In this document: positions 1-64,000 of the stretch, piece by piece | Position numbering within the stretch: the first letter of the stretch is position 1 | Layout of the letters: every line of letters starts with the position of its first letter | Assembly (NCBI GenBank): GCA_024648695.1 | Contig: JACAVV010000006.1 | Span: 1-64,000 of the forward strand | From: Nitrospina sp. | GTDB taxonomy: Bacteria > Nitrospinota > Nitrospinia > Nitrospinales > JACRGP01 | Reading direction: 5' to 3' | Length of the DNA: 64,000 nucleotides | Notes under the pieces: generated by a model | Database searches by the model: none | Told to the model about the DNA's origin: nothing | What the model saw: only the letters and a program-made list of their open reading frames with translations | Position numbers and translations under genes: made by a program

Positions 1-1
1 C

Positions 2-127
2 GTCTTCAATCAGGTTTTTTCAATAGGAAGCCAAAGTTTTATAACAAATTCCCTCACCGAAATGCGCAATTTAAAATTCTCTCTCGATTTTAATAATTCT
101 GAGACTCTCATGCAATATGCGGGCTAA
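2..127 (+). CDS. C-terminal tail of an unidentified protein (cut by window start)
   Basis: Reading from base 2 gives 41 uninterrupted codons ending in TAA at 125-127. The amino-acid mix is ordinary for a protein (it includes the stretch LTEMRNLKFSLDF), while the other two plus-strand frames look poor. I do not recognise the family. It lies just upstream of, and in the same direction as, the giant secreted protein, so it could be a partner such as a secretion protein, but the visible tail does not show that. Without the upstream sequence this remains an open frame of reasonable quality only. Confidence 0.4.
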   Translation, partial: VFNQVFSIGSQSFITNSLTEMRNLKFSLDFNNSETLMQYAG

Positions 128-150
128 AGGGCTTGCAATGAGGTTTGTTT

Positions 151-182
151 GAGGTTGTCAGGTTTTTCGTAACCGTAACCTC
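151..182 (+). terminator. Possible terminator hairpin after the partial gene
   Basis: GAGGTT at 151-156 pairs with AACCTC at 177-182, and an inner GGTT (161-164) pairs with AACC (171-174). The stem is followed by an AT-rich ATTTATTT rather than a clean T run, so termination is only suggested. Its position 24 bases after the upstream stop codon fits a terminator. Confidence 0.3.
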
Positions 183-363
183 ATTTATTTCAAAGGAATA
201 AACAGACGGAACCATTACCCCATTATATAAATACAATAACTAAAACCTATGAGAAGGTTGTTTGGTGTAAATCTGATTTCGTTTTTCCTCGACTTTACCG
301 TAATTATTAATACAATATATTTTTTAAGTAATTGGTTCCACTTGAGAAATAATGAGGAGCTCT
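183..363. other. Gene-free leader of the giant secreted protein gene
   Basis: This AT-rich stretch has no convincing reading frame and must hold the promoter of the downstream gene. GAGGAG at 354-359 is the ribosome binding site that favours the ATG at 364 over the in-frame ATG at 352. Confidence 0.4.
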
Positions 364-3300
364 ATGCGAAACCCTTCCTGTTTTTTATATAAAGCATTTA
401 CCCTGATAATCACTCTTTTAATTTACACTCCATCTATTTTGGCGTATTCGAATCAGGGCAACCCTTCTTTGAAATATTCCCTGAATACTTCTGGAAATAC
501 CTTGCAGATTATTCAAGAAGTTGCCGATTTGGAAATTTCAACCTCCCTTTTGTCCTTAAAAAATATTGAAAAGCTGGAGATCCTGGAAACCATCCCAGGT
601 TCAAAATTGCGCTTGCTAGTTGTTGGTTCCGAAGATCTGGAGGGATTGAAAAATATTCGTACCAAAGGTTCGTTGGAAATCCGGTCTAAAAGCATTCTCG
701 AACTAAAATCGGATATGACGGTTGAAGGCGCCCACTTAAGAATCACGGCTCCTCATATCGACACGAAAGCCAACTTAACTGCTCCCGGCGGAACTATTAA
801 AATTGAATCCGAAAATAAAATAATTTTTAAGGGGACTGCTGACGTTTCCGGAGACCAGGCTGGATTGGTTGAATTAAAGGGACGCGTTGTTTTTATCCTG
901 GGCAATCTAGATGCTGATGGCGAATATCAAGCGGGCCAAATTCATGTCGAAGGATTTAACATTCTGCAAGCAGGAAAGGTTTCTGCCGACTCCGCCAATG
1001 GTTCAGGTGGAGATATTGATTTTACATTCTGGAACCGGTATATCGATCACCAAAACAGTACGGTGACGGCTTCTTCGTTGGGAAAGTCTGGGGGGCGAAT
1101 TCGTTTGTTGGGTGGCAATACAGCGCGTCTGTTTTCCTCGGGCATACATCAGGCAATGGGAAGCAATGAGCATTCCAAGGGAGGTGAAATTCAGTTTTTA
1201 GGTGCTGACCTTCATCTGGAAGGATCGCAATTAGATGCCTCTGGGCAAAGCGGCGGAGGACGCATTCGTGTGGGTGGAGATTTTCAAGGGGGTGGAACGC
1301 TTTTAGAAGCTCGCAATACATCGGTTTCGGCCGCTTCTGTTTTGATGGCGGATGCACGGAAATTTGGTCAGGGTGGCGATGTGGTGATCTGGTCAAAAGA
1401 GGTCACTCATTTTCATGGGAAAATTTCTGCCGACAGTCCTGATAAAAGTGGTCGCGTGGAAATTTCCAGTAAAGGGGAACTCAATCCTGGGGGAACGGTC
1501 ACTGCAGGTAAATTGCTAATTGATCCAAAAGATGCAACCGTGGATGACGCTACAGGTATTTTTCCGCAAATCACATTAACCGATCCTAATCCAAATGGAA
1601 CGGCTTTCGGTGACTCTATTGTTGGGCTGACAAATGGAAATTTTGTAGTCACCGATCCCGCAGATGATGTGATTGATACCGACAATGGTGCGGCCTATTT
1701 GTTTAACGGAAGCACCGGAGCCCTAATATCAACATTAACCGGAGCCGTTGCGGCAGATGAGGTAGGGTTTAATGGAGTGGTCGCTTTGACCAATGGGAAC
1801 TTTGTTGTTCGGAGTTCTCGTTGGGACAATGGAGCCGTCAGTAATGCCGGTGCGGCAACTTGGGGAGATGGTTCCACAGGGGTTAGCGGGACCGTATCCA
1901 GTAGTAACAGTATTGTAGGGTCCACAGCCAGTGATAGTGTCAGTAGCACAGGTGTTACTGCATTGGCAAATGGTAACTATGTGGTTCGAAGCCAGAGTTG
2001 GGACAATGGCGGGTTAGCTAATGCCGGAGCGGCAACGTTTGCCCTTGGAACTCAAACGACCGGTCTCGTAATAGATGATACCAATAGTCTGGTTGGAGCT
2101 TCGGCCAGTAGCTTTGTCAGTTCTACAGGTGTGACTGAATTGACTAATGGAAATTATGTGGTTCAAAGTACGAGTTGGGACGATGGAGGAATAGTAAACC
2201 TGGGAGCCGTTACCTGGGCCAACGGAAATAAGGGGATCAGTGGAGAGGTAAGTACAGATAATAGTTTGCATGGTTCGGTAGCTTCGGATGCTGTGGGCAC
2301 AAGAGTGGTAGCCTTATCCAATGGAAATTATGTTGTAGGCTCGACTGCCTGGGATAATGGCGGTACCGCCAATGTGGGGGCAGTCACTTGGGGAAATGGA
2401 ACAATGGGGACTACCGGACCTGTAACGACAGACAACAGTCTTTTTGGTTCTTCGGCTAATGATGGGATCGGAAGCGTTTTAACTGCCTTGACTAATGGGA
2501 ATTATGTAACTGCCGCAGCATTTTGGGACGATGTTGATGGCGGTTTAGCCAATGTTGGAGCGGCAACCTGGGGTGATGGATCCATGGGAACCACCGGTGA
2601 AGTGACTACCACAAACAGCCTTCATGGAACCACCGCGGAAGATAGAATTGGAGTTGAAGGAGTCATTGCTCTGACCAATGGGAATTATGTGGTTTTAAGT
2701 GACCTTTGGGATAATGGAGGCATTTCTAATGCGGGAGCGGCAACCTGGGGTGATGGATCCAATGGATCCATGGGAATTTCCGGTCCGGTTACCTCGACCA
2801 ATAGTTTGGTGGGAACCATGGCCACCGATTCCATTGCCAATGGAGGCGGTGTTGCTTTAACCAATGGCAATTATGTCATTATCAGCACCCTTTGGGATGA
2901 TGGAGGAACCGCAGATGTAGGTGCGGTGACCTTCGGAAATGGAACAATGGGGACTACCGGACCTGTAACGACAGACAACAGTCTTCACGGGTCCACGCTT
3001 ACAGACAGGATTGGAGAAGACGGGGTCACAGCCTTAACCAATGGCAATTATGTAGTGGCTTCCAACCTGTTCGACGATGGAGGAACCGCAAACGCGGGTG
3101 CCGCTACCTGGGTGGATGGTTCCACCGGGTTACCCGTTGGACCCGTCACCACAACCAACAGTCTTACCGGGTCTACAGGTGATGACGAGGTTGGAATAGG
3201 GGGCGTCGTCGCTTTAACCAATGGCAATTATGTGGTGCTCAGTCCTTCCTGGGACGATGGCGGCACTTCTGATGTCGGTGCCGTAACTTTTGGGAATGGA

Positions 3301-6093
3301 ACCACGGGCATAACGGGTCCGGTTACCACCACCAACAGTTTACATGGTTCCACCACCTTGGATGATGTGGGTTCGGGGGGATCGGTGACTGCTTTGGGTA
3401 ATGGCGATTATTTAGTCGTCAGCACAAAATTTGACGACCCGGTGGCTGTCAACGCGGATGCCGGTTCTATCACTTTGGGGGATGGAACCAACGGAACCTT
3501 CGGAGCCATTTCCGTGGCGAACAGTATCATCGGGCAAGCGGCAACGACTGGACTAAGCACCATAGTTGGCGAAGACACGGTTAATGATACTTTCGCTTTG
3601 AGGTTTGAGACAGAGGGAACCAATGGAATGGTGCGCATGGGTTGTGGAACCGCTGGACAACTTTCTTTTGCCTGCCTGGCTGGAAGTTCACAAACTCTAC
3701 CATCTTCTTTTCTGACCAATTTGTTGGATCAGGGGACCGATGTCACTCTGCAGGTGAGCAATGATTTGACAGTGACCAGTTCAATTACGGTAAATAACGC
3801 GGGGGGTGATGGCGGCGGACTTACTCTTACCGCCGGTCGATCCGTATTGATTAATGCAAATATAACGACGGATAACGGTCCTCTCACCATTATTGGAAAC
3901 GATTTGCTGGCCAATGGAGTTGTCGATGGTGATAGGGATTCTGGTGATGCCGTCATTACGATGAATACAGGCACAACCATTGATACCGGAACGGGTGCCT
4001 TGAATATAGAACTGCGTCCGGGAGCGGGGAAATCCAATAGTGGCTGTGGAAATTTGGCTCTTGAAACAATCAATTCCGGAGCGTTTACAGTGGATTTACA
4101 ATGTTCCTCCACTTTGGCTTTTGTTGGTCCCGTAAATGCTACATCGGCCACCATTGATTCCGATGACGACATCAGTTTTACGGCCACAGCGGATTTGACC
4201 ACCACGGGACCGATTATTGTTCGCGCAGATTCGGATTCAGTAAATGATGGACCCAGTGGTGGGGCGCTGGCAATGGCGGAAGGAACCGTGTTTAATGCCG
4301 GCGCTTCTACAATACTTTTAAGCGCTGATGAAGCTATTGCATTGGGCAATGTCACCACCACCAATGCAACGGATACGGCAGTGAGCCTGACCTCAAAAAG
4401 TGGAGTCATTGTGGATGTGGCCGCCACCAGTGATGAGAATGTTTCAGCGGCCAGTGGGGGAATTGTGGCAACCACGGCAGGAAATTTTGGTGATCCGGCC
4501 AATTTTATTGAGGGGTCGGTCAATGCCATTGATTTCAGCGGAGTCGGGGCCTCGGACTTTTTTATTGTCCCTGGCACCACCGTGTCTTTTGATGCCGCTT
4601 CAAGTAGCGATTCAGAATCCAATGCCGCGGCAACGGTTCCCGTTTCCCTCAATCAGGTAAATGGAACCGTTACCTTTAATTTTGCTCTGGGAGGTACAGC
4701 AACGGCAGGCGGAACGGATTATACGCTTGATGCTGGAACCTTTACCATTCCCGCTGGAAGTTTGACGCAAAATTTTACCATTCCTGTCGTTGAGGACACG
4801 ATTCAGGAAAATCCGGAAACGGTTGAGATCACCATTTCCAATCCTTCAGACAACGTGACTCTTGGAACGAATACAGTACACACTTTTACCATCAATGATA
4901 ATGATAACGCGCCTTTAGTTGGGTTTGGTTCAACAACTGGAGAGGGTGCCGAATTTATTGGCGCTACAGGAGCTACTGTTTCTTTAACGGGTTCCTCTGC
5001 AATCAATACCATTAGTGTGGATTATGCGGTTACTGGAGGAACCGCAACTACGGGGGGTATCGATTTTACTCTGAATTCCGGAACTTTGACTTTTGACCCT
5101 GGAGAGACGGCTAGTGGTATTCCCATTACTCTGGTGAATGATGAATTGGTTGAAGATAACGAAACTCTTATTATCACTTTATCCAATCCGGTAAATGCCA
5201 CTTTAGGAACCAACACATCGCTTACCTTTACAATTTTTGATGACGACACTACTGCAGAAATCGAATTTGATGAGATTACGTCCAGCGGGAATGAATCGGA
5301 AACTGTCGTGAGTATTCCGGTTTCTATCAACAAAGGTTCCACACAAACCATCACCGTAGATTTTGCGGTTACAGGGGGAACGGCAACTTCCGGGGGCGTG
5401 GACTTTACTCTGACTCCTGCGACTTTATCCTTTTCCCCGAATGTTTTTTCTCAGGAAATTCCTTTATTGGTGATTGATGATGGGAATCCTGAAGGTAGCG
5501 AAACCCTGATTATCACTCTTAGTAATCCGGTAGGCGCTACTTTGGGCACCAACAGCACGCACACTTATACGATTCAAAACGGTGGTGATAACACGTTCAC
5601 CATTGTTACCGAGCCTGGGGAGACTGTGGTTTCTCCATTTTGGCAGATGGATGGAGCGGCTTATACATTTATAGGGGTATCCCACCCTTCTCTACAAGCA
5701 ATGCACTCTGAAATTGGAGTAAAGGCTCAGGCGATTGCAAATACAGGAGAATTACTGGACTCTTCACTGGATTTCACGATTAATTCGGGTCAAACGCAAA
5801 GAGTTTTCATTGTCCGTAGCAATCACCCATTTCTTAATCAGGAAACACTCCCTGACAGTTTGTTCATTCTGGGGGATGATAATGCGAGTGCCCATGGACA
5901 ATTGGTGTTTACGGGAATCGCCTCCAATCCGGAAATGATATTGGGAAGTGGGGGGTATCCCGATATCACCATGTTAAGCTTTTGGGGAGCGGTGGTGGTG
6001 GAAGCCACATCCACTGGGTTCGCTATGGAATTCGTTGGAGACATCATTGATTCCAGAGCTTTGAACCAACCCGGTTTCAGTGGATTGAATTAA
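364..6093 (+). CDS. Giant secreted repeat protein: FHA-like N-terminus, 11 NGNYVV/WDNGG repeats, three Calx-beta domains
   Basis: This predicted exported protein of about 1,909 residues is probably surface-exposed and adhesive. The start at 364 is preferred to 352 because GAGGAG lies just ahead of it. It opens with a hydrophobic signal segment ending near SILAYS. Residues to about 390 are glycine-rich, beta-helix-like sequence resembling filamentous haemagglutinin proteins, closing with the typical LLIDPKDATV. About eleven 58-62-residue repeats follow, each with LTNGNYVV, W-D-N/D-G-G, GAVTWGNG and TNSLHGS elements; they look like the repeat that Pfam calls DUF5650 (my recollection). A bridging region leads to three Calx-beta domains at about residues 1400-1740, with the usual GGTATxGxDFTL and ETLIITLSNP signatures that bind Ca2+ in that family. 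The last 170 residues are unassigned and carry no recognised anchor. Adhesion or matrix function is inferred from architecture. Confidence 0.85.
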   Translation: MRNPSCFLYKAFTLIITLLIYTPSILAYSNQGNPSLKYSLNTSGNTLQIIQEVADLEISTSLLSLKNIEKLEILETIPGSKLRLLVVGSEDLEGLKNIRTKGSLEIRSKSILELKSDMTVEGAHLRITAPHIDTKANLTAPGGTIKIESENKIIFKGTADVSGDQAGLVELKGRVVFILGNLDADGEYQAGQIHVEGFNILQAGKVSADSANGSGGDIDFTFWNRYIDHQNSTVTASSLGKSGGRIRLLGGNTARLFSSGIHQAMGSNEHSKGGEIQFLGADLHLEGSQLDASGQSGGGRIRVGGDFQGGGTLLEARNTSVSAASVLMADARKFGQGGDVVIWSKEVTHFHGKISADSPDKSGRVEISSKGELNPGGTVTAGKLLIDPKDATVDDATGIFPQITLTDPNPNGTAFGDSIVGLTNGNFVVTDPADDVIDTDNGAAYLFNGSTGALISTLTGAVAADEVGFNGVVALTNGNFVVRSSRWDNGAVSNAGAATWGDGSTGVSGTVSSSNSIVGSTASDSVSSTGVTALANGNYVVRSQSWDNGGLANAGAATFALGTQTTGLVIDDTNSLVGASASSFVSSTGVTELTNGNYVVQSTSWDDGGIVNLGAVTWANGNKGISGEVSTDNSLHGSVASDAVGTRVVALSNGNYVVGSTAWDNGGTANVGAVTWGNGTMGTTGPVTTDNSLFGSSANDGIGSVLTALTNGNYVTAAAFWDDVDGGLANVGAATWGDGSMGTTGEVTTTNSLHGTTAEDRIGVEGVIALTNGNYVVLSDLWDNGGISNAGAATWGDGSNGSMGISGPVTSTNSLVGTMATDSIANGGGVALTNGNYVIISTLWDDGGTADVGAVTFGNGTMGTTGPVTTDNSLHGSTLTDRIGEDGVTALTNGNYVVASNLFDDGGTANAGAATWVDGSTGLPVGPVTTTNSLTGSTGDDEVGIGGVVALTNGNYVVLSPSWDDGGTSDVGAVTFGNGTTGITGPVTTTNSLHGSTTLDDVGSGGSVTALGNGDYLVVSTKFDDPVAVNADAGSITLGDGTNGTFGAISVANSIIGQAATTGLSTIVGEDTVNDTFALRFETEGTNGMVRMGCGTAGQLSFACLAGSSQTLPSSFLTNLLDQGTDVTLQVSNDLTVTSSITVNNAGGDGGGLTLTAGRSVLINANITTDNGPLTIIGNDLLANGVVDGDRDSGDAVITMNTGTTIDTGTGALNIELRPGAGKSNSGCGNLALETINSGAFTVDLQCSSTLAFVGPVNATSATIDSDDDISFTATADLTTTGPIIVRADSDSVNDGPSGGALAMAEGTVFNAGASTILLSADEAIALGNVTTTNATDTAVSLTSKSGVIVDVAATSDENVSAASGGIVATTAGNFGDPANFIEGSVNAIDFSGVGASDFFIVPGTTVSFDAASSSDSESNAAATVPVSLNQVNGTVTFNFALGGTATAGGTDYTLDAGTFTIPAGSLTQNFTIPVVEDTIQENPETVEITISNPSDNVTLGTNTVHTFTINDNDNAPLVGFGSTTGEGAEFIGATGATVSLTGSSAINTISVDYAVTGGTATTGGIDFTLNSGTLTFDPGETASGIPITLVNDELVEDNETLIITLSNPVNATLGTNTSLTFTIFDDDTTAEIEFDEITSSGNESETVVSIPVSINKGSTQTITVDFAVTGGTATSGGVDFTLTPATLSFSPNVFSQEIPLLVIDDGNPEGSETLIITLSNPVGATLGTNSTHTYTIQNGGDNTFTIVTEPGETVVSPFWQMDGAAYTFIGVSHPSLQAMHSEIGVKAQAIANTGELLDSSLDFTINSGQTQRVFIVRSNHPFLNQETLPDSLFILGDDNASAHGQLVFTGIASNPEMILGSGGYPDITMLSFWGAVVVEATSTGFAMEFVGDIIDSRALNQPGFSGLN
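1600..3545 (+). repeat. Eleven-copy ~180-nt in-gene tandem repeat array
   Basis: Successive units encode NGNYVV...WDNGG...GAxTWGNG...TGxVTTxNSLxGS at roughly 174-186-nt spacing. The first and last units are degenerate. A 51-nt stretch is identical at 2392-2442 and 2935-2985, three units apart, indicating recent duplication or gene conversion between units. Confidence 0.85.
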
Positions 6094-6102
6094 ATTTCCC
6101 CA

Positions 6103-7239
6103 TTATTGATTGAGAGTGGTGAGAAGCTGGGTACGCGAACGAACACCCAGCTTCTTATGAATATTCTTGATGTGCGTTTTTACGGTTTGGTAACTGATTC
6201 CTAATTTTTGGGAGATTATTTTTTCATCAACTCCATCACGAATCAGATAGCACACTTCCATTTCACGTGTTGTCAGACCGGAGGTTTCCAGGAACTTGCT
6301 CGATCTGGTTTCCTTTTTTACATGCGGATTGATATTTAAAACCCATAAATCGGATTCATCGGAGTTGTCTCCATCCAGGCGGTTTAAACTGAGTTTATAC
6401 TTTTTATCCGGCATACTGTAAAACTGTAAACCGGATTTCCCTTTTTTCCTGATTGTCTGGGTATCCTTGGGGTGTAATGAAACCAGTTTTCCCTGTGGGT
6501 CCAGTCCCAAAACACCGTCTCCTCCAGAAATCAAAATTGATTCCTTTTGGGCATTGAAACTGTCCAGTTTGCGTTCGGCTTTTTTGCGTTCACCCGCTTC
6601 CTCTTTTAATTCCTTAGTCAAAACGTTCAACTCATTATTTCTTTCTTGCAGAGCCAGTTCCAGGTTCCAGTTCTGGTTGCAAAACAATCGTTGCAAAGCA
6701 CCATTTTCCAAAGCGTAAGCAGTGTTTTGCAAAATAATGGAAATCAGGTTGAGTTGCTCCTTGGGAACCCTGCGCAAATTGCCTTCGATTTTCCCAACAA
6801 ACATTCCCCATGGACGCGTTTGAGTTGTGAGAGAGTGAAAAACCAATTTGGCATCTATGGGATCATCGCCAATTATCAATGGCCGATTTTGTTTCAGAGC
6901 CCAGGCAAAGGTACCGTTTTCGATTTGTTCATCCACCTCTCTTTTCAGGGAAGAACGTTCTGTAAGCGGCTCGCATTCTTTCATATAGAAAGATGAGTCA
7001 CTTTCTTCAATGAGGTAAAACGCCATAGCCTTGAACCGGATCAATTGCTTCAAAAGCTTTTGCGTGCAATGGATCAGGTAGCTGGGATCCTGATTCTTGT
7101 TAATGTCTTTATGTAAATCACCCAGGCCGGCGAGTATTTCGAAAGCAAAAAAATACCATTGACTGCCTTTTTCAAGGTATTCGATTCTTCGTTTTAGATT
7201 GTCTATGTTTTCCCCGTCTTGCGGGTCCAGTTTATCCAT
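6103..7239 (-). CDS. GAF-like sensor with LuxR-type DNA-binding domain
   Basis: This 378-residue transcription regulator has a C-terminal LuxR/FixJ helix-turn-helix. The sequence LTTREMEVCYLIRDG...VKTHIKNIHKKLGVRSR is a textbook GerE/LuxR motif. Residues about 30-185 look like a GAF-type sensor fold, and a charged coiled coil (about 190-235) joins them to a small middle region. There is no receiver domain, so input is probably a ligand or partner protein. It is the last of three minus-strand genes, 2 bp behind the HDOD gene, which suggests co-transcription and a shared pathway. The targets are unknown. It converges on the giant secreted protein gene. Confidence 0.85.
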   Translation of the reverse strand: MDKLDPQDGENIDNLKRRIEYLEKGSQWYFFAFEILAGLGDLHKDINKNQDPSYLIHCTQKLLKQLIRFKAMAFYLIEESDSSFYMKECEPLTERSSLKREVDEQIENGTFAWALKQNRPLIIGDDPIDAKLVFHSLTTQTRPWGMFVGKIEGNLRRVPKEQLNLISIILQNTAYALENGALQRLFCNQNWNLELALQERNNELNVLTKELKEEAGERKKAERKLDSFNAQKESILISGGDGVLGLDPQGKLVSLHPKDTQTIRKKGKSGLQFYSMPDKKYKLSLNRLDGDNSDESDLWVLNINPHVKKETRSSKFLETSGLTTREMEVCYLIRDGVDEKIISQKLGISYQTVKTHIKNIHKKLGVRSRTQLLTTLNQ

Positions 7240-7241
7240 GA

Positions 7242-8090
7242 TTAACCTGCCAGGAATATTTCAATGGTTTCTTGGTATTGTTTCTCAATCTGGTTCCAAA
7301 TAGTACCCAACTGATTTGTAGGGATTTGTAAACTATTCCAAACCTCAGGATTCATTGGCGGAACGAAGGGGTCACCACTGTTTCCAAGTTCCATGGCTTT
7401 GACCAGGGTGTCAGCAAAATGGATGATACCGCATTCTACCTTATAATTGGAGGATTGGGTAGGGTCGTGGTGGTGCGCAATAATTTCTCTGAGTTCGGAA
7501 GGAAGATTCCATGTTTCTAAAACAGCGGAACCGACCTCGCCATGCCCGAAACCGAGCACTTCTTTTTCAGCATTACACAGCAATTCTTCCCGGTTTCTGT
7601 AAACCGAGAAAATTTCTTTGGCTTGTTCGGGAACGTTTTCCAAAATGATCAAGCGTCCGACGTCGTGCAGAATACCTGCTAAATAATAAAACTCCACATT
7701 GGTTTGACGCATTTGAATGGCGATCGCCCGGGCGGCGATGCCGACGGCAACACTATGTCTCCAAAAGGAACTCATGTTGACCAACTCGTCCGGAATTCCC
7801 TTGAAATTACTCAGGATCAATGTGGCAAGGGCAAGTTCACGCAATTGTTTTGTCCCTATTACGAAAACTGCATGGGGAATCGATTCAATATTCGATGGAA
7901 ACCCATAAAATGAACTGTTTACAATCTTTAACAGCCTTGCGGATAAAGAAATGTCGTTACTGATTACATTGGCGACATCGGCAAACGAACTGTAAGGATC
8001 GTTGACCACTTCGTTGATTTCACAAAATATATTTGGTAGCGAGGAGATTCTGACAGAACCCTCGATCAAGTCACTTGGATTCGTTATCAT
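7242..8090 (-). CDS. HDOD domain signalling protein
   Basis: This 282-residue cytoplasmic protein is made almost entirely of an HDOD domain, the HD-related fold found in bacterial signalling output proteins. It shows the pattern ISNDISLSARLLKIVNSSFYG, then VIGTKQLRELALATL and FWRHSVAVGIAARAIA. It retains LAGILHDVGRL and AHHHD, as in HDOD/HD proteins, but whether it has hydrolase activity is doubtful because most HDOD proteins are not known enzymes. Its start overlaps the preceding gene by 20 bases, and the LuxR-type regulator follows after 2 bases, so the three are almost certainly one operon. A role in growth-state or cell-cycle signalling is only family-based inference. Confidence 0.88.
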   Translation of the reverse strand: MITNPSDLIEGSVRISSLPNIFCEINEVVNDPYSSFADVANVISNDISLSARLLKIVNSSFYGFPSNIESIPHAVFVIGTKQLRELALATLILSNFKGIPDELVNMSSFWRHSVAVGIAARAIAIQMRQTNVEFYYLAGILHDVGRLIILENVPEQAKEIFSVYRNREELLCNAEKEVLGFGHGEVGSAVLETWNLPSELREIIAHHHDPTQSSNYKVECGIIHFADTLVKAMELGNSGDPFVPPMNPEVWNSLQIPTNQLGTIWNQIEKQYQETIEIFLAG

Positions 8091-8439
8091 CGGGACCTCC
8101 GCTATTTGATTTTTCTTTCAGTTTTTTTATAGTGGTTAATCGGTACATAGCGTTCACCGGTGGAAATCCTATATTGGAATGGCGGAACAAATCATTTACC
8201 TCACTTTTGGTTTCGGCCAAAACTTTAGAGTCAATCGTTTTGGGATCAAAAAGGGTTTCAAATAATTTCTTGGGTTGTTGATGATCGATCACGCTCACTT
8301 CCTGGATCCCCCAGGCTTTCAAATTTTTGATATGTTTTGAGGTCAACTGCGTTCCCTTTTGAAAAAGAGTCCGTCCTTTTTGATCGATGATGTCCCTTGA
8401 AAGAACCATACCTGCTTTTATTTGATCCAAAGAGTTCAT
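8071..8439 (-). CDS. Small protein resembling the N-terminal module of HD-GYP/HDOD regulators
   Basis: This 122-residue protein has the motif series IKAGMVLSRDI, GRTLFQKGTQLTSKHI and LKAWGIQEVSVI. I know this pattern as a short module preceding HD-GYP or related signalling domains. Here it is free-standing and is the first gene of the HDOD/LuxR operon, overlapping the HDOD gene by 20 bases. It has no signal peptide or membrane segment. It may work in trans with the HDOD protein as a split version of a normally fused regulator. The function is otherwise unknown. Confidence 0.7.
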   Translation of the reverse strand: MNSLDQIKAGMVLSRDIIDQKGRTLFQKGTQLTSKHIKNLKAWGIQEVSVIDHQQPKKLFETLFDPKTIDSKVLAETKSEVNDLFRHSNIGFPPVNAMYRLTTIKKLKEKSNSGGPDDNESK

Positions 8440-8864
8440 TGCGGCCTTATGTTAAAAGAAATCACTAATATTTAAAGTATACTAACAGTTAATTTCATCC
8501 TGATAAGTCAATAAGGAGCAAAACCTGTGCCAAAATCTCAAATCATCCCTGAAATGGGCTAATTCCGCAAAATTCAATGATAATTCGTATTTTAAATTTA
8601 CCTAAATTGGATCAGATTGGTAAGTTTGTATACAGCTATGTGAAATTTGTTATAATTTTATAGCTATTGGTTTTTGCCTGGTAGAGAAGGCGTTAACCAT
8701 TAGTTTAGGAGAGATAATTGAGGATGCCATTTTATTACCCTTTCCTAAAAACCATATAATGCTAAAATAACCTGTATATAAAGAGCAACTTAAAAAATAT
8801 TAATATTCTTACTTTATTGATTTTGGGTAATTGGTCTGAAGGTTCTTCTAATAGAGGAATATAG
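8440..8864. other. AT-rich intergenic region between divergent genes
   Basis: About 425 bases separate the minus-strand signalling operon from the plus-strand caspase-like gene. No reading frame or RNA gene was seen. It must hold two divergent promoters. Confidence 0.5.
8626..8656 (+). promoter_or_regulatory. Candidate sigma-70-type promoter upstream of the caspase-like gene
   Basis: A perfect TATAAT lies at 8651-8656, with a weak TTGTAT at 8626-8631 and a long 19-base spacer. It would leave a roughly 200-base leader before the start codon. In such AT-rich DNA the match could be chance. Confidence 0.25.
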
Positions 8865-10199
8865 ATGGTTGATTTTTTTTTCACTTGTCTTTTGGGAGGC
8901 AGGGTTTTTATGCATAGATCTATTCATAAATATTTATCCATATTTTATTTAATGAATTTCCTTTTCATATCATCCATGATCCTGTCCACCACGCTTATGG
9001 CTCAGGAAAGGGGATTCAAAACGGTTCCTGCTCCGGCTACTCCCACGCCGGCACCTAAGATAGAGAAGGAGTTCAAATTTTTATATAATAAGAGTCATGC
9101 CCTCATCGTTGGTGTTAGCGACTACACTAACGGTTGGCCCGATTTGGCAGGAGTTTTAAAAGATGTCGATCTGGTAAAAGTGGTTCTTGAGTATCATGGA
9201 TTCGAGGTGGAAGTGGTGATGAATCCCACTAAAAACGAAATGGAAGAGGCCTTTTCAGGATTTATCAGCCGCCATGGTCTGGAATCGGATAACCGTTTGC
9301 TGTTTTATTTTGCAGGACATGGCTACACACAAAAGCAAACCTACGGGGAGGAAATGGGCTACATCGTTCCTTCAGATACCCCGGATCCTGAAAAGGATCT
9401 GAATGGGTTCCTTTCCAATGCCATGAGCATGCATCAGATAGAAGTGTATGCAAAAAGAATCCAGTCAAAGCATGCGATGTTTTTATTTGACAGTTGTTTT
9501 TCAGGGTCAATCTTTTCCATCACTCGAGCGATGGAAATGCCACAAAGCATCAATTACAAAATAAGCAAACCGGTGCGGCAATTCATCACTTCCGGAGGCG
9601 CCAATGAAGAGGTGTCAGACGACAGTATTTTCCGCGGCCAATTCATTGCCGCTTTGAATGGCGACGGCGATCTCAATAAGGATGGGTTTGTTACCGGGGC
9701 AGAACTGGGTATGTTTTTGCAGGATTCAGTTACCAATTATTCCCACGGTATGCAACATCCCCAATATGGAAAAATCAGGCATCCCATTCTGGATAAAGGG
9801 GACTACCTGTTTCCTTTACCAGACTCTGAACAGGTAAAAGTCCTTCAACAAAAATACGATATCGAATTAAAAAAGCTGGAAGAAGAACGTAAGCGCTGGC
9901 AGGAAAAACGTGAAAAGCTGAAGAAGGAGCGAATGCTGGCCAAACAAAGGCGGGATCTCGATATGATGGAAAAACATGTGGACAGCGATCCCAATCAAAC
10001 CGAAATCGAGCGTAACCTCGCGGCGGAACTGGAAGATTTATTGCAATTAAAGAAAGATCTGGGAAAGTTGAAAAATACCCCCACCCCCACCACCAGGGAC
10101 ACCCAGAACTTCAAGGGGAATCCCGATGTTCCCATGTGCTGGGATGATGAAGAGTTTACCAGCGTACCCTGTGGTGAACGGGGAACGCAGGCCCCCTAA
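8865..10199 (+). CDS. Exported caspase-like (peptidase C14) protein with coiled-coil tail
   Basis: This 444-residue protein carries a caspase/metacaspase p20-like domain at about residues 77-310. The catalytic dyad is visible as His152 in FAGHG and Cys211 in DSCFSG, after HALIVGVSDY. The N-terminus is hydrophobic and ends near LMAQE, so the protein is probably exported. A start at 8910 would give a cleaner signal peptide, and both starts have plausible ribosome binding sites (AGAGGA and GGGAGG). The acidic DLNKDGFVTGAELG segment looks EF-hand-like and may bind Ca2+, as in type I/II metacaspases. Residues about 330-400 form a strongly charged coiled coil. Bacterial relatives are Arg/Lys-specific proteases or stress and death factors. 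The substrate here is unknown. Confidence 0.85.
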   Translation: MVDFFFTCLLGGRVFMHRSIHKYLSIFYLMNFLFISSMILSTTLMAQERGFKTVPAPATPTPAPKIEKEFKFLYNKSHALIVGVSDYTNGWPDLAGVLKDVDLVKVVLEYHGFEVEVVMNPTKNEMEEAFSGFISRHGLESDNRLLFYFAGHGYTQKQTYGEEMGYIVPSDTPDPEKDLNGFLSNAMSMHQIEVYAKRIQSKHAMFLFDSCFSGSIFSITRAMEMPQSINYKISKPVRQFITSGGANEEVSDDSIFRGQFIAALNGDGDLNKDGFVTGAELGMFLQDSVTNYSHGMQHPQYGKIRHPILDKGDYLFPLPDSEQVKVLQQKYDIELKKLEEERKRWQEKREKLKKERMLAKQRRDLDMMEKHVDSDPNQTEIERNLAAELEDLLQLKKDLGKLKNTPTPTTRDTQNFKGNPDVPMCWDDEEFTSVPCGERGTQAP

Positions 10200-10387
10200 T
10201 CGTTGAAATGCAGAATGTATCTTTTTACTGTAAATTCTTGGAGCAAACCAGATAATCTTTTTCCTGGAATTAATTCGATGAGTATACAGGCCTTACTAAT
10301 TTCGACAATATTGATGGTCCAGGTAACGGAGGTGGGCCTATTAGATCTAATTGGTTAAAAGGTTTAGATTATAATTTTTGGATGGGA

Positions 10388-11755
10388 TTAAAATACATAA
10401 TTGAGCATGATGAATCCCCAATCGCTGTCTCCAGGTTTAAATGAAGTGCTATCGGGTCGCCCCCCTACATTGTGCATTAATTCTTCTGCTAAAAATAAAG
10501 AATATCCACCAATAAAAGTTAAATTGGGATGAAACCTGTATATTAGGGTCAAGTCCAACTCTTCACCCAAATAGGTGTCTCCAACCACACTGGCCGGGAC
10601 TACCGCGGAATGTGCTTCCTGAGCCGTCCAGAAAAAATGCAGATCCCCCTTTATGGTTACCTTTTTAAAAGGTTGAAACCCCACTTTAACTGCCAAATCC
10701 TGAAGGCCAAGGGCTTGAGTTCCATTGGCTAAATTAAAAGATCCATCAGGTTTTGCTCTGCCCACATTTAGGAACCTGTCCATGAACCCATGGTACTTAT
10801 GTCCCGTGGGAAACAAGGGGTCGAAAGCGGTATAAATTTCATCTTCGTTGCTGTCGCCAGAAAGATAATCGTACCAAAGCGTTATGAAGGGTTTATATTT
10901 GACATCGAAATTTTTTCCAATACGGACACCAAATAAAAAAGCGCTCCTTCCTGAGTTGGTTGTGTTTTCCAAAAAGTCTGCACTGCCGATTTGGTAATAA
11001 AACTCACCTCTGTATTTTAGGCCGAATACCTTTCCAGCCTGACGAAATCCAAATGTATAAATATCATTGTCCGGAAATTCTTGACCGTTCAGGGAGTCCT
11101 CATCAGCATAAATGAAGTAACCTGAAAATTTACCTCCTAATACTTTTTTTAAGTTTAGCCAGGCAACATGCACCGTAGAATCTCTATCATCGTCATTCCC
11201 TTCAGTACCATTTTCCTGAGTTTGTGAAAAAATATAAGTGAGGGTTAAGTTTTTCTTTTTCAACCATATTGAAACCCCATCATGCGTGGTCGCTCCTTGA
11301 TTCCAACCATTATTACCAAATAGCCTGTGACCATCTAAAATGATTTCCTGCCGGCCAAACTTAACCTCCATAGGAAGGTCAAAAGGTTTTTTCACCGTGA
11401 AATATGCCTGGTGAATTCCTACTGAATTATCTCGCTCATCAATAGAACTTCCAGAATCAAAATCGCCAAAATTTCTTACACTTTGAAATTGAATAAAAGA
11501 ACTCAGTTGTTCATCCACCTTGGTTTTTACATTCAACCTGATTCGCGTGCTGAGAAATTGGAAAGACTCTGTTTCCTTATCAAAGTCACGGTCCTGGATT
11601 TCGTATCGTGGCCGCATTTGACCGCCCAGACGAATATCGATTGCCTGAGACAGGGATGAAAATAGGAAGATTCCCAAACCCAGCAATATTGCCAGGTACC
11701 ATTTGGGGGAAAAATGATTTTCAGGTTGATCTTGAGTCATTACCTTTTTAACCAT
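10388..11755 (-). CDS. Alginate-export (AlgE)-type outer-membrane beta-barrel porin
   Basis: This outer-membrane protein of about 455 residues starts at the ATG at 11755, overlapping the stop codon of the upstream gene, rather than at the longer frame beginning at 11836. After a short N-terminal tail comes a signal segment (WYLAILLGLGIFLFSSLSQA). The barrel then begins with IRLGGQMRPRYEIQDRDF and proceeds in alternating strands. Conserved family elements include FGRQEIILDGHRLFGNNGWNQGATTHDGVS and the aromatic terminal strand WGFIMLNYVF. Relatives move anionic polysaccharide or small solutes across the outer membrane. No alginate synthesis genes are nearby, so the substrate is unknown. Translational coupling to the cNMP-binding protein suggests joint expression. 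Confidence 0.85.
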   Translation of the reverse strand: MVKKVMTQDQPENHFSPKWYLAILLGLGIFLFSSLSQAIDIRLGGQMRPRYEIQDRDFDKETESFQFLSTRIRLNVKTKVDEQLSSFIQFQSVRNFGDFDSGSSIDERDNSVGIHQAYFTVKKPFDLPMEVKFGRQEIILDGHRLFGNNGWNQGATTHDGVSIWLKKKNLTLTYIFSQTQENGTEGNDDDRDSTVHVAWLNLKKVLGGKFSGYFIYADEDSLNGQEFPDNDIYTFGFRQAGKVFGLKYRGEFYYQIGSADFLENTTNSGRSAFLFGVRIGKNFDVKYKPFITLWYDYLSGDSNEDEIYTAFDPLFPTGHKYHGFMDRFLNVGRAKPDGSFNLANGTQALGLQDLAVKVGFQPFKKVTIKGDLHFFWTAQEAHSAVVPASVVGDTYLGEELDLTLIYRFHPNLTFIGGYSLFLAEELMHNVGGRPDSTSFKPGDSDWGFIMLNYVF

Positions 11756-12296
11756 CTTCAAGTTTCCTGTGGACTTTATCAAATTCCTGAAGGGTTTCCT
11801 GAGTCGCCGTTTTAATATCGTCCGCAGGGCCATCAAGAATATTCATCAACCGGGTTTTAATTTCCGCTACTGAGTGGTTCATTTCTTCCAGCTTATTGAC
11901 GAGTATTTTTATCACTTCGTCCTTAAATTTGTTGAGCGTTTCCGGATCCAGAGTGGAAAACATAAAACCGTCGAATTGTAAAACCACCACCTCTTCCCTG
12001 GCAACCACATTTGTCAAACGTGGCGAACCCGTAAAAAAGGGCAGGGCACCAAAAATGGACCCAGACTTGAGGGTGTTGATTTCCGCTTGTGGCATTTCAT
12101 TTTTGGTGATTGACACTTCCCCCTTGAGCAATATAAAGATTGCAGTGTCCAACTCTCCCTGTCGAATGACAAAATCGTCTTCGGAATAAACGAACAAATT
12201 GGTCCGTATTTCTGCAAGCTTCCTTTTTTCATCAAAACTGAAGCTGTCGAAAAAAGGAATTCTATTTAGTAGGTCGAAGAGTTCGTTTTTATCCAT
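11748..12296 (-). CDS. Stand-alone cyclic-nucleotide-binding domain protein
   Basis: This 182-residue cytoplasmic protein has one Crp-type cNMP-binding beta-roll at about residues 10-125: LFDLLNRIPFFDSFS, DDFVIRQGELDTAIFILLKGEVSI and LKSGSIFGALPFFTGSPRLTNVVA. The phosphate-binding cassette is unorthodox, with GALPFFTGSPRLT where classic cAMP receptors have GELAL...R-A/S, so cAMP binding is not assured. There is no helix-turn-helix. The remaining helical tail is probably an interaction segment, so this is not a transcription factor. Its stop codon overlaps the start of the porin gene (ATGGTTAA). Confidence 0.85.
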   Translation of the reverse strand: MDKNELFDLLNRIPFFDSFSFDEKRKLAEIRTNLFVYSEDDFVIRQGELDTAIFILLKGEVSITKNEMPQAEINTLKSGSIFGALPFFTGSPRLTNVVAREEVVVLQFDGFMFSTLDPETLNKFKDEVIKILVNKLEEMNHSVAEIKTRLMNILDGPADDIKTATQETLQEFDKVHRKLEDG

Positions 12297-12413
12297 ATCC
12301 GGTTCGACTTAAAACCCAAATTTATTGAATTTTCATGGTTTAAGCCATTCAAATTGTATGGCAGGGGGGAGAAACTGTCAACAAAAAGGTAATCCGGGGA
12401 CTTTAGTTAGAGG

Positions 12414-13004
12414 TCAAGCCGTATAGCGGGTGGGAATGTGGCTTTTAAGGGGTTCCATGGGTTTGCCATGGACATCGTAGGCAGTGACTTTGCTGAAGGT
12501 AGCGATTATCAATGCCATATAGTGTGCTTCAATCATATCTTCCAGTTCGAAACAATCAATAGCCGTTGTTTTTCCCAAGGCTTTCGCCGGTTTGGTGTGG
12601 ATTTGGGCTACATACCAGTGATTTTTCTTTTTTGATCCATGATTTTTGTCGAAAAGCCCTTTACTACTCTTTACTTTTTTTGTTCGCACCAGTATTTTAG
12701 CAATCTGGTTGGGTTGAAATTCTTTTTTTTGGGAAGCATCCCGAACACCAAAAACTTCTACCTTATTCTTAATACTGTTAAGAATTACTTTTGGGCGCGC
12801 CATGACAGAAAGGACTAATCCCGTGGTAAGAATAAGGGTTGAAAGTGATAAAAGAAGGCTTTCGCTGAAAGAAAAATATACCAGATAAAGGGTGATCATC
12901 AAAATTGCCAAAACCCGGATTGCCTTTGTGACTTTTTGGTGTCTGGCATCAATCTCTGTCGTCAGGATCACTTCTGGGTTTTTATAAATGGCCTTCAAAG
13001 ACAT
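12414..13004 (-). CDS. Uncharacterised inner-membrane protein with two membrane helices
   Basis: I do not recognise the family of this 196-residue protein. Two closely spaced hydrophobic helices occupy about residues 28-68 (IRVLAILMITLYLVYFSF and LSTLILTTGLVLSVMA). They are followed by a soluble domain of mixed charge in which IKNKVEVFGVRDASQ and IAKILVRTKKVKSSKG recall PH-like (bPH) membrane proteins that sense the membrane surface. It is the gene immediately upstream of the cNMP/porin pair on the same strand, 117 bases away. The function is unknown. Confidence 0.65.
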   Translation of the reverse strand: MSLKAIYKNPEVILTTEIDARHQKVTKAIRVLAILMITLYLVYFSFSESLLLSLSTLILTTGLVLSVMARPKVILNSIKNKVEVFGVRDASQKKEFQPNQIAKILVRTKKVKSSKGLFDKNHGSKKKNHWYVAQIHTKPAKALGKTTAIDCFELEDMIEAHYMALIIATFSKVTAYDVHGKPMEPLKSHIPTRYTA

Positions 13005-13146
13005 GTCATCATTACCCGAAAATCAGAATATTAATCGATTAAATCAATTATACTCGCATTATCGCTAAAGTAATCTAAACCTGTATAGGAGGGTAGGGTA
13101 AGGGGATTAAACCTGCAATCTTTGCAAGGAAAGAAAAACGGGGATA

Positions 13147-13551
13147 TTATAAAAACTGCGAAATCATTTCTTCGCCATCGGTTCCACCCAAAGTGGTTTT
13201 GGCAAGAACATTACTGATGCGGTCCTCAAAATCTTCTCTGATGGGCTTAACGAGAAAATCAGCTCCACCTTCCTGAATAAATTGCTTGACCAGACCCGCA
13301 TGAGCATAAGCCGTTACCATAATGCAAGGCACATTAGGCTTAATATCTTTCATTTTTTCAAAGGTTTGCATTCCATTCATGGATTTCATCATAAAGTCCA
13401 TGATAACCAGATCCACTTCATTATTTTCCAACTTTTGCAGGCCCACCATGCCATTATGGGCTTCAATAACTTCGTGCCCATTTTTAACCAAGCGTCGATT
13501 GAACACTTTCCGGGTCATTTCATGATCTTCTATTACCAATACAACAGCCAT
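13147..13551 (-). CDS. Single-domain response regulator (CheY-like)
   Basis: This 134-residue receiver domain has all standard residues: acidic IEDHE at the start, phospho-acceptor Asp52 in VIMDFMM, Thr80 in IMVTAYAH and Lys102 in FLVKPI. There is no output domain, so it acts by protein contact, like CheY or Spo0F proteins. No kinase lies directly beside it. The nearest clear one is the hybrid kinase near 35 kb. It stands alone on the minus strand with a 423-base gap upstream, so it probably has its own promoter. Confidence 0.9.
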   Translation of the reverse strand: MAVVLVIEDHEMTRKVFNRRLVKNGHEVIEAHNGMVGLQKLENNEVDLVIMDFMMKSMNGMQTFEKMKDIKPNVPCIMVTAYAHAGLVKQFIQEGGADFLVKPIREDFEDRISNVLAKTTLGGTDGEEMISQFL

Positions 13552-13974
13552 TTGAATCCTCGAGTTTATCTTTACATAGTTATAACAGTTTATTGGAAAT
13601 ATATCAATGGATTATTTTTATACCCTATTAGTGTTAGGGAATGAATTTTAACGGGATTCCCATAGGCTACTAAATGGTTGAATTTTATATAATAAATGCA
13701 ACAACTTAGAATTGGAATCAGGCCAAAGAAATAGTTGTATTCTTAATCCTTTAAAAAATGCCCCTAAATGGGTGATTGGTTGGCGTTGAATACACACTAA
13801 AAATCAATGATTTCCAATAAAAACGGACCATTTTTATTGAAATTTTTTGATTTAAAGGTACGTCATTTTTTTTAATACATTAGTTAACTTTATACAGGGT
13901 ATCACTTTCATAATTATAGTATCAATATTTCCCTCAAATCCTGACGGTTTGGGCCACAAAAGGTTTGAAGCGTA
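13552..13974. other. AT-rich intergenic region with no gene found
   Basis: About 420 bases lie between two minus-strand units. Several T-rich stretches follow the end of the enolase-superfamily gene, but no well-paired terminator hairpin, RNA gene or reading frame was seen. It should include the promoter of the CheY-like gene. Confidence 0.45.
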
Positions 13975-15087
13975 TTATTCATTGATAACTGATGGATATC
14001 TGACATCAAGCCCAAATCCGGAATCATTGATTCTTTTTTGCATTTTGTAAAGGCCATTATCTGAAAATTGAATGGGATTAGGAATGATATCCCATTGCAA
14101 TAAATAGATTCCAAAGGCTCCTTCCTGGGCAAGCAAATTTTTCGAAACCCTGTTGGCCAGGGTTAAGGCAACGCGACTCAATATACTGGTCTCTCCCACC
14201 TGAGCGCCAATGATTATGGGGATCTTCAGCTTTAATGCGTTCTCAGCAATTTCAATGGATCTTAACAATCCGCCCATTTTTGAGACTCTTAGATTTATCA
14301 CCCAGGCTTTCGGTATGTTTTTTAAAAACCGAAATTGTTTAAAGGTACAGAAGCTTTCGTCCAGAATAATTTTTAACCCCGTCCCTTTGTAGACTTGAAC
14401 CAAACCTTCGAAATCTGCAGTTTTCAAGGGTTCCTCTATAGCGAAAACAGGATGGGGCAGTGCCCTGATATAAGCTATTGCTTCTTCAGGATACGCCCAT
14501 AAATTATTCGCATCCAACCTGACTCTAAGGGCAGTAGAAGGAATAGCCTTTATTTGATGCATTCGATCTTTGTCTCCTTTTAACTCGCCGGACAGTTTGA
14601 GTTTGAAATCGAACATATGGAGCTGTTTATAAAACGCCAACTGCTTTTGAAATGTTTTGCTACTGCCAATCCCTAACACAGCGGTATATTGAAACTTTCC
14701 CGTCACTTCAGGAAATCCCAAAAGAATATCCACCGATTGGCCGGTTTCTTTTCCCAACAAATCCAACAGCGCAATTTCCAGCGCGCAAAAAGCAGCTGGA
14801 TTGGAATCGATGTCTTCCCTGTGAGATAAAATCCAGGCCTTTAAATCGCCAAGGGTCTCGATTCTAATCAGTTCCTTTCTGAATTCATCAAAGAATGCCA
14901 TGCACGATTCAATGGATTCTCCCGTAACGTATTCGCGGGGACAACCTTCTCCATAACCCTTTAAACCATTATCAGATTCGATAATTGCCAGTACGCTCTG
15001 GGTTTCTGATCGCTCGGCTGAGGCATGCTTGAATACCACCTGGAATGGAATTTTTAGCTGTTCTAAATGAAGGTTTTTAATCTTCAT
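13975..15087 (-). CDS. Enolase-superfamily enzyme, MLE/dipeptide-epimerase-like
   Basis: This 370-residue member of the muconate-lactonising branch of the enolase superfamily would abstract the proton alpha to a carboxylate using Mg2+. The active site is intact: K-x-K at 162/164 (FKLKLSG), metal ligands Asp192 (RLDANNLW), Glu218 (AIEEP) and Asp243 (ILDESF), and the opposite-face Lys270 (VSKMGG). Its closest feel is to L-Ala-D/L-Glu epimerases. However, the D-x-D motif of true dipeptide epimerases near the last barrel strand reads WDII (Asp333) here, so the substrate may differ. An o-succinylbenzoate synthase-like role is the main alternative. It is the last gene of a four-gene overlapping operon and overlaps the GH3 ligase gene by 11 bases. 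Confidence 0.82.
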   Translation of the reverse strand: MKIKNLHLEQLKIPFQVVFKHASAERSETQSVLAIIESDNGLKGYGEGCPREYVTGESIESCMAFFDEFRKELIRIETLGDLKAWILSHREDIDSNPAAFCALEIALLDLLGKETGQSVDILLGFPEVTGKFQYTAVLGIGSSKTFQKQLAFYKQLHMFDFKLKLSGELKGDKDRMHQIKAIPSTALRVRLDANNLWAYPEEAIAYIRALPHPVFAIEEPLKTADFEGLVQVYKGTGLKIILDESFCTFKQFRFLKNIPKAWVINLRVSKMGGLLRSIEIAENALKLKIPIIIGAQVGETSILSRVALTLANRVSKNLLAQEGAFGIYLLQWDIIPNPIQFSDNGLYKMQKRINDSGFGLDVRYPSVINE

Positions 15088-16759
15088 TGTTTAGACCGTA
15101 AGCAGAAAAGTCGAATGAGCAATCCCTGGATTGCAACAGCCGAACAAATTTAAATTGGCTTTCACGCTGGCCTTTTGCAATCAAACTGTTTTTAAAAGCC
15201 TCGCCACAACCCTTTTTCAGGAAAATAATTTTCGTCGGGTTCAAACGTTGGCTTAGCCGCTTGGTCTTGAATTCTAAGTTGGACGCAAACAACTGTTCTT
15301 CAAATTTCAGCTCTATTTCTTTGAGCGGATCAGATTCGATATAAAGCCTGTATTCCATTCGGGATGCATCGGCTATCATTAAAAAAAACTCGAATTCTAA
15401 ATGAGTTTGTTTCTTAAGGGTCTCCAGTGCTCGAATCACCTGGTATTCACTTAGTTTCTCTCCGGTAAGGTTGGTGATTCCCTTTCCTTTCTGTACAAAA
15501 GTGATGGTCGGGGTGGCGTTAAATTTCCCGGTCACTTCTATAATGTCATTAATAAAATAGCGGTATAAACCGTTGAAAGTGGTGACGATAAGGTAATACT
15601 GTTTGCCCGTCTCAATTTGATTCAAAAGGAGAAACTTTTTGTCCGGCTTATCCCATTCGAGAACTTCCACAAATTCGAAAAAGTTTTCCTGGAAAGTTGG
15701 AAGGATGATGTTGTGTTCAACATCGATCGTAAGGCCTCCCGTAAACTCACTCGAAAGGTAGCCAAGCTCCACGATTCGGGTATGGGAGGGCAACTTGCTT
15801 TTCAATTTTGGAATCAGGGTTGTGCAGTTGCCACCGGTCCACGTGGCTATGGCCTTCAGATGTGGCCAGAAATCCGCAAAGGTGAATGAGATCTTCTCTT
15901 GCAATATTTTGGTTAACTCCTGGGCCCGATTTGGTTTTACTTTTAAATAGTTCTGAGAAAGCGCTTCCGAAGATTTGCCCAAATGGTTCAAATCACCCGT
16001 ATCCAGAAAAGACAACAGGGTCTTCTTATTATTTTGAATCACCTCCAACAACCTCAAGAATGTAGAAGGATTTGCGCTGGCAAAGAAGGTGATATTCTTC
16101 TCATTCAAACTGTACGCGGCCATTAACAGATACTTTAAGTGGTAGTCTTCAATGGCTAGAATTTCGGTGGGAAGTACATATTTTTTCTTTAACAGCCAGG
16201 GCATGCTTTCCAGCAGAAGACCCGACATAGAACCAAAGGGTGTTCCTGTGCCCAGTTGGCCTTCGATCACTGGACTCCCGACAGCTAAAATTGGACCATC
16301 AAACACTCCCTTCACTCCATTGTATTTTACCCAGGAAAATAAGGCTTGATTGAGTTTTAAATAGTTAAGAGTGGATTTTAGAATAGGGATGTTCTTAGGT
16401 CGCCCGGTGGTTCCACTAGTTTGGGAATACAAAACGGGATTTTCGTAATTGATGGCAGGAGTTTTATTATTCTCCTGGTCATCAATATACTTTCGAAGGC
16501 TTTCATAGGTTTGAACGGGAACACGTTTGCAAAGTTCCGGGTGACCTTGAATGGTCTTGAAGTCATGCTCAATACCAAACTCGGTGGATTGTTGCCTGGC
16601 CAATATTTTTTCAATAACCTTATTTTGTATCTGTTGAGGATCGCGTGTATTTCGAATGAAAGGTTTCCAGTAAAACCTTTCAATGAACTTCATTTGCAAT
16701 CGGAGCAAGGCTTGATAGCCCCATTGGATTAAAGCCGTTCCCCAATCAGACATTTTCAA
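15077..16759 (-). CDS. GH3-family acyl-acid amido synthetase
   Basis: This 560-residue protein is of the GH3 auxin-responsive family, adenylate-forming ligases that activate a carboxylic acid with ATP and join it to an amino acid. The ATP-binding motif YSQTSGTTGRPKNIPI is near residue 110. GLYRYFINDIIEVTGKF lies at about 420, in the family's usual place, and is followed by the hinge and C-terminal domain with LTGEKLSEYQV. The length is typical. It is cytoplasmic. Bacterial members are rarely characterised, and neither the acyl acid nor the amine is known here. It overlaps the desaturase-type gene by 14 bases and the epimerase gene by 11, so they are translationally coupled. An acyl-amino-acid or peptide-like product further acted on by the epimerase is an inference. 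Confidence 0.88.
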   Translation of the reverse strand: MKMSDWGTALIQWGYQALLRLQMKFIERFYWKPFIRNTRDPQQIQNKVIEKILARQQSTEFGIEHDFKTIQGHPELCKRVPVQTYESLRKYIDDQENNKTPAINYENPVLYSQTSGTTGRPKNIPILKSTLNYLKLNQALFSWVKYNGVKGVFDGPILAVGSPVIEGQLGTGTPFGSMSGLLLESMPWLLKKKYVLPTEILAIEDYHLKYLLMAAYSLNEKNITFFASANPSTFLRLLEVIQNNKKTLLSFLDTGDLNHLGKSSEALSQNYLKVKPNRAQELTKILQEKISFTFADFWPHLKAIATWTGGNCTTLIPKLKSKLPSHTRIVELGYLSSEFTGGLTIDVEHNIILPTFQENFFEFVEVLEWDKPDKKFLLLNQIETGKQYYLIVTTFNGLYRYFINDIIEVTGKFNATPTITFVQKGKGITNLTGEKLSEYQVIRALETLKKQTHLEFEFFLMIADASRMEYRLYIESDPLKEIELKFEEQLFASNLEFKTKRLSQRLNPTKIIFLKKGCGEAFKNSLIAKGQRESQFKFVRLLQSRDCSFDFSAYGLNNED

Positions 16760-17618
16760 TTCCGTTTTGAAAGGGAGTTTTCAGTTGACCTATAAACCCC
16801 ATTGGGTAGGCTCTGTTTTTTAATCCTAAATCTCCAACCAATCGATGTTCTGGTAAAAATCTGGTCCCGAAAACAAGATCCCAAACAATCAGGTTGTTGC
16901 CGTAATTGCTATTGGATTCTTCTGGGATTTTGGAGTGGTGCCAGCGATGTAATTCGGGTCCGCTCACCAGATAATTGAGCCAGCCAAGGCGCAATTCAAT
17001 ATTGCAATGCTGGAAAAAACCATTGATGGAATAAAATATAAAATAGAGCGCCATGACTTCTTCACTGACTCCCAACAGAATAAAGGGAAAAGCATCGAAC
17101 CCATACTGGATCGCTTTTTCAATGGGATGAAATCGTGCAACATTCACCCAATAAAGCTTATGAGGGGAATGATGCACCGCATGTAAACGCCAAAGCAATG
17201 GCCATTCATGGCAGGCCCGGTGAAGCCAGTAGCGAAAAAAATCTGCGGTGAGCACCATAAGAGCGGTTTGAAATCCTGTCGTCAATTGGTGGGGCCAAAG
17301 CCCCTTGAGGTTCGATGAATTTAAAAGGTCGGTTTCCAGAAGAGTAAAGGCCACCAACATAGATAATATTCGGGGCAAAACAATTTGGACGGCCGCCATG
17401 TAAATTGCATCCTGGGTGACATCATTTTTCGAGCTCAACCATACTCGTCGATGCGGAAACTTAAATTCAAGAAAGGTGATCAGACTCGCCGCTGAAATAA
17501 CCGTCAAATATGTAGCATACGAATGTTCTAATCCAAAGTGGATCATGGTAAAAAAACAAATAAATCCGAAAGCCATAACCCAGGGATAAACTCTTTGAAT
17601 AGTTTGGGAGGGATTCAT
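16746..17618 (-). CDS. Sterol-desaturase/fatty-acid-hydroxylase superfamily membrane enzyme
   Basis: This 290-residue integral membrane di-iron enzyme has the superfamily's histidine clusters: HRACH, HAVHH (as LHAVHHSPHK) and LHRWHH, plus HPIEK and FFQHCN. These bind two irons and use O2 to hydroxylate or desaturate lipid-like substrates. Several membrane helices occupy the N-terminal half. The gene overlaps the upstream membrane protein by 4 bases and the GH3 ligase by 14, so the four genes form one unit. Hydroxylation of an acyl chain or isoprenoid that feeds the GH3 reaction would make sense, but the sequence does not fix the substrate. Confidence 0.88.
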   Translation of the reverse strand: MNPSQTIQRVYPWVMAFGFICFFTMIHFGLEHSYATYLTVISAASLITFLEFKFPHRRVWLSSKNDVTQDAIYMAAVQIVLPRILSMLVAFTLLETDLLNSSNLKGLWPHQLTTGFQTALMVLTADFFRYWLHRACHEWPLLWRLHAVHHSPHKLYWVNVARFHPIEKAIQYGFDAFPFILLGVSEEVMALYFIFYSINGFFQHCNIELRLGWLNYLVSGPELHRWHHSKIPEESNSNYGNNLIVWDLVFGTRFLPEHRLVGDLGLKNRAYPMGFIGQLKTPFQNGIENV

Positions 17619-18049
17619 GAGTCATTGCCATATTTGAAATGAAAACGGCCGGCCAGTAGCAGGAGCGAAGCTAAAACCAAATGGAAAAAAGTTGGAATAC
17701 GCTGACCAAACCAAAAATGATCACTCGCAACGGTTAATCCCGCCAACAATCGAAACAACATTATATAAAAATATATGCCGCCAAGAATCAGGCAAATTCT
17801 TCCTGTAGTTCGCCGGGCTTCCACTTTATTGCTTAAAAATTGATTTACTGCCCGGAAAGCAAAAAAAATTATAATTAATTGCGCCAAAAGTAAAACCCAA
17901 TAGGGCAGAGCTCCACTGTGCCAGGCTTCGAAGGGAGGCAGAAAGGGTAAAGGATAAATGGATTGAATTCCCTGAGCCAAAACCCGAAAACAAAACAAAC
18001 CCAATAAAAAAGCCAGGCAAAAACCATATTTCCTGGAAATGGATTTCAT
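17615..18049 (-). CDS. Small multi-pass membrane protein of unknown function
   Basis: About four hydrophobic helices fill this 144-residue protein: FCLAFLLGLFCFRVLAQ, WVLLLAQLIIIFFAF, ICLILGGIYFYIMLFRLLAG and FFHLVLASLLLLAG. I chose the ATG at 18049 (MKSISRKYG) because the longer frame begins with TTG at 18118. The ribosome binding site is weak at both. It is the first gene of the desaturase/GH3/epimerase operon, overlapping the desaturase-type gene by 4 bases. It may be an accessory subunit or redox partner of that enzyme. No family recognised. Confidence 0.65.
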   Translation of the reverse strand: MKSISRKYGFCLAFLLGLFCFRVLAQGIQSIYPLPFLPPFEAWHSGALPYWVLLLAQLIIIFFAFRAVNQFLSNKVEARRTTGRICLILGGIYFYIMLFRLLAGLTVASDHFWFGQRIPTFFHLVLASLLLLAGRFHFKYGNDS

Positions 18050-18211
18050 ATGGCCGGTTGTCCCAATAATGAGGAATATTTTAAATCCATAATAATGGAA
18101 TATTGAAACAAGAGCCAATTTGATTGCAGATAGCTTTCTTGACTAAGGCACATGGATGAATTTTCATTGACAATATCATGATTTGGAGTATTCTCCTGTT
18201 TAACAATTTAA

Positions 18212-18355
18212 TAGACGCTTTGCCAAAGGGAAGACGGTGAAACTCCGTCGCGGTCCCGCCGCTGTAACCGGTGACGAAACCTGAAATCATCCACTATTTG
18301 CTTGTCAAATGGGAAGGAACAGGGAGTAGATTGAACCGGGAGCCAGAATACCTTG
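18212..18355 (+). promoter_or_regulatory. Cobalamin riboswitch 1 (upstream of btuF operon)
   Basis: The leader carries the hallmarks of the cobalamin (B12-element) aptamer: the conserved GGGAA...GGTGAAACTCCGTCGCGGTCCCGCCGCTGTAACCGGTGACGA core, a CCACT element near 18290 and the terminal B12 box GGGAGCCAGAATACC at 18338-18352. Orientation and position, about 100 bases before btuF, fit control of the whole cob operon. A terminator-like hairpin follows, so it probably acts at transcription. Confidence 0.93.
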
Positions 18356-18410
18356 TTGTCATTTATCGTCTTCAACTCTTCGTGGACTGAGAGGATGAGG
18401 AAAAATATTT

Positions 18411-18435
18411 CCCGCCTTTCGGTGGGTTTTTTTTT
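18411..18435 (+). terminator. Riboswitch-controlled intrinsic terminator
   Basis: CCCGCC (18411-18416), loop TTTC and GGTGGG (18421-18426) form a 6-bp hairpin followed by nine T residues. It sits between the cobalamin aptamer and the btuF start, the place expected for the expression platform of a transcriptional riboswitch. Confidence 0.85.
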
Positions 18436-18457
18436 GCCTGATTTTTTCGAGCCTTGA

Positions 18458-19384
18458 ATGAAACGTTTCTTTTTTTCAGCTATTAGCTTTTTGATCCTGG
18501 TTTTTTATAGCCCCAATGGTGCTATCGCGCAGGCCGATTCCAGGCGCCTCATCTCCATGTCGCCTTCCATCACTGAGATATTGTTTGAGTTAGGGGCAGG
18601 TGACCAGGTAGTTGGTGTGACGGATTTTTGCAGCTGGCCTGAAAAGGTGAAAGCCCTTCCAAAAATAGGGGGATTGATTAATCCCAGCTTTGAAACGATG
18701 GTGTCGTTACAACCTGACCTTGTTATTCTGCAACATGATCGGAATCGATTAATAAAACGATTGGATGCTCTCCACTTAAAAACCCTGCCCGTGAACCTTG
18801 AAAAACTGGAAGATATTCTGGACTCTATTCTAATCATTGGTCGGGCGATTGGCAAAGAGGATCGCGCCGTTCAATTAAGGGAGAAACTTATTAAGCGGAT
18901 TACATTTTTCAAAATCAAACTCAAAGGGGCGCCTAAAAAAACGACCCTGATATTGTTAGGTGATAGCTCCAATCCATACCGGGATTTGTATGCTGTGGGT
19001 AAAAGCACTTTTCTGGATCAACTGTTGTCTCTGGGAGGAGGAGAAAATATTCTCGACGATTCATGGTCTGATTATCCTAGAGTGTCCAAGGAATTTATTC
19101 TCAGTTCGTCACCCCAGTTTATTATTGAGGCCAATCCACATGGCAAGCTTTCTCCTTCGCAAAAAGACAAACGGTCTTCCTTCTGGGACCAGTTCCAAAC
19201 CCTTCAAGCGGTAAAAGAGAGAAACATTCATTACATAGGAGCGGAATTTATTTTGATTCCGGGTCCGCGTTTTTTCAAAATTGTGGAAGCCTTTGCTCAG
19301 GTTCTCCATCCCGAGTTGTTTGAAAGTTCAATGGTGGAGGGATCTGAGTTATCGAAAATTCTGGTCCATGACACCTTGTACTGA
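18458..19384 (+). CDS. btuF: Periplasmic cobalamin-binding protein of an ABC importer (BtuF-like)
   Basis: This 308-residue class III solute-binding protein starts with a signal peptide ending near GAIAQA. The binding-protein fold begins RLISMSPSITEILFELGAGDQVVGVTDFCSWPE, the standard BtuF/FhuD opening, and continues with LVILQ, the long linking helix and LSLGGGENI. It would pick up corrinoids in the periplasm and pass them to BtuCD. No btuC or btuD lies in this window. The position directly behind a cobalamin riboswitch supports the corrinoid role over a siderophore role. Its stop overlaps the cobS start by one base. Confidence 0.88.
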   Translation: MKRFFFSAISFLILVFYSPNGAIAQADSRRLISMSPSITEILFELGAGDQVVGVTDFCSWPEKVKALPKIGGLINPSFETMVSLQPDLVILQHDRNRLIKRLDALHLKTLPVNLEKLEDILDSILIIGRAIGKEDRAVQLREKLIKRITFFKIKLKGAPKKTTLILLGDSSNPYRDLYAVGKSTFLDQLLSLGGGENILDDSWSDYPRVSKEFILSSSPQFIIEANPHGKLSPSQKDKRSSFWDQFQTLQAVKERNIHYIGAEFILIPGPRFFKIVEAFAQVLHPELFESSMVEGSELSKILVHDTLY

Positions 19385-20130
19385 TGAAACTTTTTTTCTC
19401 AGCATGGTCTTTTTTGACCGTATTTCCCTGTCCCGGTAAATCCGTCGATTATGAAAAGGGAATGGTTTTCTATTTTCCCCTGGTCGGTTTGGTTCTGGGA
19501 ATATTGTTACTGGGTGTCGATTTTCTGGCCGGACGTGTTTTTGGAGATTCTTTACGGATAGGCCTGGACGTTTTATTTCTAGCCTGGGTTAGTGGTGGGT
19601 TGCATCTGGATGGTTTAGCTGATTCGGCCGATGGCATGTTTTCTCACCAAAGCAAGGACCGGGTGTTGGAGATCATGCGGGATTCCCGAATTGGTGTCAT
19701 GGGTGTACTGGCCATTGTGTTTTGCCTGGGGTTTAAGGCGGTGGGTTTTGAAAGCCTGCGATGGGACCAATGCTGGTGGCTGTTTCTGGCGGCGCCTGCT
19801 TTATCGCGCTGGACTCAGAGTTGTGGGCTGGTATTTCTGAGCAATGCTCGTGGGGAGGAAAGTTTGGGGGCCCTCTTGTATCAATCCAGGAAATATCGTG
19901 TGCTCAGTTTAGGCATTATTCCCTCTGCGTTGTTTTGTTTTTTTGGAGGACTTAAAGGGATTTTCCTGCTATTGGGTTTTATGCTCGTCCTGATTGTATT
20001 GTTCCGTTACTTTAGCTCAAAGATCGGGGGCATGACGGGTGATACTTTGGGGGCGACGACAGAAATTACAGAGTCTTTTTTATTCGCTTTTGGCAGTTTA
20101 GCCTGCCGGGATTCCTTGATTTTCAATTGA
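19384..20130 (+). CDS. cobS: Adenosylcobinamide-GDP ribazoletransferase (cobalamin synthase)
   Basis: This 248-residue polytopic membrane enzyme joins adenosylcobinamide-GDP to alpha-ribazole (phosphate), the last assembly step of cobalamin. The family signature GGLHLDGLADSADGMFS is near residue 60, followed by LEIMRDSRIGVMG and, towards the C-terminus, KIGGMTGDTLGATTEITE. The length is normal. It is second in the btuF-cobS-cobP/bluB-cobC-cbiB series with one-base overlap to btuF, and is therefore under riboswitch 1. Confidence 0.95.
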   Translation: MKLFFSAWSFLTVFPCPGKSVDYEKGMVFYFPLVGLVLGILLLGVDFLAGRVFGDSLRIGLDVLFLAWVSGGLHLDGLADSADGMFSHQSKDRVLEIMRDSRIGVMGVLAIVFCLGFKAVGFESLRWDQCWWLFLAAPALSRWTQSCGLVFLSNARGEESLGALLYQSRKYRVLSLGIIPSALFCFFGGLKGIFLLLGFMLVLIVLFRYFSSKIGGMTGDTLGATTEITESFLFAFGSLACRDSLIFN

Positions 20131-20144
20131 TAAAATTGGTAAAG

Positions 20145-21380
20145 ATGAACAAAAAAAATATTTTAATCTCAGGTGGATGTCGAAGTGGTAAAAGCCGGCA
20201 TGCACTGGCTCTGGGTCAGAAGTTTACCGGCCGAAAGGTGTTCCTGGCCACGGCTGAAATTTTTGACGATGAAATGAAATCCCGTGTGCAAAAGCACCGC
20301 GAGGAAAGATCCGACGACTGGATCACCATAGAAGAACCTTTGGACCCATTAGCGGCAATATTAAAAGAAAAGGATAAAGCAGATGTGATCCTTTTGGATT
20401 GTCTCACCCTTTGGGTTTCTAATTTATTATTAAAGTACGACGATGAAAAAGTTGTGCTGGAGATTGTGAATGAACTGTTGGAAGCCCTGCCTGTATTACC
20501 CTGTTCCCTGATGTTTATCACCAACGAAGTGGGTGGGGGAATCGTACCGGAAAATAAACTGGGACGGGATTTTAGGGATCTGGCCGGACTGGTCAATCAG
20601 AGAATCGCAGAGGTTTTTGATGAAGTTGTTTATATGGTTTCTGGAATTCCTGTCAAAATCAAGGAACCAATCCAGCAAAATGGTGCAGGAAACAAAAAAT
20701 CGACGCATGAATTTTCGAAAGAAAAAAAACAGGGTTTGTACGAAGCCATTTATCAAAGAAGAGATATGCGACATTTTTTGCCAGACCCTGTGGATCCCGA
20801 GGTACTGGGTAGAGTTTTGCATGCGGCCCATCATGCAGGTTCGGTGGGGTACATGCAACCCTGGAGCTTTATGGTTATTCAGGACCCCGAAATTAAAAAA
20901 CGGGTGGCCGATAACTTCTCGGAAGCCAGTCGGGAGGGTGCTGAACGCTTTGAAGGAGAACGGAAGAAATTGTACGAATCTCTCAAGCTGGAGGGTATTC
21001 AGGATGCCCCGGTTAATATATGCGTGACCTGTGATCGCAACCGATCCGGACCCAATGTTTTGGGTCGCAACACCATGCTGGAGATGGACCTTTTCAGTAC
21101 TTGTTGTGCGGTTCAAAATCTGTGGCTGGCGGCCAGAGCGGAAGGGTTGGCAGTGGGTTGGGTGAGTATACTGTATCCGGAACGCCTGAAAGCTGATTTG
21201 GGCATTCCGGACTCAATTGAAATCGTGGCCTATCTTTGTGTTGGGCACACCGAATCGTTTTACAAAAAACCGTTGCTGGAATCGGCGGGATGGGGCAAGC
21301 GCCTTGACTTGAAGGACCTGGTTTTTTATGACCGTTGGGAAAGCAAGGAATGTGACAATCCCTTATTGCTCCCGGAATAG
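20145..21380 (+). CDS. cobP-bluB: Fused adenosylcobinamide kinase/guanylyltransferase and 5,6-dimethylbenzimidazole synthase (CobP-BluB)
   Basis: One reading frame encodes two enzymes. Residues 1-172 (ATG at 20145; the longer frame starts at TTG 20127) are CobP/CobU: Walker A GGCRSGKS, guanylylated His in RVQKHREER, LLDCLTLWVSNLL and FITNEVGGGIVP. After a polar linker, residues about 195-411 are BluB: YQRRDMRHFLPDPV, AGSVGYMQPWSF and GPNVLGRNTMLEMD. BluB is the flavin enzyme that cuts FMNH2 with O2 to give DMB. The kinase half makes AdoCbi-GDP and the BluB half makes the lower-ligand base; both products converge at CobS. There is no stop or frameshift at the junction. The overlap of DMB formation with nucleotide-loop assembly makes the fusion functionally sensible. 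Confidence 0.93.
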   Translation: MNKKNILISGGCRSGKSRHALALGQKFTGRKVFLATAEIFDDEMKSRVQKHREERSDDWITIEEPLDPLAAILKEKDKADVILLDCLTLWVSNLLLKYDDEKVVLEIVNELLEALPVLPCSLMFITNEVGGGIVPENKLGRDFRDLAGLVNQRIAEVFDEVVYMVSGIPVKIKEPIQQNGAGNKKSTHEFSKEKKQGLYEAIYQRRDMRHFLPDPVDPEVLGRVLHAAHHAGSVGYMQPWSFMVIQDPEIKKRVADNFSEASREGAERFEGERKKLYESLKLEGIQDAPVNICVTCDRNRSGPNVLGRNTMLEMDLFSTCCAVQNLWLAARAEGLAVGWVSILYPERLKADLGIPDSIEIVAYLCVGHTESFYKKPLLESAGWGKRLDLKDLVFYDRWESKECDNPLLLPE

Positions 21381-21388
21381 GATGAAAA

Positions 21389-22561
21389 ATGCCTCTGCTC
21401 ACTCTTAGTGAAAACAACCCCAGGGAAATAATAGACAAAATCGCCTGGGAAAAGATTCCCTCGTATCCCGAGCATGGAGGAAATCCTTCTTCCCTGGCCA
21501 AGGCCTTTGATGTCCGGGTAGAAAAACTGGTCGATTTCAGTGCCAGCCTAAATGGGTTTGGTATTCCTTCGGTTATCAAACCCATTATGGAACATTGGCA
21601 GGATGCGCTTTCCCATTATCCCGAACCCGAGTCGAAGTCTTTCATTCAAAAACTGTCCTCAAATCTGGAAGTTCCTTCAGGGCAATTATTAGCCTGCAAT
21701 GGTTCAACAGAATTGATTCATCTGCTTCCCAGGATATGGCCTCGCGGGACAAGTGTGCTTTCGGTGGTTCCCTGTTTTTCGGAGTACAGTCGGGCATTCA
21801 GGTCTTACCGAATACCGGTTCAAACCTTTCACTACGATTTTCAAAACAATCATTCGAATACTTTTAATCAGCTGAAACATTCTATTAAATCTTTGCCAAG
21901 CTTGGGAGGAATTATCATTGGTCATCCGGCGAGTCCTATGGGAATGTTATGGAATCCTACTGAAATTTGCGAATTAAAAAGCTTGTGTGCGACCAAAAAT
22001 ATATTTTTTGTGGTCGATGAAACATTTATCGAATTCGCTGGCATGGAATATTCATCCTGGGATGAGAACTATATATTCTCCAAACATATAGTCATACGGT
22101 CCCTGACAAAGCTGTACTCTATTCCCGGAATTCGTTTGGGGTACGGGGTTATGGTTCCTCAGTGGAAATCCCTTATTGAATCCAGACAAGTTCCCTGGTC
22201 GGTCAATAGTCTGGCCCAGCAAATAGGTACCGCCGTTTTGGATGATTCCACTTTTGTGTCTTCCAGTCGCGAATTTTTATTACGGGAAAAAAGCTATCTT
22301 GTGGAACAACTGAAAACCATTGGCGGAATCAAAGTGTTTCCCTCTGATGCCAATTTTCTTCTTTTTAAACTGGAAACTGAAGACCAAACCTTTCCAAAAC
22401 GCTTTTTTTTGAGTCTGCTGAAAAAAGGAATTGTGATCCGCTGTTGTCAAAACTTTGAGGGAATGAATCCTTCCTTTTTCAGAATCATGGTCCGTGACCG
22501 CGAGGATAATTCTTTGTTGATATCAAACATACAAGACATTATGAATGAAGAGGGTTATTGA
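21389..22561 (+). CDS. cobC: Threonine-phosphate decarboxylase-like PLP enzyme of cobalamin synthesis
   Basis: This 390-residue class I/II aminotransferase-fold protein is related to histidinol-phosphate aminotransferase. The N-terminal HGGNPSSLAKAF...VDFSASLNGFG is the hallmark of the CobC/CobD group, which decarboxylates L-threonine O-3-phosphate to (R)-1-amino-2-propanol phosphate, the linker attached by CbiB. The PLP lysine is Lys241 in RSLTKLYSIPGIRLGYG. AGGA precedes the ATG at a good distance. It sits between cobP-bluB and cbiB, exactly where the enzyme supplying the aminopropanol arm is expected. The name varies between cobC (aerobic nomenclature) and cobD. Confidence 0.9.
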   Translation: MPLLTLSENNPREIIDKIAWEKIPSYPEHGGNPSSLAKAFDVRVEKLVDFSASLNGFGIPSVIKPIMEHWQDALSHYPEPESKSFIQKLSSNLEVPSGQLLACNGSTELIHLLPRIWPRGTSVLSVVPCFSEYSRAFRSYRIPVQTFHYDFQNNHSNTFNQLKHSIKSLPSLGGIIIGHPASPMGMLWNPTEICELKSLCATKNIFFVVDETFIEFAGMEYSSWDENYIFSKHIVIRSLTKLYSIPGIRLGYGVMVPQWKSLIESRQVPWSVNSLAQQIGTAVLDDSTFVSSSREFLLREKSYLVEQLKTIGGIKVFPSDANFLLFKLETEDQTFPKRFFLSLLKKGIVIRCCQNFEGMNPSFFRIMVRDREDNSLLISNIQDIMNEEGY

Positions 22562-22566
22562 ATTGA

Positions 22567-23499
22567 ATGGAGGGCCAATATTTAATCGCAGTCGCATTGG
22601 TTTTGGATATGGCTTTAGGAGACCCTCAGGGATTTCCACATCCTGTGCGGGCTATCGCCTGGCTTGCTTTAAAGTTGGAGACCGGGTTAAGGTCGACCAG
22701 AGTCCCGTTGGTTTTTGCAGGTGGCCTGACCGTCTTTCTGGTCGTCACAACAAGCTATCTGGTTTGTTATTGGGTGTTGCAATGGTCAAGGGCCATTCAT
22801 CCTGTGTTGGGGGAGATCCTATTAGTGCTGTTGATTTATACAACGCTATCCCTCCGCGGTTTATACGATGCGAGCCAACCTGTTATGATGGCATTACTTG
22901 TAAAAGATTTACCTTTGGCCCGCAAGCATTTGTCTCAAATTGTGGGTCGGGATACCAATTTGCTGGATCAAAACGGAATCATTAGGGCAACCGTGGAAAC
23001 GGTTTCGGAGAATACAATTGACGGGGTGGTAGCGCCTTTGTTTTTTACCTTTTTAGGCGGTGCGCCCCTGGCTGTCGCCTACAAAGCAATCAACACAATG
23101 GATTCTTTGTTTGGTTATAAGAATGAACGGTATGAACAATTTGGAAAAGTGGCCGCGCGATTGGATGATGCGGCCAACTGGATTCCCGCCCGATTGGGAG
23201 GTGTATTGATGGTCCTCGCCGCCGGAATATGCGGATTTCAATTCGTTACATCTTTGAAAGCGTTTTTCAGAGATCGGTTGAATCACAGCAGTCCCAATGC
23301 AGGCCATCCGGAAGCTGCCGCCGCGGGTGCTCTGGGAATAAGTCTTGGTGGACCTTTACATTATTTTGGCCAGATGGTATCCAAACCCTATATTGGTGAA
23401 AATTTACGCGAACCTGTTATTGAAGATATTCAACGAGCGCAGGTATTGATGTTGGCAACATCATTGGTAAGTATCTTTTTGTTTGTAATTATTTTTTAG
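22567..23499 (+). CDS. cbiB: Adenosylcobinamide-phosphate synthase
   Basis: This 310-residue membrane protein attaches aminopropanol (phosphate) to adenosylcobyric acid. Signatures are ALVLDMALGDPQGFPHPVRAI at the N-terminus, IGRDTNLLD-like VGRDTNLLDQNGIIRATVETVSENTIDGVVAPLF, YKAINTMDSLFGYKNERY and SPNAGHPEAAAAGAL. The length and several hydrophobic helices are typical. It is known as cobD in Pseudomonas nomenclature. It is five bases downstream of cobC and ends the first riboswitch-controlled block. Confidence 0.95.
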   Translation: MEGQYLIAVALVLDMALGDPQGFPHPVRAIAWLALKLETGLRSTRVPLVFAGGLTVFLVVTTSYLVCYWVLQWSRAIHPVLGEILLVLLIYTTLSLRGLYDASQPVMMALLVKDLPLARKHLSQIVGRDTNLLDQNGIIRATVETVSENTIDGVVAPLFFTFLGGAPLAVAYKAINTMDSLFGYKNERYEQFGKVAARLDDAANWIPARLGGVLMVLAAGICGFQFVTSLKAFFRDRLNHSSPNAGHPEAAAAGALGISLGGPLHYFGQMVSKPYIGENLREPVIEDIQRAQVLMLATSLVSIFLFVIIF

Positions 23500-23525
23500 A
23501 GGTCTAATATTTAAGTCCATACACA

Positions 23526-23662
23526 TTCCGGTTTAGGGAAGTTCGGTGAAAAACCGACACTGTCCCGCAACTGTGACGGGAAGAAAACCGTTAGATGCCA
23601 CTGTCTTGCAATAGATGGGAAGGTGCGGTGAGTAAAGGCCCCAAGTCAGGAAACCTGGCCGG
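23526..23662 (+). promoter_or_regulatory. Cobalamin riboswitch 2 (upstream of btuB)
   Basis: This is a second B12-element, with GGGAAGTTCGGTGAAAAACCGACACTGTCCCGCAACTGTGACGGG, an exact GCCACTG at 23597-23603 and the B12 box AAGTCAGGAAACCTGG at 23643-23658. It lies 34 bases before btuB. No T-tract hairpin follows. The leader runs straight to AAAGGAG and the ATG at 23696, so translational control is more likely than termination. Confidence 0.94.
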
Positions 23663-23695
23663 AATGATTTTAACTTTCGAGGAAAAGGAGTCGAT

Positions 23696-25546
23696 ATGTC
23701 TCACCGCTATTTTTTCGCTTTATTCAATTTAATTTGTATTCTTTCAGTCCAAATTCCATCTACTTCCATTGCGGCCGAAGAAGATGTTCAGGAACTGAAA
23801 CCCATAGAGGTCAAAGCCGCACGCAACAAACTCCCCATTGAAAATTTGCCCACTTCGGTAACCGTAATCAGTAATGAACAGATTGAGGAGAAGAATTATA
23901 TCAATGTTGAGGAAATGCTCAGGGAAGAACTGGGCATGGACATTGTTCAAAATGGAGCCTTGGGTTCTACAACCTCTGTATTCATGAGAGGGGCGGGTTC
24001 CAATTCTACCCTGGTTATGGTTGATGGCATTCAGGTGAATTCCAACACTACGGGGAGCTTTAATTTTTCAAATATCCTGGCAGAAAATATAGAGCGTGTT
24101 GAAATATTACGCGGACCCCAAAGCACATCCTGGGGGGCGGATGCCGTGGGAGGTGTGATCAACCTTGTCACCAAGCGGGGTAAGGGTGAGCCAACCCATT
24201 CCTTTCTCTTTGAAGGGGGAAGCTTCTCCACATTTAAAGAATCCTTATCCAGCTCCGGCGGCAATGATTTGCTGGACTATTCGGTAACCGCAACACGGAT
24301 CGATTCCGAGGGAATTTCTTCAGCAAATGAAAACCGGGGAAACGACGAAGAGGATGGATATCAGAACACTTCTGTGTCCTTGCGAACTGGAATCAATTTT
24401 CTGGAAGACGGTCGCTTCGATTTCATTGGCCATTATATTCGTAGTCGAATAGAGTTTGATGATTTTGAGTTTGGAGTGGGATCTGTAGATGGCCCTCCCT
24501 TCACGCGCGGCGAACAGTATTATATCGCTCTTCCTCTGGAAAAAAGAATCACTCCCTGGTGGCATGTTCGTTTTAACCCAAACTACGCTTTTGATGAAAC
24601 CCGGGCCAGGAATCAGACTTTTGCCGATACTGATATATTCAGTCGGACCACCACTCTGGATTTGCAAAACACGTTTGATTTTTTGAACTACTTCTCCGTG
24701 GTTCTGGGGGGCGAATACCAAAACCGAAATGGACAAAGTAATGGCACCGGAATCGATGAGGACCTGGATAATCGCAGTGTCTATATGCAAGCGGTATTCG
24801 ACTATAAGGACCGAATCGTGTTAACCGGCGGCTTTCGCTATGATGACAATGATCCCTTCGAAGACGCTCTGACTTATAAGTTTGAAGGAGCCTACCGCAT
24901 CAAAAAATGGGGAACTCGATTGCGGGCCGCCGGTTCCACCGGATTTCGTGCGCCCACGATAAACGACCTTTTTTTTCCAGGATTTAGCAATCCGGATCTG
25001 AAACCTGAAGAGTCCACCAGTTGGGAAGCCGGATTCGATCAAACCTTGTTCGATGGTATGGTTACGTTGAGTTCGGTTTACTTCGATTCCGATTTTGAAA
25101 ACCTGATTCAGTTCAGCCTGGATACCTTTATGCCTGAAAACGTTGCGAAGGCTAAATCAAAGGGAGTGGAAACTACTTTGAAGGTTTTATTGCCCTATGA
25201 TTTCACCCTAAAAGTCAATCACACCTGGAACGATACGTTTGATTTGGAAACTAAAAGGAGATTACGTCGACGGGCGGAACACAAATTCCATACAAATATT
25301 CAGCACAACTGGAAAGACAAGGTAACCAGTTTGTTGGGAATCACCTATAAAAGTAATACGGAAGACGGGGCCTCGGGAAATACCGATCCTTATGTAGTGC
25401 TTCGTGGTGCCGTCCAATATAAACTCAACAGGCACATCAAGTTAACTCTCCGTGGAGAGAATCTGCTGGATGAGGAATATGAAGAAGTGGTTGGATTTGG
25501 CACTCCCGGAGCGGCGGCCTATGCAGGGTTTGTGCTTACCTATTAA
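23696..25546 (+). CDS. btuB: TonB-dependent cobalamin receptor
   Basis: This 616-residue outer-membrane receptor has a signal peptide ending near TSIAA. A plug domain (about residues 40-155) shows NLPTSVTVISNEQIEEKNY, VFMRGAGSNSTLVMVDGIQ and ERVEILRGPQSTSWGADAVGGVINLVTKRG. A 22-stranded-type barrel ends in the C-terminal aromatic strand AYAGFVLTY. Receptors of this kind move corrinoids into the periplasm using TonB energy. The riboswitch directly upstream and the following cob genes identify the substrate class. Length matches BtuB. No TonB/ExbBD genes are in the window. Confidence 0.94.
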   Translation: MSHRYFFALFNLICILSVQIPSTSIAAEEDVQELKPIEVKAARNKLPIENLPTSVTVISNEQIEEKNYINVEEMLREELGMDIVQNGALGSTTSVFMRGAGSNSTLVMVDGIQVNSNTTGSFNFSNILAENIERVEILRGPQSTSWGADAVGGVINLVTKRGKGEPTHSFLFEGGSFSTFKESLSSSGGNDLLDYSVTATRIDSEGISSANENRGNDEEDGYQNTSVSLRTGINFLEDGRFDFIGHYIRSRIEFDDFEFGVGSVDGPPFTRGEQYYIALPLEKRITPWWHVRFNPNYAFDETRARNQTFADTDIFSRTTTLDLQNTFDFLNYFSVVLGGEYQNRNGQSNGTGIDEDLDNRSVYMQAVFDYKDRIVLTGGFRYDDNDPFEDALTYKFEGAYRIKKWGTRLRAAGSTGFRAPTINDLFFPGFSNPDLKPEESTSWEAGFDQTLFDGMVTLSSVYFDSDFENLIQFSLDTFMPENVAKAKSKGVETTLKVLLPYDFTLKVNHTWNDTFDLETKRRLRRRAEHKFHTNIQHNWKDKVTSLLGITYKSNTEDGASGNTDPYVVLRGAVQYKLNRHIKLTLRGENLLDEEYEEVVGFGTPGAAAYAGFVLTY

Positions 25547-25567
25547 TTTTTTCAACTACTAGCGGTC

Positions 25568-26959
25568 ATGATAGCTTCTCATAAAATTCCCAACGGGGTC
25601 ATAATAGCCGGAACGCAAACTTCAATCGGCAAGTCATCGGTTTCCGTAGGGTTTATGAGAGCCCTCAAAAAAAGGGGCTTGCTTGTGAGCCCCTTTAAGG
25701 TTGGCCCGGATTACATTGATCCCGGACACCATTCGCGCGCCTGCGCCCGACCCAGCTATAATCTGGATTCCTGGATGTGTTCCAAAAAGTACGTTCGTGC
25801 CTTGTATGACGAGGTTTCTGCCCAGGGAAACATCTCCGTTGTAGAAGGCGTCATGGGATTGTTCGATGGCGCTTATTCCAACCGGGATACCGGTTCTACG
25901 GCAGAGATGGCCAAACTCCTGAACCTGCCCGTTATCCTGATAGTGGATGGATCAGGAATGGCCCGTTCATTTGCCGCTATCGTGAAAGGTTTCGAGGAAA
26001 TGGATACCCAAGTGAAAATTTTGGGAGTCATTGCCAACCGGGTTCGTTCTCCCGGTCACGCTCAGATTTTGAAGGAGGCATTAAAAAAATACACCTCTTG
26101 CAAGTTTCTAGGTAACCTGCCTCACCGTCCTGAACTGGAAATCCCCAGTAGGCACCTGGGCCTGCATATGGGTCATGAGCAAATGGATACCCTGTACGAC
26201 AAGTGGGCGGATCATATTGAGAATCATTTGGATGTGGCCTGGATATTAAAACAGTTTGGAGTTAAAGGAGGTAAGAAGGTATCTTCCGCTCAGAAAGAAC
26301 TGCCTGCACGATGGAAAGTATCCAAACCCTCGCCATTTAAAATCGCCATTGCCAGGGATGAAGCGTTCCAGTTTCTTTATCAGGACACATTAGATTTGAT
26401 CCGATACCTGGGTGGGACTATAGAGTTTTTTTCACCTGTCAAAAGTCTTAAACTGCCCGTTCAAATCAATGCGATATATTTTCCGGGAGGATATCCCGAA
26501 CAGTATGCAGGGAGGCTTTCAAAAAATAAAAAGCTGATTTCAGAAATTTCCGATTTTGCTTTGCAGGGAGGTCCTATTCTTGCCGAATGCGGGGGTTTGA
26601 TGTATTTAGGAAAGGAATTAATTGATGAAAATGGTAAGAGTCATCCCATGGTCGGTTTATTCGATTATAGCACTTCAATAGCAAACAAAAGCCTGACCTT
26701 GGGCTACCGTTCATTGCGAGGAAGTTTGAAAAGCAACAACAGTGCAGGTCTTTTAAAGGGGCACGAATTTCATTATTCTAGTTTTTTAAAGAATCCACAT
26801 AAACCTCAATGGACACATTTTCAAAAGAATAAAGGTAAAGATACCCGGGATGGTTATGTTTTCAAGAACTGTCATGCCTGGTACTCCCATATCTACTGGG
26901 GCACGGTGCCAAAGCTTTTTAAAAGTCTATTGGGTCTTAAAATTAATGAAAGCTGTTGA
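25568..26959 (+). CDS. cbiA: Cobyrinic acid a,c-diamide synthase
   Basis: This 463-residue two-domain amidase has an N-terminal ATP-binding domain (IIAGTQTSIGKSSVSVGFMRAL, then PFKVGPDYIDPGHHSRA and VVEGVMGLFDG) and a C-terminal glutamine amidotransferase. The latter has Cys341 in ILAECGGLMYLG after YFPGGYPEQYA, and a histidine in HEFHYS. It amidates the a and c side chains of cobyrinate using glutamine and ATP. It follows btuB by 21 bases. Its presence shows that the cell handles incomplete corrinoids, not just complete vitamin. Cobyric acid synthase is not in the window. It overlaps cbiZ by 14 bases. Confidence 0.94.
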   Translation: MIASHKIPNGVIIAGTQTSIGKSSVSVGFMRALKKRGLLVSPFKVGPDYIDPGHHSRACARPSYNLDSWMCSKKYVRALYDEVSAQGNISVVEGVMGLFDGAYSNRDTGSTAEMAKLLNLPVILIVDGSGMARSFAAIVKGFEEMDTQVKILGVIANRVRSPGHAQILKEALKKYTSCKFLGNLPHRPELEIPSRHLGLHMGHEQMDTLYDKWADHIENHLDVAWILKQFGVKGGKKVSSAQKELPARWKVSKPSPFKIAIARDEAFQFLYQDTLDLIRYLGGTIEFFSPVKSLKLPVQINAIYFPGGYPEQYAGRLSKNKKLISEISDFALQGGPILAECGGLMYLGKELIDENGKSHPMVGLFDYSTSIANKSLTLGYRSLRGSLKSNNSAGLLKGHEFHYSSFLKNPHKPQWTHFQKNKGKDTRDGYVFKNCHAWYSHIYWGTVPKLFKSLLGLKINESC

Positions 26960-27632
26960 TACCGATTACCCCCAAAAAGGTTTCCAATTGTATCTGGATA
27001 AATCCGCTCTGGTTTTAAGATTTGAGCAATTATGGAGTGTATTGAGTTGGGCTCCTTATAAAGGAGGCCTGGTACGATCCCAATGCATTTTTAACCATAA
27101 AAGAGAACACTTTGAAGATGAGGAATTGGAAACGATTTTTCAAAAAGAAATCCGCCGTTTGAAAATTCCCGATGATTCCGTGGGTCTTCTCACCGGGGCA
27201 GATATCGAAAAATATCAAAGCCGGTTGCTTGAAAAAAACGGTCTGTGGGTGTTCGCGATAGCTACAGCGGGACTGTCGAATGCAAGGTCCGTGGGAGATC
27301 GTGCCGATGTGGAAAGAGCGTCAAGTCAGGCCGGCACTATAAACCTTATTTTAATTTGCAATGCATTACCAAAGTTGGAAGGCCAACTGGAAGCCGTGCA
27401 TGTAGCCTCCATGGCCAAGACTAAAGCGATAATGGAAGCAGGAATTAAAAGTAAAAAATCCAATCAACCGGCCACGGGAACGGGAACCGATTGCATCGTA
27501 CTTGCCTCCAGTGGTGAAATTCATGAAAATTTTTGCGGGATGCATACCGTGATGGGAGAACTCATAGGGGAGGCAGTTCAGCAAGTGATACAGGCGGCGG
27601 TGGAAAAATCTTTGCAAGGATCGTCTTCATGA
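26946..27632 (+). CDS. cbiZ: Adenosylcobinamide amidohydrolase (corrinoid remodelling)
   Basis: The 228-residue form beginning MKAVDTDYPQ at 26946 is preferred to the longer frame from 26850, which would run far into cbiA. It has CbiZ features: SWAPYKGGLVRSQCIFNH, VGLLTGADI, IATAGLSNARSVGDRADVE and the C-terminal TGTGTDCIVLASS. CbiZ cleaves the aminopropanol linkage of adenosylcobinamide or unsuitable cobamides to give cobyric acid, letting the cell rebuild the nucleotide loop with its preferred base. It overlaps cbiA by 14 bases and cobT by 4 (ATGA), so all are co-translated. Confidence 0.92.
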   Translation: MKAVDTDYPQKGFQLYLDKSALVLRFEQLWSVLSWAPYKGGLVRSQCIFNHKREHFEDEELETIFQKEIRRLKIPDDSVGLLTGADIEKYQSRLLEKNGLWVFAIATAGLSNARSVGDRADVERASSQAGTINLILICNALPKLEGQLEAVHVASMAKTKAIMEAGIKSKKSNQPATGTGTDCIVLASSGEIHENFCGMHTVMGELIGEAVQQVIQAAVEKSLQGSSS

Positions 27633-28693
27633 ATTTGATGGAAACCATTCAATCCATTAAGGGAGTTGATCGAAATGACATTGATCGCGCTCAGGCCCAT
27701 TTGGATAATCTAACGAAACCACCGGGAAGCCTGGGTCGAATGGAAGAAATGGCCCGGCGTTATGTGGCCATTATGGGGAACCCGCCACCGTTACTCAAAA
27801 ATAAAACGGTTTTTGTGTTTGCGGCAGATCATGGAATCACCGAAGAGGGCGTCAGTGCTTACCCTTCAGATGTGACGGCTCAAATGGTTAAGAATTTTCT
27901 ATCAGAGGGTGCGGCGATTAATGTCCTCGCCAAACATGTCGGAGCCGAAGTGGTGGTGGTCGATATGGGTGTAAATCACAAATTTGAACCACATTCCTCC
28001 CTGATAAATAATAAAATAGCTTACGGAACAAATAATTTCCTTAATGGTCCAGCTATGACACGTCAGCAGGCTGAGGAATCCCTGGAAGCAGGAATTCAAT
28101 TGGCCAAGGAATGGGTTGAAAAAGGAGTACAATTATTGGCCCCAGGTGAAATGGGAATAGGTAACACCACGGCAAGTTCCGCACTGTTAAGCGTATTCGG
28201 AGAGTGCTCAGTCAAGGAAGTTACGGGAAAAGGCACTGGCATCAATGATGAAAAACTCAGTCAAAAGGTGCAACTGATAGAAAAGGCATTGGATTTTCAT
28301 CAACCAAACTCAAACGATCCCATAGAGGTACTTGCAAAAATTGGCGGGTTTGAAATTGGCGGTATGGCCGGATTGATTCTTGGTTCTGCTTTGCAAAAGG
28401 TTCCCGTGGTGATTGATGGATTAATATCCGGTGCCGCCGCAGTGCTTGCATTTCGGCTTAATCCTGATGTGAAGGATTATATATTTTTATCTCACCGCTC
28501 CCAGGAGCCTGGCCATAAAGTATGTTTTAACCTGTTAAACCAATCACCCATTTTGGATCTGGATTTACGGCTGGGCGAAGGAACCGGTGCTGTGTTGGCG
28601 ATGAATCTTATTGAGGCCGCCGTAAAAATCTATCTGGAAATGGCAACCTTTCAAGGAGCTGGTGTTTCCAGAGCGGAAGAAAATTCAGGCTAG
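27629..28693 (+). CDS. cobT: Nicotinate-nucleotide--dimethylbenzimidazole phosphoribosyltransferase
   Basis: This 354-residue enzyme starts at 27629, where the ATGA overlaps the cbiZ stop and AAGGA lies upstream. It makes alpha-ribazole phosphate from nicotinate mononucleotide and DMB. Motifs include LTKPPGSLGRMEEMARR, FAADHGITEEGVSAYPSDVTAQMV, APGEMGIGNTTASSALL, and the C-terminal LRLGEGTGA holding the catalytic glutamate. With BluB made upstream as part of CobP-BluB, the cell can make and activate its own DMB. It is the last gene of the second cobalamin block. Confidence 0.95.
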   Translation: MNLMETIQSIKGVDRNDIDRAQAHLDNLTKPPGSLGRMEEMARRYVAIMGNPPPLLKNKTVFVFAADHGITEEGVSAYPSDVTAQMVKNFLSEGAAINVLAKHVGAEVVVVDMGVNHKFEPHSSLINNKIAYGTNNFLNGPAMTRQQAEESLEAGIQLAKEWVEKGVQLLAPGEMGIGNTTASSALLSVFGECSVKEVTGKGTGINDEKLSQKVQLIEKALDFHQPNSNDPIEVLAKIGGFEIGGMAGLILGSALQKVPVVIDGLISGAAAVLAFRLNPDVKDYIFLSHRSQEPGHKVCFNLLNQSPILDLDLRLGEGTGAVLAMNLIEAAVKIYLEMATFQGAGVSRAEENSG

Positions 28694-28695
28694 GA

Positions 28696-28995
28696 TTACT
28701 TCGCCCTGTTCTTTTTCCAGGTGAGTTCGATTTCCCCTTTTCGAATGGTTAGTTGACACCCCAGGCGCATGCCATTTTCCAGGTCTTCCTTTAAAAGATA
28801 TTCTTTCTCTTCTTCCGTAACCTTGGAAAGATTTTCGTTGCCCTTCAACACGGTCAACTCGCAAACGCCGCAGGACCCTTCGGTACAACCGAAGCAAAGG
28901 GAAACGTCGGGAGACTCGTCACAAAAATCGATCAAACGCGTTCCGTCTTCACATTCCAGGTGCAGGTTGTCCGGTTTAAAAAAAATTTTCGCCAT
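28696..28995 (-). CDS. Plant-type 2Fe-2S ferredoxin
   Basis: This 99-residue protein starts at 28995 (AAGGAA eight bases upstream); the longer frame to 29028 adds an unlikely leader. Four cysteines bind a [2Fe-2S] cluster: Cys-x4-Cys-x2-Cys in GCTEGSCGVC and a distal Cys in RLGC. One extra Cys precedes the motif (LCFGC). It is an electron carrier, but the partner is not evident. It lies 75 bases downstream of the DnaJ-type gene on the same strand, so they may share a transcript, and it converges on cobT with only a 2-base gap. Confidence 0.9.
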   Translation of the reverse strand: MAKIFFKPDNLHLECEDGTRLIDFCDESPDVSLCFGCTEGSCGVCELTVLKGNENLSKVTEEEKEYLLKEDLENGMRLGCQLTIRKGEIELTWKKNRAK

Positions 28996-29070
28996 TCTAT
29001 TTCGTTCCTTAACAAAGGTGGATATCAAATTGGTTTTATTATGGATGCTTTTGCGGGGGTAGGAGATTCT

Positions 29071-29994
29071 TTATAATCCGGTTTCTTTGAGTTGTTTGAA
29101 AAGTTGTTCCTGTTCATCAGTCAATGCCTTGGGAATTTTTACAATAATCTGAACCAATTGATCCCCCTTATACATTCCACCGGCTTTAGGCACGCCTAAT
29201 TCCTTCAATCGAAGCTTGGCATTGTTTTGGGTCCCGGGAGGAACTTTAACCATGATTCTTCCATTGAGTGTAGGGACTTCAATAGAAGTCCCAAGAACGG
29301 CGTCCAGCAAGCCAATTTCCTGTGACACAATCAAATTATTTCCGTCACGCTTAAACGTTGAGTGCGGTTTAATCTTAATTTTTAAAAGCAAGTCGCCGGA
29401 ATTACTTCCCATATGGTTCTTGTAGCCTTTTCCTGCAAGACGTAACTTTTTTCCATCCTCAATTCCTGCCGGGATTTTGACCGTCGTTTCTTCAAGACTG
29501 TCACCACGGCGGATATTCAATTTTTTTTCGGTACCGAAACAAGCCTCCTCCAGTGTAATTGGAAACTCTTGCTCAATATTGGATCCCTTCATGGAAAAAG
29601 ACGAAGATCGAAATCCACCGCCCCCCTGAGGTCCACTTTGGCCAAAAGGGTTGTGTCCCCGAAAGAACTGCTCCATGTTTTTAAAGGGGTCTCCCCCGCC
29701 GGCATTGAAACCGAAATCACGAATGATATCGTTCATGTTGAAGTCCCGAAAGATGTCCTCCTGGGAAAAGCGTTGACGGAAACCCTGAGCACCGAACATA
29801 TCGTATTGCTGGCGTTTCTTTTTGTCGCTTAAAACCGCATAGGCTTCGTTAAGTTCCTTAAACTTCTCTTCCGCCTTGGCATCGCCCTTATTTCTGTCGG
29901 GATGGAATTCCATGGCCTTTTTACGGAACGCTTTTTTGATTTCCGCGTCGCTGGCTTTTTTGTCCACACCCAAAACTGCGTAATAATCTCTCAT
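29071..29994 (-). CDS. cbpA: CbpA-type DnaJ co-chaperone
   Basis: This 307-residue class II J-domain protein stimulates DnaK ATPase and delivers unfolded clients. The J domain is at residues 1-68, with the HPD tripeptide in [10 protein letters not shown] Gly/Phe-rich stretch (about 70-135) follows, then two beta-barrel substrate-binding domains. The cysteine-rich zinc domain of DnaJ proper is absent, hence CbpA rather than DnaJ. The C-terminal part has the usual [18 protein letters not shown] and [13 protein letters not shown]. No dnaK or grpE is nearby. Confidence 0.93.
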
Positions 29995-30066
29995 ATATTG
30001 GTAACTTATTGATATTATTTAATTTTTCTTTTATTATGCTTCTACTTTTATTATAGATTATTGCAA

Positions 30067-30933
30067 ATGAAAACAATTATTTATTTTTTCATTGTATCTC
30101 ACATTTCACTTTTTATTAACGCATGTAGCAACCACATTGATATACCCGATAAAGATCCTGCCGCCATGCTCCATTGGCAACCTCCCAGTGAAGAAGATCT
30201 AAAACTACGCCGCCTGCGCCAAAAAGAAATTGATGAATTAAGAAAGGATATTGAATTCATCATGCTCATGATGGATGATTTCGGTGATCCCCTGGCAAAA
30301 CTGGAGCGATCCGTGCAATCTTTTGAGCCCAATTTAAAGAAAAAGGAAACGGAATCGCTTAAGAAATTGCAGTCTGCAGGAAAAAAGCTGGATCAACAAA
30401 AAGCGAAACTCGGCCAAATAAAAGGTTCAATAAAGAAGCTTGAATCGGATATCAACGCTAAACGAGGCAAAAAATATTATACCCACAATTCTTATAAAAC
30501 CTTTTCTTCTGCGGTCAAGCTATTCAGGAACGGAAAATATAACAAAAGTATAGAAAAGTTCAAACAATCTTTGCTACAGGCCCCCGGCAATAAACTGAAG
30601 GATAATATTTATTTCGGAATGGGCTCGGCCTATTTTAAACTAAACCGTCTCCAACAGGCCGAAAAGTTTTTAAACCGGGTCGTGGATGATTATCCTGAAA
30701 GTGATAAATGGTTCAGTTCCAGTTTATTACTGGCATGGGTTTATATAAATAATGCAGAAAGAAGTAAAGCTCTTTTTGTTCTGGATCGGGCGATGAAAAA
30801 GAATCCTCCGGAAAGGATGAAGCAATTGATGGAAAAACTATATAAAAATATTTCGGAGGATGATGGATTTATGATGACCAGTGAGAACAGAATTCCCTTA
30901 TACAGTAACACTTTGAGAGTATCCAATGGCTGA
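30067..30933 (+). CDS. Lipoprotein with coiled coil and TPR-like repeats (CpoB/YbgF-like layout)
   Basis: The ATG at 30067 gives a 288-residue protein with a lipobox LFINAC, so it should be a lipid-anchored envelope protein. The longer frame begins with TTG at 30061. A lysine-rich coiled coil spans about residues 95-145, and tetratricopeptide-type helices (about 155-260) include FRNGKYNKSIEKFKQSLLQAP and YFKLNRLQQAEKFLNRVVDDYP. The coiled coil plus TPR order recalls CpoB/YbgF, which links peptidoglycan synthesis with outer-membrane constriction, but no tol/pal genes are here. Its end overlaps the next gene by 8 bases. Confidence 0.78.
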   Translation: MKTIIYFFIVSHISLFINACSNHIDIPDKDPAAMLHWQPPSEEDLKLRRLRQKEIDELRKDIEFIMLMMDDFGDPLAKLERSVQSFEPNLKKKETESLKKLQSAGKKLDQQKAKLGQIKGSIKKLESDINAKRGKKYYTHNSYKTFSSAVKLFRNGKYNKSIEKFKQSLLQAPGNKLKDNIYFGMGSAYFKLNRLQQAEKFLNRVVDDYPESDKWFSSSLLLAWVYINNAERSKALFVLDRAMKKNPPERMKQLMEKLYKNISEDDGFMMTSENRIPLYSNTLRVSNG

Positions 30934-31582
30934 ACTTCTGCAACCGGCCCCCGAATTACAAGTGGAGCGCTGGGTACAGGGTCCAGCTTCCTCCATTATA
31001 GAGCAAAGGGGCAAGGTAATTTTAATTAAAGTCTTTCAGGTTAATTGCCCCGGCTGTTTTATTGGTGGGTTTCCGGAAGTCATTAAGGTGTTTGAAACTT
31101 TTTCGAACCAGGGCCTCATGGTTTGGGGCCTGGCAACGGCCTTCGAAGTGTTCCATCAAAACAACCTGGAAAATTTGGAGCTTCTGATAAACGAAGGGCG
31201 TGTGGCGGGGGACACGCTAAACGCTATGGGAGGACAGGGCCTCCTCACCGGGGATCGTCTGACCTACACCATTCCCTTTCCAGTTGCCTGGGATTCCATG
31301 GTGCGTGCGGATCCGGAAAACCTGGAAGCTCGATGTTTAAACATCATTCAAAGAGATATTCCAACATTCGACAGTTTGAACGAGAGCCAGAAAGCCAATA
31401 TCAAAAAACAAATCATGGATTACCTGAAGAAAAAACCATTTGACGCAGAGACCTTTGAAACTTATAAACTGCAAGGTACACCTTCCTGCATCCTCATAGA
31501 TAAAAAGGGAATTTTGCGGCATAAACTTTTTGGGTTTGGGGTGGGTTTGGAATCCCATGTTCAAGAACTAATAGAAGAATGA
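30926..31582 (+). CDS. Thioredoxin-fold (TlpA/redoxin-like) protein with CPGC motif
   Basis: This 218-residue protein has a thioredoxin-type redox centre CPGC in VFQVNCPGCFIGGFPEV and a cis-proline in LQGTPSCILIDKKG. A helical insertion separates the two, as in TlpA/peroxiredoxin-like proteins. There is no signal peptide, so it is probably cytoplasmic despite the TlpA resemblance and the overlapping lipoprotein gene. CPGC differs from the CGPC of thioredoxin. The substrate is unknown. It overlaps the lipoprotein gene by 8 bases and is followed 6 bases later by a methyltransferase gene. Confidence 0.8.
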   Translation: MAELLQPAPELQVERWVQGPASSIIEQRGKVILIKVFQVNCPGCFIGGFPEVIKVFETFSNQGLMVWGLATAFEVFHQNNLENLELLINEGRVAGDTLNAMGGQGLLTGDRLTYTIPFPVAWDSMVRADPENLEARCLNIIQRDIPTFDSLNESQKANIKKQIMDYLKKKPFDAETFETYKLQGTPSCILIDKKGILRHKLFGFGVGLESHVQELIEE

Positions 31583-31588
31583 AATTCT

Positions 31589-32575
31589 ATGTTGAGTTTT
31601 GAAGACATGGCAGAAAAGATCAATGCTCTGGAAGAAGCCAATATCCTTATCACCGCTTTACGGTTGGAGGTATTTTCTGTATTAGGCAAGGCCTCTTTAA
31701 GTGCTTCAGAAGTGGCGCGAAAGACCAGATCAAAAAAAGAAGGTATCGAGGTTTTACTGCTTGCCCTGGTAAGTATGGGCGCACTTCGGTGCAAAGAGGG
31801 CAAGTTTTCCAACACCCCGGTTACCTATAAAAACCTCTGTAAAGACAGTCCGCATTATAAACGTGGATTCGTTATGCTAAGGCAGGAAGATGGCGATGAG
31901 TGGAGTCAACTCTACCATACAATAAAAAATGGCCGTAATCTGGCGGATTATGAGGATGACGACGACCCGGAATTTCGCAGGGAATTCAGCTATGCCATGC
32001 ACGAACGCAGTTCACGGTTTTCCGGAAAAATTGCAGATATTGTCGCACGCAAACCTGTGGGATCTATTCTGGATTTGGGCGGGGGACCGGGTTCTTACAG
32101 CGCGGCCATCCTTAAAAAAGATAAAAATGCAAAAGGAACGGTCCTCGACCGATCATCAGCTTTGTCCGTCGCGCGGGAAATTGCCAAAAGTTTGAAACTG
32201 GCGAGACGCTTTAAATATATCGAGGGAGACATTTTCGAGACCCCGTTAAAATGCGAATACGACACGATTTATCTTTCCAATGTTTTGCATATATACAATC
32301 CAGGGGAAAATAAATCGCTATTCAAAAAAATATACAAAGCATTAAAGCCCGGCGGACGTTTTATCATTGTGGATTTATTTTTAAAAGAGAACCGTTATGA
32401 GCCTTATGACCCGGCTTTGTTTTCGATAACCATGCTGTTGTATACCGCCACAGGAAAAGTTTATACCTTTGCAGAAACCGAGAAACTGCTCAAACAGACA
32501 GGGTTCATCAATGCTCAATGGTTTCCACTGGGAGAAGGTTCGCAATTGGTGGAAGCCTGTAAAAGCCCAGAATAA
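31589..32575 (+). CDS. SAM-dependent O-methyltransferase-like protein with winged-helix dimerisation domain
   Basis: This 328-residue protein resembles family-2 methyltransferases. Residues about 10-85 form a winged-helix dimerisation region (ANILITALRLEVFSVLG...LSASEVARKTRSKKEGIEVLLLALVSMGAL). The Rossmann SAM site is SILDLGGGPGSY near residue 155. The LSNVLHIYNPGENKSLFKKIYKALKPGGRFIIVD region completes the fold. Relatives methylate small phenolics, carotenoids or quinone-like compounds. The substrate is unknown. It is third in the lipoprotein/redoxin operon and ends 3 bases before a convergent gene. Confidence 0.83.
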   Translation: MLSFEDMAEKINALEEANILITALRLEVFSVLGKASLSASEVARKTRSKKEGIEVLLLALVSMGALRCKEGKFSNTPVTYKNLCKDSPHYKRGFVMLRQEDGDEWSQLYHTIKNGRNLADYEDDDDPEFRREFSYAMHERSSRFSGKIADIVARKPVGSILDLGGGPGSYSAAILKKDKNAKGTVLDRSSALSVAREIAKSLKLARRFKYIEGDIFETPLKCEYDTIYLSNVLHIYNPGENKSLFKKIYKALKPGGRFIIVDLFLKENRYEPYDPALFSITMLLYTATGKVYTFAETEKLLKQTGFINAQWFPLGEGSQLVEACKSPE

Positions 32576-32578
32576 TTA

Positions 32579-34453
32579 CTAAATATTTTGCAATTGCTGG
32601 ATGGCTTTTAGTATTTGTTGGTGGATAAACTCGACGGAATTGATTAATACATCCAGAAAACAGGAATCTCTTTCAAACCTTTTCTTTATTAGTTCTTCGT
32701 CATCGGTATCATTTGCCATTTCTTGAAATTCTATAAAGCTCCGGTTCCAATCCAGAAATTCTGAATACGCATATCCCTGCAATAATTTCAGAGTCGCAGT
32801 ATCCTCCAGCAACTCGCGGTAGAACATATCCATTTCCTCTATAAATTTGCGAATTTCACATATATTTCCATTCGCATGCCCAACCTTCGATTTAAGGCCT
32901 TTCAAACGCTGAATCAAATCGGTTAACTTTTGGTTTTGATTTTCAAAATGGGGGACAGGGTCGATGGATTGGTTTGTCTTCCCCATTGCATTCATCAACT
33001 CTTTTTTAAATTCTCTTAAATCTTCCCGACATTTTTTTATCAATGTTTCCCTTAGGGAAAGGTGTTTCATCCCTTCAAGATGAAACCCTCCCTCCGTAGC
33101 ATTGATAAATTCAAGCTGGGAACGAGTTTTTTCCACAAAAAGGTTTTTGTAGGAATCCATAGCCCGTGTTGTAGAAACTTCTCCCCCAAAAAGATCGCGT
33201 GCAATGAAAACGGAATCTTTAAAGGTATTGAATTTTTCCTGAAAACATGTTTCCAGAGTGCTCCAGCGGGTGAATTTTTCTGGCAAGGGTTCTTCATAAT
33301 AGGACTTTGAACAATGCATTCGATATCCGTTGAACGCAAGGTCCTGGCCCACCAGTATTATGGGGTCACTTCCTAAAAACCGGGAAAATTGATAAGCCGT
33401 ATGCGCCACCGACTGCATTTTCCCCAGACTCCCTTTAGAACCCATAAAACTTGCCAGCCACTGGGATATATACAAGTTGGAATCTATCGAATTTCTCATT
33501 CCCGAATATTCCAATGGTATTTGCGAAAATATACAGGGGTCGAACACCAGTCGGGTGGAAGCAGATGACAAATCCATTCCATCAAAAGCCAGGTACATGG
33601 TTTCATCGGGATCAATGGCAAAAACGATATCGGGAATGATGCCGTTATTCATTAGGGGTTTGTAGGCGGTTGCTACAGATATAAGGAGTGCCTTATTTTG
33701 AAAATGTTTCAAAATGGAAATGTTTTTATCCAGTGAAGGACCCGCTGAAACTAGTATGACAGGTTGGTCAAGCCATCGGTCTTTCAGGTTATTGATGCCT
33801 GGGGAATCAACAATGGACGGGAGGTTATCAAAAAAATTGTGGTAAAACAGTTTGGCAAATCTGGTTTGCGTCTTTTGGTTGATACTCGCCTCTTGATACA
33901 GCTTTTGAATATTTATAGTTATGAGGTGATAATACTCGGGTTCCTCGTTCACGCATGGTTTAAAAGGAATGGGAGTCACTCCATACAAACTGAAATTGAA
34001 TTGTTCTTGTTCCAGCTTTGATTGAATTTCCCCAATTTCAATTCCCACCCAGAAATGGACATTAGAATGGGCAATCAAGGGACTAAAATCATGATGTTTT
34101 AGCGCTCTGTAAAATAGGTCGGGATCTTTTTCTATTATGATTAATTTAACCGGATTGGGAAACCGTCGAATTATCTCCAAAAGGTGATATCCCAGACCCA
34201 TTCCCAAAATAACAATAACCTGCTGTTTTTTTAGTCCGGAGGAATCAATTAACCGCTGAGCTTCTTTTTCGGGGTCATAGGGACTGTGAATGGATTTTTT
34301 CTGGCCCGATTCATTTTTTTTTTGAAGGGTAACGGTGCCTGATTTGGAAGGAAATTCTATATAATTGTCTGAAGGTGTCCAGTAGCGGATCAGATGCGCC
34401 AGTTTTGGGTCGGTTTTCGACAGAAGGGTCAGATTTTTAGAAAAGGTATCCAC
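32579..34453 (-). CDS. DUF115/MptE-like protein of the Maf (motility-associated factor) group
   Basis: This 624-residue protein has a DUF115 domain at about residues 210-400, with WLDQPVILVSAGPSLDKNISIL, TAYKPLMNNGIIPDIVFAIDPDE and ILVGQDLAFNGYRMHC. The N-terminal domain begins with a Rossmann-like VILGMGLGYHLLEIIRRFP. Maf proteins of this layout transfer nonulosonic acids (pseudaminic or legionaminic) to flagellin. Archaeal relatives are pterin diphosphokinases, so the call is structural. The C-terminal third is helical. No flagellar or nonulosonate genes are nearby. It lies 11 bases behind the hybrid sensor kinase gene. Confidence 0.85.
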   Translation of the reverse strand: MDTFSKNLTLLSKTDPKLAHLIRYWTPSDNYIEFPSKSGTVTLQKKNESGQKKSIHSPYDPEKEAQRLIDSSGLKKQQVIVILGMGLGYHLLEIIRRFPNPVKLIIIEKDPDLFYRALKHHDFSPLIAHSNVHFWVGIEIGEIQSKLEQEQFNFSLYGVTPIPFKPCVNEEPEYYHLITINIQKLYQEASINQKTQTRFAKLFYHNFFDNLPSIVDSPGINNLKDRWLDQPVILVSAGPSLDKNISILKHFQNKALLISVATAYKPLMNNGIIPDIVFAIDPDETMYLAFDGMDLSSASTRLVFDPCIFSQIPLEYSGMRNSIDSNLYISQWLASFMGSKGSLGKMQSVAHTAYQFSRFLGSDPIILVGQDLAFNGYRMHCSKSYYEEPLPEKFTRWSTLETCFQEKFNTFKDSVFIARDLFGGEVSTTRAMDSYKNLFVEKTRSQLEFINATEGGFHLEGMKHLSLRETLIKKCREDLREFKKELMNAMGKTNQSIDPVPHFENQNQKLTDLIQRLKGLKSKVGHANGNICEIRKFIEEMDMFYRELLEDTATLKLLQGYAYSEFLDWNRSFIEFQEMANDTDDEELIKKRFERDSCFLDVLINSVEFIHQQILKAIQQLQNI

Positions 34454-34464
34454 GGTCTGCCTGG

Positions 34465-35601
34465 TCAGGGAGAACTGTCTTTTATTAATGGGATTTGAAT
34501 GACAAAAAGGGATCCCTTTTCCGCCTCGCTTTCAACATGAATGGAGCCTCCATGCTCATCTATGATTTTTTTGACGATAGCCAAACCCAACCCCGTACCT
34601 TTTTCACCAGCAGTGGGAATGGCACTTAACTTCTGAAACTCCTTAAACAATTTGGGATGATCCATTGATGAGATTCCTGGACCTTGATCCTTAACTGTCA
34701 CAACGGCCTTACCCTTTTCATGTTTCAAACCGATCTTTATTTTTGATCCTCTGGGAGAATATTTGATTGCGTTATTGATCAAATTGTCCATGACCTGTCC
34801 GAAGCGATGGACATCAAACTCGCAATCTGGAATGTCTTGCAGATTTGCAATCAGCACACTTCCTTTTTTCTCAGCCAGAATGGCGTTGACATTGATCCTT
34901 TGTTCGATGGTTTTTTGCAAAGGCCCCCTTTGCAGTTTCAATTCCAGGTGTCCACTCTCAATGATTGATATGTCCAGTAAATCGTTTACCAGGGAAGCCA
35001 TGTTTTTGCTAACCCGATGGATCACGTTCAAGCATTCGGTTTGCTCTTCGGGAAGAAGATCGTCCTCTTCGAGCAACAGTTCCGAATAGCCACGTATAGA
35101 CGAAATAGGATTGCGAAGGTCATGCGCCGCGATGCCAAGAAACCTGTTTTTTTGCTGATTCATATCTTCCAGTTTCAGATTTTTCTCTTCCAATTCAAGA
35201 ATCAATTTATCACGGTGACGAACCAGACTTTGCATTTCAAGGTGGGTATGGATCCTGGCAATCACTTCAGCTTGCTTGAAAGGTTTAGTAATGTAATCCA
35301 CCCCTCCCGCCCTAAATCCCTTGACAATGTCCTCAGTGCTGTCCCGGGCCGAAATAAAAATCACAGGAATGTTTTTAGTAACTTCACTGGATTTCAATTG
35401 TTCGCAGGTTTGGAATCCGTTTTGTTCCGGCATCATGATATCCAGCAAAATCAGGTCCGGTTTAATATTTTCGGCAATTTTCACTCCCGTAGACCCACTT
35501 GAAGAAATGGCCACCTCGAAACCTTCAGGCTCGAGAGTTTTCCGCAGAATGTCAATATTCTCAAAGGTGTCGTCGATAACCAGGATTTTAGGGGCTTCCA
35601 T
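34465..35601 (-). CDS. Response regulator-histidine kinase hybrid
   Basis: This 378-residue soluble two-component protein has an N-terminal receiver domain with phospho-acceptor Asp54 (LILLDIMMPEQNG) and Lys106 (DYITKPF). A coiled coil (about 125-150) leads to a HisKA dimerisation helix with His160 in GIAAHDLRNPISSIRGYSELL. The HATPase domain has DNLINNAIKYSPRG, DQGPGI and GTGLGLAIVKKIIDEHGG. With the receiver at the front, its kinase is probably gated by an upstream phosphorelay. It has no membrane segments. It sits 4 bases behind the DUF429 gene and 11 before the DUF115 gene. Confidence 0.92.
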   Translation of the reverse strand: MEAPKILVIDDTFENIDILRKTLEPEGFEVAISSSGSTGVKIAENIKPDLILLDIMMPEQNGFQTCEQLKSSEVTKNIPVIFISARDSTEDIVKGFRAGGVDYITKPFKQAEVIARIHTHLEMQSLVRHRDKLILELEEKNLKLEDMNQQKNRFLGIAAHDLRNPISSIRGYSELLLEEDDLLPEEQTECLNVIHRVSKNMASLVNDLLDISIIESGHLELKLQRGPLQKTIEQRINVNAILAEKKGSVLIANLQDIPDCEFDVHRFGQVMDNLINNAIKYSPRGSKIKIGLKHEKGKAVVTVKDQGPGISSMDHPKLFKEFQKLSAIPTAGEKGTGLGLAIVKKIIDEHGGSIHVESEAEKGSLFVIQIPLIKDSSP

Positions 35602-35605
35602 TGAA

Positions 35606-36454
35606 TCAACCTTTGGGTAGACTGAACGAACTTTGAAATGGGTTCACAATCCAACCCTCACTTTTTATAGTGGGATGCTTGCTCGCCGGAATTCCATAAT
35701 GGGGTCTTCCCTGGCAATACGCCCAGGCGGCAGATAGAGCACATAAAATAGAATCCAGAATATCACCTTCATGATCCTCAATGGCTTCATTTTCCAAATC
35801 CCTGGAACATGTCACCTTAAATCCCAATAACTTTAAAGATTGTGTCATCCATCCATTCAAGATTTTTTGGCGCCCCTGTGTCAACTGAGAAAAGTTTTGA
35901 TTAGCCTTAGTCGATTTATAAGATCTGGCAAAAGGACGCGCAAGAAGTGCAGGGTAAGCTTCTATTACACGGCAATTGGATTTTGCCATTCTTAAAGGAA
36001 GAATGGACGCTCCGGATTGTAACAGACGCGGGGCGCCCTCATAAAACATTCTGGCCACCGGCGGATTCACCAGTTTCAAAGGGCTTTGAGCCCGATTCAG
36101 GGAATCTGTGATTCTCAATGGTTCCTTTTCACCGGTCGCTTGTTGTGCTTTGAAATTCTTAAGGATCATTTCAAAATCAGACTTTTTCATTTTGGATACA
36201 TGAGGGACGTACGATTCCCAGGACATCGGCCATTCCAGTTGATTCAACAATTTCACAGGCAATCCAAATGGCATATCAATCCCGGCAAAGCAGGAACCTG
36301 ATCGATCCAGAAATTTTTCAAAATGCTGAAAAGATTCCAACGGCTCTAAAGATTCAATGACCAATCCGGTTCCGGAATAAAAAGTTCCCGAAACCACAGG
36401 GATGGGTTTGGAATGTTTTGGTGCGCTGGTAAAATCAAGGCCATAAATTTTCAT
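35606..36454 (-). CDS. DUF429 family protein
   Basis: This 282-residue protein shows the DUF429 pattern: N-terminal IYGLDFTSAPKHSKPI, then FAGIDMPFGLP, VIEAYPALLARPFA and a C-terminal DHEGDILDSILCALSAAWAY. The fold of the family is RNase H-like, and its acidic residues (in LDFTS, GIDMPF and DHEGDILD) would sit at the nuclease-type centre. No activity has been firmly assigned to the family to my knowledge. It overlaps the esterase gene by 4 bases and is part of the bioF-to-DUF115 run. Confidence 0.8.
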   Translation of the reverse strand: MKIYGLDFTSAPKHSKPIPVVSGTFYSGTGLVIESLEPLESFQHFEKFLDRSGSCFAGIDMPFGLPVKLLNQLEWPMSWESYVPHVSKMKKSDFEMILKNFKAQQATGEKEPLRITDSLNRAQSPLKLVNPPVARMFYEGAPRLLQSGASILPLRMAKSNCRVIEAYPALLARPFARSYKSTKANQNFSQLTQGRQKILNGWMTQSLKLLGFKVTCSRDLENEAIEDHEGDILDSILCALSAAWAYCQGRPHYGIPASKHPTIKSEGWIVNPFQSSFSLPKG

Positions 36455-37101
36455 TTTGAACTAAGTCTCAATTCCCTGGCCAATGTTTGAATCAGTAACT
36501 CCGGATCGTGTCCAGCGTTCGGGACCACCACCAAATTGGGAAGGAGTCTACGGATAATGTTGAAATCCAATAAAACGTCCTTTTCTCCCATAATGGCAAG
36601 ACAATCTCTTGCTTTTCCTAAATCCGCAACGCCAGTTTCCAGAAAATTCAATCCTTGCAAAAGCGGGGTGCTACAAAAGGGCGAATTACCGGTGATCTGA
36701 GGGGCGGATAACCGGCAATCCAAATAGAATTCGTTAAGGACAGGTTCGGATCCCTTTCGCTTAATAGCTCTGGAAAGGTATTTTAATTGAGTGAGTGAGG
36801 TTTTACCACCCAATTCACTTTCCTTAGGGTAAGCCAGAATGGGGGCCAAAAGGGTCACCCGTGTTTTCTCGGGAATAAACGCTTTATGGGTCAAAATCCA
36901 CAGGCTTCCCAGCGAATAAGCGATAATAAGATCATATGAACTGCTTTTCAGGATGTATTGGGCCTCTTCGGAATCAAAAGGATCGGATGGATACGTACTG
37001 TCCACCAGGGCATTGGGGAAATTATTCTGTATAAGATGGCCATACCAATCTTCGGGAATTCCCCAACCGCTCACCCCCAGAATCTTTAAGGTTTTTTCCA
37101 T
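36451..37101 (-). CDS. Alpha/beta-hydrolase, candidate pimeloyl-ACP methyl ester esterase (BioH/BioG-like)
   Basis: This 216-residue small alpha/beta hydrolase has a visible triad: Ser63 in AYSLGS, Asp175 in MGEKDVLL and His198 in NAGHDPELL. The N-terminal LGVSGWGIPEDWY resembles the oxyanion-loop region of BioH/BioG. In Gram-negatives an esterase of this sort releases pimeloyl-ACP for BioF, and here the gene overlaps bioF by 16 bases, which is the main reason for the biotin assignment. Sequence similarity to either known group is modest as far as I can judge, so it may be a separate isofunctional family or a general esterase. Confidence 0.65.
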   Translation of the reverse strand: MEKTLKILGVSGWGIPEDWYGHLIQNNFPNALVDSTYPSDPFDSEEAQYILKSSSYDLIIAYSLGSLWILTHKAFIPEKTRVTLLAPILAYPKESELGGKTSLTQLKYLSRAIKRKGSEPVLNEFYLDCRLSAPQITGNSPFCSTPLLQGLNFLETGVADLGKARDCLAIMGEKDVLLDFNIIRRLLPNLVVVPNAGHDPELLIQTLARELRLSSK

Positions 37102-38228
37102 GGGCGGATCGTTTCAATGAAAGTTTTTAAATGGTCTTTCGTAATTCCCGTGTGAAGAGAAACCCTGAGTCTTGAGGTGCCTTTGGGAACCGTGGGAGGT
37201 CGGACAGCGCCCACCCTGATTTCCTTCCCCAATAATTCCTGGTAGACCTGAAGTGTCGTGTCCTCATCTCCCAACAAAATGGGAATTACAGGAGAGTCTC
37301 CTTCCATCTGCTCCCAACCCTCCCTTTCCAATTCATTTCGAAACCAGGAAGATAATTCACGTAAGTACTGCCTCGAATCCTGTGACTGCTGAATTATTTT
37401 TATGGCCTCAACAGCGGCTCCAGCCTGGGCAGGAGAGAAAAAGGTTGAATAAATAAACTCCCCGGCAAAGTTTATTATGTAATCCACCACCAGTTGATCA
37501 CTGCACATTATATAAGCGCCCATACTTGCTAAAGATTTACCAAGGGTGCCGACGAGGATATCCACATTTTCCACTATCCCCATCTCTTCCGCCACACCCG
37601 CACCCGATTCACCGTAAACTCCGGTCGCATGGGCCTCATCAAGAATAAGAGTGAAAGGGTAGGTGGCTTTGAGGGATACCAGCTTTTTCAGATCGGGAAT
37701 ATCGCCATCCATACTGAACACACTTTCTGTGACGACAAATACAGAGTCAAATTTTTCAAAATCGCTGGCGAGCATGCTTTCCAGATGTTGCATGTCCAGA
37801 TGATGATAACGCCTGAACCGAATTCCTGCCCGTTTCAAGGCCTGCGCAATGGAATGATGAATCAGCCGATCTACCAGCACCAGATCATTGGGTCCTGGTA
37901 AATGAAGCATCAGGGCTTGGTTTGCTGTAAACCCGGAATTGAACAAAAGTCCGGCAGGTTTACCAATCCAAACCCTTAAAAGGGAAAGCAGTTCCTCATG
38001 GCAAGGATAATAACCTGACAATAAAGGTGATGCTCCACTTCCTGTGCCATAAAGAGTCATAGCCCGTTCCGCCCCTGCCTTAACCCTTGGATGCTGGCAA
38101 AGCCCAAAATAATCGTTGGCGGAAAGGTTTAAAATTGGCGAATTGTTGGTTTGGATTCGACGGAACAAATTGCTTTGTCGTTTTTCATCGAGAGCCGCTT
38201 CCAAGCGTTGTTTGAACAAGTTTGGCAA
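37086..38228 (-). CDS. bioF: 8-amino-7-oxononanoate synthase
   Basis: This 380-residue PLP enzyme of the alpha-oxoamine synthase family condenses pimeloyl-ACP (or CoA) with alanine, the first ring-forming step of biotin synthesis. It has LNLSANDYFGLCQHPRVK, the GTGSGASPLLSGYYPCHEELL substrate region, ILDEAHATGVYGESGAG, and the PLP lysine Lys231 in GTLGKSLASMGAYI. It is full length. Related KBL or serine palmitoyltransferase enzymes are alternatives, but the esterase gene alongside favours BioF. bioA, bioD and bioB are not in this window. Confidence 0.88.
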   Translation of the reverse strand: MPNLFKQRLEAALDEKRQSNLFRRIQTNNSPILNLSANDYFGLCQHPRVKAGAERAMTLYGTGSGASPLLSGYYPCHEELLSLLRVWIGKPAGLLFNSGFTANQALMLHLPGPNDLVLVDRLIHHSIAQALKRAGIRFRRYHHLDMQHLESMLASDFEKFDSVFVVTESVFSMDGDIPDLKKLVSLKATYPFTLILDEAHATGVYGESGAGVAEEMGIVENVDILVGTLGKSLASMGAYIMCSDQLVVDYIINFAGEFIYSTFFSPAQAGAAVEAIKIIQQSQDSRQYLRELSSWFRNELEREGWEQMEGDSPVIPILLGDEDTTLQVYQELLGKEIRVGAVRPPTVPKGTSRLRVSLHTGITKDHLKTFIETIRPWKKP

Positions 38229-38338
38229 GAATGGGGATCCGTTTTATAAGGTTAAGCGTTGGAAAGAATTATGGTATAAAAAAACATTGGAGTCAAAGCA
38301 CCAAATTGAAACTTAAACCATTTATATAGAGGGTATAA

Positions 38339-38731
38339 ATGAATTCAGTAGACGATACAGGAAAGGTCTGGATTCCAGGGAAGATGTCTCCAGGTTACGC
38401 TGTCAGGGTAGGGGACAAGGTTTATGTTCCCGGAAAAGAGGAAGACCAAACGGTGGAGGCGGGTTGGAATGAAGGATTTGTATATTTTGATTTGCACGAT
38501 ACCGAAAAAAAATGGAGGGTGGCACGAAGATTCAATATGGAACTGGAGCCCACAACCCCCGCAAGCTTATTCAACGGTTTCGAACAAACAAAACATTGCG
38601 ATATGCTAGTGGTCGATTTTGAAAAAGGCGAATTTGAGGAGTTTGAGTGTCAGGACGAAGAATACAACCAACATGCAGTCGTTGGTATGAATTCCATTCA
38701 GTTTTGGGAGTTTGCTGACTTTAAATCATAG
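38339..38731 (+). CDS. Hypothetical acidic cytoplasmic protein
   Basis: I do not recognise the family of this 130-residue protein. It has no signal peptide or membrane segment. The N-terminal half reads like a small beta fold (SPGYAVRVGDKVYVPGKEEDQTV, then WNEGFVYFDLHD), and the C-terminal half is acidic (VVDFEKGEFEEFECQDEEYNQ). GAGGG lies upstream of the start. It is an isolated plus-strand gene between two minus-strand units. Confidence 0.6.
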   Translation: MNSVDDTGKVWIPGKMSPGYAVRVGDKVYVPGKEEDQTVEAGWNEGFVYFDLHDTEKKWRVARRFNMELEPTTPASLFNGFEQTKHCDMLVVDFEKGEFEEFECQDEEYNQHAVVGMNSIQFWEFADFKS

Positions 38732-38829
38732 TATCTTTTTTTAATGGCGTAATGAATACTTTGTCTTATCAGGATGTCACATCTTCATTTGAAAAGAAAT
38801 AAACAGAAGACAATTTTTCCGATTTCAAC

Positions 38830-39255
38830 CTAACTCTTCTTACGGCAAAGGCGGGTGGAGATAAATTCTTTTTCCAGTTTGGAAACATATTCAGAAGACC
38901 CGTCACGTAAATTAACGTAAAGAACTTTTCCTTCTTCATCGATTTCACTGGTCAGTATCAGGTGTGCGCATTTGGCAACAAAAGCCTGGTGAATGTGGAC
39001 GTCCTTGTCATCCCACCCCTGGTGAGCCAGATCCGGATCGTACAGACTCAAGGCTTCTTCCTTCGATGGCAAGCGCCAGTCGTTAAAGCCTCCTGCGTAA
39101 ACCGATTTCATGGTTTGTACGTAGCCCTGAATCTCATCCCAGGTCAACCATTTGCCAAGATCACCATAGGAGTCCTTGGGCAACCAGAAAAGATTAGTCT
39201 CGCTATCGGAGATCAACATATTTGGATTGTCTTTAAATCGTTCTTTTGCGTCCAT
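38830..39255 (-). CDS. DUF1566 (Lcl C-terminal)-type protein
   Basis: The 141-residue protein is essentially one DUF1566 domain: NLFWLPKDSY (the usual TGLMWQ-like element), KWLTWDEIQGYVQTM, the diagnostic YAGGFNDWRLPSKEEALSLYD and a terminal STRLCRKK. The domain often occurs in exported lectin-like proteins, but this copy has no signal peptide and is unusually short and free-standing. Its role is unknown. It lies 41 bases upstream of the pabC stop codon side, on the same strand but transcribed after pabC. Confidence 0.82.
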   Translation of the reverse strand: MDAKERFKDNPNMLISDSETNLFWLPKDSYGDLGKWLTWDEIQGYVQTMKSVYAGGFNDWRLPSKEEALSLYDPDLAHQGWDDKDVHIHQAFVAKCAHLILTSEIDEEGKVLYVNLRDGSSEYVSKLEKEFISTRLCRKKS

Positions 39256-39295
39256 AGTGTTTTAATCCTGAATTAAATAAATGCGAAGATTATCA

Positions 39296-40165
39296 TTATT
39301 GGATTTGCTCATCAACGCTTAATAAGTAACGTTCATGAAAAAACCGGGTCAGTTCGCCGGGACATTTTTTTGCCAGTGCCTTACCATCTACTTTATGTAC
39401 AGGTACAATTTCGAATCCACTATTGCATAAAAACGCTTCGTCTGCTGATAGCAAATCTGTCTTTTTTAGAGGTTTCTCCTTGCACACAATTCCTTCCCTT
39501 TCAGCGATTTCGAATACCACCTGCCGAACGGTTCCCGGGAGCACATACTTATTCAGAGGCGGAGTGAATAGGGTCCCCTTGCGAATTACAAAAATATTGC
39601 TAACAGTTCCTTCTGTTATGTTGCCTGCCGAATTCAAAAGAATGGCTTCCTGAGCTCCTTTTTCACTGGCTTGTTTTTTTGCCAGAATATTGGGAAGATA
39701 ATTGCAGGATTTGATCATACCCCGCAACCCTGGCATTTTCACAGCAGAATTGGGAATTAAGGAAACTGCTACCCCTTTCGAATACCATTCCTTTGGAACG
39801 GAAGAAATTTCCTGCGCGTAGATACATAAAGTGGGCTTGGCTTTCGGATCTATGGCAAGGCCAGGAATACTTTCGCCCCGGGTCAAGGTGATGCGAATGT
39901 AGGCATCCGCCAAATCGTTCAGTTCCAGAAGGTCATAAACCGTTTTTTCCAGGTCCTGAGCCGACAGGGGTACCGATAATTCAATCCATTTCGCGGACCG
40001 GTAGAATCTCCGCCAATGCAGGTCCGCTCGATAGACTTTTCCCTGATAAGCTCTCAAGGTCTCGAACAAGCCGTCCCCATAAAGAAATCCTCGATCCAGC
40101 ACCGACACACGTGCCTGATCGAGGCCAACAAATCTGCCGTTTAAATATATGACCAGAGATTTCAT
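39296..40165 (-). CDS. pabC: Aminodeoxychorismate lyase-type class IV aminotransferase
   Basis: This 289-residue fold-type IV PLP enzyme has RGFLYGDGLFETLRAY at the N-terminus, the PLP lysine Lys152 in GMIKSCNYLPN, and AILLNSAGNITEGTVSNIF. Branched-chain and D-amino-acid aminotransferases share these motifs. The PabC call rests on its position 2 bases behind pabB. The enzyme would release pyruvate from aminodeoxychorismate to give p-aminobenzoate for folate. It is the last gene of the tolC-mac-pab run. Confidence 0.82.
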   Translation of the reverse strand: MKSLVIYLNGRFVGLDQARVSVLDRGFLYGDGLFETLRAYQGKVYRADLHWRRFYRSAKWIELSVPLSAQDLEKTVYDLLELNDLADAYIRITLTRGESIPGLAIDPKAKPTLCIYAQEISSVPKEWYSKGVAVSLIPNSAVKMPGLRGMIKSCNYLPNILAKKQASEKGAQEAILLNSAGNITEGTVSNIFVIRKGTLFTPPLNKYVLPGTVRQVVFEIAEREGIVCKEKPLKKTDLLSADEAFLCNSGFEIVPVHKVDGKALAKKCPGELTRFFHERYLLSVDEQIQ

Positions 40166-40167
40166 TT

Positions 40168-41634
40168 TTACTGAAAAACTTTAAATAAAGCCGCGGCTTT
40201 GTCGAGGGTTTCCTGATACTCCTTTTCCGGGATGGAATCGGAAACGATTCCTGCCCCGACATGAAAACTCACTTTGCCCTGGTTAAAAATCAGGGAGCGA
40301 ATGATGATATTAAAATCCATGCAGGGAGAAAATCCTATGTACCCAAAAGATCCGGAATAGGGGCCCCGGCGATGCGGCTCCAGTTCGCGAATGATTTCCA
40401 TGCTCCTTATTTTGGGACAGCCCGTAATAGTTCCCCCGGGAAACACCGACTTGAAAATATCTGTCAGGGAGATATTCGGTTTCAATTTTCCAACGATGTT
40501 GGAAACGATATGAAACACATGGGAGTATCTTTCCAATACCATCAGGTCGGTCACCTTCACCGAACCAAATTCACAAATTCTGCCCAAATCGTTACGTTCA
40601 AGGTCTACCAGCATCAAATGCTCCGCACGCTCTTTCTCATTTTTCAATAGCTCTTTGGATAACCTACGATCCTCAAAATCGCTTTTCCCGCGTGGTCGGG
40701 TCCCGGCAATGGGCCGCGTTTCAAGCCAATTGTCTTCGACCTTTACCAATCGCTCCGGTGAGGAACTAACGATAGAAAATTCGCCAAATTGCAGATAGCC
40801 GGAAAAGGGTGCGGGGTTGATCTCTTTTAGTTTTAAATAAGTTTGAAAAGGATCGCCATGAAAATCCATTTCAAACTTTTGCGACAAATTGGCTTGATAT
40901 ATATCACCCTCAAAAATGTATCGCTTTGCGCGAGTCACTAAATCGGAATAGGAAGCAAGATCCAGATTGGAGCGAAGGGTAGGGGCCAGGAACTTATCTT
41001 TGGATTCATTTCCCTCGTTTTTTCCCTTCTCCGTATTGAGTATCTCCTGAATCTGACAAAATGTATTATTAATTTCTTCCAGCTTTTGAACATAGGTCCC
41101 ACCTTCATCGACTTTTTCCGCGATAATATATTTCAGAAGATTCCTGGAATGATCGTAAACGATTAATCGCTCGACCTGCATGAAATAAAGGTCAGGAATG
41201 CCTTGATTCTCCGGTATGGGAACAGGCAGGTCTTCAAAATAATTTCCTGCCTCATATCCGGCGAATCCTACCCAGCCGCCCCAGAAATGAGAAAGGTAGT
41301 TTATAGCATTCAACGATTGGGAAAAATCCAAACGGTGCATTGCTTCCAAAGGGTGCTCTGTACTTTCCACCCATTTGCCTTGATTTCCCAGATAAACCGT
41401 ATCTCCGCAAATGCGAATGACGCTGGAGTTGGAACGGCCCATGATGGAATAATGACTGGTTTCCAGAGGACCATTGGCGCTTTCGAAAAAAAAGGATTCT
41501 CTGAAGTTTTTAAAGAGGGACCTGTAAACCAGAGTGAGATCGACTTTTATAAATTCGGCTTCACCCACAACCGGGACTCTAGCTAATGTACGAGCCAGGT
41601 TTTCATAAGTTGAACAATCAGGTTGGATATTCAT
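40168..41634 (-). CDS. pabB: Aminodeoxychorismate synthase component I (PabB) with TrpE-like PIAGT motif
   Basis: This 488-residue chorismate-utilising enzyme has an N-terminal domain (to about 215) and a catalytic domain with GDIYQANLSQKFE, INPAPFSGYLQFGEFSIVSSSPERLV, AEHLMLVDLERNDLGRI and TGCPKIRSMEIIRELEP. E. coli-type PabB carries an active-site lysine in PIKGT. Here the motif is PIAGT (residues 308-312, Ala310), as in anthranilate synthase TrpE. Some PabB proteins have this form. The neighbouring pabC-type gene supports PabB, and no trp genes are present, but TrpE activity cannot be excluded. No glutaminase subunit is adjacent. It follows the MacB permease gene by 32 bases. Confidence 0.82.
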   Translation of the reverse strand: MNIQPDCSTYENLARTLARVPVVGEAEFIKVDLTLVYRSLFKNFRESFFFESANGPLETSHYSIMGRSNSSVIRICGDTVYLGNQGKWVESTEHPLEAMHRLDFSQSLNAINYLSHFWGGWVGFAGYEAGNYFEDLPVPIPENQGIPDLYFMQVERLIVYDHSRNLLKYIIAEKVDEGGTYVQKLEEINNTFCQIQEILNTEKGKNEGNESKDKFLAPTLRSNLDLASYSDLVTRAKRYIFEGDIYQANLSQKFEMDFHGDPFQTYLKLKEINPAPFSGYLQFGEFSIVSSSPERLVKVEDNWLETRPIAGTRPRGKSDFEDRRLSKELLKNEKERAEHLMLVDLERNDLGRICEFGSVKVTDLMVLERYSHVFHIVSNIVGKLKPNISLTDIFKSVFPGGTITGCPKIRSMEIIRELEPHRRGPYSGSFGYIGFSPCMDFNIIIRSLIFNQGKVSFHVGAGIVSDSIPEKEYQETLDKAAALFKVFQ

Positions 41635-41666
41635 GGTGACAGAGGAATGGGGATCTTCAGTTGACG

Positions 41667-42875
41667 TTACTCATAACGCAGGGCATCTATAGGATTCATG
41701 TTGGCCGCTTTATTTGCAGGATAGAATCCGAAAAACACACCGATTGCCACAGAAAACCCAAACGCCAGTAGAATGGTTTGAAATGAAACGATCGTGTCCC
41801 AGCCGCCCATTTTGGACACCACCTGCGATATGCCAATCCCGATTCCAATCCCAAAAGCGCCGCCCAGAAAACTGATAACGACTGACTCGATTAAAAACTG
41901 TTCAAGGATTTCCCGTTTCTTTGCCCCAATGGCCTTGCGAATTCCAATCTCCCGGGTGCGCTCGGTAACCGATACCAGCATTATGTTCATGATTCCTATG
42001 CCACCCACCATAAGCGAAATTGCCGCGATCCCACCTAATAAAAACGTAAAGGTCTTTGCCGCATCTCCCCAACTGTTCAGCCACTCCGAAGAGTTCTGCA
42101 CATAAAAATCGTTGTCCTTTCCCTCCGGAATATTGTGTCGCCTGCGAACCAGTGCTTTAACATCATCTTTAATCTTCTCCATTTCATCGATGTTTCGAGC
42201 CTGGATGTCTATAGCTTGCACATAATCCATTCCGAATAAACGCTTTTGAGCAGTGGTTACGGGAATCATGATTTGATCATCAGGATCGAACCAACTCAAA
42301 GCACCCTTGGCGACCATCCTGCCGATGACCGTGTAATTGTTGCCATCCACTTTTAAAACTTCTCCAATCGGATTTTTGTCGCCAAACAGGTTCTTGACCA
42401 CCGTGGCTCCAAGGACACAAACTCTTCGAGCGGTTTGCACTTCTTCCCGGGAAAAATAACGGCCTTCTTCCAGCACAAAATTGGAAAGTTGCGGATATTT
42501 TTCGCCGGTTCCCCTTACCAGGGAATTGGAATTCTTGTTGCCAAATTTTAATTGTGCATTTTTGTAAACCTGTGCCGCCGCTCCTGTAATGGAACTGATA
42601 TGCTTTTCGATAGCATAGGCATCCTCCAGTTTAAGGGTGTCGACTTTTCCAGATTGCACGTGACGCGATTTTTTTTCACCGGGCTTCACGGTAATGATAT
42701 TGGTTCCAAACTTGGCTATGGTGGTGAGGGTTTGCTTGCGGGCGCCTTCACCGATGGAGATCATGGAAATTACCGAAGCGACTCCGATAATGATTCCAAG
42801 TGCTGTTAGAACCGATCTCAGTTTGTTAGACCAAAGGCTTCGCAAAGCCATTTTGAAAAGGTCAAAAATCAGCAT
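41667..42875 (-). CDS. MacB-type ABC transporter permease
   Basis: This 402-residue permease has the MacB/FtsX layout: one N-terminal helix ([32 protein letters not shown]), a large periplasmic domain, and three C-terminal helices. The [29 protein letters not shown] signature begins the second helix block. MacB-type proteins drive periplasm-to-outside export through a MacA-TolC conduit by mechanotransmission. Here ATPase and permease are separate genes, unlike E. coli MacB where they are fused. It overlaps the ATPase gene by 7 bases. Confidence 0.93.
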
Positions 42876-43561
42876 CCATGCACCTCTGAAACCGGTTTCC
42901 GCTCATCTTTAGACAAACAGCCGTCCATCATGAATAACGTGCGCGGACATTGATCGGAAACCGAAGGATCGTGAGTCACCAAAATTATTGTCGCGCCTTC
43001 GGCATTGAGTTGTTTGAACGAATTCAAAATCTCGACTCCCGTTTTTGAATCCAGATTACCCGTAGGTTCATCGGCAAGAATAATTGAAGGATTGTTCACT
43101 ATAGCACGAGCAATGGCCACCCGCTGGCGTTCTCCTCCCGACAGTTCGTTGGGACGATGTTTGGCGCGGTCCCTCAACCCAACCTTGTCCAGTGAATCCA
43201 GAGCCTTTATCCGGGATTGGGGGATTCTACCGTAAAGAAGAGGGAGTTCTACATTTTCCAAGGCCGTGGCCCGTGGCAGTAGGTTGAAATTTTGAAACAC
43301 AAAGCCTATCTGCTTATTACGAACCTCAGCCAATTCGTTGGCCTTTAAAGACTGGACATCAATATTCGCCAAATGGTAAGACCCCCCACTTGGCAGGTCC
43401 AGGCATCCCAGCAAATTCATTAGAGTCGATTTACCACTTCCTGATGGACCCATGATGGAAACCAGTTCGCCTTTGCTGATGTTAAAACTGACCTCACGCA
43501 AGGCATACACTTCCTGATTTCCCAATCTATAGGTTTTGGATAATTGCGCTACCTCAATCAA
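42869..43561 (-). CDS. MacB/LolD-type ABC transporter ATPase
   Basis: This 230-residue ATPase has all hallmarks: Walker [11 protein letters not shown]-loop [22 protein letters not shown], signature [14 protein letters not shown], Walker [14 protein letters not shown], and the H-loop in ILVTHDPS. The family partners with MacB- or LolCE-type permeases. It lies 7 bases behind the MacA-like adaptor gene and overlaps the permease gene, so it is the motor of this exporter. Confidence 0.95.
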
Positions 43562-43568
43562 TGGACCG

Positions 43569-44900
43569 TCACCTCGACCGGATGATCCAGAGTATCCGGC
43601 TCACTGTAGACATTTTACCTTTATCTTTATTCTTCTCCGCCTGGTATTTTTCCCAATCCCCAACAAAAACCTTTTGTCCCTTTTTAACCCCTTCCAGCAT
43701 TTGGACTTGAGTGAGGTTTTTGAAGCCCGGATAAACGCGTGTTTTTTTCGGCTCACCGTTTTCGACAAGTCCCGCATAATAATTATCATCTTCTTTCCAC
43801 ACGGCTTCTCTTGGAAGGTAAATGGTGTCCTTTGCATATTTGGTTATAATTTCAACATTGGCGGACATAATGGGTTTTAATTTGGATTTCCCCTTTCCCA
43901 GAATTTCAATCTTTACTTTAAACAAAGTGATGCTGTTTTCAACAATCCCCTGAGGAGCAATACGCTTGATCACCCCGTCAAAGGATTCGCCTGGAAAGGC
44001 ATCTGCGGTGATGAGAACCTTTTGGCCGGTTCGAATCGAGCCAATATCCGTTTCATCCACATCGGCCGTGATGTACAAGCGGGAAAGATCAGCAATCTTA
44101 GCCAAGGCCGTGCCCCCGGAAACGTTGGAGATACCGGAAGAAATGATTTGCCCCTGCTGAACCAGTTTCTCGGTGATCACTCCGGTAATTGGGGCGAATA
44201 TTTCAGTTTCTTCCAGCTTGTCCTCTGCTTCATCAAGAGCGATTTGGGAACGCTTAACCTCTGCTTCAGCCAGTTCAATTTCGTTTTCCTTAAGTGCAAT
44301 GTCATGAATGGCATCGTTCGCTGCTACCAGTTTGGCTTTTGCTTGAACCAGAATTTCCTGGTTCACCAGATAATTGGTTTGCGCTGTTTCCAGGCTCTCC
44401 CGCGCCACAACCCTTTGCTGAAACAGGTCCTCCTGCCGCTTCATTTTATCATGTGCGTCTTTCAGATTGGCTTCCGCTTCTTCCACCTGAGACTGGGCGA
44501 AACGCAGGTCCGATTCGTATTTGGTTTTTTGCATAAGGAGAGCGGATTCTGCTTTCTTGCGCTTGGCAATACTGCTTTGCAAATCCGCTTGCGCTCGAGC
44601 GACATTTCGGCGTTCATCCGATTTATCCAACTGGAGCAGGAGCTGGCCTTCTTTAACACGGTCTCCTTCCTCGAACTTAAAAAGGGTCACGCGTCCGCTG
44701 GCCTTAGATTTTACCTCGACGTCAAAGTTGGGCTCCACGACACCTTTGGCGGAAATAACCACTTGCAACGGACCTTCCCTGGCTTCGACACTTTTAAATT
44801 CCGGACCCTTTTTATTCTCTTCGGAATCTGCTTTTGGCAGGAAAAAATAAACAGCACTGCCCACCAGGACGAGAAGGGCAACAATGGCAAGCTTTTTCAT
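43569..44900 (-). CDS. MacA-type periplasmic adaptor (HlyD/RND MFP family)
   Basis: This 443-residue membrane-fusion protein has an N-terminal anchor ([18 protein letters not shown]). The biotinyl-lipoyl half-motifs flank a long alpha-helical hairpin (about residues 95-225), and [18 protein letters not shown] begins the return half. A beta-barrel with [23 protein letters not shown] follows. It bridges the inner-membrane ABC unit to the TolC channel. It overlaps tolC by 4 bases. The cargo (macrolide, lipopeptide, peptide or siderophore) cannot be told from sequence. Confidence 0.92.
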
Positions 44901-46531
44901 TTAATCGATCGGGTGGACAATTCAATATTGTGATCTTTCAAGGTGCTCGCCATGACCTGGCGTGTGCGGATAATGGACTTGTTAAAGTCGATGATGGCTT
45001 TAATTTCGTTACTCTGTTCCTCGGCAAGGTCTTCCTGAAACTCAAGGACATTGAAACTGGTGGATAATCCTACTTTGAATTTCTTTTCTTCAGCCTTTAG
45101 CTTTTCTTCAGCGAATTTTCTGGCGGCACGAGCGGCCTCGATTCGTTTAAGATCCGTTTTCAATTGACGCAAAGCTTCCCGAACTTCGACAACGATATTT
45201 TTTTCAATATCCTTCAAGTCAAATAAAAGCTTTTCTGATTCAAGGCGTGAAGAGGTGAGACGGCTTTTGGCCGAACGGTTGCCTATGGGGTATTTCAACT
45301 TTAACCCCACTTCCCATTGATAGTATTCCGTATCAAAGAGGTTTCCCAGAGTGTCTCCATAATCGCCGCCAAATCGACTCTGTCCGGGGGTCCCTCCAAA
45401 CGTTGAAATCGATTGAGCGTCACCGGCAATTCCATTCAAACCCAATGTGGCTACAAGGTCCAAAGAAGGGTAGAGCTGGTTTTGGTTGAACTTAATTTCG
45501 ATATTTTTATTTTCCAGCTCCATTTTTTTAGCTAGATAATCAGGCCGGAGAGTCAGGGCTTCCTTGACAGCTTCATCGTTACTCATTTGAAACTGATTGT
45601 ATATTTTTGGCCGGTCGAGAGGTTTGATTTTCTTACGGCCGTCCGGTGAATCGAAACCGATATTCAAAACATTTTTCAAATTGTCCTCATTGTCCTGAAT
45701 CAGGTCCTTCGCAACGATGACAAACTCTTCCCGGGAAGCAACTTCCGACTTTGCCTGCAAAATTTCCAGGGGAGCCATCGTACCCACGTCTACTTGGGCT
45801 TTCACCTGACGTTCCAGGTCGCGCGCCCGATCGAGAGATTTTTCCTTAACCCTTAAATCCTCAATACTGAACACCAAATCCCAGTAAATCGTTTCGGCTT
45901 CGCTGATGATGTCGATCACCTCTTTTGCAAAGTCCAGATCCGAGATGGTGACATTATTTTTTGAAATGTATAGATTGGTCCTATTGACATCTACACCAAA
46001 ATTCTTTAAAAGAGGTTGGGTCATGGACAATTCCAGTTCGGAATTGTATTGCGGATTGAGACCGGCAAACAATGAATTGGTTTCATTCCGCGTATTATCA
46101 AAACTGATATCGTATTCCAATCCGAGGGGCAGTTTTTGTTCCAGCCCCAGATTCCAGTTTAAGTTTCTGTTTTCCGTGACATCAGGTGACGCAAATGCGG
46201 ATGAAACCTGATTTGCCCGCTCATCTGCCGTAAAATCTACAGAGACTGACGGGTCGAAAACAGATTCTTCCTCAATGACTTTTTGTGCATTGACCTTGGA
46301 CTGATAGCCCAAAACCGTAATTTGCACATTGTTTTTCAGCGTTTGTTCAATGGTATCCATCAAACTTAAGGGAAGATTTTGATTATTAAGGGCCTTTGAT
46401 TTTAAAAGCAACCTTGGCTCCTTAACCGGAAGGGTATTTTGAGTTTGAGGAAAAACTTTTCCGGGAAAAACCATAAGGATTAACAAAACACAAGAAAATA
46501 ATTGGGACATCACGGAAGGCCAAAACCTCAT
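44897..46531 (-). CDS. TolC-family outer-membrane efflux channel
   Basis: The start at 46531 (MRFWPSVMSQ) has GGAG at good distance, while the ATG at 46546 has none. The 544-residue protein has a signal peptide ending near GKVFPQ and two outer-membrane efflux repeats. Each has long helical hairpins, for example AETIYWDLVFSIEDLRVKEKSLDRARDLERQVKAQVDVG and its second-half match DIEKNIVVEVREALRQLKTDLKRIEAARAARKFAEEKLKAEEKKFKVG. It forms the exit duct for the MacA-MacB-type system. It is the first gene of the minus-strand run. Confidence 0.93.
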   Translation of the reverse strand: MRFWPSVMSQLFSCVLLILMVFPGKVFPQTQNTLPVKEPRLLLKSKALNNQNLPLSLMDTIEQTLKNNVQITVLGYQSKVNAQKVIEEESVFDPSVSVDFTADERANQVSSAFASPDVTENRNLNWNLGLEQKLPLGLEYDISFDNTRNETNSLFAGLNPQYNSELELSMTQPLLKNFGVDVNRTNLYISKNNVTISDLDFAKEVIDIISEAETIYWDLVFSIEDLRVKEKSLDRARDLERQVKAQVDVGTMAPLEILQAKSEVASREEFVIVAKDLIQDNEDNLKNVLNIGFDSPDGRKKIKPLDRPKIYNQFQMSNDEAVKEALTLRPDYLAKKMELENKNIEIKFNQNQLYPSLDLVATLGLNGIAGDAQSISTFGGTPGQSRFGGDYGDTLGNLFDTEYYQWEVGLKLKYPIGNRSAKSRLTSSRLESEKLLFDLKDIEKNIVVEVREALRQLKTDLKRIEAARAARKFAEEKLKAEEKKFKVGLSTSFNVLEFQEDLAEEQSNEIKAIIDFNKSIIRTRQVMASTLKDHNIELSTRSIK

Positions 46532-46916
46532 GTAAACTCCATTCAACGGGGTTGTTGGAAGAAGTTTTTATTATACAAATACTTGGAGAAAAAAAACCAG
46601 CTATTTTTCTGTTTGTAAAACCAGATTTTAATAATTTGCAAGCCGGCCAAATAACAATCTAGAAAAAATATTTAAAATATTGGAAAATTTATTTGCATAT
46701 TTTAAAAATGTTGGTATATTTACATTAACAGTTGAATCGAATTCTGCGATTAAATATTAATTCTGCTTTAGGTTCAAACTGGTAATAGGCTGATTCTATG
46801 AATTTAATCCCAAGAGGGTTTTATTCCCAGTGGCTTGCCAATTGAATTATTTTTTTATTAGGAAACCTCGTTCGCATAGGATGGGGACGTTCATGAGGAT
46901 TATTTAAGGTGATTTT
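46532..46916. other. AT-rich divergent intergenic region
   Basis: About 385 bases between the tolC operon (minus) and the MerR-receiver gene (plus) carry no convincing frame or RNA gene. AAGGTG lies just before the ATG at 46917. Divergent promoters are expected, and the adjacent regulator may bind here. Confidence 0.5.
46693..46720 (+). promoter_or_regulatory. Candidate promoter of the MerR-receiver gene
   Basis: TTGCAT at 46693-46698, a 16-base spacer and TATATT at 46715-46720 approximate a sigma-70 promoter pointing towards the regulator. The AT-rich context makes chance matches common. Confidence 0.25.
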
Positions 46917-47561
46917 ATGGGAAAAGTAACAGCGGCAGATATTTTGGAAAAGGTTCCGATTACCAGAAAAACCTTATGGCTTTGGCAAAAGAAATATCAG
47001 TTTTTCCCGGATCCTATCAAGGAAGCCCACCCGGGTGGGAAAGGAATTGTAGGTTATTATCCGGATTGGGTGAAGGATAGGTGCGAGAGGATTTATTCCC
47101 TTCAAAAACAAGGGTATACGATACCAATGATTAAGGAGATTATCAAGAAAGAGCAAGAGGAACGCTCTTCTAAAAAAATCTTGATCGTTGACGATGAGAA
47201 GAAATTCACTTCGCTTTTGAAAAAGTTTTTCACAAAGCATGGTTACATTACAGAAGTGGCTCACGATGGTCTTGAAGCCGGGTTGAAAGCGGCCCAATTC
47301 ATTCCGACCATTATTCTGCTAGACATCACGATGCCCGGATTGAATGGTTTAGAAGTTTGTAAAAATCTCAAAGGCAATCCTAAAACAAAGAACATTAAAA
47401 TCATAGTGATTACCGCCCACCTCAATTACTCTGAGGAGATGGTAATTTCTTCTGGTGCCGATTTGTTTTTGAGAAAACCGGTGGATTTTACTAATTTACT
47501 GGACAAGTGTGATCAGTTTATCGAGAAATTTGAAAACTCCATCAGTTCGAGTAAAAGTTGA
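46917..47561 (+). CDS. MerR-type DNA-binding domain fused to a receiver domain
   Basis: In this 214-residue regulator a MerR-like winged helix (residues about 3-78: TAADILEKVPITRKTLWLWQKKY, then RCERIYSLQKQGYTIPMIKEIIKK) precedes a complete receiver domain. The latter has VDDEK, Asp136 in IILLDITMPGLNG and KPVDF. The order is reversed from ordinary response regulators and the DNA-binding type is unusual for one. It lacks the long MerR dimerisation helix and metal-binding cysteines. It is divergent from the tolC export operon, a plausible target, and no kinase is adjacent. Confidence 0.87.
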   Translation: MGKVTAADILEKVPITRKTLWLWQKKYQFFPDPIKEAHPGGKGIVGYYPDWVKDRCERIYSLQKQGYTIPMIKEIIKKEQEERSSKKILIVDDEKKFTSLLKKFFTKHGYITEVAHDGLEAGLKAAQFIPTIILLDITMPGLNGLEVCKNLKGNPKTKNIKIIVITAHLNYSEEMVISSGADLFLRKPVDFTNLLDKCDQFIEKFENSISSSKS

Positions 47562-47792
47562 ATGGATTTTGTCCAAAATTGTTTCTGAAATAGAATTATT
47601 TCCTCAATTCCCTTCTTTTTTAAATAATATTGATGATAAATTTCCGGATTATGTTATAAGATGTTTAAAAGAACTTCTAACTAATCCGGCAATTTATTTC
47701 ATTGCATGCGAAGGCCCCTTTTTTGGGGTTTATTTTGTCTTGCCGGCTTTTTTAGATCCCCCTTATTCCTAACCCGATGGAAACTAATTTTT

Positions 47793-48626
47793 ATGGAAAG
47801 CACTCGGTTGGTCCAATCCGAGGTGGAGGAGCTTGAATTAAAAGCAAAACACCTCAGGCGAAAAAGTTTGAAAATCATTCATCAAGCGGGGTCGGGTCAT
47901 CCCGGCGGTAGTTTGTCCGCGGCAGATATTGTTACTGCGCTATTTTTTGGTGTGATGAATTATGATTCGAGTTCTCCCAAAAAAGCAGATCGCGACCGCT
48001 TTGTCCTCAGTAAAGGCCATTGTACTGGTTTGTATTATTCGGTTCTGGCCGAAGCTGGATTTTTTGCGGAATCCGGACTGAACGACTATAGAAAAATTGA
48101 TAGCGAATATTTCCTTTCGGGTCACCCACACCCAAAAACACCCGGGGTAGAAATTGCGACAGGAAGCCTGGGGCAAGGACTGAGTGTTGCGCACGGTATT
48201 GCTCTGGCGGCCAAACTGGATAACCTGGATTATCGTGTGTATGCTTTGTTGGGAGATGGAGAGATTCAGGAGGGCCAGGTTTGGGAGGCGACCATGTCCG
48301 CAGTTAAATTCAACACGAATAATCTGGTGGCCATAATTGATAATAATAAAGTAGCTCAGGATAATATAACTAAAGACTTGAAAGATCTGGAACCTTTGGA
48401 AGACAAGTGGCGCACTTTCGGGTGGGATGTCCATCGAATTGATGGTCACAACATGGCAGAAGTATTGGAAGTGCTGAGGTTGCCTTTGCATTCGCAAAAA
48501 CCACGCATGATCATTGCCGATACAATAAAAGGGAAGGGCGTCAGTTTCATGGAAGGTCAAACGTCCTGGCACGGTGTAGCCCCCTCGGACGAAGATTACC
48601 AAAAAGCATTGAAGGAGTTAGAATAA
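47793..48626 (+). CDS. Transketolase, N-terminal (TPP-binding) subunit
   Basis: The start at 47793 (MESTRLVQSE) is preferred. The upstream in-frame extension to 47706 looks non-coding. The 277-residue protein has IHQAGSGHPGGSLSAADIVTALFFGVMNYD, SKGHCTGLYYSVLAEAG, ATGSLGQGLSVAHGIALAAK and the TPP motif LLGDGEIQEGQVWEATMSA through DNNKVAQD. It is the first half of a split transketolase, which interconverts pentose-phosphate and glycolytic sugars. The C-terminal subunit gene follows with a one-base overlap. Split transketolases are common in archaea, Firmicutes and some other bacteria. Confidence 0.93.
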   Translation: MESTRLVQSEVEELELKAKHLRRKSLKIIHQAGSGHPGGSLSAADIVTALFFGVMNYDSSSPKKADRDRFVLSKGHCTGLYYSVLAEAGFFAESGLNDYRKIDSEYFLSGHPHPKTPGVEIATGSLGQGLSVAHGIALAAKLDNLDYRVYALLGDGEIQEGQVWEATMSAVKFNTNNLVAIIDNNKVAQDNITKDLKDLEPLEDKWRTFGWDVHRIDGHNMAEVLEVLRLPLHSQKPRMIIADTIKGKGVSFMEGQTSWHGVAPSDEDYQKALKELE

Positions 48627-49561
48627 TGGATGGTGCTACACGGGACGGCTATGGAGCCGCATTACTGGAATTAGCTGAAAACCCCAGACTGGTGGTTCTC
48701 GATTCGGGTGTGAGCGACAGCACTCGAACTAAAAAGTTTGGAAGCCAGCATCCTGACCGGTTTTTCAATATGGGAATCAGTGAAGCAGACATGGTTTGTA
48801 CGGCCGCCGGATTGGCAACTACGGGAAAGGTTCCGTTTGCAACGAGTTTTGCCTGTTTTCTTCTTGGCCGGACGATGGATCAAGTTTTGGTGAGCCTAGC
48901 CTACTCGAATACCAACGTTAAACTGGTGGGTACCCATAGCGGTATCGCGGTCGGAGAAGACGGACCGACAGCTCAAATGATTGTCGATATGGCTTATACT
49001 CGGGCCATGCCCAATCTGATTGTTATTCAGCCTGCAGATTATGAAGAGGCGAAACAGGCTACCAAAGCATTGCTTGAATATAATGGTCCGGCGTACCTAC
49101 GATTGGGCCGACCCAAAATCAAGGGGATTTATAACGAAGATTACCAATTTCAAATTGGTAAAGGCAATGTCGTCAATAAAGGCTCGGATGTGGTTATTTT
49201 TGCTACCGGAAGCATGGTCTCAGAAAGCCTGGCGGCCCTTGAGGAATTAAAAGAAAAGGGCATGAATCCCACCATAGTTAATATTTCCACCATCAAACCT
49301 ATTGACGAACAACTCATCATTGAGCAATCCAAAGCGCATGGCGCTGTGATAACTGCCGAAGATCACAATCGGATCGGTGGTCTGGGAGATGCGGTATTGG
49401 AAGTGCTGGCCAACAATCAAATTTTTGTGCCCAGCAAAAAAATTGCGGTCAACGATACCTTTGCGCAAACAGGTTCCTCAAAGCAACTTTATGAAAGGTA
49501 TGGGTTGTCGTCCGGGCATATAGCAAAAGCCGTGGCGGAGGTAAAAAATTTAAAAGGATAA
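48626..49561 (+). CDS. Transketolase, C-terminal subunit
   Basis: This 311-residue partner of the preceding subunit begins MDGATRDGYGAALLELAENPRLVVLDSGV. It has the pyrimidine-binding motif FFNMGISEADMVCTAAGLATTGKVPFATSFACFL with the cofactor-activating glutamate in ISEAD, the THSGIAVGEDGPTAQ loop, and a C-terminal transketolase domain (VVIFATGSMVSESLAALEELKEKG and ITAEDHNRIGGLGDAV). DXP synthase has similar halves, but the split form, size and loop sequence favour transketolase. TAATG overlap with the first gene indicates co-translation in equal amounts. Confidence 0.93.
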   Translation: MDGATRDGYGAALLELAENPRLVVLDSGVSDSTRTKKFGSQHPDRFFNMGISEADMVCTAAGLATTGKVPFATSFACFLLGRTMDQVLVSLAYSNTNVKLVGTHSGIAVGEDGPTAQMIVDMAYTRAMPNLIVIQPADYEEAKQATKALLEYNGPAYLRLGRPKIKGIYNEDYQFQIGKGNVVNKGSDVVIFATGSMVSESLAALEELKEKGMNPTIVNISTIKPIDEQLIIEQSKAHGAVITAEDHNRIGGLGDAVLEVLANNQIFVPSKKIAVNDTFAQTGSSKQLYERYGLSSGHIAKAVAEVKNLKG

Positions 49562-49621
49562 GTTTGTTCCATTAATTTCAATCAGATGGTCCAAATGGGC
49601 AAGGCCTTAAGGCAATAATTC

Positions 49622-50386
49622 TTATCCAAAAAATTTTCTTAGGGCCCCTAAAAAAGATGTCCTAAGTTCTTCCAAACGGGCGGTATCCACCGATAATGTT
49701 TCCCGATTGAACCACGGTTGTTTAAGATACAAAGAACGGTTCATCTCGATTTGTATCCAGGGGAGGGGAGCATTGCCGTATTTCTTTGTGATAAAACCTC
49801 CCGCAAAGGGTTGGTTGATTGTGACTTCATTCTCTCCTAATTGAAAACTTTCCCGAAAGCATTCAGCTAATTTTTCTGCCCACTCATTGGGACAACTTTC
49901 CCCATGATTGTTTCCAAGGCAAATCATGGGCCGTTCTTGCCCTCTATCCGGTGAAATTTCAGGACCGATGGCCTCCATTGAGTGACAGTCCAGCGCCAAT
50001 TGAAGGCCTGGTTGTTTTGCAAGCAGGTCGACGATTTTTTGATGGTAGACATGATAATAACCCTGAATCAATTTTTTAATTAAAGGTTCACCCGGAAAGT
50101 CGTCATACCGGTAGATGGCTTTCCCATGACAGGTCCGTGTTTTAATAATGCCATCCGGGTTTTTCGGTGGCCGATCTAGCACATCCCGGTTTAAATCGAT
50201 GATGGCTCTGGCAATTTTTGTTTCAACCAAAGCCATGACATTTTCTTTTATTCCATAAATTTCACGAGTAAAGGAATCACTATCTTCAAACAAATCTTTT
50301 GAGGAAAGGCAAACTTTATCAATAACTTCAGAAGGCACTAGATCTCCCCCATGAGGGATTGAAATTAAAATAGGTAAATAACTCAA
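49622..50386 (-). CDS. N-formylglutamate amidohydrolase family protein
   Basis: This 254-residue zinc hydrolase family member has LISIPHGGDLVPSEV, the DLNRDVLDRPP motif, ALDCHSMEAIGP and INQPFAGGFITKKYG...IQIEMNRSLYL. Family enzymes cut N-formylglutamate (end of histidine degradation) or related N-acyl amino acids. No hut genes are in the window, so the substrate may differ. It converges on the transketolase pair and lies 5-7 kb from two gamma-glutamyltransferases, but no operon link is seen. Confidence 0.86.
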   Translation of the reverse strand: MSYLPILISIPHGGDLVPSEVIDKVCLSSKDLFEDSDSFTREIYGIKENVMALVETKIARAIIDLNRDVLDRPPKNPDGIIKTRTCHGKAIYRYDDFPGEPLIKKLIQGYYHVYHQKIVDLLAKQPGLQLALDCHSMEAIGPEISPDRGQERPMICLGNNHGESCPNEWAEKLAECFRESFQLGENEVTINQPFAGGFITKKYGNAPLPWIQIEMNRSLYLKQPWFNRETLSVDTARLEELRTSFLGALRKFFG

Positions 50387-50954
50387 TTAGTTAACCTCGA
50401 TATGGAGTTTTCCAAAATTGAAATTTTCACGGATGCAGGATCTCCTTATTTGGTTGAAAAAGCATATAAAAATTATGTTGCATTTTTTCAAAAATAGGAT
50501 CAGAATCAATTCTTGCGGTCAGTTTTATTAACTATAAATAGGATCCACCGCCGTGTTATTAAAAACCCTTTCAAAAAACAAACCTCATTTTGTTCCTTTC
50601 GTATTTAGAAGCAATCCCTCCCTCGTAGATAAATTGGAACAATCCTATTTTTCCAAGGGTTTCATGTAGTCACCCTACCGCTCCTTCTTTTTATTTTTGT
50701 AAAATAAATCATTTCCAAAGCCTTTAAAACCTGAAGCCAGATCAGGTTTATATAAGGATTCCTGTATCTATATTTAGACCCAATTTCTGTTCGAGAAAAA
50801 AATGGTTGGTTTTCAGTCGCCTGAATAGTGGCCTGCTAACTCTAAATCTTACTAATTTTATAAGGAGATTGGCACTGCCTTAATGGGGCCTTAGGCAGAA
50901 AAATCGATATTAACCTTTTAATCTTTTAACTATATATTCTTTTGGAGAATAAAC
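50387..50954. other. Long intergenic region upstream of the acidic repeat protein
   Basis: About 570 AT-rich bases lie between divergent genes. No RNA gene was recognised. A CTGCCT/AGGCAG stem occurs at 50877-50897 shortly before the acidic-protein gene, and TTGGAG at 50942-50947 is its ribosome binding site. A 31-codon frame at 50402-50497 is probably chance. Confidence 0.45.
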
Positions 50955-51233
50955 ATGTCTAAAACCATGAAAAGTCTGATTTCCGTTTTAACTCTGCTGA
51001 TGTTTGTATTCGTGTCAAACCTTGCATTCGCTAATTCGGAGTTTCAAAAACTCGGAATTGATAACGTTTCTGGATTCCAAAGCAAATCCCTGATCCTTAT
51101 GAATGACGACGAGGAAAAAGGTGATGGTGAAGAAGATGACAGGGGTGACGGCGATGACGAGGAAAAAGGTGATGGTGAAGAAGACGACAGGGGTGACGGC
51201 GATGACGAGGAAAAAGGTGATGATAAAGATTAA
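50955..51233 (+). CDS. Small secreted, highly acidic Asp/Glu/Gly repeat protein
   Basis: This 92-residue protein has a clear Sec signal peptide ending SNLAFA, a short neutral segment, and then two and a half copies of a 16-residue unit DDEEKGDGEEDDRGDG. The mature C-terminus is almost wholly Asp, Glu and Gly with single Lys/Arg residues, so it should be disordered and could bind Ca2+ or other cations. GGAG precedes the start. No family is recognised. It is monocistronic with a stem-loop behind it. The neighbouring ggt operon is convergent. Confidence 0.72.
   Translation: MSKTMKSLISVLTLLMFVFVSNLAFANSEFQKLGIDNVSGFQSKSLILMNDDEEKGDGEEDDRGDGDDEEKGDGEEDDRGDGDDEEKGDDKD
51105..51233 (+). repeat. 48-nt tandem repeat, 2.7 copies
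   Basis: Units at 51105-51152 and 51153-51200, and a truncated third unit from 51201, differ by only a few bases, such as GAC/GAT and GAT/GAC changes. They encode the acidic 16-residue repeats. Near identity at DNA level points to recent slippage or unequal exchange, so copy number may vary between strains. Confidence 0.85.
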
Positions 51234-51280
51234 TTGTCATTACAAGCTTTCACCTTTTTTTTTCATAAAGTAGTTGTTTG

Positions 51281-51305
51281 GTCAGGAGGCCCTGAGCCTC
51301 CTGAC
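51281..51305. terminator. Perfect 10-bp hairpin between convergent genes
   Basis: GTCAGGAGGC at 51281-51290 and GCCTCCTGAC at 51296-51305 pair perfectly around a 5-base loop. It sits between the ends of the acidic-protein gene and the ggt gene. Neither side has a strong T run directly after the stem, so it may be a bidirectional but imperfect terminator. Confidence 0.5.
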
Positions 51306-51336
51306 AAATTAAAACAATTTCAAACCCCATCCGGTC

Positions 51337-52971
51337 TCAGGAGGGTCCCTCAGCAGTGCCATCACGGCGGATTTCTGCCACTCCTTGAAACTCATCTTTC
51401 GTTTGGGCTTTCAATACTCCATGAACAGCTCCCAAATAAAAGGACCACGGTTCCCTTCGATCCAATTTATACCCCACCTGCTCCAGATACTTAATCGTGT
51501 CCAAATCGAATCGGTCTGCCTCCAGACTCAGTTTTCCTCCAACCGAACAATGTAACCGTGGTTTCAGCATGGCTTCACTTATTGGAAGATCGCAATCGAT
51601 AATGTGAGAAAGAAACTGACCCATGGCTGAAAATATACGATCACTTCCAGGACTTCCTGCAACCAACCAGGGCTTATCCTTATAAAATGCAATGATAGGA
51701 GCGACAGAACTCCACGGAATCGCATTGGGCCTTAAATAGTAAGGGTGAGAAGGGTCGCTGGTATCCAGGGAACTCATGTAGTTGTTGTAGAGAAAACCCA
51801 ATCCTCGTGCCGCAACCTTGGCTCCATAAACAAGTTCAATGGACTGTGTGATTCCAATAGCATTGCCTTCTGAATCCATCACCGATAAATGGGTGGTGTC
51901 GTTACTCAAGGAAAAGAGCTCTGTTAAAGGCAGAGCAGGGTCGATGCCATCCCTGATGGAAGCAGAAAGCTGACGTGCAAAATCCACACTGAGAATTTTT
52001 TTATCATGAGGCAATTGCGGATAAATATTGGGATCGAAAGGACGCTCTTTATGATTGAGAAGACCTTTACGAATGGTTTCTGCGAGAAAATGATATTTTT
52101 TTGGACTGGGATTCCTTAAAAATTTGGAGGGCAGGTTTTTCAACATTTGCATTACCAGGAGCAAAGTACGGCCTGCTCCCGGAGGTGGGCTTGTGAAGAT
52201 CTTTACCTTTCTGTAAGTCCGTCGAATCGGCTTTCTCTCAATCGGCCAGGGTGTGAGCGCCAGGTCCTCGGCTCGAAGAAAGCCCTCATGAAACCGCATG
52301 TCCTCGTCAATTTGCTTGGCCACGTCTCCTGTATAAAAGGCTTTCACTCCATGCTGAGCCAGATGATCCAGCAATCCGGCAAGGTCCTGTTGAACAAAGG
52401 TATCTCCTACAGCATACGGTTCTTTTCCTTCTTTCAGAAAATATTTGGCTCCGGACAGGGAATCCATTCCAAGAAACTTATCCAGTTCCCTTTTTTGAAG
52501 TCCATGCTGAAGCTCGGTTATGGCATAACCCTCCCTGGCGATTTGTATGGCGGGTTGCAATATCTCCCTCCAGTCCAGTTTTCCGTAGCGGAAATGCAAA
52601 TAACCCAAAACCGCAGGAGTGCTGGGAACCGTAGTCGATTTATAACCGCGAAAGCGGTGTTTTTTCTTGTCCATTCGGTCAATATGCGCAAGAGATGGAA
52701 CCCTGCTGGAACCGTCGATGGCTATGGTTTTACCCTGAAAATGAAGAATGGCCATGGATTGTCCACCTATACCGCTGGCCTGAGGTTCACAGACACTCAA
52801 GGCAAAAGCCGCGGCGCAGGCGGCATCAATTGCATTACCTCCCATTCGAAGCATTTGGACACCCGCTTCCGTAGCCTGGGGAAAAGCGGTTGAAACCATG
52901 CCCTTTTTCGAAACAGCACATTTGCCATCTTCCGTAGGTTGGAAACGACCTTCAATTTTTTCAATTTTCAT
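51337..52971 (-). CDS. ggt: Gamma-glutamyltransferase family protein without signal peptide
   Basis: This 544-residue Ntn-hydrolase is of the GGT family. The self-processing and catalytic threonine is Thr359 in NDTTHLSVMD, with GGNAIDAACAAAFALSV and AVLGYLHFRYGKL upstream and the small-subunit SSVAPIIAFYKD...LVAGSPGSDRI downstream. There is no N-terminal signal sequence (MKIEKIEGRFQPTED), unlike classical periplasmic GGT, so it is probably cytoplasmic. Its start overlaps the stop of the ATP-grasp gene (TAATG). The pair suggests that the ligase product and this transferase/hydrolase act on the same gamma-glutamyl or related peptide. Confidence 0.9.
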   Translation of the reverse strand: MKIEKIEGRFQPTEDGKCAVSKKGMVSTAFPQATEAGVQMLRMGGNAIDAACAAAFALSVCEPQASGIGGQSMAILHFQGKTIAIDGSSRVPSLAHIDRMDKKKHRFRGYKSTTVPSTPAVLGYLHFRYGKLDWREILQPAIQIAREGYAITELQHGLQKRELDKFLGMDSLSGAKYFLKEGKEPYAVGDTFVQQDLAGLLDHLAQHGVKAFYTGDVAKQIDEDMRFHEGFLRAEDLALTPWPIERKPIRRTYRKVKIFTSPPPGAGRTLLLVMQMLKNLPSKFLRNPSPKKYHFLAETIRKGLLNHKERPFDPNIYPQLPHDKKILSVDFARQLSASIRDGIDPALPLTELFSLSNDTTHLSVMDSEGNAIGITQSIELVYGAKVAARGLGFLYNNYMSSLDTSDPSHPYYLRPNAIPWSSVAPIIAFYKDKPWLVAGSPGSDRIFSAMGQFLSHIIDCDLPISEAMLKPRLHCSVGGKLSLEADRFDLDTIKYLEQVGYKLDRREPWSFYLGAVHGVLKAQTKDEFQGVAEIRRDGTAEGPS

Positions 52972-55163
52972 TAGGCGAAATTCTTTGAAGTTTTATAAAT
53001 GAGATATGCAAGAAGGACACTTCTATCAATCAAACTGTCTCTTACAATAAACTCGTTTTTAGTCCCCGTACCCCCAGTAACAGGCCCAAAACCATCAATT
53101 GCAGGGACCCCATCGGAAACATAGGACAAGGGGGTGGAAGTCGGGTTTTCGTGTTCTTTTATACGAACTTCGACCAGTTTGGCGATTCGTTCCAATTCGC
53201 CAAAAAACTTTACGGTCTGTTCATTAGAAAGAAAGGGCGGTCGTTGGGGACCTTTGGTGATATGGATTTTGATATTTTCGGTGCTTTTGGCCTCAAACAA
53301 TTTATTGATGCGTTCTTCGAGAATACTACGTTGATCCGGATTTTGATAACGAATCACAAAGGATAAAGCCACATGATAAGCAGGCTGGTTTTCTATTCCT
53401 TTGGATTCAACACCGGTAAGGGTCAGGAATGCCCCTTCAGAAGCTGAGTTCATTTTTTTTAATTGATGCATTTTTTGAGAGATAAAGAGAAGTAAATCTT
53501 CTCCTTCTGAAATAGATTTAATCGTTGACCGGGTATGACGTTTGTTGATTTCAATGTCAAACTTCATTGAACCAAAACAGGATATCATCACTTCACCGGA
53601 AAGACCCGCACCACTTAAACCCGCAATATAACGGGATTTTTTGGAAATTTCTTCCAGGATAGGTTTGGAGGAACGACCCCCTCTGGAATCGTCCGTAATA
53701 AACAAGATCCCAACCTTTAATTTTTTCAGGGTTCGCGTATGGCGCAGAGCCTGTAAAGCTCCCAGTAAGACAGCCAACCCACCCTTGCCTCTGGAAACCC
53801 CTGTTCCATAGAGTCGTCCCCTTTCTTCGGAGAAGGGGGTGTAATCCTCAAAATCTGATGGGTTATCAAGGTTTCCAACAAGCAGGATATCGTTCTTTTC
53901 ATCCATGTGATTGCTAAAATACAAAATGTTTCCCAACTCGGCTCTGCTATAAACCTGGCGATTGAACCCCATAGTAGACAATTTATTGGAAACCCATCGG
54001 CCCAGAGAGTTGACTCCTTCAATATTTTCATAGAAAGAATTGATGTCGACCATCTTTTCCAGATTGTCCTCCATGGTAATGAGATTTCCACGGAGATAAC
54101 TTCTTAACCGCACCCTCAAAGGATCACTTTTAGTTTTCTCCTCTTGTTGCACTTCCACCGAAATTTGATCCATTTGCTGATTCCCAAAGTATCGTTCGAC
54201 AGCAACGTCCAGCATCCGGTTGATCATGGATTCATAGGAATAACCCGCCTTTTTAGCCGAAAAGACATAACTTCCCGTTTCTCCCAAACTGGCCATGGAG
54301 TTTAATTCCAGAATGTACAGGTTGCCTTCACTGTCCATACGGTAATCCACTCGGCAAAAGTCATAGATCCCCAGTACGTTAAATGTTTCTTTCGTCAAGC
54401 GGCGCATTTCTTCAGCAAGCCCTTCCTCAATTTCTGCTGGGCAAATTTTTCTTTTTGGGGTCTTAAGCTTATCTTCCAATGATTGAATAGCATTGGGGTC
54501 GCCCTCCAGGTCGATTTCAACTATAGGCAATACCTCAGCATTGTTGTTTCCGAGCAGACCAACTGCAAACTCCCTTCCAGGTATGAATTGTTCGACCAAA
54601 ACCGGTTGTTTGAACTGGTCGACCAGGTTGGCAATGGCAACTTTCAGGGATTGCGTATCATGAACCACCTGAATGCCTAATGAAACAGCTTCCATCTTGG
54701 GTTTTGTAATGACGGGAAAAGGTAAATCATCGGGAATCTGATCGACATTGTAAAAAACCCAGTAAGGTGCTGTAGGAAGTCCTGCGGCGTGAATCATGAC
54801 TTTAGTTGAAACTTTGTCCAGAGCAATCCCGTGGCCTGCTGGGCTGGATCCTACATAGGGCACACCCAGCATTTCCAGTAATGATGGAATATGGGTATAA
54901 CGGCTGACACCCTGGAGCCCATATGCCATGTTGAAAACCATACCCGGTTGTTCACCCTGAACAACCCGGGGCATGAAGGTTTGAAGTTGCTCAATAACGT
55001 TGATATTTCCGTCAATCACCCGGACATTGTGTCCACCCTTTTCCAGGGCAGAAGCTACCTTTTCTACCGTTTTAGGGTTGTATGTTTCCTGGTTTTGCAT
55101 TCCAAAAACATTGATCACTCCTTCAACATCTTGCTTCTTATTAAATATCACTGCCACTTTCAT
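52971..55163 (-). CDS. ATP-grasp ligase (D-Ala-D-Ala ligase-like) fused to a metal-site-less M20 peptidase-like domain
   Basis: The ATG at 55163 (MKVAVIFNKK, with GAGGTG ahead) gives 730 residues. Residues 1-330 form a D-Ala-D-Ala-ligase-type ATP-grasp domain: IPSLLEMLGVPYVGSSPAG, PFPVITKPK, VLVEQFIPGREFAVG, and CRVDYRMDSEGNLYILELNSMASLGETGSY with its metal ligands. Residues about 370-730 follow the M20/carboxypeptidase G2 layout: ILLVGNLDN, RLYGTGVSRGKGG, FITDDSRGG and GGTGTKNEF. Aligned by eye to that family, the five metal ligands become Asn431, Arg458, Ser493, Ser517 and Thr699, so it is unlikely to bind two zincs. The ligase domain appears functional. It is followed by the coupled ggt gene. 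The substrate is unknown; joining two amino acids or peptides is the family reaction. Confidence 0.85.
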   Translation of the reverse strand: MKVAVIFNKKQDVEGVINVFGMQNQETYNPKTVEKVASALEKGGHNVRVIDGNINVIEQLQTFMPRVVQGEQPGMVFNMAYGLQGVSRYTHIPSLLEMLGVPYVGSSPAGHGIALDKVSTKVMIHAAGLPTAPYWVFYNVDQIPDDLPFPVITKPKMEAVSLGIQVVHDTQSLKVAIANLVDQFKQPVLVEQFIPGREFAVGLLGNNNAEVLPIVEIDLEGDPNAIQSLEDKLKTPKRKICPAEIEEGLAEEMRRLTKETFNVLGIYDFCRVDYRMDSEGNLYILELNSMASLGETGSYVFSAKKAGYSYESMINRMLDVAVERYFGNQQMDQISVEVQQEEKTKSDPLRVRLRSYLRGNLITMEDNLEKMVDINSFYENIEGVNSLGRWVSNKLSTMGFNRQVYSRAELGNILYFSNHMDEKNDILLVGNLDNPSDFEDYTPFSEERGRLYGTGVSRGKGGLAVLLGALQALRHTRTLKKLKVGILFITDDSRGGRSSKPILEEISKKSRYIAGLSGAGLSGEVMISCFGSMKFDIEINKRHTRSTIKSISEGEDLLLFISQKMHQLKKMNSASEGAFLTLTGVESKGIENQPAYHVALSFVIRYQNPDQRSILEERINKLFEAKSTENIKIHITKGPQRPPFLSNEQTVKFFGELERIAKLVEVRIKEHENPTSTPLSYVSDGVPAIDGFGPVTGGTGTKNEFIVRDSLIDRSVLLAYLIYKTSKNFA

Positions 55164-55363
55164 AAGGCACCTCAAAAGGTTTAAATGGTGCGTTTGGTTA
55201 TTATCACCATTTTTTATTTTTAAAAAAATATAAAGTAGCCATGCATAAAAACCCATAACCCCCGGATGATTCCAACGTTGAAATGAGTTTCCAATTTATG
55301 CTGACAAGGGTTTTAAATTAAATATTTTAAATATTACTGCAAACCTGGTAACGTTTTAAGCCA

Positions 55364-57115
55364 TTAATAACCCAGGGTTAACGCACCGGGACGACGCGGA
55401 TCGGATGCCCCGGTGAATCTATTTTCATCCCTCAGTACGGATTGAGTTGACCCCATTGCGTTTTTTACAACAATTTTGTGTCCCTTTGTAGCCAACAAGC
55501 GGAGGGTATCGGGATTGAATCCTTTTTCGACCCTGAGTTTATCAGGATGCCATTGGTGATGGATTCTTTTTGCATTTGTGGCCTCGGCAACGTTCATCTC
55601 GTGATCAATTACATTAATGATAACTTGAAGAATGGCGTTGATCAAACGAGGTCCTCCCGGACTTCCCGTTGCCAGATAAGGTTTGCCCTCTTTAAGAATA
55701 ATCATGGGAGACATGGAACTCAGAGGCCGTTTAGTGGGTTGAATGGCATTGGCCCGTCCCCCAAGTAACCCATAAGCATTGGGAACACCCTCTTTAGCTG
55801 AAAAATTATCCATTTCGTCGTTTAAAAGAATTCCTGTTCCCTTGATAACGATGCCGGATCCGAAACTGAAATTCAAGGTGGTGGTGTTCGAAACAATATT
55901 TCCGTATTGATCCATTATGGAAAAATGGGTGGTCTCATCACTTTCAAAGGGATCCGGGCTTTCGGGTTTAATTTTCCTGGAAGGCCGGGTTTGGTAAGGA
56001 TTGATTTTTTTGCGAATCTTATTTGCGTAATCTTTAGAGATCAGGCCACTGATCGGGACCGTCCACCAATCCTGATCTCCTAAATATTTACTCCTGTCGG
56101 CAAAAGCAAACTTCATGGATTCGGCCATCAGGTGCAGGGATTCGGCGCTGTTTGGGCCAAGGTATCCTAAAGGGTATTGTTCCAGGATATTAAGCATCTG
56201 GATAATATGGATACCCCCGGAACTGGGCGGTGGCATACCATAAACATCATAACCCCTGTAGGTACCGTGGACTGGCTCTCTTTCCTTAACCCGGTAGTTT
56301 TTTAAATCCTCGAAAGTGATGTGCCCATCGTGCTCCTCCATGTCTGCCACTATTTTTTGAGCGATCTCTCCCTCATAAAATACCTTTGGGCCTTTTTCAG
56401 AAATTTGTCTCAAGGATTCTGCTAATTCCTTAAAATACATGCGCTCACCTACTTGATAAACCGAACCATCTTCCTTGAAATAGATCCTTTTGGTTTCCTC
56501 CCATTTTTGTAACCGTTCCTTACCTTTGCTTAAAGTAAATACATGATCCTGGTTGACAATGATTCCCTCCTCGGCCAGGCGAATGGCGGGAGCCATCACT
56601 TCTTTCAAGGTCAAGGTGCCATATTTTTTCAGCACATGGCAAAGCCCGGCAACTGAGCCCGGAACTCCTGCAGATTTGTAAGAAGACTGGGCCAAATACT
56701 CATCGACTTCTTGATTATTATCCAGATACATATCGGGTTCAGAAGCCAATGGAGCCGTTTCGCGGTAATCCACCGAAAAAACTTTATTGTCTTTGGCGGA
56801 GTATCCCATGAAAAATCCACCTCCCCCAATATTTCCTGCACGGGGAAGAGTGACAGCCAGTGCAAAACCAACGGCCACTGCCGCATCAAATGCGTTTCCT
56901 CCTTTTTTTAATATTTCAACCCCGATTCGCGTCGCGTTTTCTTCCTGGCTTGCAACCATTCCATTATTAGCCAGTACAGGATGAAAAATATCTTCCTGTT
57001 CATAAATTCCACCCTGAAAGGAAAGACCCATCGCAGGCAATATAAAAAGAGAACAGGAAAGCGTAACCACCATAATTTTTGAATGAGTTGTTTTTAGAAA
57101 ATCACAAATTTGCAT
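55364..57115 (-). CDS. ggt: Exported gamma-glutamyltransferase
   Basis: This 583-residue GGT has an N-terminal signal segment (IMVVTLSCSLFILPAMG). The large subunit has GGNAFDAAVAVGFALAVTLPRAGNIGGGGFFMGY, and the catalytic threonine is Thr395 in DETTHFSIMD. The small subunit has NTTTLNFSFGSGI, GILLNDEMDNFS and SSMSPMIILKEGKPYLATGSPGG. It should process itself in the periplasm and cleave glutathione or other gamma-glutamyl compounds. It is of classical length. It lies 200 bases upstream of the ATP-grasp/ggt pair on the same strand and has its own signal, so it may be the extracytoplasmic arm of the same pathway. Confidence 0.93.
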   Translation of the reverse strand: MQICDFLKTTHSKIMVVTLSCSLFILPAMGLSFQGGIYEQEDIFHPVLANNGMVASQEENATRIGVEILKKGGNAFDAAVAVGFALAVTLPRAGNIGGGGFFMGYSAKDNKVFSVDYRETAPLASEPDMYLDNNQEVDEYLAQSSYKSAGVPGSVAGLCHVLKKYGTLTLKEVMAPAIRLAEEGIIVNQDHVFTLSKGKERLQKWEETKRIYFKEDGSVYQVGERMYFKELAESLRQISEKGPKVFYEGEIAQKIVADMEEHDGHITFEDLKNYRVKEREPVHGTYRGYDVYGMPPPSSGGIHIIQMLNILEQYPLGYLGPNSAESLHLMAESMKFAFADRSKYLGDQDWWTVPISGLISKDYANKIRKKINPYQTRPSRKIKPESPDPFESDETTHFSIMDQYGNIVSNTTTLNFSFGSGIVIKGTGILLNDEMDNFSAKEGVPNAYGLLGGRANAIQPTKRPLSSMSPMIILKEGKPYLATGSPGGPRLINAILQVIINVIDHEMNVAEATNAKRIHHQWHPDKLRVEKGFNPDTLRLLATKGHKIVVKNAMGSTQSVLRDENRFTGASDPRRPGALTLGY

Positions 57116-57165
57116 CAGCAGTTCCTTCGTTTACAACCATTCTTGTAAACATTAAAATAATTCTG

Positions 57166-58542
57166 TTAAAGGAGAAAAACCGTCGCCAAGCCTAAAAAAA
57201 TAAAAAATCCAACTGCATCTGTAACTGTGGTCAACAATACCGTTGAAGATACGGCCGGATCGCTACCCATCCGGTCTAGGAGAATGGGGATTCCTGCACC
57301 AAATAAGCCTGCAACCACCAGGTTAATTACCATAGCCGCCGCAATGATGAGGGCCAGATCGGGATCTCCAAACCAGAAAAAACAAATGACACCTATAATG
57401 ATTGCAAATAAAATCCCGTTTAGCATTCCGGCCAGGGTTTCTTTCATTATGACTCGCCAGGAATTCACATTGGATACGTCATGCATCGCCAAGGCCCTCA
57501 CGGCAACGGTTAAAGTTTGAGTTCCCGCGTTTCCACCCATAGACGCCACGATGGGCATGAGTATGGCCAAAGCCACTACTTGCTGGATGGTTGCATCAAA
57601 AAAGGAAATGATCACAGAAGCCAATATTGCGGTCAACAAATTGATAAAAAGCCATCGGAACCTGGAAAGGCCGATAGACCAGGCGTTACGATAAATGCTA
57701 CCCTCATCGACACCAGCCAACTTTAAAATATCCTCATTTGCTTCTTCGTCTATAACATCCACTACATCATCAATCGTGATGACACCAGTCAGTTTATTGT
57801 CATCATCCACTACCGGAGCAGAGGACAAATTTTCCCGCCTGAATAGTTCTGCTACCTCCTCTTGATCCATTGAGGTGGTTATTGGGTAATGGACTTCCTG
57901 TGAAATGCTCTCAAGGGGTTCCTGGTTTTTTGAACGGAGAAGAAGGCTTAAAGGAACCATCCCTTTTACTTCCAGGTTGGGAGTGACAAGGATAATGTCA
58001 TTAAAACTTTTTGGAATGTCCTTATCTGGTGCCTCTTGAATATAACGAATGGTTTTTCCTACTTTCCAGGAAAAGGGGACGGCAACGAACTGCCTCTCCA
58101 TCAAACGCCCGGCACTATCTTCAGGATAGCTCAAACCCTCTTCAACAGTTATTTTTACTTCTTCGGGCAACTCCTGAATAACGTTCTGTTGAAGAGCAGG
58201 TGTTAAATTTTCAATGACCTCAATGGCATCATCAATATCCAATTCGGTGATGATAGCCACCACTTCCGGAACTTCCATTTTGCTAAGAGTAGTATGACAA
58301 AGCTCCGGGTCGAGTTCCGTGAACACTTCGGGATCGATGGCCCCACCGTGTTGTTCCAGAATAACCTGACGGTTTTCATCGTTCACCTTTTCAAGAAGCT
58401 CAGCGCATTCAGGGATGGTCAGGTCGGAAATAGTACTTTCAATCGTTTCTTTTTCACCGTTTTCAATAACCTCTTCAAGGGTTTTGATGGCAGAGTCGCT
58501 CAGGGTAACCGATTCATTTTCTTCAATACTATTTTCTTCCAT
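57166..58542 (-). CDS. mgtE: MgtE-type magnesium transporter
   Basis: This protein has 458 residues from the ATG at 58542 (GGAAG six bases ahead). The longer frame reaching 58818 overlaps the upstream transporter and is rejected. It has an N-terminal helical MgtE domain (ELLEKVNDENRQVIL, SKMEVPEVVAIITELDIDDAIEVIENL). A CBS pair follows (SQEVHYPITTSMDQEEVAELFRRENLSSAPVVDDDNKLTGVITIDDVVD). Five membrane helices carry the family hallmark MGGNAGTQTLTVAVRALA. It is a Mg2+-gated Mg2+ channel of the inner membrane. It lies 80 bases behind the ArsB/NhaD gene, and a hairpin sits between them. Confidence 0.95.
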   Translation of the reverse strand: MEENSIEENESVTLSDSAIKTLEEVIENGEKETIESTISDLTIPECAELLEKVNDENRQVILEQHGGAIDPEVFTELDPELCHTTLSKMEVPEVVAIITELDIDDAIEVIENLTPALQQNVIQELPEEVKITVEEGLSYPEDSAGRLMERQFVAVPFSWKVGKTIRYIQEAPDKDIPKSFNDIILVTPNLEVKGMVPLSLLLRSKNQEPLESISQEVHYPITTSMDQEEVAELFRRENLSSAPVVDDDNKLTGVITIDDVVDVIDEEANEDILKLAGVDEGSIYRNAWSIGLSRFRWLFINLLTAILASVIISFFDATIQQVVALAILMPIVASMGGNAGTQTLTVAVRALAMHDVSNVNSWRVIMKETLAGMLNGILFAIIIGVICFFWFGDPDLALIIAAAMVINLVVAGLFGAGIPILLDRMGSDPAVSSTVLLTTVTDAVGFFIFLGLATVFLL

Positions 58543-58576
58543 TATAGTCTTCCAAAAAAACACGGGTCTCTCAATG

Positions 58577-58603
58577 GGGTTGATTCTTTTAACAGAACAA
58601 CCC
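58577..58603 (-). promoter_or_regulatory. Stem-loop in the mgtE leader
   Basis: On the minus strand GGGTTG (58603-58598) pairs with CAACCC (58582-58577), extended by TTCT/AGAA with one bulge. A CCCGTG followed by seven T residues comes next (about 58566-58553) and could pair with an upstream CGGG to make a terminator. It might attenuate mgtE, but it is too short for a known M-box. Confidence 0.35.
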
Positions 58604-58622
58604 GGAAAAACCCGAAACTGAT

Positions 58623-60011
58623 TTAAGTGAAAAAAAGGATATAACCCGCGGCGAGGACAATCTGCATAGCCGCGTAGGGTAGGGCGAGCTTGACAAATTT
58701 TGCGAAGGATACCTTCAGGTTTTGTTTGTGCATGATGGTGACTGCTACCAGGGTGGATGCAGAGCCGATAGGTGTCAGGTTGCCTCCCAGATTGGAACCG
58801 AAAATCACAGACCACCATAATGCGGAATCGCTTGATGTCCCTATATTTGAAAGAATCTTGGCCAAAATGGCTGATAAGGGAATGTTGTCGGTCACGGAAC
58901 TAAACAGAGCGGCTCCGAACATGACGGATACGGTACCCAGTTTTTCCCCCATAGCAATGATTGGGACCATGCCTTTACCTATCAGGTTCAGTACCTGTGC
59001 ATGCTCCATGACATTAATCACGACGAACAAGCCAACAAAGAAACCGAGCAGGTCCCAGTCGATGGCGCGGTAAAACTCATCCACACGGGATTTGTAGCGG
59101 ACCAATGTGATGGCGGCAAAGCTTAATGCCACATAACCCATTCCCAGGTCCTTGATGTAAGGAAGCACGGAGGTGGTCGCGATGGTCAGAATAAACAGAA
59201 CCAGAATAATTCCGGAAAATTTAAAAAAGGCTTCGGTTTCGATACCATCGTTTTCGTCAAAACTTTCAACCATTGCACGGGCTTTAGACTTTTCTTCATC
59301 ACCGGTAAGTGACTTGATCTTGAACAATTTTGCGCCCAGTATCAAGGTTGCCACCGTTGCCACCAGAACGAAAGGACTGGCTCTTAAAAAAAACTGAATG
59401 AAGGTGATCCCGGCCGCGTTGCCTACAATGATATTGGGAACGGAACTGATCAAGGTCAAAAGACCACCGATGTTAGTAAGCAGTCCTTCGATGAATAAAA
59501 AACCCAACAACAGATTACCCCTTTCAAGTTTACTAAGGGAAACCCCGGTCAAGGAGCCTACAATGATCATGGCCGTAACGTTATTCAGCACTGCGGAGAA
59601 CACAACGGTCATGACGCCGTAATAGTACAAAAGTTTGAGAGGATCTCCTTTAGACTCTTTTGTTAATCGAATCGCCACCCAGGTGAACAGGCCGGACCGC
59701 GAAACCACATCTACAAAAATGCTGGACCCCAGTATGATGGCAATCACTCCCCAGTCAACGGCAGGAATGTATACGGGTAAGGTGATTTTTTCATCAAAAA
59801 CATTGACCAAAGCACCAATGGGTAAAATATGAAAAACGTCTCCCATCAATAAAGTAATAACAGAAAACAAGCCGACAATAATCGATTTTTTGGCGTGCAG
59901 TTTCTCTTCCAAAGCCAGGCAGGCGATCAGGCCAACGAGTACTGTGGCAAACAAAAGAGTGGTGCCCATAGATACAGAATGAGCGGCATGATGAGTTGTC
60001 GATTCTTGCAT
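58623..60011 (-). CDS. ArsB/NhaD-family ion transporter
   Basis: This 462-residue polytopic membrane protein has about eleven to twelve hydrophobic helices. Motifs include VDWGVIAIILGSSIFVDVVSRSGLF, AVLNNVTAMIIVGSL, EGLLTNIGGLLTLISSVPNIIVG and the paired second-half FSSVTDNIPLSAILAKIL and GSNLGGNLTPIGSASTLVA. The inverted-repeat layout and the NN-T and T-D-N signatures belong to the ion transporter superfamily (NhaD Na+/H+ antiporters, ArsB arsenite pumps). No ars genes are nearby, so Na+/H+ exchange is the more natural guess. It is 8 bases behind the Usp-like gene and ahead of mgtE. Confidence 0.88.
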   Translation of the reverse strand: MQESTTHHAAHSVSMGTTLLFATVLVGLIACLALEEKLHAKKSIIVGLFSVITLLMGDVFHILPIGALVNVFDEKITLPVYIPAVDWGVIAIILGSSIFVDVVSRSGLFTWVAIRLTKESKGDPLKLLYYYGVMTVVFSAVLNNVTAMIIVGSLTGVSLSKLERGNLLLGFLFIEGLLTNIGGLLTLISSVPNIIVGNAAGITFIQFFLRASPFVLVATVATLILGAKLFKIKSLTGDEEKSKARAMVESFDENDGIETEAFFKFSGIILVLFILTIATTSVLPYIKDLGMGYVALSFAAITLVRYKSRVDEFYRAIDWDLLGFFVGLFVVINVMEHAQVLNLIGKGMVPIIAMGEKLGTVSVMFGAALFSSVTDNIPLSAILAKILSNIGTSSDSALWWSVIFGSNLGGNLTPIGSASTLVAVTIMHKQNLKVSFAKFVKLALPYAAMQIVLAAGYILFFT

Positions 60012-60019
60012 AAATATTC

Positions 60020-60880
60020 TTAAAGAAGAAGTAGGGGAGTGTCTCTCAATTCCACCACGAGAGAATAGGCCGTACCATCCATGGCCATTTGATTTTTTTC
60101 TTTGGTATTCAATATTACCAGGTCAATTTCATGTTCCTCAATCCAGGTTTTGTATTCTGTCAGGTGCTTTCCGAGGTCCACAAGGGCCTCGCTATGAATG
60201 GGTTTGTTTTGAGCCTTAATATAATCCTGAAAAGAATGAATATAATCTTTAGGTTCTTTAATAAGACGCTCTCTTATTTTTTCCCTTGCTAAATCACTGT
60301 CGATGTCGGGAATTTTTGAAATCACTTCCATATAGCGCTCAAAAACCTCTTCATCTTCCAAGTGACTCAAAAAGAGGGTCCCATTTTTATGAGTAAAAAC
60401 GACCCCAAAACTGGCAATACGATGATCTCCAGTAAGATGGTCGGTAATCACAAGAACCCTGTCTGTTTTTTCGAGACGTTCGGGTATTCCACCTTCCTTT
60501 TTGGGATGGGGAAGTACTAAAACGGGAGTATCCGTAACTTGCGTCATAACATCTAAATGTTCACCAAGACTATAGGGCCACTGCCAGGACTCAGAATGAA
60601 GATGACGGTAAGTGACAATCAAATCCGGCCGATGACGTTCAATACCCTTTAACAAATCCTCAATATTGGCGAAATCAGAACCATTCAGCAGGATCCAATC
60701 AACATTTTTATGGGATTCTAAAACTCTTAGAAACCGGGTTGCAAATTTAAGAAGATGATTGCGTCCAGATTCGTCACAGTCATTGACCAAAAGAACTGTT
60801 TGAATATGAATTTCCTGATAGTTGAACCGCACTTTGGTAGCGGACTTGAATATACTTTCAAACTGATCAACAGAGGACAT
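60020..60880 (-). CDS. Tandem universal stress protein-like protein
   Basis: This 286-residue cytoplasmic protein resembles two Usp domains. The first half has VLLVNDCDESGRNHLLKFATRFLRVLE and GIERHRPDLIVTYRHLHSESW. The second has VLVITDHLTGDHRIASFGVVFTHKNGTLFLSHLED and ends EHEIDLVILNTKEKNQ...LVVELRDTPLLLL. The ATP-binding G-x2-G-x9-G-S/T loop is degenerate, so nucleotide binding is doubtful. It is the first gene of the usp-nhaD-mgtE run and may sense or tune the ion transporter, as Usp partners of transporters do. Confidence 0.78.
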   Translation of the reverse strand: MSSVDQFESIFKSATKVRFNYQEIHIQTVLLVNDCDESGRNHLLKFATRFLRVLESHKNVDWILLNGSDFANIEDLLKGIERHRPDLIVTYRHLHSESWQWPYSLGEHLDVMTQVTDTPVLVLPHPKKEGGIPERLEKTDRVLVITDHLTGDHRIASFGVVFTHKNGTLFLSHLEDEEVFERYMEVISKIPDIDSDLAREKIRERLIKEPKDYIHSFQDYIKAQNKPIHSEALVDLGKHLTEYKTWIEEHEIDLVILNTKEKNQMAMDGTAYSLVVELRDTPLLLL

Positions 60881-61254
60881 AAGGTTGTAGGTCCAAAGAA
60901 TAATTAAAACAATTAGAGATTTCTAAATTATAACACATAAGCCAAAGCAAACAGGGAAACACCCAGGCTAAGAAGAAATGGCGGAAATATCGGCTAATCG
61001 CAAAACCAAAACCTTAAAGTTTACATAATATATCTTATAGGAACTTGATGATTTGAATGCCTGGACGTAACTTATTGAAAATAAATCCCTTATAATGCAA
61101 AATCTGAAACATCCAGGGATCTAAAGGTCTACGGGAAATATCGCACTTAAATGATTTAAATGCGCTTCATACAATTGGGATATTATGAAAAATGGTCGAC
61201 GAAGAACATTGCGCAAAAATAAGATAAAAATATTAAAGGCAGGAAATTTTAATT
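60881..61254. other. Intergenic region with no supported gene
   Basis: About 370 AT-rich bases. A short basic frame starts at 61185 but overlaps the Cys-rich gene end on the opposite strand and lacks a good ribosome site. No RNA gene was recognised. Confidence 0.4.
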
Positions 61255-61488
61255 CTAAGCGCTTTTCTTTTTGTCGTCAGAAACCTGGCTCGCTGGAACG
61301 TGACTGCAAGTCTGGCAAGAATGACCGGCTTCTCGTGAACACATGATGCAGGCTTCAATGTCACAACTCATGCGCACCAATCCACCGCAATGATTGCATC
61401 TTTTGGCTGGTTTCCCGGGTTTGACAACTTTCTTTTTGTATCGGCCATTATTGATTAAAAGTTGGTTTCGGGAAATATTTACAAACAT
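61255..61488 (-). CDS. Cysteine-rich mini-protein, probable zinc-binding
   Basis: This 77-residue protein is basic at the N-terminus and has eight cysteines in CNHCGG, SCDIEACIMC and SCQTC patterns, plus a nearby His (SHVP). The pairs can form one or two zinc ribbons. It has no signal peptide, and the family is not recognised. The N-terminal RKNQ/NGRYKKKVVKPG stretch could contact nucleic acid. AGGTG lies upstream of the ATG in TGAGGTGAATTAAATG. It is a single minus-strand gene. Confidence 0.7.
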   Translation of the reverse strand: MFVNISRNQLLINNGRYKKKVVKPGKPAKRCNHCGGLVRMSCDIEACIMCSREAGHSCQTCSHVPASQVSDDKKKSA

Positions 61489-61613
61489 TTAATTCACCTC
61501 ATGATTCAATAGAAAATCTATATCACCTTGGATGTTTAAAACCTGAAAAGGTTTTAAAATCTTGAATTATTTTATATTTTTTTCAATTTCAACCATTCCG
61601 GATCCAAATTCCT

Positions 61614-62162
61614 CTAGATTTTGGCCATAACACCATCATTTACCTTGTCCATCCGGTCCTTCCCAAACAGCAAATCCACCAAAACCAGTGCAAATTCAAG
61701 TGCCGTTCCAGGGCTTCGACTGGTAATGATTTTGCCATCCACGACAACCCTTTGGTCCAAATAGTCGACATCATATAATTTTTCTTTTACTGAAGGATGG
61801 CTGGTCACTTTAACGCCAGCCAGAATCCCGGCTGATTGCAACACCAAAGGTGCGGCACAAATGGCGGAAATCCATTTATCGGATCGGTGCATGGTTTTTA
61901 CAATATCCAAAACCCTACCGCTTTCAATTAGATTCGTGGTTCCAGGTTGGCCACCGGGAAGAACCAGCAAATCATAATCATTTTCATCGACATCCGTTAA
62001 CAAGCAATCCGAATTAACACTAACGCCTCTTGACCCTTGCAAAGGACCTTCCACAGTGGCCGCTAAAGTGACCTTGGCACCTGACCTTCTTAAAATGTCA
62101 ACAACTCCAATAGACTCAATTTCTTCGAATCCTGGGGCCAAAATCAGCAACACTTTTCTCAC
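61614..62162 (-). CDS. DJ-1/PfpI (YajL-like) family protein
   Basis: This 182-residue protein has the DJ-1 opening VLLILAPGFEEIESIGVVDILRRSG, the DYDLLVLPGGQPGTTNL strand, and the nucleophile elbow ISAICAAPLVLQSAG with Cys102. It ends with the conserved VDGKIITSRSPGTALEFALVLVDLL. Relatives are oxidative-stress chaperones or glyoxalase-like enzymes, and the acidic partner of the cysteine is in FEEIE. Length and motifs are typical of YajL/ThiJ. No operon partner on the same strand is adjacent. Confidence 0.92.
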   Translation of the reverse strand: MRKVLLILAPGFEEIESIGVVDILRRSGAKVTLAATVEGPLQGSRGVSVNSDCLLTDVDENDYDLLVLPGGQPGTTNLIESGRVLDIVKTMHRSDKWISAICAAPLVLQSAGILAGVKVTSHPSVKEKLYDVDYLDQRVVVDGKIITSRSPGTALEFALVLVDLLFGKDRMDKVNDGVMAKI

Positions 62163-62411
62163 AAGCCCAATCTCCCATAGAATTTATAGTACTTAATTTA
62201 AGGTATGTGGGTTTAACTGTCAACTTCCAGATATCCATGCGTTTTCATTTATTAAATATATAAAATTAAAGCCCTTTGGCTTGTTCATAAAGAAAATCAA
62301 TGTTAATATAAGGGCAATATCCAAAAACTTTTTAAAATTATTAATTCTGCCGGATTTGTAGTTTTGGCAGAAGTTCATTGCAATTTCACGGCTTTAAACG
62401 TTTTTTTATTG

Positions 62412-63128
62412 ATGTCAAAAGAATCCGAATTCTCCAAACAGATTCAGAGCATGTTTAATGCAATTGCTCCAAAATATGATTTCTTGAATCATTTTTTAAG
62501 TTTAAATCAGGACAGGTATTGGAGAAAAAAGGCGGTCCGATTTCTTGATCCAGTTTCTGGAAAACGAGTTTTGGATATTGCTACAGGAACTGGAGACGTG
62601 GCTTTGGAAATAGTGGAACAAAACCCAAACCAAGTTAAAGTATTTGGTATTGATTTTTGCCATAACATGTTGAAAATTGGTAAAAATAAGATTGATAAAA
62701 AAAACCTGAACCAATCGGTATCTTTCCAGTTCGGCGCCGCCGAAGCCCTCCCCTTTCTGGATAAAAGTTTCTACGGTGTCATTACCGCGTTTGGAGTCCG
62801 TAATTTTTCCAATCGTGAAAAAGGGCTCGCTGAAATGTGGAGAGTCCTGGCAGAAAAAGGAAGGGTCGTTATTCTTGAATTTTCGTTTCCCGAGTTTCCA
62901 GTCTTGAGTTGGGTCTATCGAAATTACTTTGATACTATTTTACCGAGAATAGGTAGGTTTTTTTCAGGTCATACCTCAGCTTATAGTTACCTGCCCTCTT
63001 CGGTGAGCGACTTCCCCTCCCCAGGGGATTTTGTAAGGAGCATGAATCTTGTCGGGTTTTCAAATATCAGGATAAAACCGCTAACATTTGGCATCGCCAC
63101 CATCTATTATGGTGAAAAAAATGTATGA
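62412..63128 (+). CDS. menG: Demethylmenaquinone/ubiquinone C-methyltransferase
   Basis: This 238-residue enzyme begins at the ATG at 62412 (MSKESEF); the longer frame starts with TTG. It has the UbiE signatures FNAIAPKYDFLNHFLSLNQDRYWRKKAV, RVLDIATGTGDVAL, YGVITAFGVRNFSNREKGLAEMWRVL and VVILEFSFPEFPV. It methylates the quinone ring as the last or next-to-last step of menaquinone or ubiquinone synthesis. The quinone type cannot be told from this gene alone (ubiE is the alternative name). It overlaps the protease gene by 8 or 20 bases. Confidence 0.93.
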   Translation: MSKESEFSKQIQSMFNAIAPKYDFLNHFLSLNQDRYWRKKAVRFLDPVSGKRVLDIATGTGDVALEIVEQNPNQVKVFGIDFCHNMLKIGKNKIDKKNLNQSVSFQFGAAEALPFLDKSFYGVITAFGVRNFSNREKGLAEMWRVLAEKGRVVILEFSFPEFPVLSWVYRNYFDTILPRIGRFFSGHTSAYSYLPSSVSDFPSPGDFVRSMNLVGFSNIRIKPLTFGIATIYYGEKNV

Positions 63129-64000
63129 ACCAAAGGCAAGCGGTGGGTTTAAAAATAAGTATTTAAAAGCTGGCTTTTTGATTCTGTTAGCATTCCTGGG
63201 AGCCTATTTCGTGTTTCTTCAGGATTCTACCCGAGTGACCAGTAAAAAGGTCTACTCAGAAAACCAAAATCATCCCTTTTCCCATCTGAAGGGATATCAA
63301 CAAATCCTGTATCTACAGGAATCCTTTGTAAGAAATGCAAAATCCATCAAACCTTCAGTGGTCAGCATTAACAAGTTGATCAAAATCGATTCCCCCGAGT
63401 TTACAGATCACTCTATCGCCCCCTCCAATTCATGGCTTTCGAAATTTAAACACTGGTTTAGTGAATTGGGAAGATCCACGTACCGCATGGAGGGATTGGG
63501 CTCCGGAGTGGTTTTGGACAATCATGGCCATATCATCACCAATCACCATGTGATAGAAAACGTTGAAAAACTTTTGATCCGCTTTGGAGACGGCCGTGAA
63601 TTCACTGCAAAAATAGTAGGCACGGATCCCAAAACGGATCTGGCCGTATTAAAGATATTTTCACTAAAAAGTTTTCCGGTTCCGGTTTTTGGCCAATCCG
63701 ACGATTTAAAGGTGGGTGAATGGGTGATGGCCATTGGCAATCCCTATGGGCTGGACGGAACCGTCACCGTTGGGGTGATAAGCGGAAAAGGACGGACGGA
63801 TCTGGGAATAACCTTATTTGAAAACTTCCTGCAAACCGATGCATCCATCAACCCCGGAAACAGCGGGGGTCCGCTAATCAATTTGCAGGGGAAAATTGTA
63901 GGTATTAATACCGCTGTGGCCGCTATCGGTGCCGGAGTAGGATTTGCCATTCCCATCGAAATGGCCGTAAACATCACCCAACAGCTAATCGATACCGGCA
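63121..64000 (+). CDS. DegP/HtrA-type S1C serine protease (truncated by window end)
   Basis: The frame opens at ATG 63121 (or 63109) and runs off the window after about 293 residues. A single N-terminal membrane helix (AGFLILLAFLGAYFVF) would anchor it in the inner membrane facing the periplasm. The trypsin-like domain has its triad: His143 in ITNHHVI, Asp173 in KTDLAVLKI and Ser248 in NPGNSGGPL, plus WVMAIGNPYGLDGTVTVGVISG. The common asparagine before His143 is replaced by His. PDZ domains, if any, lie beyond the window. A role in envelope protein quality control is family-based. Confidence 0.9.
   Translation, partial: MYEPKASGGFKNKYLKAGFLILLAFLGAYFVFLQDSTRVTSKKVYSENQNHPFSHLKGYQQILYLQESFVRNAKSIKPSVVSINKLIKIDSPEFTDHSIAPSNSWLSKFKHWFSELGRSTYRMEGLGSGVVLDNHGHIITNHHVIENVEKLLIRFGDGREFTAKIVGTDPKTDLAVLKIFSLKSFPVPVFGQSDDLKVGEWVMAIGNPYGLDGTVTVGVISGKGRTDLGITLFENFLQTDASINPGNSGGPLINLQGKIVGINTAVAAIGAGVGFAIPIEMAVNITQQLIDTG

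Follow-up and report, generated by a model that had tools for sequence, protein, structure and literature searches.

A conserved four-gene cassette combining a GH3 ligase, a di-iron hydroxylase and an enolase-superfamily enzyme, and its possible role in making a modified N-acyl amino acid

Introduction

In the window, i.e. the whole stretch of 64,000 nucleotides of Nitrospina sp. DNA that was analysed, four overlapping genes encode a GH3-type ligase, a hydroxylase, an enolase-superfamily enzyme and a membrane protein, which raises the question whether they form a single pathway and what kind of compound this pathway might make. Bacterial GH3 enzymes have been linked to lipid synthesis only recently, and the substrates of the other bacterial GH3 proteins were left open (PMC12493201). 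According to the original prediction the four genes work as a unit that hydroxylates a lipophilic acid, conjugates it and finally epimerises it, in a combination for which it knew of no described bacterial system. Our literature search found no paper matching the gene set; the report on the bacterial GH3 lipid pathway (PMC12493201) does not mention the other cassette partners.

Results

The four genes occupy the block 13975-18049 of the minus strand, listed here from the first gene of the cassette to the last:

MEM gene, 17615..18049, minus strand: four-helix membrane protein, first gene of the cassette
HYD gene, 16746..17618, minus strand: membrane di-iron hydroxylase of the FA_hydroxylase family, closest named family OlsE
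GH3 gene, 15077..16759, minus strand: acyl-adenylating amide synthetase with a TTG start, closest named family OlsH
EPI gene, 13975..15087, minus strand: enolase-superfamily (MLE subgroup) enzyme with Arg267 where the second catalytic Lys is expected

The overlaps computed from the open reading frame coordinates are 4, 14 and 11 bases, exactly as had been predicted. The MEM reading frame extends over 17615-18118 if it is read from a TTG, and an ATG lies at 18049, where the original prediction had set the end of the block; the start was put at this ATG because it fits the starts of the orthologs. The operon is real, and it is not confined to the window: all four genes were kept on the same strand and in the same order (membrane protein, di-iron hydroxylase, GH3 ligase, enolase-superfamily enzyme) in 19 of the 19 loci with an orthologous GH3 gene, which come from 6 genomes of the window's phylum and 13 of Nitrospirota, the window locus included. 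The genes lie close together: across the 54 junctions of the 18 intact loci, gaps never exceed 24 bp. The genome comparison that the original prediction had called for thus found the neighbours conserved together in every locus, and its claim of one functional unit is upheld. Chance co-location was rejected, since 18 other loci repeat the same arrangement of the four genes. The synteny is not merely the consequence of close kinship either, because the flanking genes vary among the loci: the commonest flank family was found in 7 of the 19, all of them Nitrospirota, and among the six loci of the window's own phylum just one flank family reached three (L013, L014 and L016), while another linked L013 with L047 and L048.

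Between the cassette loci of the two phyla the orthologs share about 50% identity. The pairwise protein distances among the four genes correlate (r 0.81-0.95), and the GH3 and EPI trees concur on two phylum groups. The six genomes of the window's phylum that carry GH3 are identical with the six that carry EPI. An EPI ortholog was present in 21 genomes, with two exceptions to the intact cassette, one a decayed remnant and the other a gene close to a contig end with no GH3 adjoining. It can hardly be doubted that all four genes serve a single process. The occurrence of the cassette is nevertheless patchy (6 of 77 genomes in its own phylum, 10 of 295 in Nitrospirota). The ortholog sampling covered these two phyla, and a broader genome-wide scan, run with exact matches to short peptides from one of the proteins, gave four loci, all labelled Nitrospirales or Nitrospirota; the cassette may also be distributed beyond the two sampled phyla. 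A plasmid-borne system was rejected, as orthologs were absent from plasmids: among the matches listed in the plasmid search the identity was at most 28% for EPI and 26.2% for GH3.

The GH3 protein contains the N, M and C domains of the Pfam family (166.7, 74.4 and 49.2 bits, cut-off 23.6 each), and T114-S115-G116-T117-T118, E338, R400-Y401-F402, N404-D405 and G433-E434-K435 were invariant in 10 of 10 orthologs. TSGTT, E338, RYF-ND and GEK, which belong to the ATP/AMP-binding motifs known under their customary names in GH3 enzymes, aligned with those of plant GH3, and the protein could be aligned over its full length to plant GH3 structures (best E 3.1e-45). OlsH, a lyso-ornithine lipid synthetase which makes N-acyl-ornithine in the GH3-dependent OlsH/OlsI ornithine lipid pathway of Singulisphaera acidiphila, needs its motif-1 serine (PMC12493201). 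OlsH (NF052613) was the nearest family for all 10 orthologs, with 70.8 bits for the window GH3 against an equivalog cut-off of 620, but nearest does not mean near here, because it was the only GH3 model of NCBIfam that matched and its score is far under the cut-off.

HYD carries the Pfam FA_hydroxylase domain (109 bits, cut-off 31), and H133, H137, H146, H149, H150, H164, H204, H224, H227 and H228, invariant in 10 of 10 orthologs, follow the histidine cluster pattern of the membrane di-iron fatty acid hydroxylase superfamily. Pfam domains, invariant motifs and the plant GH3 match support the signatures of the predicted pair, a GH3-type amide ligase and a di-iron hydroxylase. OlsE (NF052566) was the sole NCBIfam model matching all 10 HYD orthologs and the nearest family of each, with 180.6 bits against an equivalog cut-off of 475 for the window HYD, although with hardly any other hydroxylase model returned the nearest is not necessarily near. 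Three core paralogs scored just 85.7-104.7 bits with this model, about 75-95 below the window HYD. OlsE is a hydroxylase of the ornithine lipid head group (PMC3972451).

MEM, whose ortholog is present in 19 of 19 loci, was modelled by AlphaFold2 as four long helices (pLDDT 82.8). Neither Pfam nor NCBIfam yielded a family above cut-off for it (in Pfam nothing at E<=0.001), and the PDB had no match at E<=0.001 by fold and none by sequence. AveC_like appeared in one of the 19 members with 24.8 bits (cut-off 26.6), spanning two helices only. MEM might be a partner protein, for which electron supply, a scaffold function and transport are candidate roles.

EPI shows MR_MLE_C (80 bits) and MR_MLE_N (26 bits) domains, both above cut-off, together with the KxK on strand 2 and the three carboxylate metal ligands of the MLE subgroup; K162, K164, D192, E218, D243 and R267 were invariant in 18 of 18 orthologs. 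Its best folds (3jva, 1jpm and 2p88) and closest structures are dipeptide epimerases and N-succinyl-Arg/Lys racemase, enzymes acting on N-acyl amino acids. A DxD motif near the C-terminus marks the dipeptide epimerases; both reference epimerases read VDLDG at this site, whereas the motif is absent from EPI, which reads QEGAFG in the window. At the site of R267, lysine stands in all 6 annotated reference enzymes and in the five PDB alignments shown; where dipeptide epimerases and N-succinylamino acid racemases have their second catalytic lysine, all 18 EPI proteins carry arginine. Racemases of this type use a lysine pair (PMC8142540). Because of this replacement and the missing DxD an epimerase role appears doubtful from the residues of EPI, and the epimerisation originally predicted as the last step is not supported in that form. 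The reference eliminating or cyclising enzymes (menC and CatB annotations) also retain the lysine, hence the K-to-R change is no pointer to a known elimination.

Discussion

From the four-gene unit, the enzyme families, the conserved catalytic residues and the K-to-R replacement, all of which were observed, we infer the substrates, the order of the steps and the product of a pathway that would make a modified N-acyl amino acid resembling an aminolipid, and we assign to this full scheme a rough probability of 0.45. GH3 would use ATP to adenylate a lipophilic carboxylic acid and would pass the acyl group to the alpha-amino nitrogen of an amino acid, so that the carboxylate of the resulting N-acyl amino acid stays free. 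HYD would hydroxylate this lipid, and the OlsE analogy makes the amino acid part the most likely site. EPI would hold the free carboxylate on Mg2+ while the second lysine of the KxK takes the alpha proton, and elimination of the new hydroxyl, or cyclisation, would be a likelier outcome than racemisation.

It speaks for the scheme that the nearest structures of EPI act on the type of product made by GH3, and the balance tips slightly towards an N-acyl amino acid lipid as the cassette product. The OlsH and OlsE scores (70.8 of 620 and 180.6 of 475 bits), far under the curated cut-offs, count against the scheme. So do the lack of an O-acyltransferase gene in the cassette and the observation that 3-hydroxypalmitate is a poor OlsH substrate (PMC12493201), since hydroxylation followed by amidation would be a different order. 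A one-base reaction is favoured over racemisation, as the lysine expected on the opposite side is replaced by an invariant arginine: the last enzyme probably performs one-base (elimination-type) chemistry, and that the last step is not racemisation seems likely. It counts against the one-base reading that arginine can in principle serve as a base and that K270 might substitute.

If EPI were instead a true racemase or epimerase that uses Arg267 or Lys270 as its second base on N-acyl amino acids or dipeptides, the cassette would make an epimerised dipeptide conjugate or a lipid whose head group is a D-amino acid. This fits the nearest structures of EPI and the invariance of Lys270 (18/18), one turn past R267, but it is unlikely in view of the arginine in 18/18 against lysine in 6/6 references, the absent DxD and the NCBIfam epimerase models, which stay far under their cut-offs (76.6 of 500, 75.9 of 400 and 47.2 of 343 bits). 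Alternatively, the substrate could be a lipophilic acid other than a fatty acid (e.g. a terpenoid or an aromatic acid), on which HYD and a lactonising or dehydrating EPI act first and GH3 conjugates last, like the plant hormone GH3 enzymes. The full-length similarity of GH3 to those enzymes is in line with this, as is the best NCBIfam match of EPI, muconate cycloisomerase (TIGR02534, 86.7 bits, matching 18 of 18 members), yet the cut-off of 334.95 is far from reached, no recurring terpene or polyketide gene was seen beside the cassette among the 10 neighbours scanned, and the top score of HYD is with a lipid head-group hydroxylase, so we consider such a substrate improbable. That EPI is the o-succinylbenzoate synthase (MenC) of menaquinone synthesis, with incidental neighbours, was rejected as very improbable, for although MenC models match it with 86.0 and 72.8 bits, these scores are under the cut-offs of 200.65 and 130.55, the synteny is tight in 19/19 loci, and MenD was above cut-off in 0 of 10 cassette genomes versus 7 of 14 control genomes.

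The N-acyl amino acid pathway with a one-base last step could be carried one step further. If HYD hydroxylated the beta carbon of the N-acyl amino acid made by GH3, EPI could eliminate water or bring about ring closure, and the resulting membrane lipid would carry either a dehydroamino acid or a cyclised structure as its head group. We know of no such lipid class in bacteria. This variant is a long shot; if it were true, it would mean a new enolase-superfamily reaction on a lipid, in scattered members of Nitrospirota and of the window's phylum. A membrane lipid product would also be a possible marker compound for the carrier bacteria. EPI marks a group of the enolase superfamily in which a catalytic lysine is invariably replaced by arginine, and from this a clear biochemical prediction can be made.

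Compared with the dipeptide epimerases and N-succinylamino acid racemases (3jva, 1jpm, 2p88), EPI shares the fold, the KxK pair and the three metal ligands, but it has Arg for the second Lys, lacks the DxD and scores under every curated cut-off. HYD has membrane di-iron histidine motifs like OlsE (PMC3972451), although its score is well below that family's cut-off; moreover, the OlsB-type acyltransferase (Acetyltransf_5) is missing from 9 of 10 cassette genomes and gave a partial match in one, and an ornithine-lipid acyltransferase of their own was rejected. The plant acyl acid amido synthetases (AtGH3.15, GH3.12, JAR1) resemble the cassette GH3 in full-length homology and adenylation motifs, but are distant from it (profile E 3.9e-31 to 3.1e-45). 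A parallel in organisation is OlsH/OlsI of Singulisphaera acidiphila, where a bacterial GH3 enzyme likewise shares an operon with lipid-modifying enzymes (PMC12493201), and the cassette GH3 retains the motif-1 serine of OlsH. The cassette has no O-acyltransferase gene such as OlsI, and where the partners of OlsH are an N-methyltransferase and an alpha/beta-hydrolase, those of the cassette GH3 are HYD, EPI and MEM. The cassette is another genetically coupled bacterial GH3 system, in which two modifying enzymes and a membrane protein without a named family accompany the ligase.

Results

The original prediction had described a coupled operon of four genes, and this observation is confirmed: the four reading frames lie at the positions claimed, on one strand, and the overlaps computed from their coordinates are 4, 14 and 11 bases.

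17615-18049 from ATG (to 18118 from an upstream TTG), minus strand: MEM, small membrane protein, without Pfam family
16746-17618, minus strand: HYD, di-iron hydroxylase, FA_hydroxylase above the Pfam cut-off
15077-16759, minus strand: GH3, amide synthetase, GH3 above the Pfam cut-off
13975-15087, minus strand: EPI, enolase-superfamily enzyme, MR_MLE above the Pfam cut-off

GH3 was matched in 6 of 61 genomes (the window's genome and 60 relatives), and its profile returned the same 6 from 77 genomes of the window's phylum. Scanning named genomes for a sequence pattern yielded four loci of Nitrospirales/Nitrospirota (L008-L011). In a draw of 295 genomes from the phylum to which G079, the source of L010, belongs, the profile matched 12: 10 strongly, G079 itself being one of them, and 2 weakly (G296, G359). 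The weak ones were left out of the count, since their surroundings showed no further gene of the block. The 19 strong loci (the window, 5 from its own phylum, the 4 named and 9 more from the draw) all have the order MEM-HYD-GH3-EPI on one strand; a scattering of these neighbours, which would have counted against the original prediction, was not seen. Every gene junction in the 18 intact loci has a gap of at most 24 bp; long apparent overlaps at several of these were taken as start codons called too early. At one of the 19, L055 of genome G209 (1476-4218, minus strand), GH3 and EPI are each interrupted, which may be real decay or sequencing error.

The reverse search with the EPI profile found the same 6 genomes as GH3 among the 77. 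It matched 37 of the 295 genomes at E<=1e-20 with a clear gap in the scores: 11 stood at 3.1e-168 or below, one partial match at 5.3e-73 and the rest at 1.1e-31 or above, and these last were taken as other MLE-type enzymes. The 12 strong genomes are the 10 with GH3 and additionally G342 and G203. Together with the 6 of the window's phylum and 3 named genomes that were not in the draw, 21 genomes have an EPI ortholog: 19 carry the full block, one a remnant (G203), and the last is either an exception or an effect of the assembly edge (G342, where EPI lies near the contig end and no GH3 was found within the roughly 415 bp left). In G203 (L079, 1398-2643, minus strand) the cassette is decayed, MEM being in pieces, GH3 gone and the first part of HYD running directly into the second half of EPI; hence the block can be lost.

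Flanking genes vary from one locus to another, and the ten scanned neighbours were of unrelated kinds, including a UbiE-type methyltransferase, a sulfatase-modifying factor, a pseudouridine synthase, a cytochrome c and a TIR protein. The protein distances of the four genes are correlated (r 0.81 to 0.95, 18 loci), and the GH3 and EPI trees are concordant, with two groups matching the two phyla. This is compatible with prolonged co-inheritance and many losses, or with a single old transfer. The claim that the four genes share a function, already part of the original prediction, is strong.

The window holds two cobalamin riboswitches on the plus strand. The one at 18187-18374 (88.8 bits), divergent from the operon, stands upstream of a cobalamin gene run (periplasmic binding protein, CobS, CobU, aminotransferase, CbiB); the other, at 23513-23676 (93.3 bits), precedes a TonB receptor and then a CobB/CobQ-type protein. 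At 20127-21380 (plus strand) a CobU kinase/guanylyltransferase and a nitroreductase-family domain are fused in a single frame; the latter is perhaps a BluB-type enzyme, giving a possible CobU-BluB fusion. The protein encoded at 8865-10199 (plus strand) has a caspase domain (Peptidase_C14, 71.7 bits), starts with what resembles a signal peptide and ends in a long charged tail, and at 10388-12296 (minus strand) the gene of a cyclic-nucleotide-binding protein overlaps that of an alginate-export-family outer membrane protein.

The alignment of GH3 with plant GH3 amido synthetases spans the whole protein (best match 6avh, E 3.1e-45), and the adenylation motifs are kept in 10/10 orthologs. Ten histidines of HYD are invariant (10/10 orthologs), and among them are the three clusters that characterise membrane di-iron enzymes. 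MEM was modelled fairly confidently as four helices (pLDDT 82.8); neither a fold match at E<=0.001 nor a PDB sequence match was found, and no Pfam match was above the cut-off among the members listed (11 of 19). The best Pfam E-value across all 19 was for AveC_like, in one member, just under the cut-off. Several of its residues are invariant (W, S, G, P, Y, Q, R and H), which suggests that MEM is more than a plain anchor.

EPI groups by fold and sequence with dipeptide epimerases and an N-succinyl-Arg/Lys racemase (3jva, 1jpm, 2p88); both lysines of its KxK motif and all three metal ligands are conserved without exception (18/18). In the racemising relatives, however, the sixth-strand lysine is the second base, whereas all 18 EPI proteins have arginine there (R267). 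Lysine occupies this position in 6/6 reference proteins (annotated plasmids) and in the five PDB alignments shown. The two reference dipeptide epimerases carry a DxD motif, which EPI lacks. The EPI structure model is only moderate (pLDDT 68.8).

Discussion

The epimerisation that had been foreseen as the final step is doubtful and not our best guess, because of R267 and the missing DxD; a one-base reaction fits better. The lysine is, however, also present in the reference cycloisomerase and in the menC-annotated protein, so that EPI may catalyse a new kind of reaction.

We infer a pathway from GH3 to HYD and EPI, whose substrate classes are judged from distant relatives. The product of GH3 chemistry would be an N-acyl amino acid whose carboxylate is free, and an MLE-type enzyme requires a carboxylate with an alpha proton; HYD would add a hydroxyl, and EPI, if it works with one base, could remove this group by elimination or close a ring with it. 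EPI is placed after GH3 mainly because of this requirement and because N-acyl amino acids are the substrates of its closest relatives. Such relatives would also suit the alternative of EPI as an N-acyl amino acid racemase, against which R267 stands in place of the second base. Another alternative is a non-fatty acid tailored before conjugation. A MenC role for EPI is very improbable: in 10/10 cassette genomes no MenD exceeded the cut-off.

The gene set had been called undescribed, and no description of MEM-HYD-GH3-EPI was found in the literature searched (open-licence PubMed Central only). The named families nearest to GH3 and HYD come from ornithine lipid synthesis. The enzyme OlsE places a hydroxyl on the ornithine moiety of ornithine lipid (PMC3972451). 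Its model matched HYD in 10/10 orthologs; the window HYD reaches 180.6 bits (cut-off 475), so by this curated test the cassette HYD sequence does not qualify as OlsE, yet it is nearer to OlsE than three core paralogs of cassette genomes, used as control (85.7 to 104.7). OlsH, a GH3-type enzyme, uses ATP and Mg2+ to turn free fatty acid into N-acyl-ornithine and depends on serine 115 of motif 1; a text search of the paper on OlsH gave no mention of Nitrospir-, enolase, muconate, racemase, sterol desaturase or hydroxylase (PMC12493201). Although OlsH is the only NCBIfam family matched by GH3 (10/10 orthologs), the window GH3 is far under its cut-off (70.8 versus 620 bits), and the OlsH authors anticipate different amino acid substrates for other bacterial GH3 enzymes (PMC12493201).

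What the first reader, a model, noticed from the sequence alone, without database searches (positions are those of the whole stretch)
20145..21380. CobP-BluB fusion protein
A single frame joins the AdoCbi kinase/guanylyltransferase with the O2-dependent DMB synthase. The two activities feed the same final condensation at CobS, so fusing them coordinates both branches. BluB is usually a separate gene, and I do not recall this fusion being characterised.
Basis: partly seen in the sequence, partly recalled or inferred. Interest (0 to 1): 0.7.

Follow-up and report, generated by a model that had tools for sequence, protein, structure and literature searches.

The report
CobU–BluB fusion enzyme in nitrite oxidisers
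A marine nitrite-oxidising lineage has joined two vitamin B12 enzymes, one that activates the corrin ring and one that makes the lower-ligand base, into a single protein that is conserved across nearly the whole order and that I could not find described in the literature held here.

Summary
Window 20145-21380 is one open frame of 411 aa: residues 6-172 are CobU/CobP, residues 190-391 are BluB (261 bits, curated cut-off 150), joined by a 16-residue polar linker. It is not an assembly error: the same frame is intact in 28 genomes of the order (Nitrospinota), one of them a single 3,921,641-bp contig, and a 29th is broken only by contig ends. Catalytic residues of both halves are invariant and both halves are under purifying selection. 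Two genomes of one genus have cobU and bluB adjacent, in frame, separated by a stop codon; the BluB tree places them outside the fused forms, suggesting fusion by stop-codon loss. Two others keep cobU but lack bluB. Samples of Pseudomonadota and Bacillota gave no other native case. The locus is a riboswitch-controlled cobamide salvage/remodelling cluster in a genome without detectable CbiC. BluB/CobT fusions are already known, so this is a new variant of a known kind.

The parts
20145..21380 (+). cobU-bluB fusion gene, 411 aa, including stop
   Evidence: full-length homologues in 28 genomes
20160..20660 (+). CobU/CobP domain (residues 6-172): AdoCbi kinase / AdoCbi-P guanylyltransferase
   Evidence: PF02283 4.6e-57, PRK05800 above cut-off; VIA-align Z 19.5-23.7 to CobU structures
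20172..20195 (+). P-loop GGCRSGKS (residues 10-17)
   Evidence: G10, G11, R13, S14, G15, K16 invariant in 27 fusions
20295..20297 (+). His51 codon, equivalent of Salmonella CobU His46 (guanylylation site)
   Evidence: alignment to 1c9k; invariant; His46 role: Thomas et al. 2000, as cited in PMC8749415
20664..20711 (+). interdomain linker (residues 174-189), polar, no in-frame ATG
   Evidence: 15% mean pairwise identity against 57% (CobU) and 71% (BluB); residues 177-188 pLDDT under 50
20712..21317 (+). BluB domain (residues 190-391): FMNH2- and O2-dependent DMB synthase
   Evidence: TIGR02476 261.5 bits, cut-off 150; 2isj E 3.5e-73
20763..20765 (+). Asp207 codon, equivalent of S. meliloti BluB Asp32
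   Evidence: alignment to 2isj; invariant in 27 fusions; catalytic role recalled, not tested
21165..21167 (+). Ser341 codon, equivalent of S. meliloti BluB Ser167
   Evidence: alignment to 2isj; invariant in 27 fusions; catalytic role recalled, not tested
18187..18374 (+). cobalamin riboswitch upstream of btuF-cobS-cobU/bluB-cobD-cbiB
   Evidence: RF00174, 88.8 bits
18458..19384 (+). btuF-like corrinoid-binding protein
   Evidence: PF01497, PRK03379
19384..20130 (+). cobS, AdoCbi-GDP ribazoletransferase, directly upstream
   Evidence: TIGR00317 above cut-off; cobS precedes the cobU-bluB gene in every order relative examined
21389..22561 (+). cobD, threonine-phosphate decarboxylase-like
   Evidence: TIGR01140 259.9 bits, below cut-off 290.55
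22567..23499 (+). cbiB, AdoCbi-P synthase
   Evidence: TIGR00380 above cut-off
23513..23676 (+). second cobalamin riboswitch, upstream of btuB
   Evidence: RF00174, 93.3 bits
23696..25546 (+). btuB-like TonB-dependent corrinoid receptor
   Evidence: TIGR01779 272 bits, below cut-off 599.7 but best hit
25568..26959 (+). cobB/cbiA, cobyrinate a,c-diamide synthase
   Evidence: PRK01077 475.8 bits, above cut-off
26850..27632 (+). cbiZ, AdoCbi amidohydrolase (ORF start uncertain; domain at 27018-27584)
   Evidence: PF01955 1.5e-45
27629..28693 (+). cobT, NaMN:DMB phosphoribosyltransferase
   Evidence: TIGR03160 462.6 bits, above cut-off

Best explanation
This is a genuine fused protein with three activities. 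Its N-terminal CobU half phosphorylates AdoCbi and guanylylates AdoCbi-P to AdoCbi-GDP. Its C-terminal BluB half breaks down FMNH2 with O2 to give DMB. DMB is then activated by CobT (same locus), and both branches meet at the membrane enzyme CobS, encoded directly upstream. The organism appears to be a corrinoid salvager/remodeller: BtuB/BtuF import, CbiZ trimming, CbiB/CobD rebuilding, riboswitch control, and no detectable CbiC. Shown: the architecture, its conservation, intact catalytic residues in both halves, purifying selection, and locus context. Inferred: both halves are active. Inferred with less certainty: the flexible tether fixes a 1:1 supply and keeps BluB at the proposed CobS-anchored nucleotide-loop assembly complex, so that DMB, which has no other known use and antagonises flavins, is made where and when corrinoid is being activated. 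The fusion most likely arose once within this order by loss of the stop codon between adjacent in-frame cobU and bluB genes.
For: Domain calls above curated cut-offs for both halves. P-loop, His51, Asp207 and Ser341 invariant across 27 fusions. 29 of 31 BluB-bearing genomes of the order carry the fusion: 28 contiguous, one across contig ends. Low dN/dS in both halves, with a fast-evolving linker. cobS lies immediately upstream in every order relative examined. Two g8 genomes show the unfused in-frame state (TAA, 9 nt, ATG) and branch outside the 28 fused BluBs (94/87). Salvage context: no CbiC, CobQ and a PduO-type adenosyltransferase present, in line with the published B12 auxotrophy of Nitrospinae (PMC8026999). 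A CobS-anchored multienzyme complex is proposed in PMC8749415; DMB as flavin antagonist in PMC10468695.
Against: No activity has been measured for either half. Two relatives (G008, G015) keep cobU without bluB and two keep the genes separate, so the fusion is not indispensable. The operon already co-regulates the genes, so a selective benefit of tethering is not proven. The g8 basal position is not strongly supported (94/87) and conflicts with its taxonomic family, where g5 is fused.
Confidence: 0.8

Rival explanations
1. The fusion is real and both halves work, but it is selectively near-neutral: a stop codon between tightly packed co-transcribed genes was lost and the joined form was simply inherited.
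For: Adjacent in-frame unfused form exists; linker evolves freely and is flexible; the fused enzymes do not catalyse consecutive steps; unfused and BluB-less states persist in relatives.
Against: Kept intact in 29 of 31 genomes over deep divergence (about 55-65% identity), where a single nonsense mutation with a nearby start could undo it.
Confidence: 0.35
2. The C-terminal half is a BluB-like flavoprotein that no longer makes DMB (for example a CobR-like reductase or a structural/regulatory domain).
For: The nitroreductase superfamily has many BluB look-alikes; the domain has a one-residue deletion after the Asp207 motif and AGSVG in place of APSVG relative to S. meliloti BluB.
Against: 261 bits against a TIGR02476 cut-off of 150; Asp207 and Ser341 invariant; no other DMB synthase over the cut-off in the genome while cobT is next door; lowest dN/dS of the protein in most pairs.
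Confidence: 0.07
3. The two halves are separated after or during translation (internal start or cleavage in the linker), so the cell contains ordinary CobU and BluB.
For: The linker is disordered in the model and poorly conserved.
Against: No in-frame ATG in the window's linker, and no evident shared motif in the 28 fused linkers.
Confidence: 0.05
4. Assembly or sequencing artefact that removed a stop codon or frameshift.
For: Draft assembly in 56 contigs.
Against: Same intact frame in 28 genome assemblies, one of them a single contig of 3,921,641 bases, the length published for the chromosome of Ca. Nitronauta litoralis.
Confidence: 0.01

Closest known systems
BluB/CobT2 fusion of Propionibacterium freudenreichii (PMC4657239)
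   Same: BluB fused to a nucleotide-loop assembly enzyme through a short linker; proposed to coordinate DMB supply with its use
   Different: There BluB is N-terminal and the partner is CobT, the next enzyme, so DMB can be channelled; here BluB is C-terminal and the partner is CobU, on the other branch, so direct channelling is impossible
Stand-alone BluB of Sinorhizobium meliloti (PDB 2isj)
   Same: Aligns over nearly the whole domain, with Asp32 and Ser167 equivalents conserved
   Different: Not fused; small differences around the Asp32 motif
CobU of Salmonella / CobP-type enzymes (PDB 1c9k, 1cbu, 8yep)
   Same: Full CobU domain with P-loop and the guanylylated histidine
   Different: Those proteins end after the CobU domain; this one continues into BluB
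CobT-BluB fusions in Bacillota genomes G980 and G1149 (this work)
   Same: BluB as C-terminal domain of a late cobamide enzyme
   Different: The partner is CobT, not CobU; BluB only about 46-49% identical

Membership tests
CobU/CobP (bifunctional AdoCbi kinase / AdoCbi-P guanylyltransferase) | Full-length domain match above curated cut-off | tested here: met
   PF02283 192.7 bits (cut-off 27), PRK05800 187.6 bits (cut-off 161)
CobU/CobP (bifunctional AdoCbi kinase / AdoCbi-P guanylyltransferase) | P-loop and guanylylated histidine (Salmonella His46) | tested here: met
   GGCRSGKS residues 10-17 and His51 aligned to His46; His51 invariant in 27 fusions
CobU/CobP (bifunctional AdoCbi kinase / AdoCbi-P guanylyltransferase) | Kinase and guanylyltransferase activity | not testable with these tools
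   needs purified protein
BluB (DMB synthase) | Match above the equivalog cut-off TIGR02476 | tested here: met
   261.5 bits, cut-off 150
BluB (DMB synthase) | Asp32 and Ser167 equivalents (S. meliloti numbering) | tested here: met
   Asp207 and Ser341, invariant in 27 fusions
BluB (DMB synthase) | BluB/nitroreductase fold | tested here: met
   AlphaFold2 model aligned to 2isj with Z 18.9, rmsd 6.0, 185 residues; model pLDDT 73, C-terminus weak
BluB (DMB synthase) | O2-dependent conversion of FMNH2 to DMB | not testable with these tools
   needs purified protein
BluB/CobT fusion enzymes | BluB and CobT in one chain | tested here: not met
   the partner domain is CobU; cobT is a separate gene at 27629-28693

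The most novel reading that the evidence does not exclude
The fusion of CobU (a trimer in the solved structures, as I recall) with BluB (a dimer with its active site between the two units) forces a closed higher-order assembly, such as a D3 hexamer or a cage, which forms the soluble core of a CobS-anchored cobamide assembly complex in Nitrospinota. Both halves of B12 would then be made at one site, and escape of DMB, a flavin antagonist, would be limited.
Probability: 0.2. Interest if true: 0.65.

Novelty: new variant of a known kind. Interest (0 to 1): 0.4.

Why it matters
It is a natural link between the corrin-activating branch and the lower-ligand branch of B12 assembly, conserved across a lineage of globally important nitrite oxidisers reported to be B12 auxotrophs. 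Fused, split and BluB-less forms occur in close relatives, so a long-standing question (do the late cobamide enzymes act as a complex?) can be tested with one protein and natural controls. It also looks like a clear example of gene fusion by stop-codon loss. It predicts that many Nitrospinota can turn imported incomplete corrinoids, and where CbiZ is present pseudocobalamin, into true cobalamin under oxygen.

Tried and rejected
Assembly error: rejected (28 intact assemblies). Wider occurrence: searches of 398 Pseudomonadota, 385 Alphaproteobacteria and 398 Bacillota genomes and the plasmid collection gave one further full-length hit, in alphaproteobacterial genome G689. It lies on a 7,751-base contig that carries the Nitrospinota operon and is 86% identical to genus g10, so it is most likely a contaminant contig; recent transfer is not excluded. 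The strict E-value limits of the last two surveys (1e-74, 1e-55) and the cut listing of the first could hide divergent fusions, and Nitrospirota could not be surveyed except for plasmid records, where Manganitrophus BluB is separate. Apparently long hits in G101, G462 and Methylobacterium bullatum, and the long frames in G266 (BluB) and G418 (CobU), were read or searched and are not CobU-BluB fusions. Bradyrhizobium plasmid hit: separate cobU, cobS, bluB. The CobU tree could not resolve where the unfused g8 branches.

Full report
What is there. The frame 20145-21380 (+) codes for 411 aa with no internal stop. Residues 6-172 match CobU (PF02283, 4.6e-57; PRK05800 above its cut-off) and residues 190-391 match BluB (TIGR02476, 261.5 bits, cut-off 150). 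Solved relatives are S. meliloti BluB 2isj for the second half and CobU 1c9k/8yep for the first.

It is not an artefact. The full-length protein is found in 28 genomes of the same order. Relatives with public names (L033, L034) are Nitrospinae MAGs. One genome, G006, is a single contig of 3,921,641 bases, the length given for Candidatus Nitronauta litoralis in PMC8026999. In a 29th genome (G036) the CobU piece runs to a contig end well inside BluB (window residue 236) and the rest lies on another contig. Identity to the window protein is about 55-65%. In close pairs dN/dS is 0.06-0.12 for the CobU part and 0.016-0.04 for the BluB part (the closest pair, with very few changes, gives 0.10 and 0.30), while the linker changes faster. 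Mean pairwise identity among fused proteins is 57% (CobU), 15% (linker) and 71% (BluB).

Distribution. Of 77 Nitrospinota genomes, 64 are of the window's order. Of these, 31 have a BluB over the cut-off: 29 fused and 2 separate. None has a second BluB over the cut-off. Two more have CobU but no BluB. Eleven genomes elsewhere in the class have ordinary CobU, and one of them (G061) an ordinary BluB. So the fusion belongs to the order. In genomes G011 and G013 (genus g8) the halves are in the same frame but separated by TAA, 9 nt, then an ATG for BluB. In G008 and G015 bluB is missing exactly between cobU and cobD; G008 sits inside the fused genus g4 and its CobU still ends in a linker-like tail (KTSAKYDRR), so it looks like a domain lost from a fusion.

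Origin. In the BluB tree the two g8 proteins fall outside the 28 fused ones (support 94/87), and an AU test rejects grouping g8 with g5, the other genus of its taxonomic family with BluB (p 0.005). The simplest reading is that adjacent in-frame cobU and bluB were the starting state and the stop codon was lost once. Because g8 belongs to a family in which g5 is fused, a transfer of the unfused cluster into g8, or a later split, is not excluded. The CobU tree does not resolve this.

Active sites. P-loop residues, His51 (Salmonella His46, the guanylylation site according to Thomas et al. 2000, as cited in PMC8749415), Asp207 (S. meliloti Asp32) and Ser341 (Ser167) are invariant in 27 fusions. The roles of Asp32 and Ser167 are from memory. 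An AlphaFold2 model (27 sequences, pLDDT 73) gives two domains with a low-confidence linker at 177-188. VIA-align gives Z 19.5-23.7 to CobU structures and Z 18.9, rmsd 6.0, 185 residues to BluB 2isj.

Setting. The order of parts is riboswitch, btuF, cobS, cobU/bluB, cobD, cbiB, riboswitch, btuB, cobB, cbiZ, cobT. cobS is immediately upstream in every order relative examined. CbiC, needed for making the corrin ring, was not found in the window's genome although it is 97% complete, while CobQ and a PduO-type adenosyltransferase are present. This fits the reported B12 auxotrophy of Nitrospinae (PMC8026999), which lists bluB and cobS in a cobinamide salvage route; the passages read there do not mention the fusion. 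CbiZ, the remodelling amidohydrolase of Rhodobacter sphaeroides (PMC7733943), is in this window and in 10 other genomes of the phylum. Some fusion-bearing relatives do have CbiC, so the fusion is not restricted to salvagers.

How it most likely works. CobU makes AdoCbi-GDP; BluB makes DMB from FMNH2 and O2; CobT converts DMB to alpha-ribazole phosphate; CobS joins the two. The fused sites sit on parallel branches, so the fusion cannot pass a substrate from one to the other, unlike BluB/CobT2 of P. freudenreichii, where channelling was reported (PMC4657239). What a tether can do is fix the dose of BluB to CobU and hold BluB at the nucleotide-loop assembly complex that PMC8749415 proposes to be anchored by CobS. 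Keeping DMB local would make sense because it is a flavin antagonist (PMC10468695). This benefit is inference; a neutral fusion is a serious rival.

What is new. Seven searches of the held literature found no description of a CobU-BluB protein, and none of six name variants occurs in it; subscription papers are mostly missing from that library. BluB fused to a late cobamide enzyme is already known (BluB/CobT), and CobT-BluB fusions were seen here in two Bacillota genomes. I therefore file this as a new variant of a known kind.

Noticed in passing
L138:2568-4427 (-) and L139:3220-4965 (-): Two Bacillota genomes (G980, G1149) carry CobT-BluB fusions with CobT first, the reverse order of the published P. 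freudenreichii BluB/CobT2.
   Followed up: partly
L031, L032 (G011, G013): cobU and bluB in the same frame separated by TAA + 9 nt + ATG: an apparent pre-fusion or split state; the BluB tree conflicts with the taxonomic family of these genomes.
   Followed up: yes
L095 (G008) and L080 (G015): bluB precisely missing between cobU and cobD in two otherwise near-complete genomes with no other BluB over the cut-off; they may use another lower ligand or imported DMB.
   Followed up: partly
L137 (G689:C8, 7751 bases): A Nitrospinota B12 operon, its fusion 86% identical to that of genus g10, sits in an alphaproteobacterial genome on one short contig: probably contamination, possibly recent transfer.
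   Followed up: partly
window 26850-27632: cbiZ lies inside the B12 locus here; in the other genomes that have both cbiZ and the fusion, its coordinates lie away from the fusion.
   Followed up: no
window 13975-17618 (-): A GH3-family protein (all three GH3 domains) lies between a fatty acid hydroxylase and an enolase-superfamily (MR_MLE) gene; possible biosynthetic cluster.
   Followed up: no
window 352-6093 (+): 1,913-aa protein with ten DUF5650 repeats and Calx-beta domains.
   Followed up: no

Follow-up and report, generated by a model that had tools for sequence, protein, structure and literature searches.

A putative ATP-grasp amidoligase fused to an M20 peptidase fold without its metal site, and its conserved operon

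What does a peptidase fold without metal ligands do at the end of a putative peptide-forming enzyme? The question is raised by a gene in the window, the 64,000-nucleotide stretch of DNA analysed here, which belongs to a Nitrospinota genome (4.2-Mb assembly). The original prediction read this gene as an ATP-grasp ligase joined to an M20-like domain that has lost all metal ligands and was recruited for another task. In the fusion, a peptidase fold has been put to new use within such an enzyme, a case that is ancient, clean and open to testing.

Architecture of the fusion and identity of its two halves

The gene and its parts are as follows.

52971–55163, minus strand: fusion gene, 730 amino acids, Ddl-type ATP-grasp amidoligase followed by a catalytically dead M20 domain (open frame, Pfam/NCBIfam)
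54186–55163, minus strand: ATP-grasp domain, residues 1 to 326
54126–54179, minus strand: flexible linker, residues 329 to 346, pLDDT below 50
52989–54068, minus strand: M20-fold (carboxypeptidase G2-like) domain with no metal site, residues 366 to 725 (Pfam, phmmer to 1cg2, Foldseek)

The frame begins at an ATG at position 55163 that is preceded by GAGGTG and aligns with M1 of the orthologs, and the plus strand across it contains many stops. Residues 125 to 318 match Dala_Dala_lig_C in Pfam (E = 2.1e-31), and residues 443 to 723 match Peptidase_M20 (E = 1.9e-13; 51.3 bits versus a gathering score of 24.6). With the frame present and both domains above their gathering cut-offs, the predicted ATP-grasp/M20-like fusion at this position is real.

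The M20 fold, with its catalytic and lid subdomains, is present in two AlphaFold models. A Foldseek search with the AF2 model retrieved carboxypeptidase G2 (CPG2) as the best match (E = 6e-28; by target, the TM-score is about 0.72), and in sequence, too, no solved M20 protein is closer than CPG2 (1cg2; phmmer E = 2.6e-11). Structure prediction thus bears out an M20 fold in which the metal residues are replaced and rules out a non-M20 fold. The ATP-grasp half, which was poor in a first model built from 14 sequences and good in a second built from 32, matches the fold of Ddl with a TM-score of 0.84 by target. The geometry between the two domains is uncertain in the whole-fusion model because its pTM is 0.54 and the linker is disordered.

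The Lys, Glu, Asp, Asn and Arg residues that bind ATP and Mg in ATP-grasp carboxylate-amine ligases are all present in the fusion, and K117, K154, E191, E198, K232, R271, D273, E286 and N288 are invariant in 32/32 aligned sequences, standalone relatives included. Both the ATP-grasp fold and these catalytic residues are common to Ddl, and the top NCBIfam matches of the fusion are Ddl models, which would suit a D-Ala-D-Ala ligase of the cell wall provided with an accessory domain. That identity is nevertheless very improbable, given that the scores lie far under the curated cut-offs (154.1 versus 243 and 135.7 versus 245.65 bits) and that the columns of DdlB Tyr216 and Ser281, residues of the D-Ala site, are occupied by L233 and G297. 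Moreover, the genome encodes a separate Ddl in a cluster that runs from murC/murB to ftsQ/ftsA/ftsZ (L061), whereas the fusion has another genomic context and an extra C-terminal domain and is absent from many relatives. We conclude that the fusion is not a D-Ala-D-Ala ligase.

The metal site of the M20 half

Residues of the fusion at the CPG2 metal-site positions are listed below; the roles given for the CPG2 residues (zinc ligands, bridging Asp and general base) are the established ones of that enzyme.

53871–53873, minus strand: N431, position of CPG2 His112 (phmmer, MAFFT)
53790–53792, minus strand: R458, position of the metal-bridging CPG2 Asp141 (phmmer, MAFFT)
53685–53690, minus strand: D492-S493, positions of CPG2 Glu175 (general base) and Glu176 (ligand) (phmmer, MAFFT)
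53613–53615, minus strand: S517, position of CPG2 Glu200 (phmmer, MAFFT)
53064–53069, minus strand: T699 (phmmer) or G700 (MAFFT), position of CPG2 His385, neither being His

Alignment by phmmer to 1cg2 returns exactly the five replacements originally predicted, N, R, S, S and T at residues 431, 458, 493, 517 and 699, and MAFFT agrees save for a one-column shift at His385 (G700 instead of T699). Two active M20 controls (L134 and L170) passed through the same procedure recover H/D/E/E/E/H; since they align with all ligands, the loss cannot be put down to the alignment method.

The comparison set contains 37 fused sequences, comprising 25 of Nitrospinota type, one proteobacterial and 11 planctomycete. 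None of them has the complete H/D/E/E/H set of zinc ligands (N/R/S/S/T(G) in the window protein), which makes loss of the full set common to all fused relatives compared. The positions of Asp141, Glu176 and Glu200 are acidic in 0/37; at the Glu176 position, the 26 copies of Nitrospinota type or from the proteobacterium all have Ser and the 11 planctomycete ones all have Gly, and the Glu200 position holds S, R, N, Q or G. Within Nitrospinota, the His112 position varies between N, S, H and Q and the Asp141 position between R, T, H, Y, C and W. The planctomycete copies keep His112 in 6/11 and present a His at the 385 position in 6/10. The claim that all metal ligands are gone is therefore exact for the window protein and too broad for the family, some members of which retain one or two His.

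The catalytic Glu175 position is Asp (D492) in the window protein and Glu or Asp in 32/37 fused sequences, the aspartate of the HxD motif (D433) is invariant in both phyla, and the glycine-rich and C-terminal motifs GKGG, GL.GAGL.GE and RDSLIDR are invariant in Nitrospinota. The equivalent of CPG2 Arg324 is mainly Arg in Nitrospinota and Ser or Lys in some; potential substrate-binding residues are not strongly conserved. We reject relocated metal ligands, as the two phyla have no invariant His/Asp/Glu set in common in the M20 half; the only such residues invariant in both, lead-in included, are E358, D425 and D484 (L157 numbering). In the profile alignment of the window protein, intact ligands are likewise absent from the expected columns.

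Because planctomycete relatives retain one or both His ligands, the best explanation is that the metal site was already lost in the ancestor that the fused forms share and eroded further afterwards. In the simplest reading of the alignment, the bridging Asp and the two Glu ligands would have gone before the clades split, and the His would have followed later, mainly in Nitrospinota.

In fold and in sequence, the C-terminal half is thus homologous to M20 peptidases, but it lacks their defining metal site. It shares the whole fold of CPG2 (1cg2/6xj5), catalytic and lid subdomains alike, and CPG2 is its top match by sequence and by structure, but all its zinc ligands are replaced, it is fused behind an ATP-grasp domain, and hydrolysis is not expected. 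Ligand loss with recruitment to non-catalytic roles is known from the metallopeptidase pseudoenzymes (reviewed in PMC11266112). The text of that review contains neither M28, nor carboxypeptidase G2, nor the word fused, and the fusion is apparently not among its examples. No description of an ATP-grasp/M20 fusion was found in the literature covered, which does not extend to the 2009 survey of amidoligases by Iyer et al., and no biochemical work on any member turned up there either.

Distribution, selection and unfused relatives

Whole-genome scans covered Nitrospinota together with sampled genomes of Planctomycetota and Pseudomonadota, and other phyla were reached only through close-relative contigs and plasmids. 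The fusion is found in 23 of the 77 Nitrospinota genomes, all within one order, and in 7/392 sampled Planctomycetota genomes, with four more in the class of one of these seven. In the ATP-grasp tree, fused forms make up one clade (96/83) with the unfused forms outside, divided into a planctomycete (99/98) and a Nitrospinota (100/99) branch, the latter with the proteobacterial copy nested inside it. This copy, which lies beside apparent flagellar genes, is a horizontal transfer and not contamination, because it is carried on a single 3.74-Mb contig and is the sole match in 250 genomes of its order. The family search that the original prediction called for thus retrieves the same fusion as a monophyletic group of Nitrospinota and Planctomycetota plus one proteobacterial transfer. 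The copies in four MAGs with the titles Planctomycetota, Phycisphaerales, Woeseiaceae and Nitrosomonas (L032, L034, L036 and L041) are 73 to 77% identical to the window copy and probably represent binning contamination. Searches of Nitrospinota at E 1e-6 retrieved no standalone close M20 relative, and no direct active ancestor was found; the other long ATP-grasp frames of this phylum are methyltransferase-ATP-grasp fusions, not M20 ones.

In the 16 closest pairs, dN/dS is 0.03 to 0.14 for the M20 half and 0.02 to 0.12 for the ligase half, and no complete copy found contains a frame break. The M20 half is maintained by purifying selection. Its sequence changes more quickly than that of the ligase half, with 24% versus 54% invariant positions, and this lower conservation might suggest a decaying relic without function; such a reading is scarcely credible, however, as it is contradicted by the dN/dS values, by the unbroken frames, and by the retention of the domain in both phyla and in the horizontally transferred copy. 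Ligand loss in every relative compared, purifying selection and a single origin of the fusion, present in two phyla and one transfer, together give good support to the original proposal that the M20 half no longer works as a metallopeptidase and has been taken over for a different task.

The nearest standalone ATP-grasps, with 42 to 45% identity, are found on rhizobial plasmids and in a 7TM_transglut fusion (L163). A Bradyrhizobium plasmid (L205) carries an operon of KamA, GGT, 7TM_transglut and ATP-grasp, in which the ATP-grasp is 45% identical to that of the fusion and the GGT is nearer to GGT1, the GGT-like protein of the fusion operon (40%), than to canonical GGT2 (33%). It differs from the fusion operon in having a 7TM_transglut protein and an aminomutase and no M20 fusion, and no FGase was seen in it. 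Given this unfused operon, the pairing of ligase and GGT seems to predate the fusion. Standalone ATP-grasps lie near an aspartate decarboxylase and KamA in Mesorhizobium, and near a diaminobutyrate transaminase and an L-amino-acid-ligase-type ATP-grasp in Sinorhizobium meliloti, and the context of these rhizobial genes points to peptides with unusual amino acids. KamA was not seen at fused loci; in a sister Nitrospinota family, the standalone ATP-grasps (L072 to L079) have KamA or other genes as neighbours, and no M20. The unfused relatives provide natural controls, and the partly decayed planctomycete metal sites provide intermediates.

The operon, its proposed function and related systems

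Two further genes of the window belong with the fusion.

51337–52971, minus strand: GGT1, a GGT-like Ntn hydrolase of 544 amino acids (PF01019, E = 1e-108)
49622–50386, minus strand: FGase-like amidohydrolase of 254 amino acids (PF05013), third gene of the operon

Both phyla and the transferred copy keep the order fusion, GGT1, FGase, which defines a three-gene operon in some marine and environmental bacteria of these phyla. The stop codon of the fusion overlaps the start of GGT1 (TAATG at 52969–52973). GGT1 directly follows the fusion at all testable loci (19/19 in Nitrospinota and 6/6 in Planctomycetota), and the FGase follows GGT1 at 15/16 testable Nitrospinota loci, some with a gap of about 1 kb, and at 6/6 in Planctomycetota. 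In the window this gap is about 0.95 kb and contains a short acidic-repeat ORF on the opposite strand. GGT2 is not a conserved neighbour of the fusion at Nitrospinota loci, and PADLOC returned no match to a defence system.

GGT1 has no signal peptide and looks cytosolic. Since GGT1 keeps the TTHLS motif and the FGase keeps PH.G and DCH, both are probably active, judged by these motifs. Both meet their Pfam models and fall under the NCBIfam equivalog cut-offs (GGT1, 333.8 of 357.85 bits for TIGR00066; FGase, 93.1 of 278.75 bits for TIGR02017, HutG), and their substrates are therefore probably other than those of GGT and HutG.

The reading that we favour, with moderate confidence, is a small-molecule amidoligase that carries a non-catalytic M20 module for binding, dimer formation or both, and whose product is processed by the two hydrolases. 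It builds on the architecture, the ATP-grasp catalytic residues, the missing ligands, the selection and the operon conservation, and from these we infer that the enzyme acts as a ligase in vivo, that its M20 half binds or dimerises, and how the steps are ordered. The ATP-grasp domain would activate a carboxylate with ATP and couple it to an amine that is probably of the amino-acid type. The M20 domain, derived in this scheme from a CPG2-type peptidase and now presumably non-catalytic, would bind an amino-acid or peptide substrate or product, keep the enzyme dimeric, or both. The GGT-like and FGase-like hydrolases would cleave acyl groups from the product or transfer them, which would make the operon a make-and-trim system for a peptide-like metabolite. 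A bolder version, which we put forward tentatively, has the carboxypeptidase fold as the substrate holder of the ligase, presenting a peptide-like molecule for extension and not for cutting in an undescribed make-and-trim pathway that in some bacteria works jointly with Anbu.

Alternatively, the M20 half may be only structural or allosteric, with the lid-type subdomain dimerising the ligase and no pathway molecule bound. The free drift of ancestral active-site residues in Nitrospinota, at the His112 and Asp141 positions, and the invariance of the GKGG, GL.GAGL.GE and RDSLIDR motifs there agree with this, but the acidic base position and the invariant D433 hint at a partly kept pocket, and we regard this alternative as possible but rather doubtful. 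The same acidic base position, together with the His112 and His385 equivalents kept in part of the Planctomycetota, could instead serve a cryptic activity, in which the Glu/Asp base works with just one metal or a relocated one, or acyl groups are transferred without metal. This is unlikely, because the other three ligand positions are non-acidic in 37/37 sequences and no alternative His/Asp/Glu set is common to both phyla.

The connection to Anbu comes from three loci (L043, L045 and L046), in which the fusion operon lies on the same strand as, and directly beside, genes for an Anbu-like proteasome subunit, Alpha-E and a CP-ATP-grasp; a transglutaminase is also visible beside the Anbu genes in L043 and L046. 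The Anbu-like proteins score just under the Pfam Proteasome cut-off and take their name from operon context. In the window, no Anbu operon genes lie beside the fusion, and the Alpha-E of this genome is on another contig (C9). Alpha-E occurs in 17/23 Nitrospinota genomes with the fusion versus 9/54 without it (Fisher p = 2.5e-6, uncorrected for kinship), in 17/23 versus 9/41 within the order (p = 6e-5), and in 10/11 versus 6/20 among genomes at least 90% complete (p = 0.0015), p values that are weakened by shared ancestry and incomplete genomes. The physiological role of Anbu was without experimental confirmation as of PMC6376114, and the adjoining fusion operon offers a new neighbourhood clue to this system.

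The Anbu operon (CP-ATP-grasp, Alpha-E, Anbu and transglutaminase; PMC6376114, PMC5666114) follows the same logic of ligase plus Ntn hydrolase as the fusion operon, but with another ATP-grasp class, another Ntn hydrolase and no M20 domain. The Rlo operon of Pseudomonas aeruginosa, composed of the peptidase RloA, the inactive transglutaminase-7TM protein RloB and the ATP-grasp RloC (PMC12239564), likewise encodes, next to an ATP-grasp, a protein of hydrolase type that is dead and a peptidase that acts antagonistically. In Rlo, however, the dead partner is a separate, membrane-anchored transglutaminase, and the active hydrolase is secreted and retropepsin-like (PMC12239564). The fusion operon resembles the Anbu, Rim and Rlo amidoligase-plus-hydrolase systems and is a member of none of them, since its ligase class, its hydrolases and its pseudo-M20 domain differ.

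Genes within and beside the operon of the window

Two features accompany the ATP-grasp/M20-fold fusion gene, the GGT-like GGT1 and the amidohydrolase gene FGase, as follows:

55364-57115, minus strand: GGT2, a second GGT, canonical, directly upstream of the fusion
50955-51233, plus strand: 92-aa ORF between GGT1 and FGase, on the strand opposite to both

The start of GGT2 resembles a signal peptide, and its position beside the fusion is not conserved among the loci of relatives. The 92-aa ORF, the start of which also resembles a signal peptide, contains 2.5 copies of an acidic repeat whose unit is 48 bp long, and it gave no matches in a Pfam search.

Neighboring systems in Nitrospinota

In locus L046, one further group lies within a few kilobases of the conserved operon and the Anbu genes, so that several amidoligase systems are clustered there:

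L046:509-2888: RimK, an AstE/AspA-type hydrolase, and a RimB-type protein

L072 and L074 to L076 come from a sister family within Nitrospinota. There, an ATP-grasp gene directly adjoins a lysine 2,3-aminomutase-like gene, and a second ATP-grasp gene adjoins a GNAT-like gene and, as judged from sequence, a putative pyruvoyl arginine decarboxylase.

Relatives of the ATP-grasp in other lineages

One planctomycete protein has an ATP-grasp part of the same family as that of the fusion and is adjoined by an HlyD-type protein:

L163:6521-8968: 7TM_transglut (PF14402)-ATP-grasp fusion

A plasmid of Bradyrhizobium barranii (L205), from a soybean-associated strain, carries a KamA-GGT-7TM-ATP-grasp operon, and other rhizobial plasmids also have relatives of this ATP-grasp. 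Nitrospinota-like operons on contigs L032, L034, L036, and L041, from metagenome-assembled genomes named Planctomycetota, Phycisphaerales, Woeseiaceae, and Nitrosomonas, probably reflect binning contamination.

Follow-up and report, generated by a model that had tools for sequence, protein, structure and literature searches.

Gene organization of the locus

We analyzed a 64,000-nucleotide stretch of DNA from Nitrospina sp. (the window). An ATP-grasp ligase gene, designated LIG (52971 to 55163, reverse strand), encodes 730 residues. Pfam, comparison with orthologues, and the loss of zinc ligands described below show a fusion protein, in which an ATP-grasp ligase is followed by an M20 pseudo-peptidase devoid of its metal site. 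Structure matches and alignment place a Ddl-like ATP-grasp domain in residues 1 to 340 (54144 to 55163, reverse strand). Residues 345 to 730 (52974 to 54131, reverse strand) were assigned by PF01546 and alignment with 1cg2 to an M20/carboxypeptidase-G2 fold without zinc ligands. The longest open reading frame of LIG starts at 55256 (761 residues). The start at 55163 (730 residues) matches the orthologues, and its ATG is preceded by GAGGTG; from the sequence, the true start is probably about 55163 rather than 55256. With the start at 55163, the upstream gene GGTexp ends 200 bases before LIG.

The initial annotation had described two γ-glutamyltransferases (GGTs) around the ATP-grasp gene, and PF01019 was indeed matched on both sides. 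GGTcyt (51337 to 52971, reverse strand; PF01019, 365 bits) encodes a cytosolic amidohydrolase of the GGT superfamily with an altered donor pocket, in which no signal peptide was seen. GGTexp (55364 to 57115, reverse strand) encodes a canonical-looking GGT with a hydrophobic N-terminus. The genome search found PF01019 in these two genes only. The coupling noted earlier between the ligase gene and the cytosolic GGT gene was also confirmed, as the stop codon of LIG overlaps with the ATG of GGTcyt in the sequence TAATG.

The fused M20 domain and a further partner gene had been missed in that annotation. The partner, FGase (49622 to 50386, reverse strand; PF05013, 163 bits), encodes an enzyme of the N-formylglutamate amidohydrolase family and is the third gene of the conserved unit described below. 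A gap of about 950 bases separates it from GGTcyt in the window, and the spacing is usually 3 to 10 bases in relatives. Between GGTcyt and FGase, the window contains an open reading frame of 92 residues (50955 to 51233, forward strand), whose product has a hydrophobic N-terminus followed by acidic repeats and no match in Pfam.

Distribution and conservation of the gene set

LIG was present in 23 and GGTcyt in 22 of the 77 Nitrospinota genomes, and LIG adjoins GGTcyt in all 22. In 20 of these 22 genomes, FGase follows GGTcyt at a distance of at most 1.1 kb, and the contigs of the other two end first. A full or near-full FGase is found in the unit in 20 of the 77 genomes; the order LIG-GGTcyt-FGase recurs in 20 of 77, indicating that it did not arise by chance. 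Judged from this comparison, FGase belongs to the conserved unit, though it lies outside 51337 to 57115. At one locus (L033), the 4.4 kb downstream contain no FGase. At another (L052, the same place as L039), one comparison showed a long open reading frame on the opposite strand instead of GGTcyt and FGase, and the other comparisons show both genes there. Of the genes around the unit, none apart from LIG, GGTcyt, and FGase recurred in most of the 17 loci that were compared.

The co-occurrence proposed for the ligase and both GGTs therefore held for the LIG/GGTcyt pair and did not extend to GGTexp, which was found beside the unit in the window genome and in none of the other loci compared. GGT-like second matches were also present in three genomes without the unit. 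We rejected GGTexp as part of the conserved unit, as it adjoins LIG and GGTcyt in the window genome alone, and the cycle using the exported GGT, as previously suggested, was not supported for the same reason.

A contig scan with the patterns of one sequence, which outside the phylum may miss relatives of less than about 60% identity, gave 20 loci. Four of these, whose contigs measure 3.5 to 27 kb, carried titles from outside Nitrospinota (Planctomycetota, Woeseiaceae, Phycisphaerales, and Nitrosomonas). These four loci are probable cases of mis-binning. The scan of viral contigs with LIG yielded 24 stretches, none of which was confirmed. Among phage records, 23 match part of LIG and none reaches 80% cover; the eight matches listed of these 23 fall wholly or largely within the ATP-grasp part. 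The PHROGs search gave one weak match. No description of the LIG/GGTcyt/FGase unit was recognized among the items listed by a search of the open-access literature.

The unit occurs in larger genomes (median 3.5 versus 2.7 Mb). This difference and the marine habitat of the groups named in the titles of the relatives' records would suit a compatible-solute dipeptide that is made by LIG in the manner of N-acetylglutaminylglutamine amide (NAGGN) and degraded by the two amidases at falling salinity. The NAGGN genes combine an ATP-grasp ligase and a hydrolase in one cluster, and the combination seen here resembles that system. The NAGGN products are an acetyltransferase-ligase, an amidotransferase, and an M42 hydrolase, whereas conserved partners of these kinds were not noticed beside the unit in the 17 loci; in particular, no acetyltransferase or amidotransferase was common to most of them. 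Among the 25 NCBIfam matches listed of 53, none of the three families appeared for LIG. Most genomes of the same order lack the unit, and the osmolyte genes published for Nitrospinae are, in the excerpt of PMC8026999, those for ectoine, betaine, and sucrose. We consider such a solute unlikely.

The ATP-grasp half of LIG

LIG matched PF07478 (109 bits) and PF01546 (51 bits), both above the cut-off. Among proteins of known structure, Ddl enzymes are its best relatives in sequence, with matches of the ATP-grasp half to the Ddl structures 8evx and 2dln. LIG and Ddl share the ATP-grasp family and the segments of the ATP site; the ATP/Mg site is kept, as CRVD and ELNSMAS of LIG align with PRVD and EMNTIPG of Ddl. 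These similarities raise the question of whether LIG is an ordinary D-Ala-D-Ala ligase with unrelated neighbors. However, LIG scored 135.6 bits with the Ddl family TIGR01205, below its cut-off of 245.65. At the D-Ala-binding positions, Tyr216 and Ser281 in E. coli DdlB numbering, alignment by eye showed Leu and Gly in LIG and Tyr and Ser in the cell's own Ddl. That Ddl is encoded separately in the window genome, between murB and an ftsQ-like gene. The C-terminal M20 fusion is a further difference from Ddl, and the conserved order of LIG with GGTcyt and FGase also speaks against unrelated neighbors. The identity as an ordinary Ddl was therefore rejected on the TIGR01205 score, the cell's own Ddl, and the changed D-Ala-site positions, and it is extremely improbable in our estimate. 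The coupled LIG/GGTcyt pair thus withstood both refuting conditions named in the initial annotation, as it occurs in many genomes and its ligase is other than the cell's ordinary Ddl.

The metal-free M20 half of LIG

The C-terminal half of LIG matched PF01546 with 51.1 bits (cut-off 24.6). In the AlphaFold model of LIG, this half was usable, whereas the ATP-grasp half was poor (pLDDT mostly 30 to 60). Alignment of the M20 half with 1cg2 by VIA-align gave a Z score of 34.6 and an rmsd of 5.4 over 372 residues. The fold is thus common to carboxypeptidase G2 (CPG2) and M20 peptidases, but the zinc ligands are lost and a ligase is fused. We compared the two-zinc site formed by H112, D141, E176, E200, and H385 of CPG2. 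The equivalents of D141, E176, E200, and H385 were absent in all 18 aligned LIG members, and that of H112 was lost in 16 of the 18, with His in the other two. The zinc ligands were kept in 4/4 readable control M20 proteins, a set of four from which the Photobacterium control was left out because its reading frame covered 28 residues only. The segment NHMDE was considered as the HxD motif of M20 and rejected, as the CPG2 alignment puts the motif at GNLDN. Being unable to bind the zincs, the M20 domain would not perform cutting.

The M20 half is under purifying selection. The dN/dS of the M20 domain was 0.02 to 0.14 in eight LIG pairs, and that of the ATP-grasp part was similar, with no value in this comparison for the pair L028/L029, whose ATP-grasp dS was not computable. 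Invariant positions were enriched in the ex-catalytic neighborhood (28 of 61, versus 72 of 316 in the rest of the M20 domain; p 4e-4).

The donor pocket of GGTcyt and the canonical-looking GGTexp

GGTcyt scored 364.8 bits with PF01019 (cut-off 27) and fell below the equivalog cut-off of TIGR00066 (333.8 versus 357.85 bits). GGTexp was above that cut-off, with 595.9 bits, and keeps R114 and N411. The catalytic Thr (E. coli T391) corresponds to T359 in GGTcyt and is kept in all 17 aligned members. Thus, GGTcyt shares with GGT the PF01019 family and the catalytic Thr, as well as G483, S462, and the T409 position, which is kept as Ser. It differs from GGT in that no signal peptide was seen, G484 is replaced with Ser, and the donor-pocket residues R114, Q430, and D433, positions taken from the excerpt of PMC8062742, are replaced with Ser, Tyr, and Ser/Ala, respectively, in 17/17 members. 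The N411 equivalent is also replaced in all 17. As these donor-pocket residues are replaced in every member, the label "γ-glutamyl" is unproven, and a γ-glutamyl product of the unit is likewise unproven from the sequence.

The initial annotation had proposed a pathway for a γ-glutamyl or similar peptide (thiol, osmolyte, or signal), which LIG would make and GGTcyt and GGTexp would recycle. The two GGTs are adjacent in the window and are the only ones of the genome. The absence of GshA stated there was borne out, as no GCS2-type GshA (PF04107) was found in the window genome; the GshB ATP domain (PF02955) was matched twice in the genome, each time weakly (30.1 and 23.3 bits). The excerpt of PMC8062742 also describes some GGTs that act on γ-glutamyl compounds and have Glu at N411 and Ser at R114, and Ser at the R114 position is found there in characterized extremophile GGTs. 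The GGT of B. subtilis has Glu at the N411 position. With Ser at R114 in extremophile GGTs and Glu at N411 in B. subtilis GGT, GGTcyt may still hydrolyze γ-glutamyl compounds. On the other hand, Tyr and Ser at Q430 and D433, the score below TIGR00066, and the occurrence of GGTexp described above argue against a γ-glutamyl pathway, which we regard as improbable.

Proposed function of LIG, GGTcyt, and FGase

FGase matched PF05013 with 163.2 bits (cut-off 28.9) and did not reach the cut-off of the HutG equivalog TIGR02017 (93.1 versus 278.75 bits). We tentatively propose, at somewhat less than even odds, that LIG, GGTcyt, and FGase form a three-gene cytosolic module in Nitrospinales that makes and breaks a small, peptide-like amide metabolite. 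Gene order, co-occurrence, residue changes, and purifying selection are the observations underlying this proposal; each chemical step, the way it runs, and the part played by the M20 domain are what we infer. The ATP-grasp half of LIG, Ddl-like and apparently not D-Ala-D-Ala-specific, would spend ATP on coupling a carboxylate with an amine. The M20 domain probably serves to bind acceptor or product, keeping it near the ligase or regulating the ligase; a binding role is suggested because the nearest active relatives cut off a C-terminal glutamate. GGTcyt is an Ntn-hydrolase whose Thr nucleophile is intact, and it would hydrolyze the amide made by LIG or transfer its acyl group. Since the GGTcyt pocket is without the residues that grip a free α-amino group, the acyl portion of the amide is probably either N-blocked or different from a simple γ-glutamyl group. 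FGase would then strip the N-acyl group, giving back glutamate or an amino acid like it. Gene order is the only indication that all three enzymes share one compound.

Nitrospinales includes ecologically important nitrite oxidizers, and the three genes are a concrete and testable set for a metabolite of this order. If the proposal is true, an amide ligase has here taken over a peptidase fold as a partner without catalytic activity. For these genes, the automatic names D-Ala ligase, γ-glutamyltransferase, and N-formylglutamate deformylase may be incorrect.

A related operon on a Bradyrhizobium plasmid

Among plasmid records, the best relatives of LIG (586 records) and GGTcyt (714 records) are in one operon (KamA-GGT-7TM-ATP-grasp) on a plasmid of Bradyrhizobium barranii 323S2. 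Its ATP-grasp protein is 45% identical to LIG and its GGT-like protein is 40% identical to GGTcyt; the latter clusters with GGTcyt (support 0.998) and has the same unusual pocket pattern. In contrast to the Nitrospinales unit, the ligase is not fused to M20 and FGase is lacking, whereas a KamA-family radical SAM enzyme and a 7TM_transglut protein are added. A GGT-like gene was nearby in only 2 of 13 rhizobial plasmid records with a close ATP-grasp, both from the same strain.

The 7TM_transglut protein bears on whether LIG and GGTcyt modify a protein or peptide in the manner of RimK/RimB or RloC/RloA, which add residues to a macromolecule and trim them back. In the excerpt of PMC12239564, this family provides the membrane partner of the RloC ATP-grasp, and the Pseudomonas rlo/rim operons (RloABC and RimBK) show an ATP-grasp genetically opposed by a peptide-cutting enzyme; the rlo operon, as a genetic precedent for an ATP-grasp opposed by a hydrolase, also favors the make-and-break module proposed above. 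A C-terminal tail could also be bound by the M20 domain. However, the Pseudomonas operons combine a RimK-type ATP-grasp with retropepsin-like proteases, whereas here a Ddl-type ATP-grasp, not RimK-type in Pfam and NCBIfam, is combined with GGT and FGase, and modification of a macromolecule seems quite improbable.

The KamA-family enzyme beside the Bradyrhizobium pair would fit a protecting-group or catabolic tag route, in which LIG tags an amine or acid with an amino acid, and GGTcyt and FGase remove this tag after other enzymes have acted. γ-Glutamylated amines are handled by such a route, and a ligase, a dedicated Ntn amidohydrolase, and an N-acyl-amino-acid hydrolase suit a tag cycle. Nevertheless, most of the 17 Nitrospinales loci have no other enzyme in common beside the three genes; the chemistry between addition and removal would therefore lie elsewhere, and we consider a tag route unlikely.

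Returning to the make-and-break module, a more specific form of it, which we put forward as a rather doubtful possibility, is that of an undescribed system making and recycling an amide, which perhaps is N-blocked or contains a β-amino acid. It would consist of LIG with the M20 domain for regulatory binding, a new GGT-like Ntn-hydrolase subfamily, and an FGase-like amidase, with an unfused ligase/GGT pair on the rhizobial plasmid. We considered a link to β-lysine chemistry because a KamA-family gene was found near the close rhizobial ATP-grasps in 2 of 12 strains. The sole LAM_C (PF12544) match of the window genome, a KamA-like gene, lies on another contig and is nearer to KamA of Thioflavicoccus (40%) than to the Bradyrhizobium one (31%), so that no such link is shown.

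Conservation of the ligase unit in Nitrospinota

The window is part of contig C12 of a 4.2-Mb genome, whose closest relatives in the public collection include Nitrospinaceae bacterium and Nitrospina sp. Four genes on the minus strand follow each other in transcription order: an exported gamma-glutamyltransferase (GGTexp, 57115-55364), the ATP-grasp gene LIG (55256 or 55163 to 52971), a GGT-superfamily gene without signal peptide (GGTcyt, 52971-51337) and, 950 bases past GGTcyt, an N-formylglutamate-amidohydrolase-family gene (FGase, 50386-49622). The LIG stop codon overlaps the GGTcyt ATG (TAATG). The true LIG start most likely lies 31 codons inside the 761-aa ORF, because relatives begin at that Met and GAGGTG precedes the ATG. 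Between GGTcyt and FGase, the plus strand carries a 92-aa ORF (50955-51233) with a hydrophobic N-terminus and acidic DDEEKGDGEEDDRGDG repeats; 1-kb gaps similar to this one were seen at L036 and L038.

The initial annotation had grouped LIG with both GGTs. We found LIG in 23 of the 77 genomes of the phylum and a close GGTcyt (E below 1e-290) in 22, adjoining LIG in all 22. The sole genome with LIG but without GGTcyt (G052) carries LIG residues 1-272 only, at 6979-7794 of a 7,794-base contig if this is the same record as L041. The LIG-GGTcyt pair of the initial trio is real, conserved and non-trivial. GGTexp does not belong to it: it adjoins the unit in the window genome only, its relatives turn up as weaker hits in 10 genomes, of which 3 lack the unit, and two of these hits, when checked, were 54-56% identical to it. 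Its position beside the unit is incidental.

A profile search of the 77 genomes detected full or near-full FGase in 20, each time at most 1.1 kb downstream of GGTcyt. For the remaining two of the 22 (G051 and G054), the GGT match ends at position 490 of 543. In G051 this point coincides with the first base of the contig; in G054, provided its record is L032 (5,120 bases), it coincides with the last. Among public genome contigs, which overlap the 77 genomes and are not independent of them, 16 loci have a GGTcyt that is complete or nearly so and extend 750 bases or more past it. FGase was present in 15 of these 16; in the remaining one, L033, the next 4.4 kb are taken up by other genes. Beyond LIG, GGTcyt and FGase, no neighbour was common to most of the 17 loci compared. 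Unit-bearing genomes of the order are larger (completeness-corrected median 3.5 vs 2.7 Mb, n = 23 vs 41), and incomplete drafts account for some of the absences. Extra FGase fragments occur in G054 and in G042, which lacks LIG and GGTcyt; the latter (L102, contig C202, 8362-8619) is an 86-residue stretch, 55% identical, and a possible remnant of a lost unit.

Comparison of LIG with Ddl and M20 peptidases

Pfam assigned residues 156-349 of the 761-aa LIG reading to a Ddl-type ATP-grasp domain and residues 474-754 to an M20 peptidase domain, each match exceeding its cut-off. The ATP-grasp assignment of the initial annotation was upheld; the fused M20 domain had been overlooked.

The reading of LIG as an ordinary Ddl was rejected on the following grounds. 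A separate Ddl lies on another contig (L056) between MurB- and FtsQ-like ORFs, with a MurC-like ORF preceding MurB; these names were assigned by reading translations. Against TIGR01205, LIG scored 135.6 bits vs a cut-off of 245.65. Alignment with the cell's Ddl showed common ATP/Mg segments, but the positions of the D-Ala-binding residues Tyr216 and Ser281 of DdlB are Leu and Gly in LIG. Judged by sequence, LIG is distinct from the cell's Ddl.

An AlphaFold model of LIG (18 orthologues; mean pLDDT 59.9) was usable for the M20 half and poor for the ATP-grasp half. Residues 347-728 were superposed on carboxypeptidase G2 (1cg2) using VIA-align (Z 34.6, rmsd 5.4, 372 aligned). Zinc-ligand positions, numbered as in carboxypeptidase G2, were transferred by phmmer alignment with that enzyme. 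Among the 18 aligned orthologues, none has Asp or Glu at the D141, E176 or E200 equivalents, only two have His at H112, and none has His at H385 under either of two possible registers. Asp433 (the D114 equivalent) is present in 18 of 18, and neither Ser493 nor Gly700 varies. At the catalytic-base position (E175), some orthologues have Glu, whereas the rest carry Asp, Asn, Tyr or Gly. Four plasmid-borne M20 controls, aligned with the same script, retain His-Asp-Asp-Glu-Glu-Glu, and the last His of these controls aligns next to position 699, in the column of the invariant Gly700; a fifth control was left out because its reading frame was wrong. It is unlikely that the M20 half acts as a peptidase.

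This domain is not decaying: its dN/dS (NG86) ranged from 0.02 to 0.14 across all 8 pairs. For the ATP-grasp half, computable in 7 of the 8, the range was 0.02 to 0.06; some dS values are saturated. Invariant positions make up 28 of the 61 lying within 6 residues of the lost catalytic sites, vs 72 of the 316 in the remainder of the domain (p 4e-4). This may reflect a kept pocket, although glycine-rich M20 motifs are expected to be conserved throughout the family.

Donor pockets of the GGT homologs

We mapped GGTcyt residues to E. coli GGT (2e0w) by profile alignment and compared them in a separate alignment of 17 members. The catalytic Thr is present in all 17, and the replacements are R114 to Ser, N411 to Glu, Q430 to Tyr, D433 to Ser or Ala and G484 to Ser. 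GGTexp retains R114 and N411; its Q430 position is Glu and its D433 position Asn. GGTcyt scored 333.8, below the TIGR00066 cut-off of 357.85, and GGTexp well above it. With this score and the changed pocket, the gamma-glutamyl product proposed initially is unproven. The review PMC8062742 assigns these residues to the gamma-glutamyl donor site, but also describes two extremophile GGTs with Ser at R114 and the B. subtilis GGT with Glu at N411 and Q430. The pocket change therefore makes a gamma-glutamyl substrate for GGTcyt less likely, not impossible.

Relatives outside the phylum

A tblastn search of 72,556 plasmid records with LIG matched 586. The top match was an ATP-grasp protein of Bradyrhizobium barranii (45% over residues 1-328). 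A separate GGTcyt search matched 714 records; its top match precedes that ATP-grasp gene by two places, in an operon that runs KamA-family radical SAM, GGT-like, 7TM_transglut and ATP-grasp. The Bradyrhizobium GGT has an altered pocket as in GGTcyt and groups with it (support 0.998, tree of 12 sequences). Among 13 records with a close rhizobial ATP-grasp gene (12 strains), a GGT-like gene lay within 8-9 kb in two (one strain), a KamA-like gene in three (two strains) and FGase in none; the match to LIG at these loci runs no further than the ATP-grasp half. These counts speak against ATP-grasp/GGT pairing as a general rule. Relatives of the M20 half on plasmids were weak (24 records; 21-26% identity among the 15 matches listed). 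The chromosome collection was scanned with one query sequence.

More distant ATP-grasp genes were seen on a Vibrio gigantis plasmid (p1, L084, 5950-7104; 31% to LIG), among type VI secretion genes and an MFS transporter, and on a Thioflavicoccus plasmid (L083; 30%). The latter gene belongs to a cluster (2557-8038) that also holds diaminobutyrate transaminase, SbnA, ornithine cyclodeaminase-like and KamA-family genes and resembles a small biosynthesis cluster of the peptide type.

Putative function of the unit

Glutamate chemistry may be a common theme, in a thematic sense only, because the M20 half resembles a glutamate carboxypeptidase (its nearest solved structure) and the partners are relatives of GGT and N-formylglutamate hydrolase; FGase scored 93.1, below the HutG cut-off of 278.75. 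From the sequences, we rate the unit as a putative ATP-grasp ligase with partner hydrolases, unusual through a fused, apparently metal-free M20 domain. Under a make-and-break reading of the unit, the gene order, co-inheritance, conserved catalytic or binding residues and selection are observed, and all reactions and their order are inferred. A published parallel, in which one operon encodes both a ligase and an opposing hydrolase, is rlo of Pseudomonas (PMC12239564): there, loss of the proteases can be rescued by losing the ATP-grasp or the 7TM protein. The 7TM family is common to rlo and the Bradyrhizobium operon. In searches of the open-access literature, we recognised no publication describing the unit.

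Other Ddl-like fusions and genes of the window

A class I methyltransferase fused to a Ddl-like ATP-grasp domain (about 645 aa) was found at L043 (700-6002, G010) and L047 (2540-5991, G031), adjoining an M32 carboxypeptidase and, in L043, also a deacetylase-like protein. By its predicted domains, this is a second Ddl-like fusion in the order; other weak LIG matches, in open frames of 530-736 aa, may be further examples. On the plus strand, the window also encodes a 1913-aa protein that combines ten DUF5650 repeats with three Calx-beta domains (352-6093), a 444-aa caspase-fold (PF00656) protein (8865-10199) and a cobalamin-type cluster (18458-26959) of a periplasmic binding protein, CobS, a CobU/nitroreductase fusion, an aminotransferase, CobD/CbiB, a TonB receptor and a CobB/CobQ-like protein.
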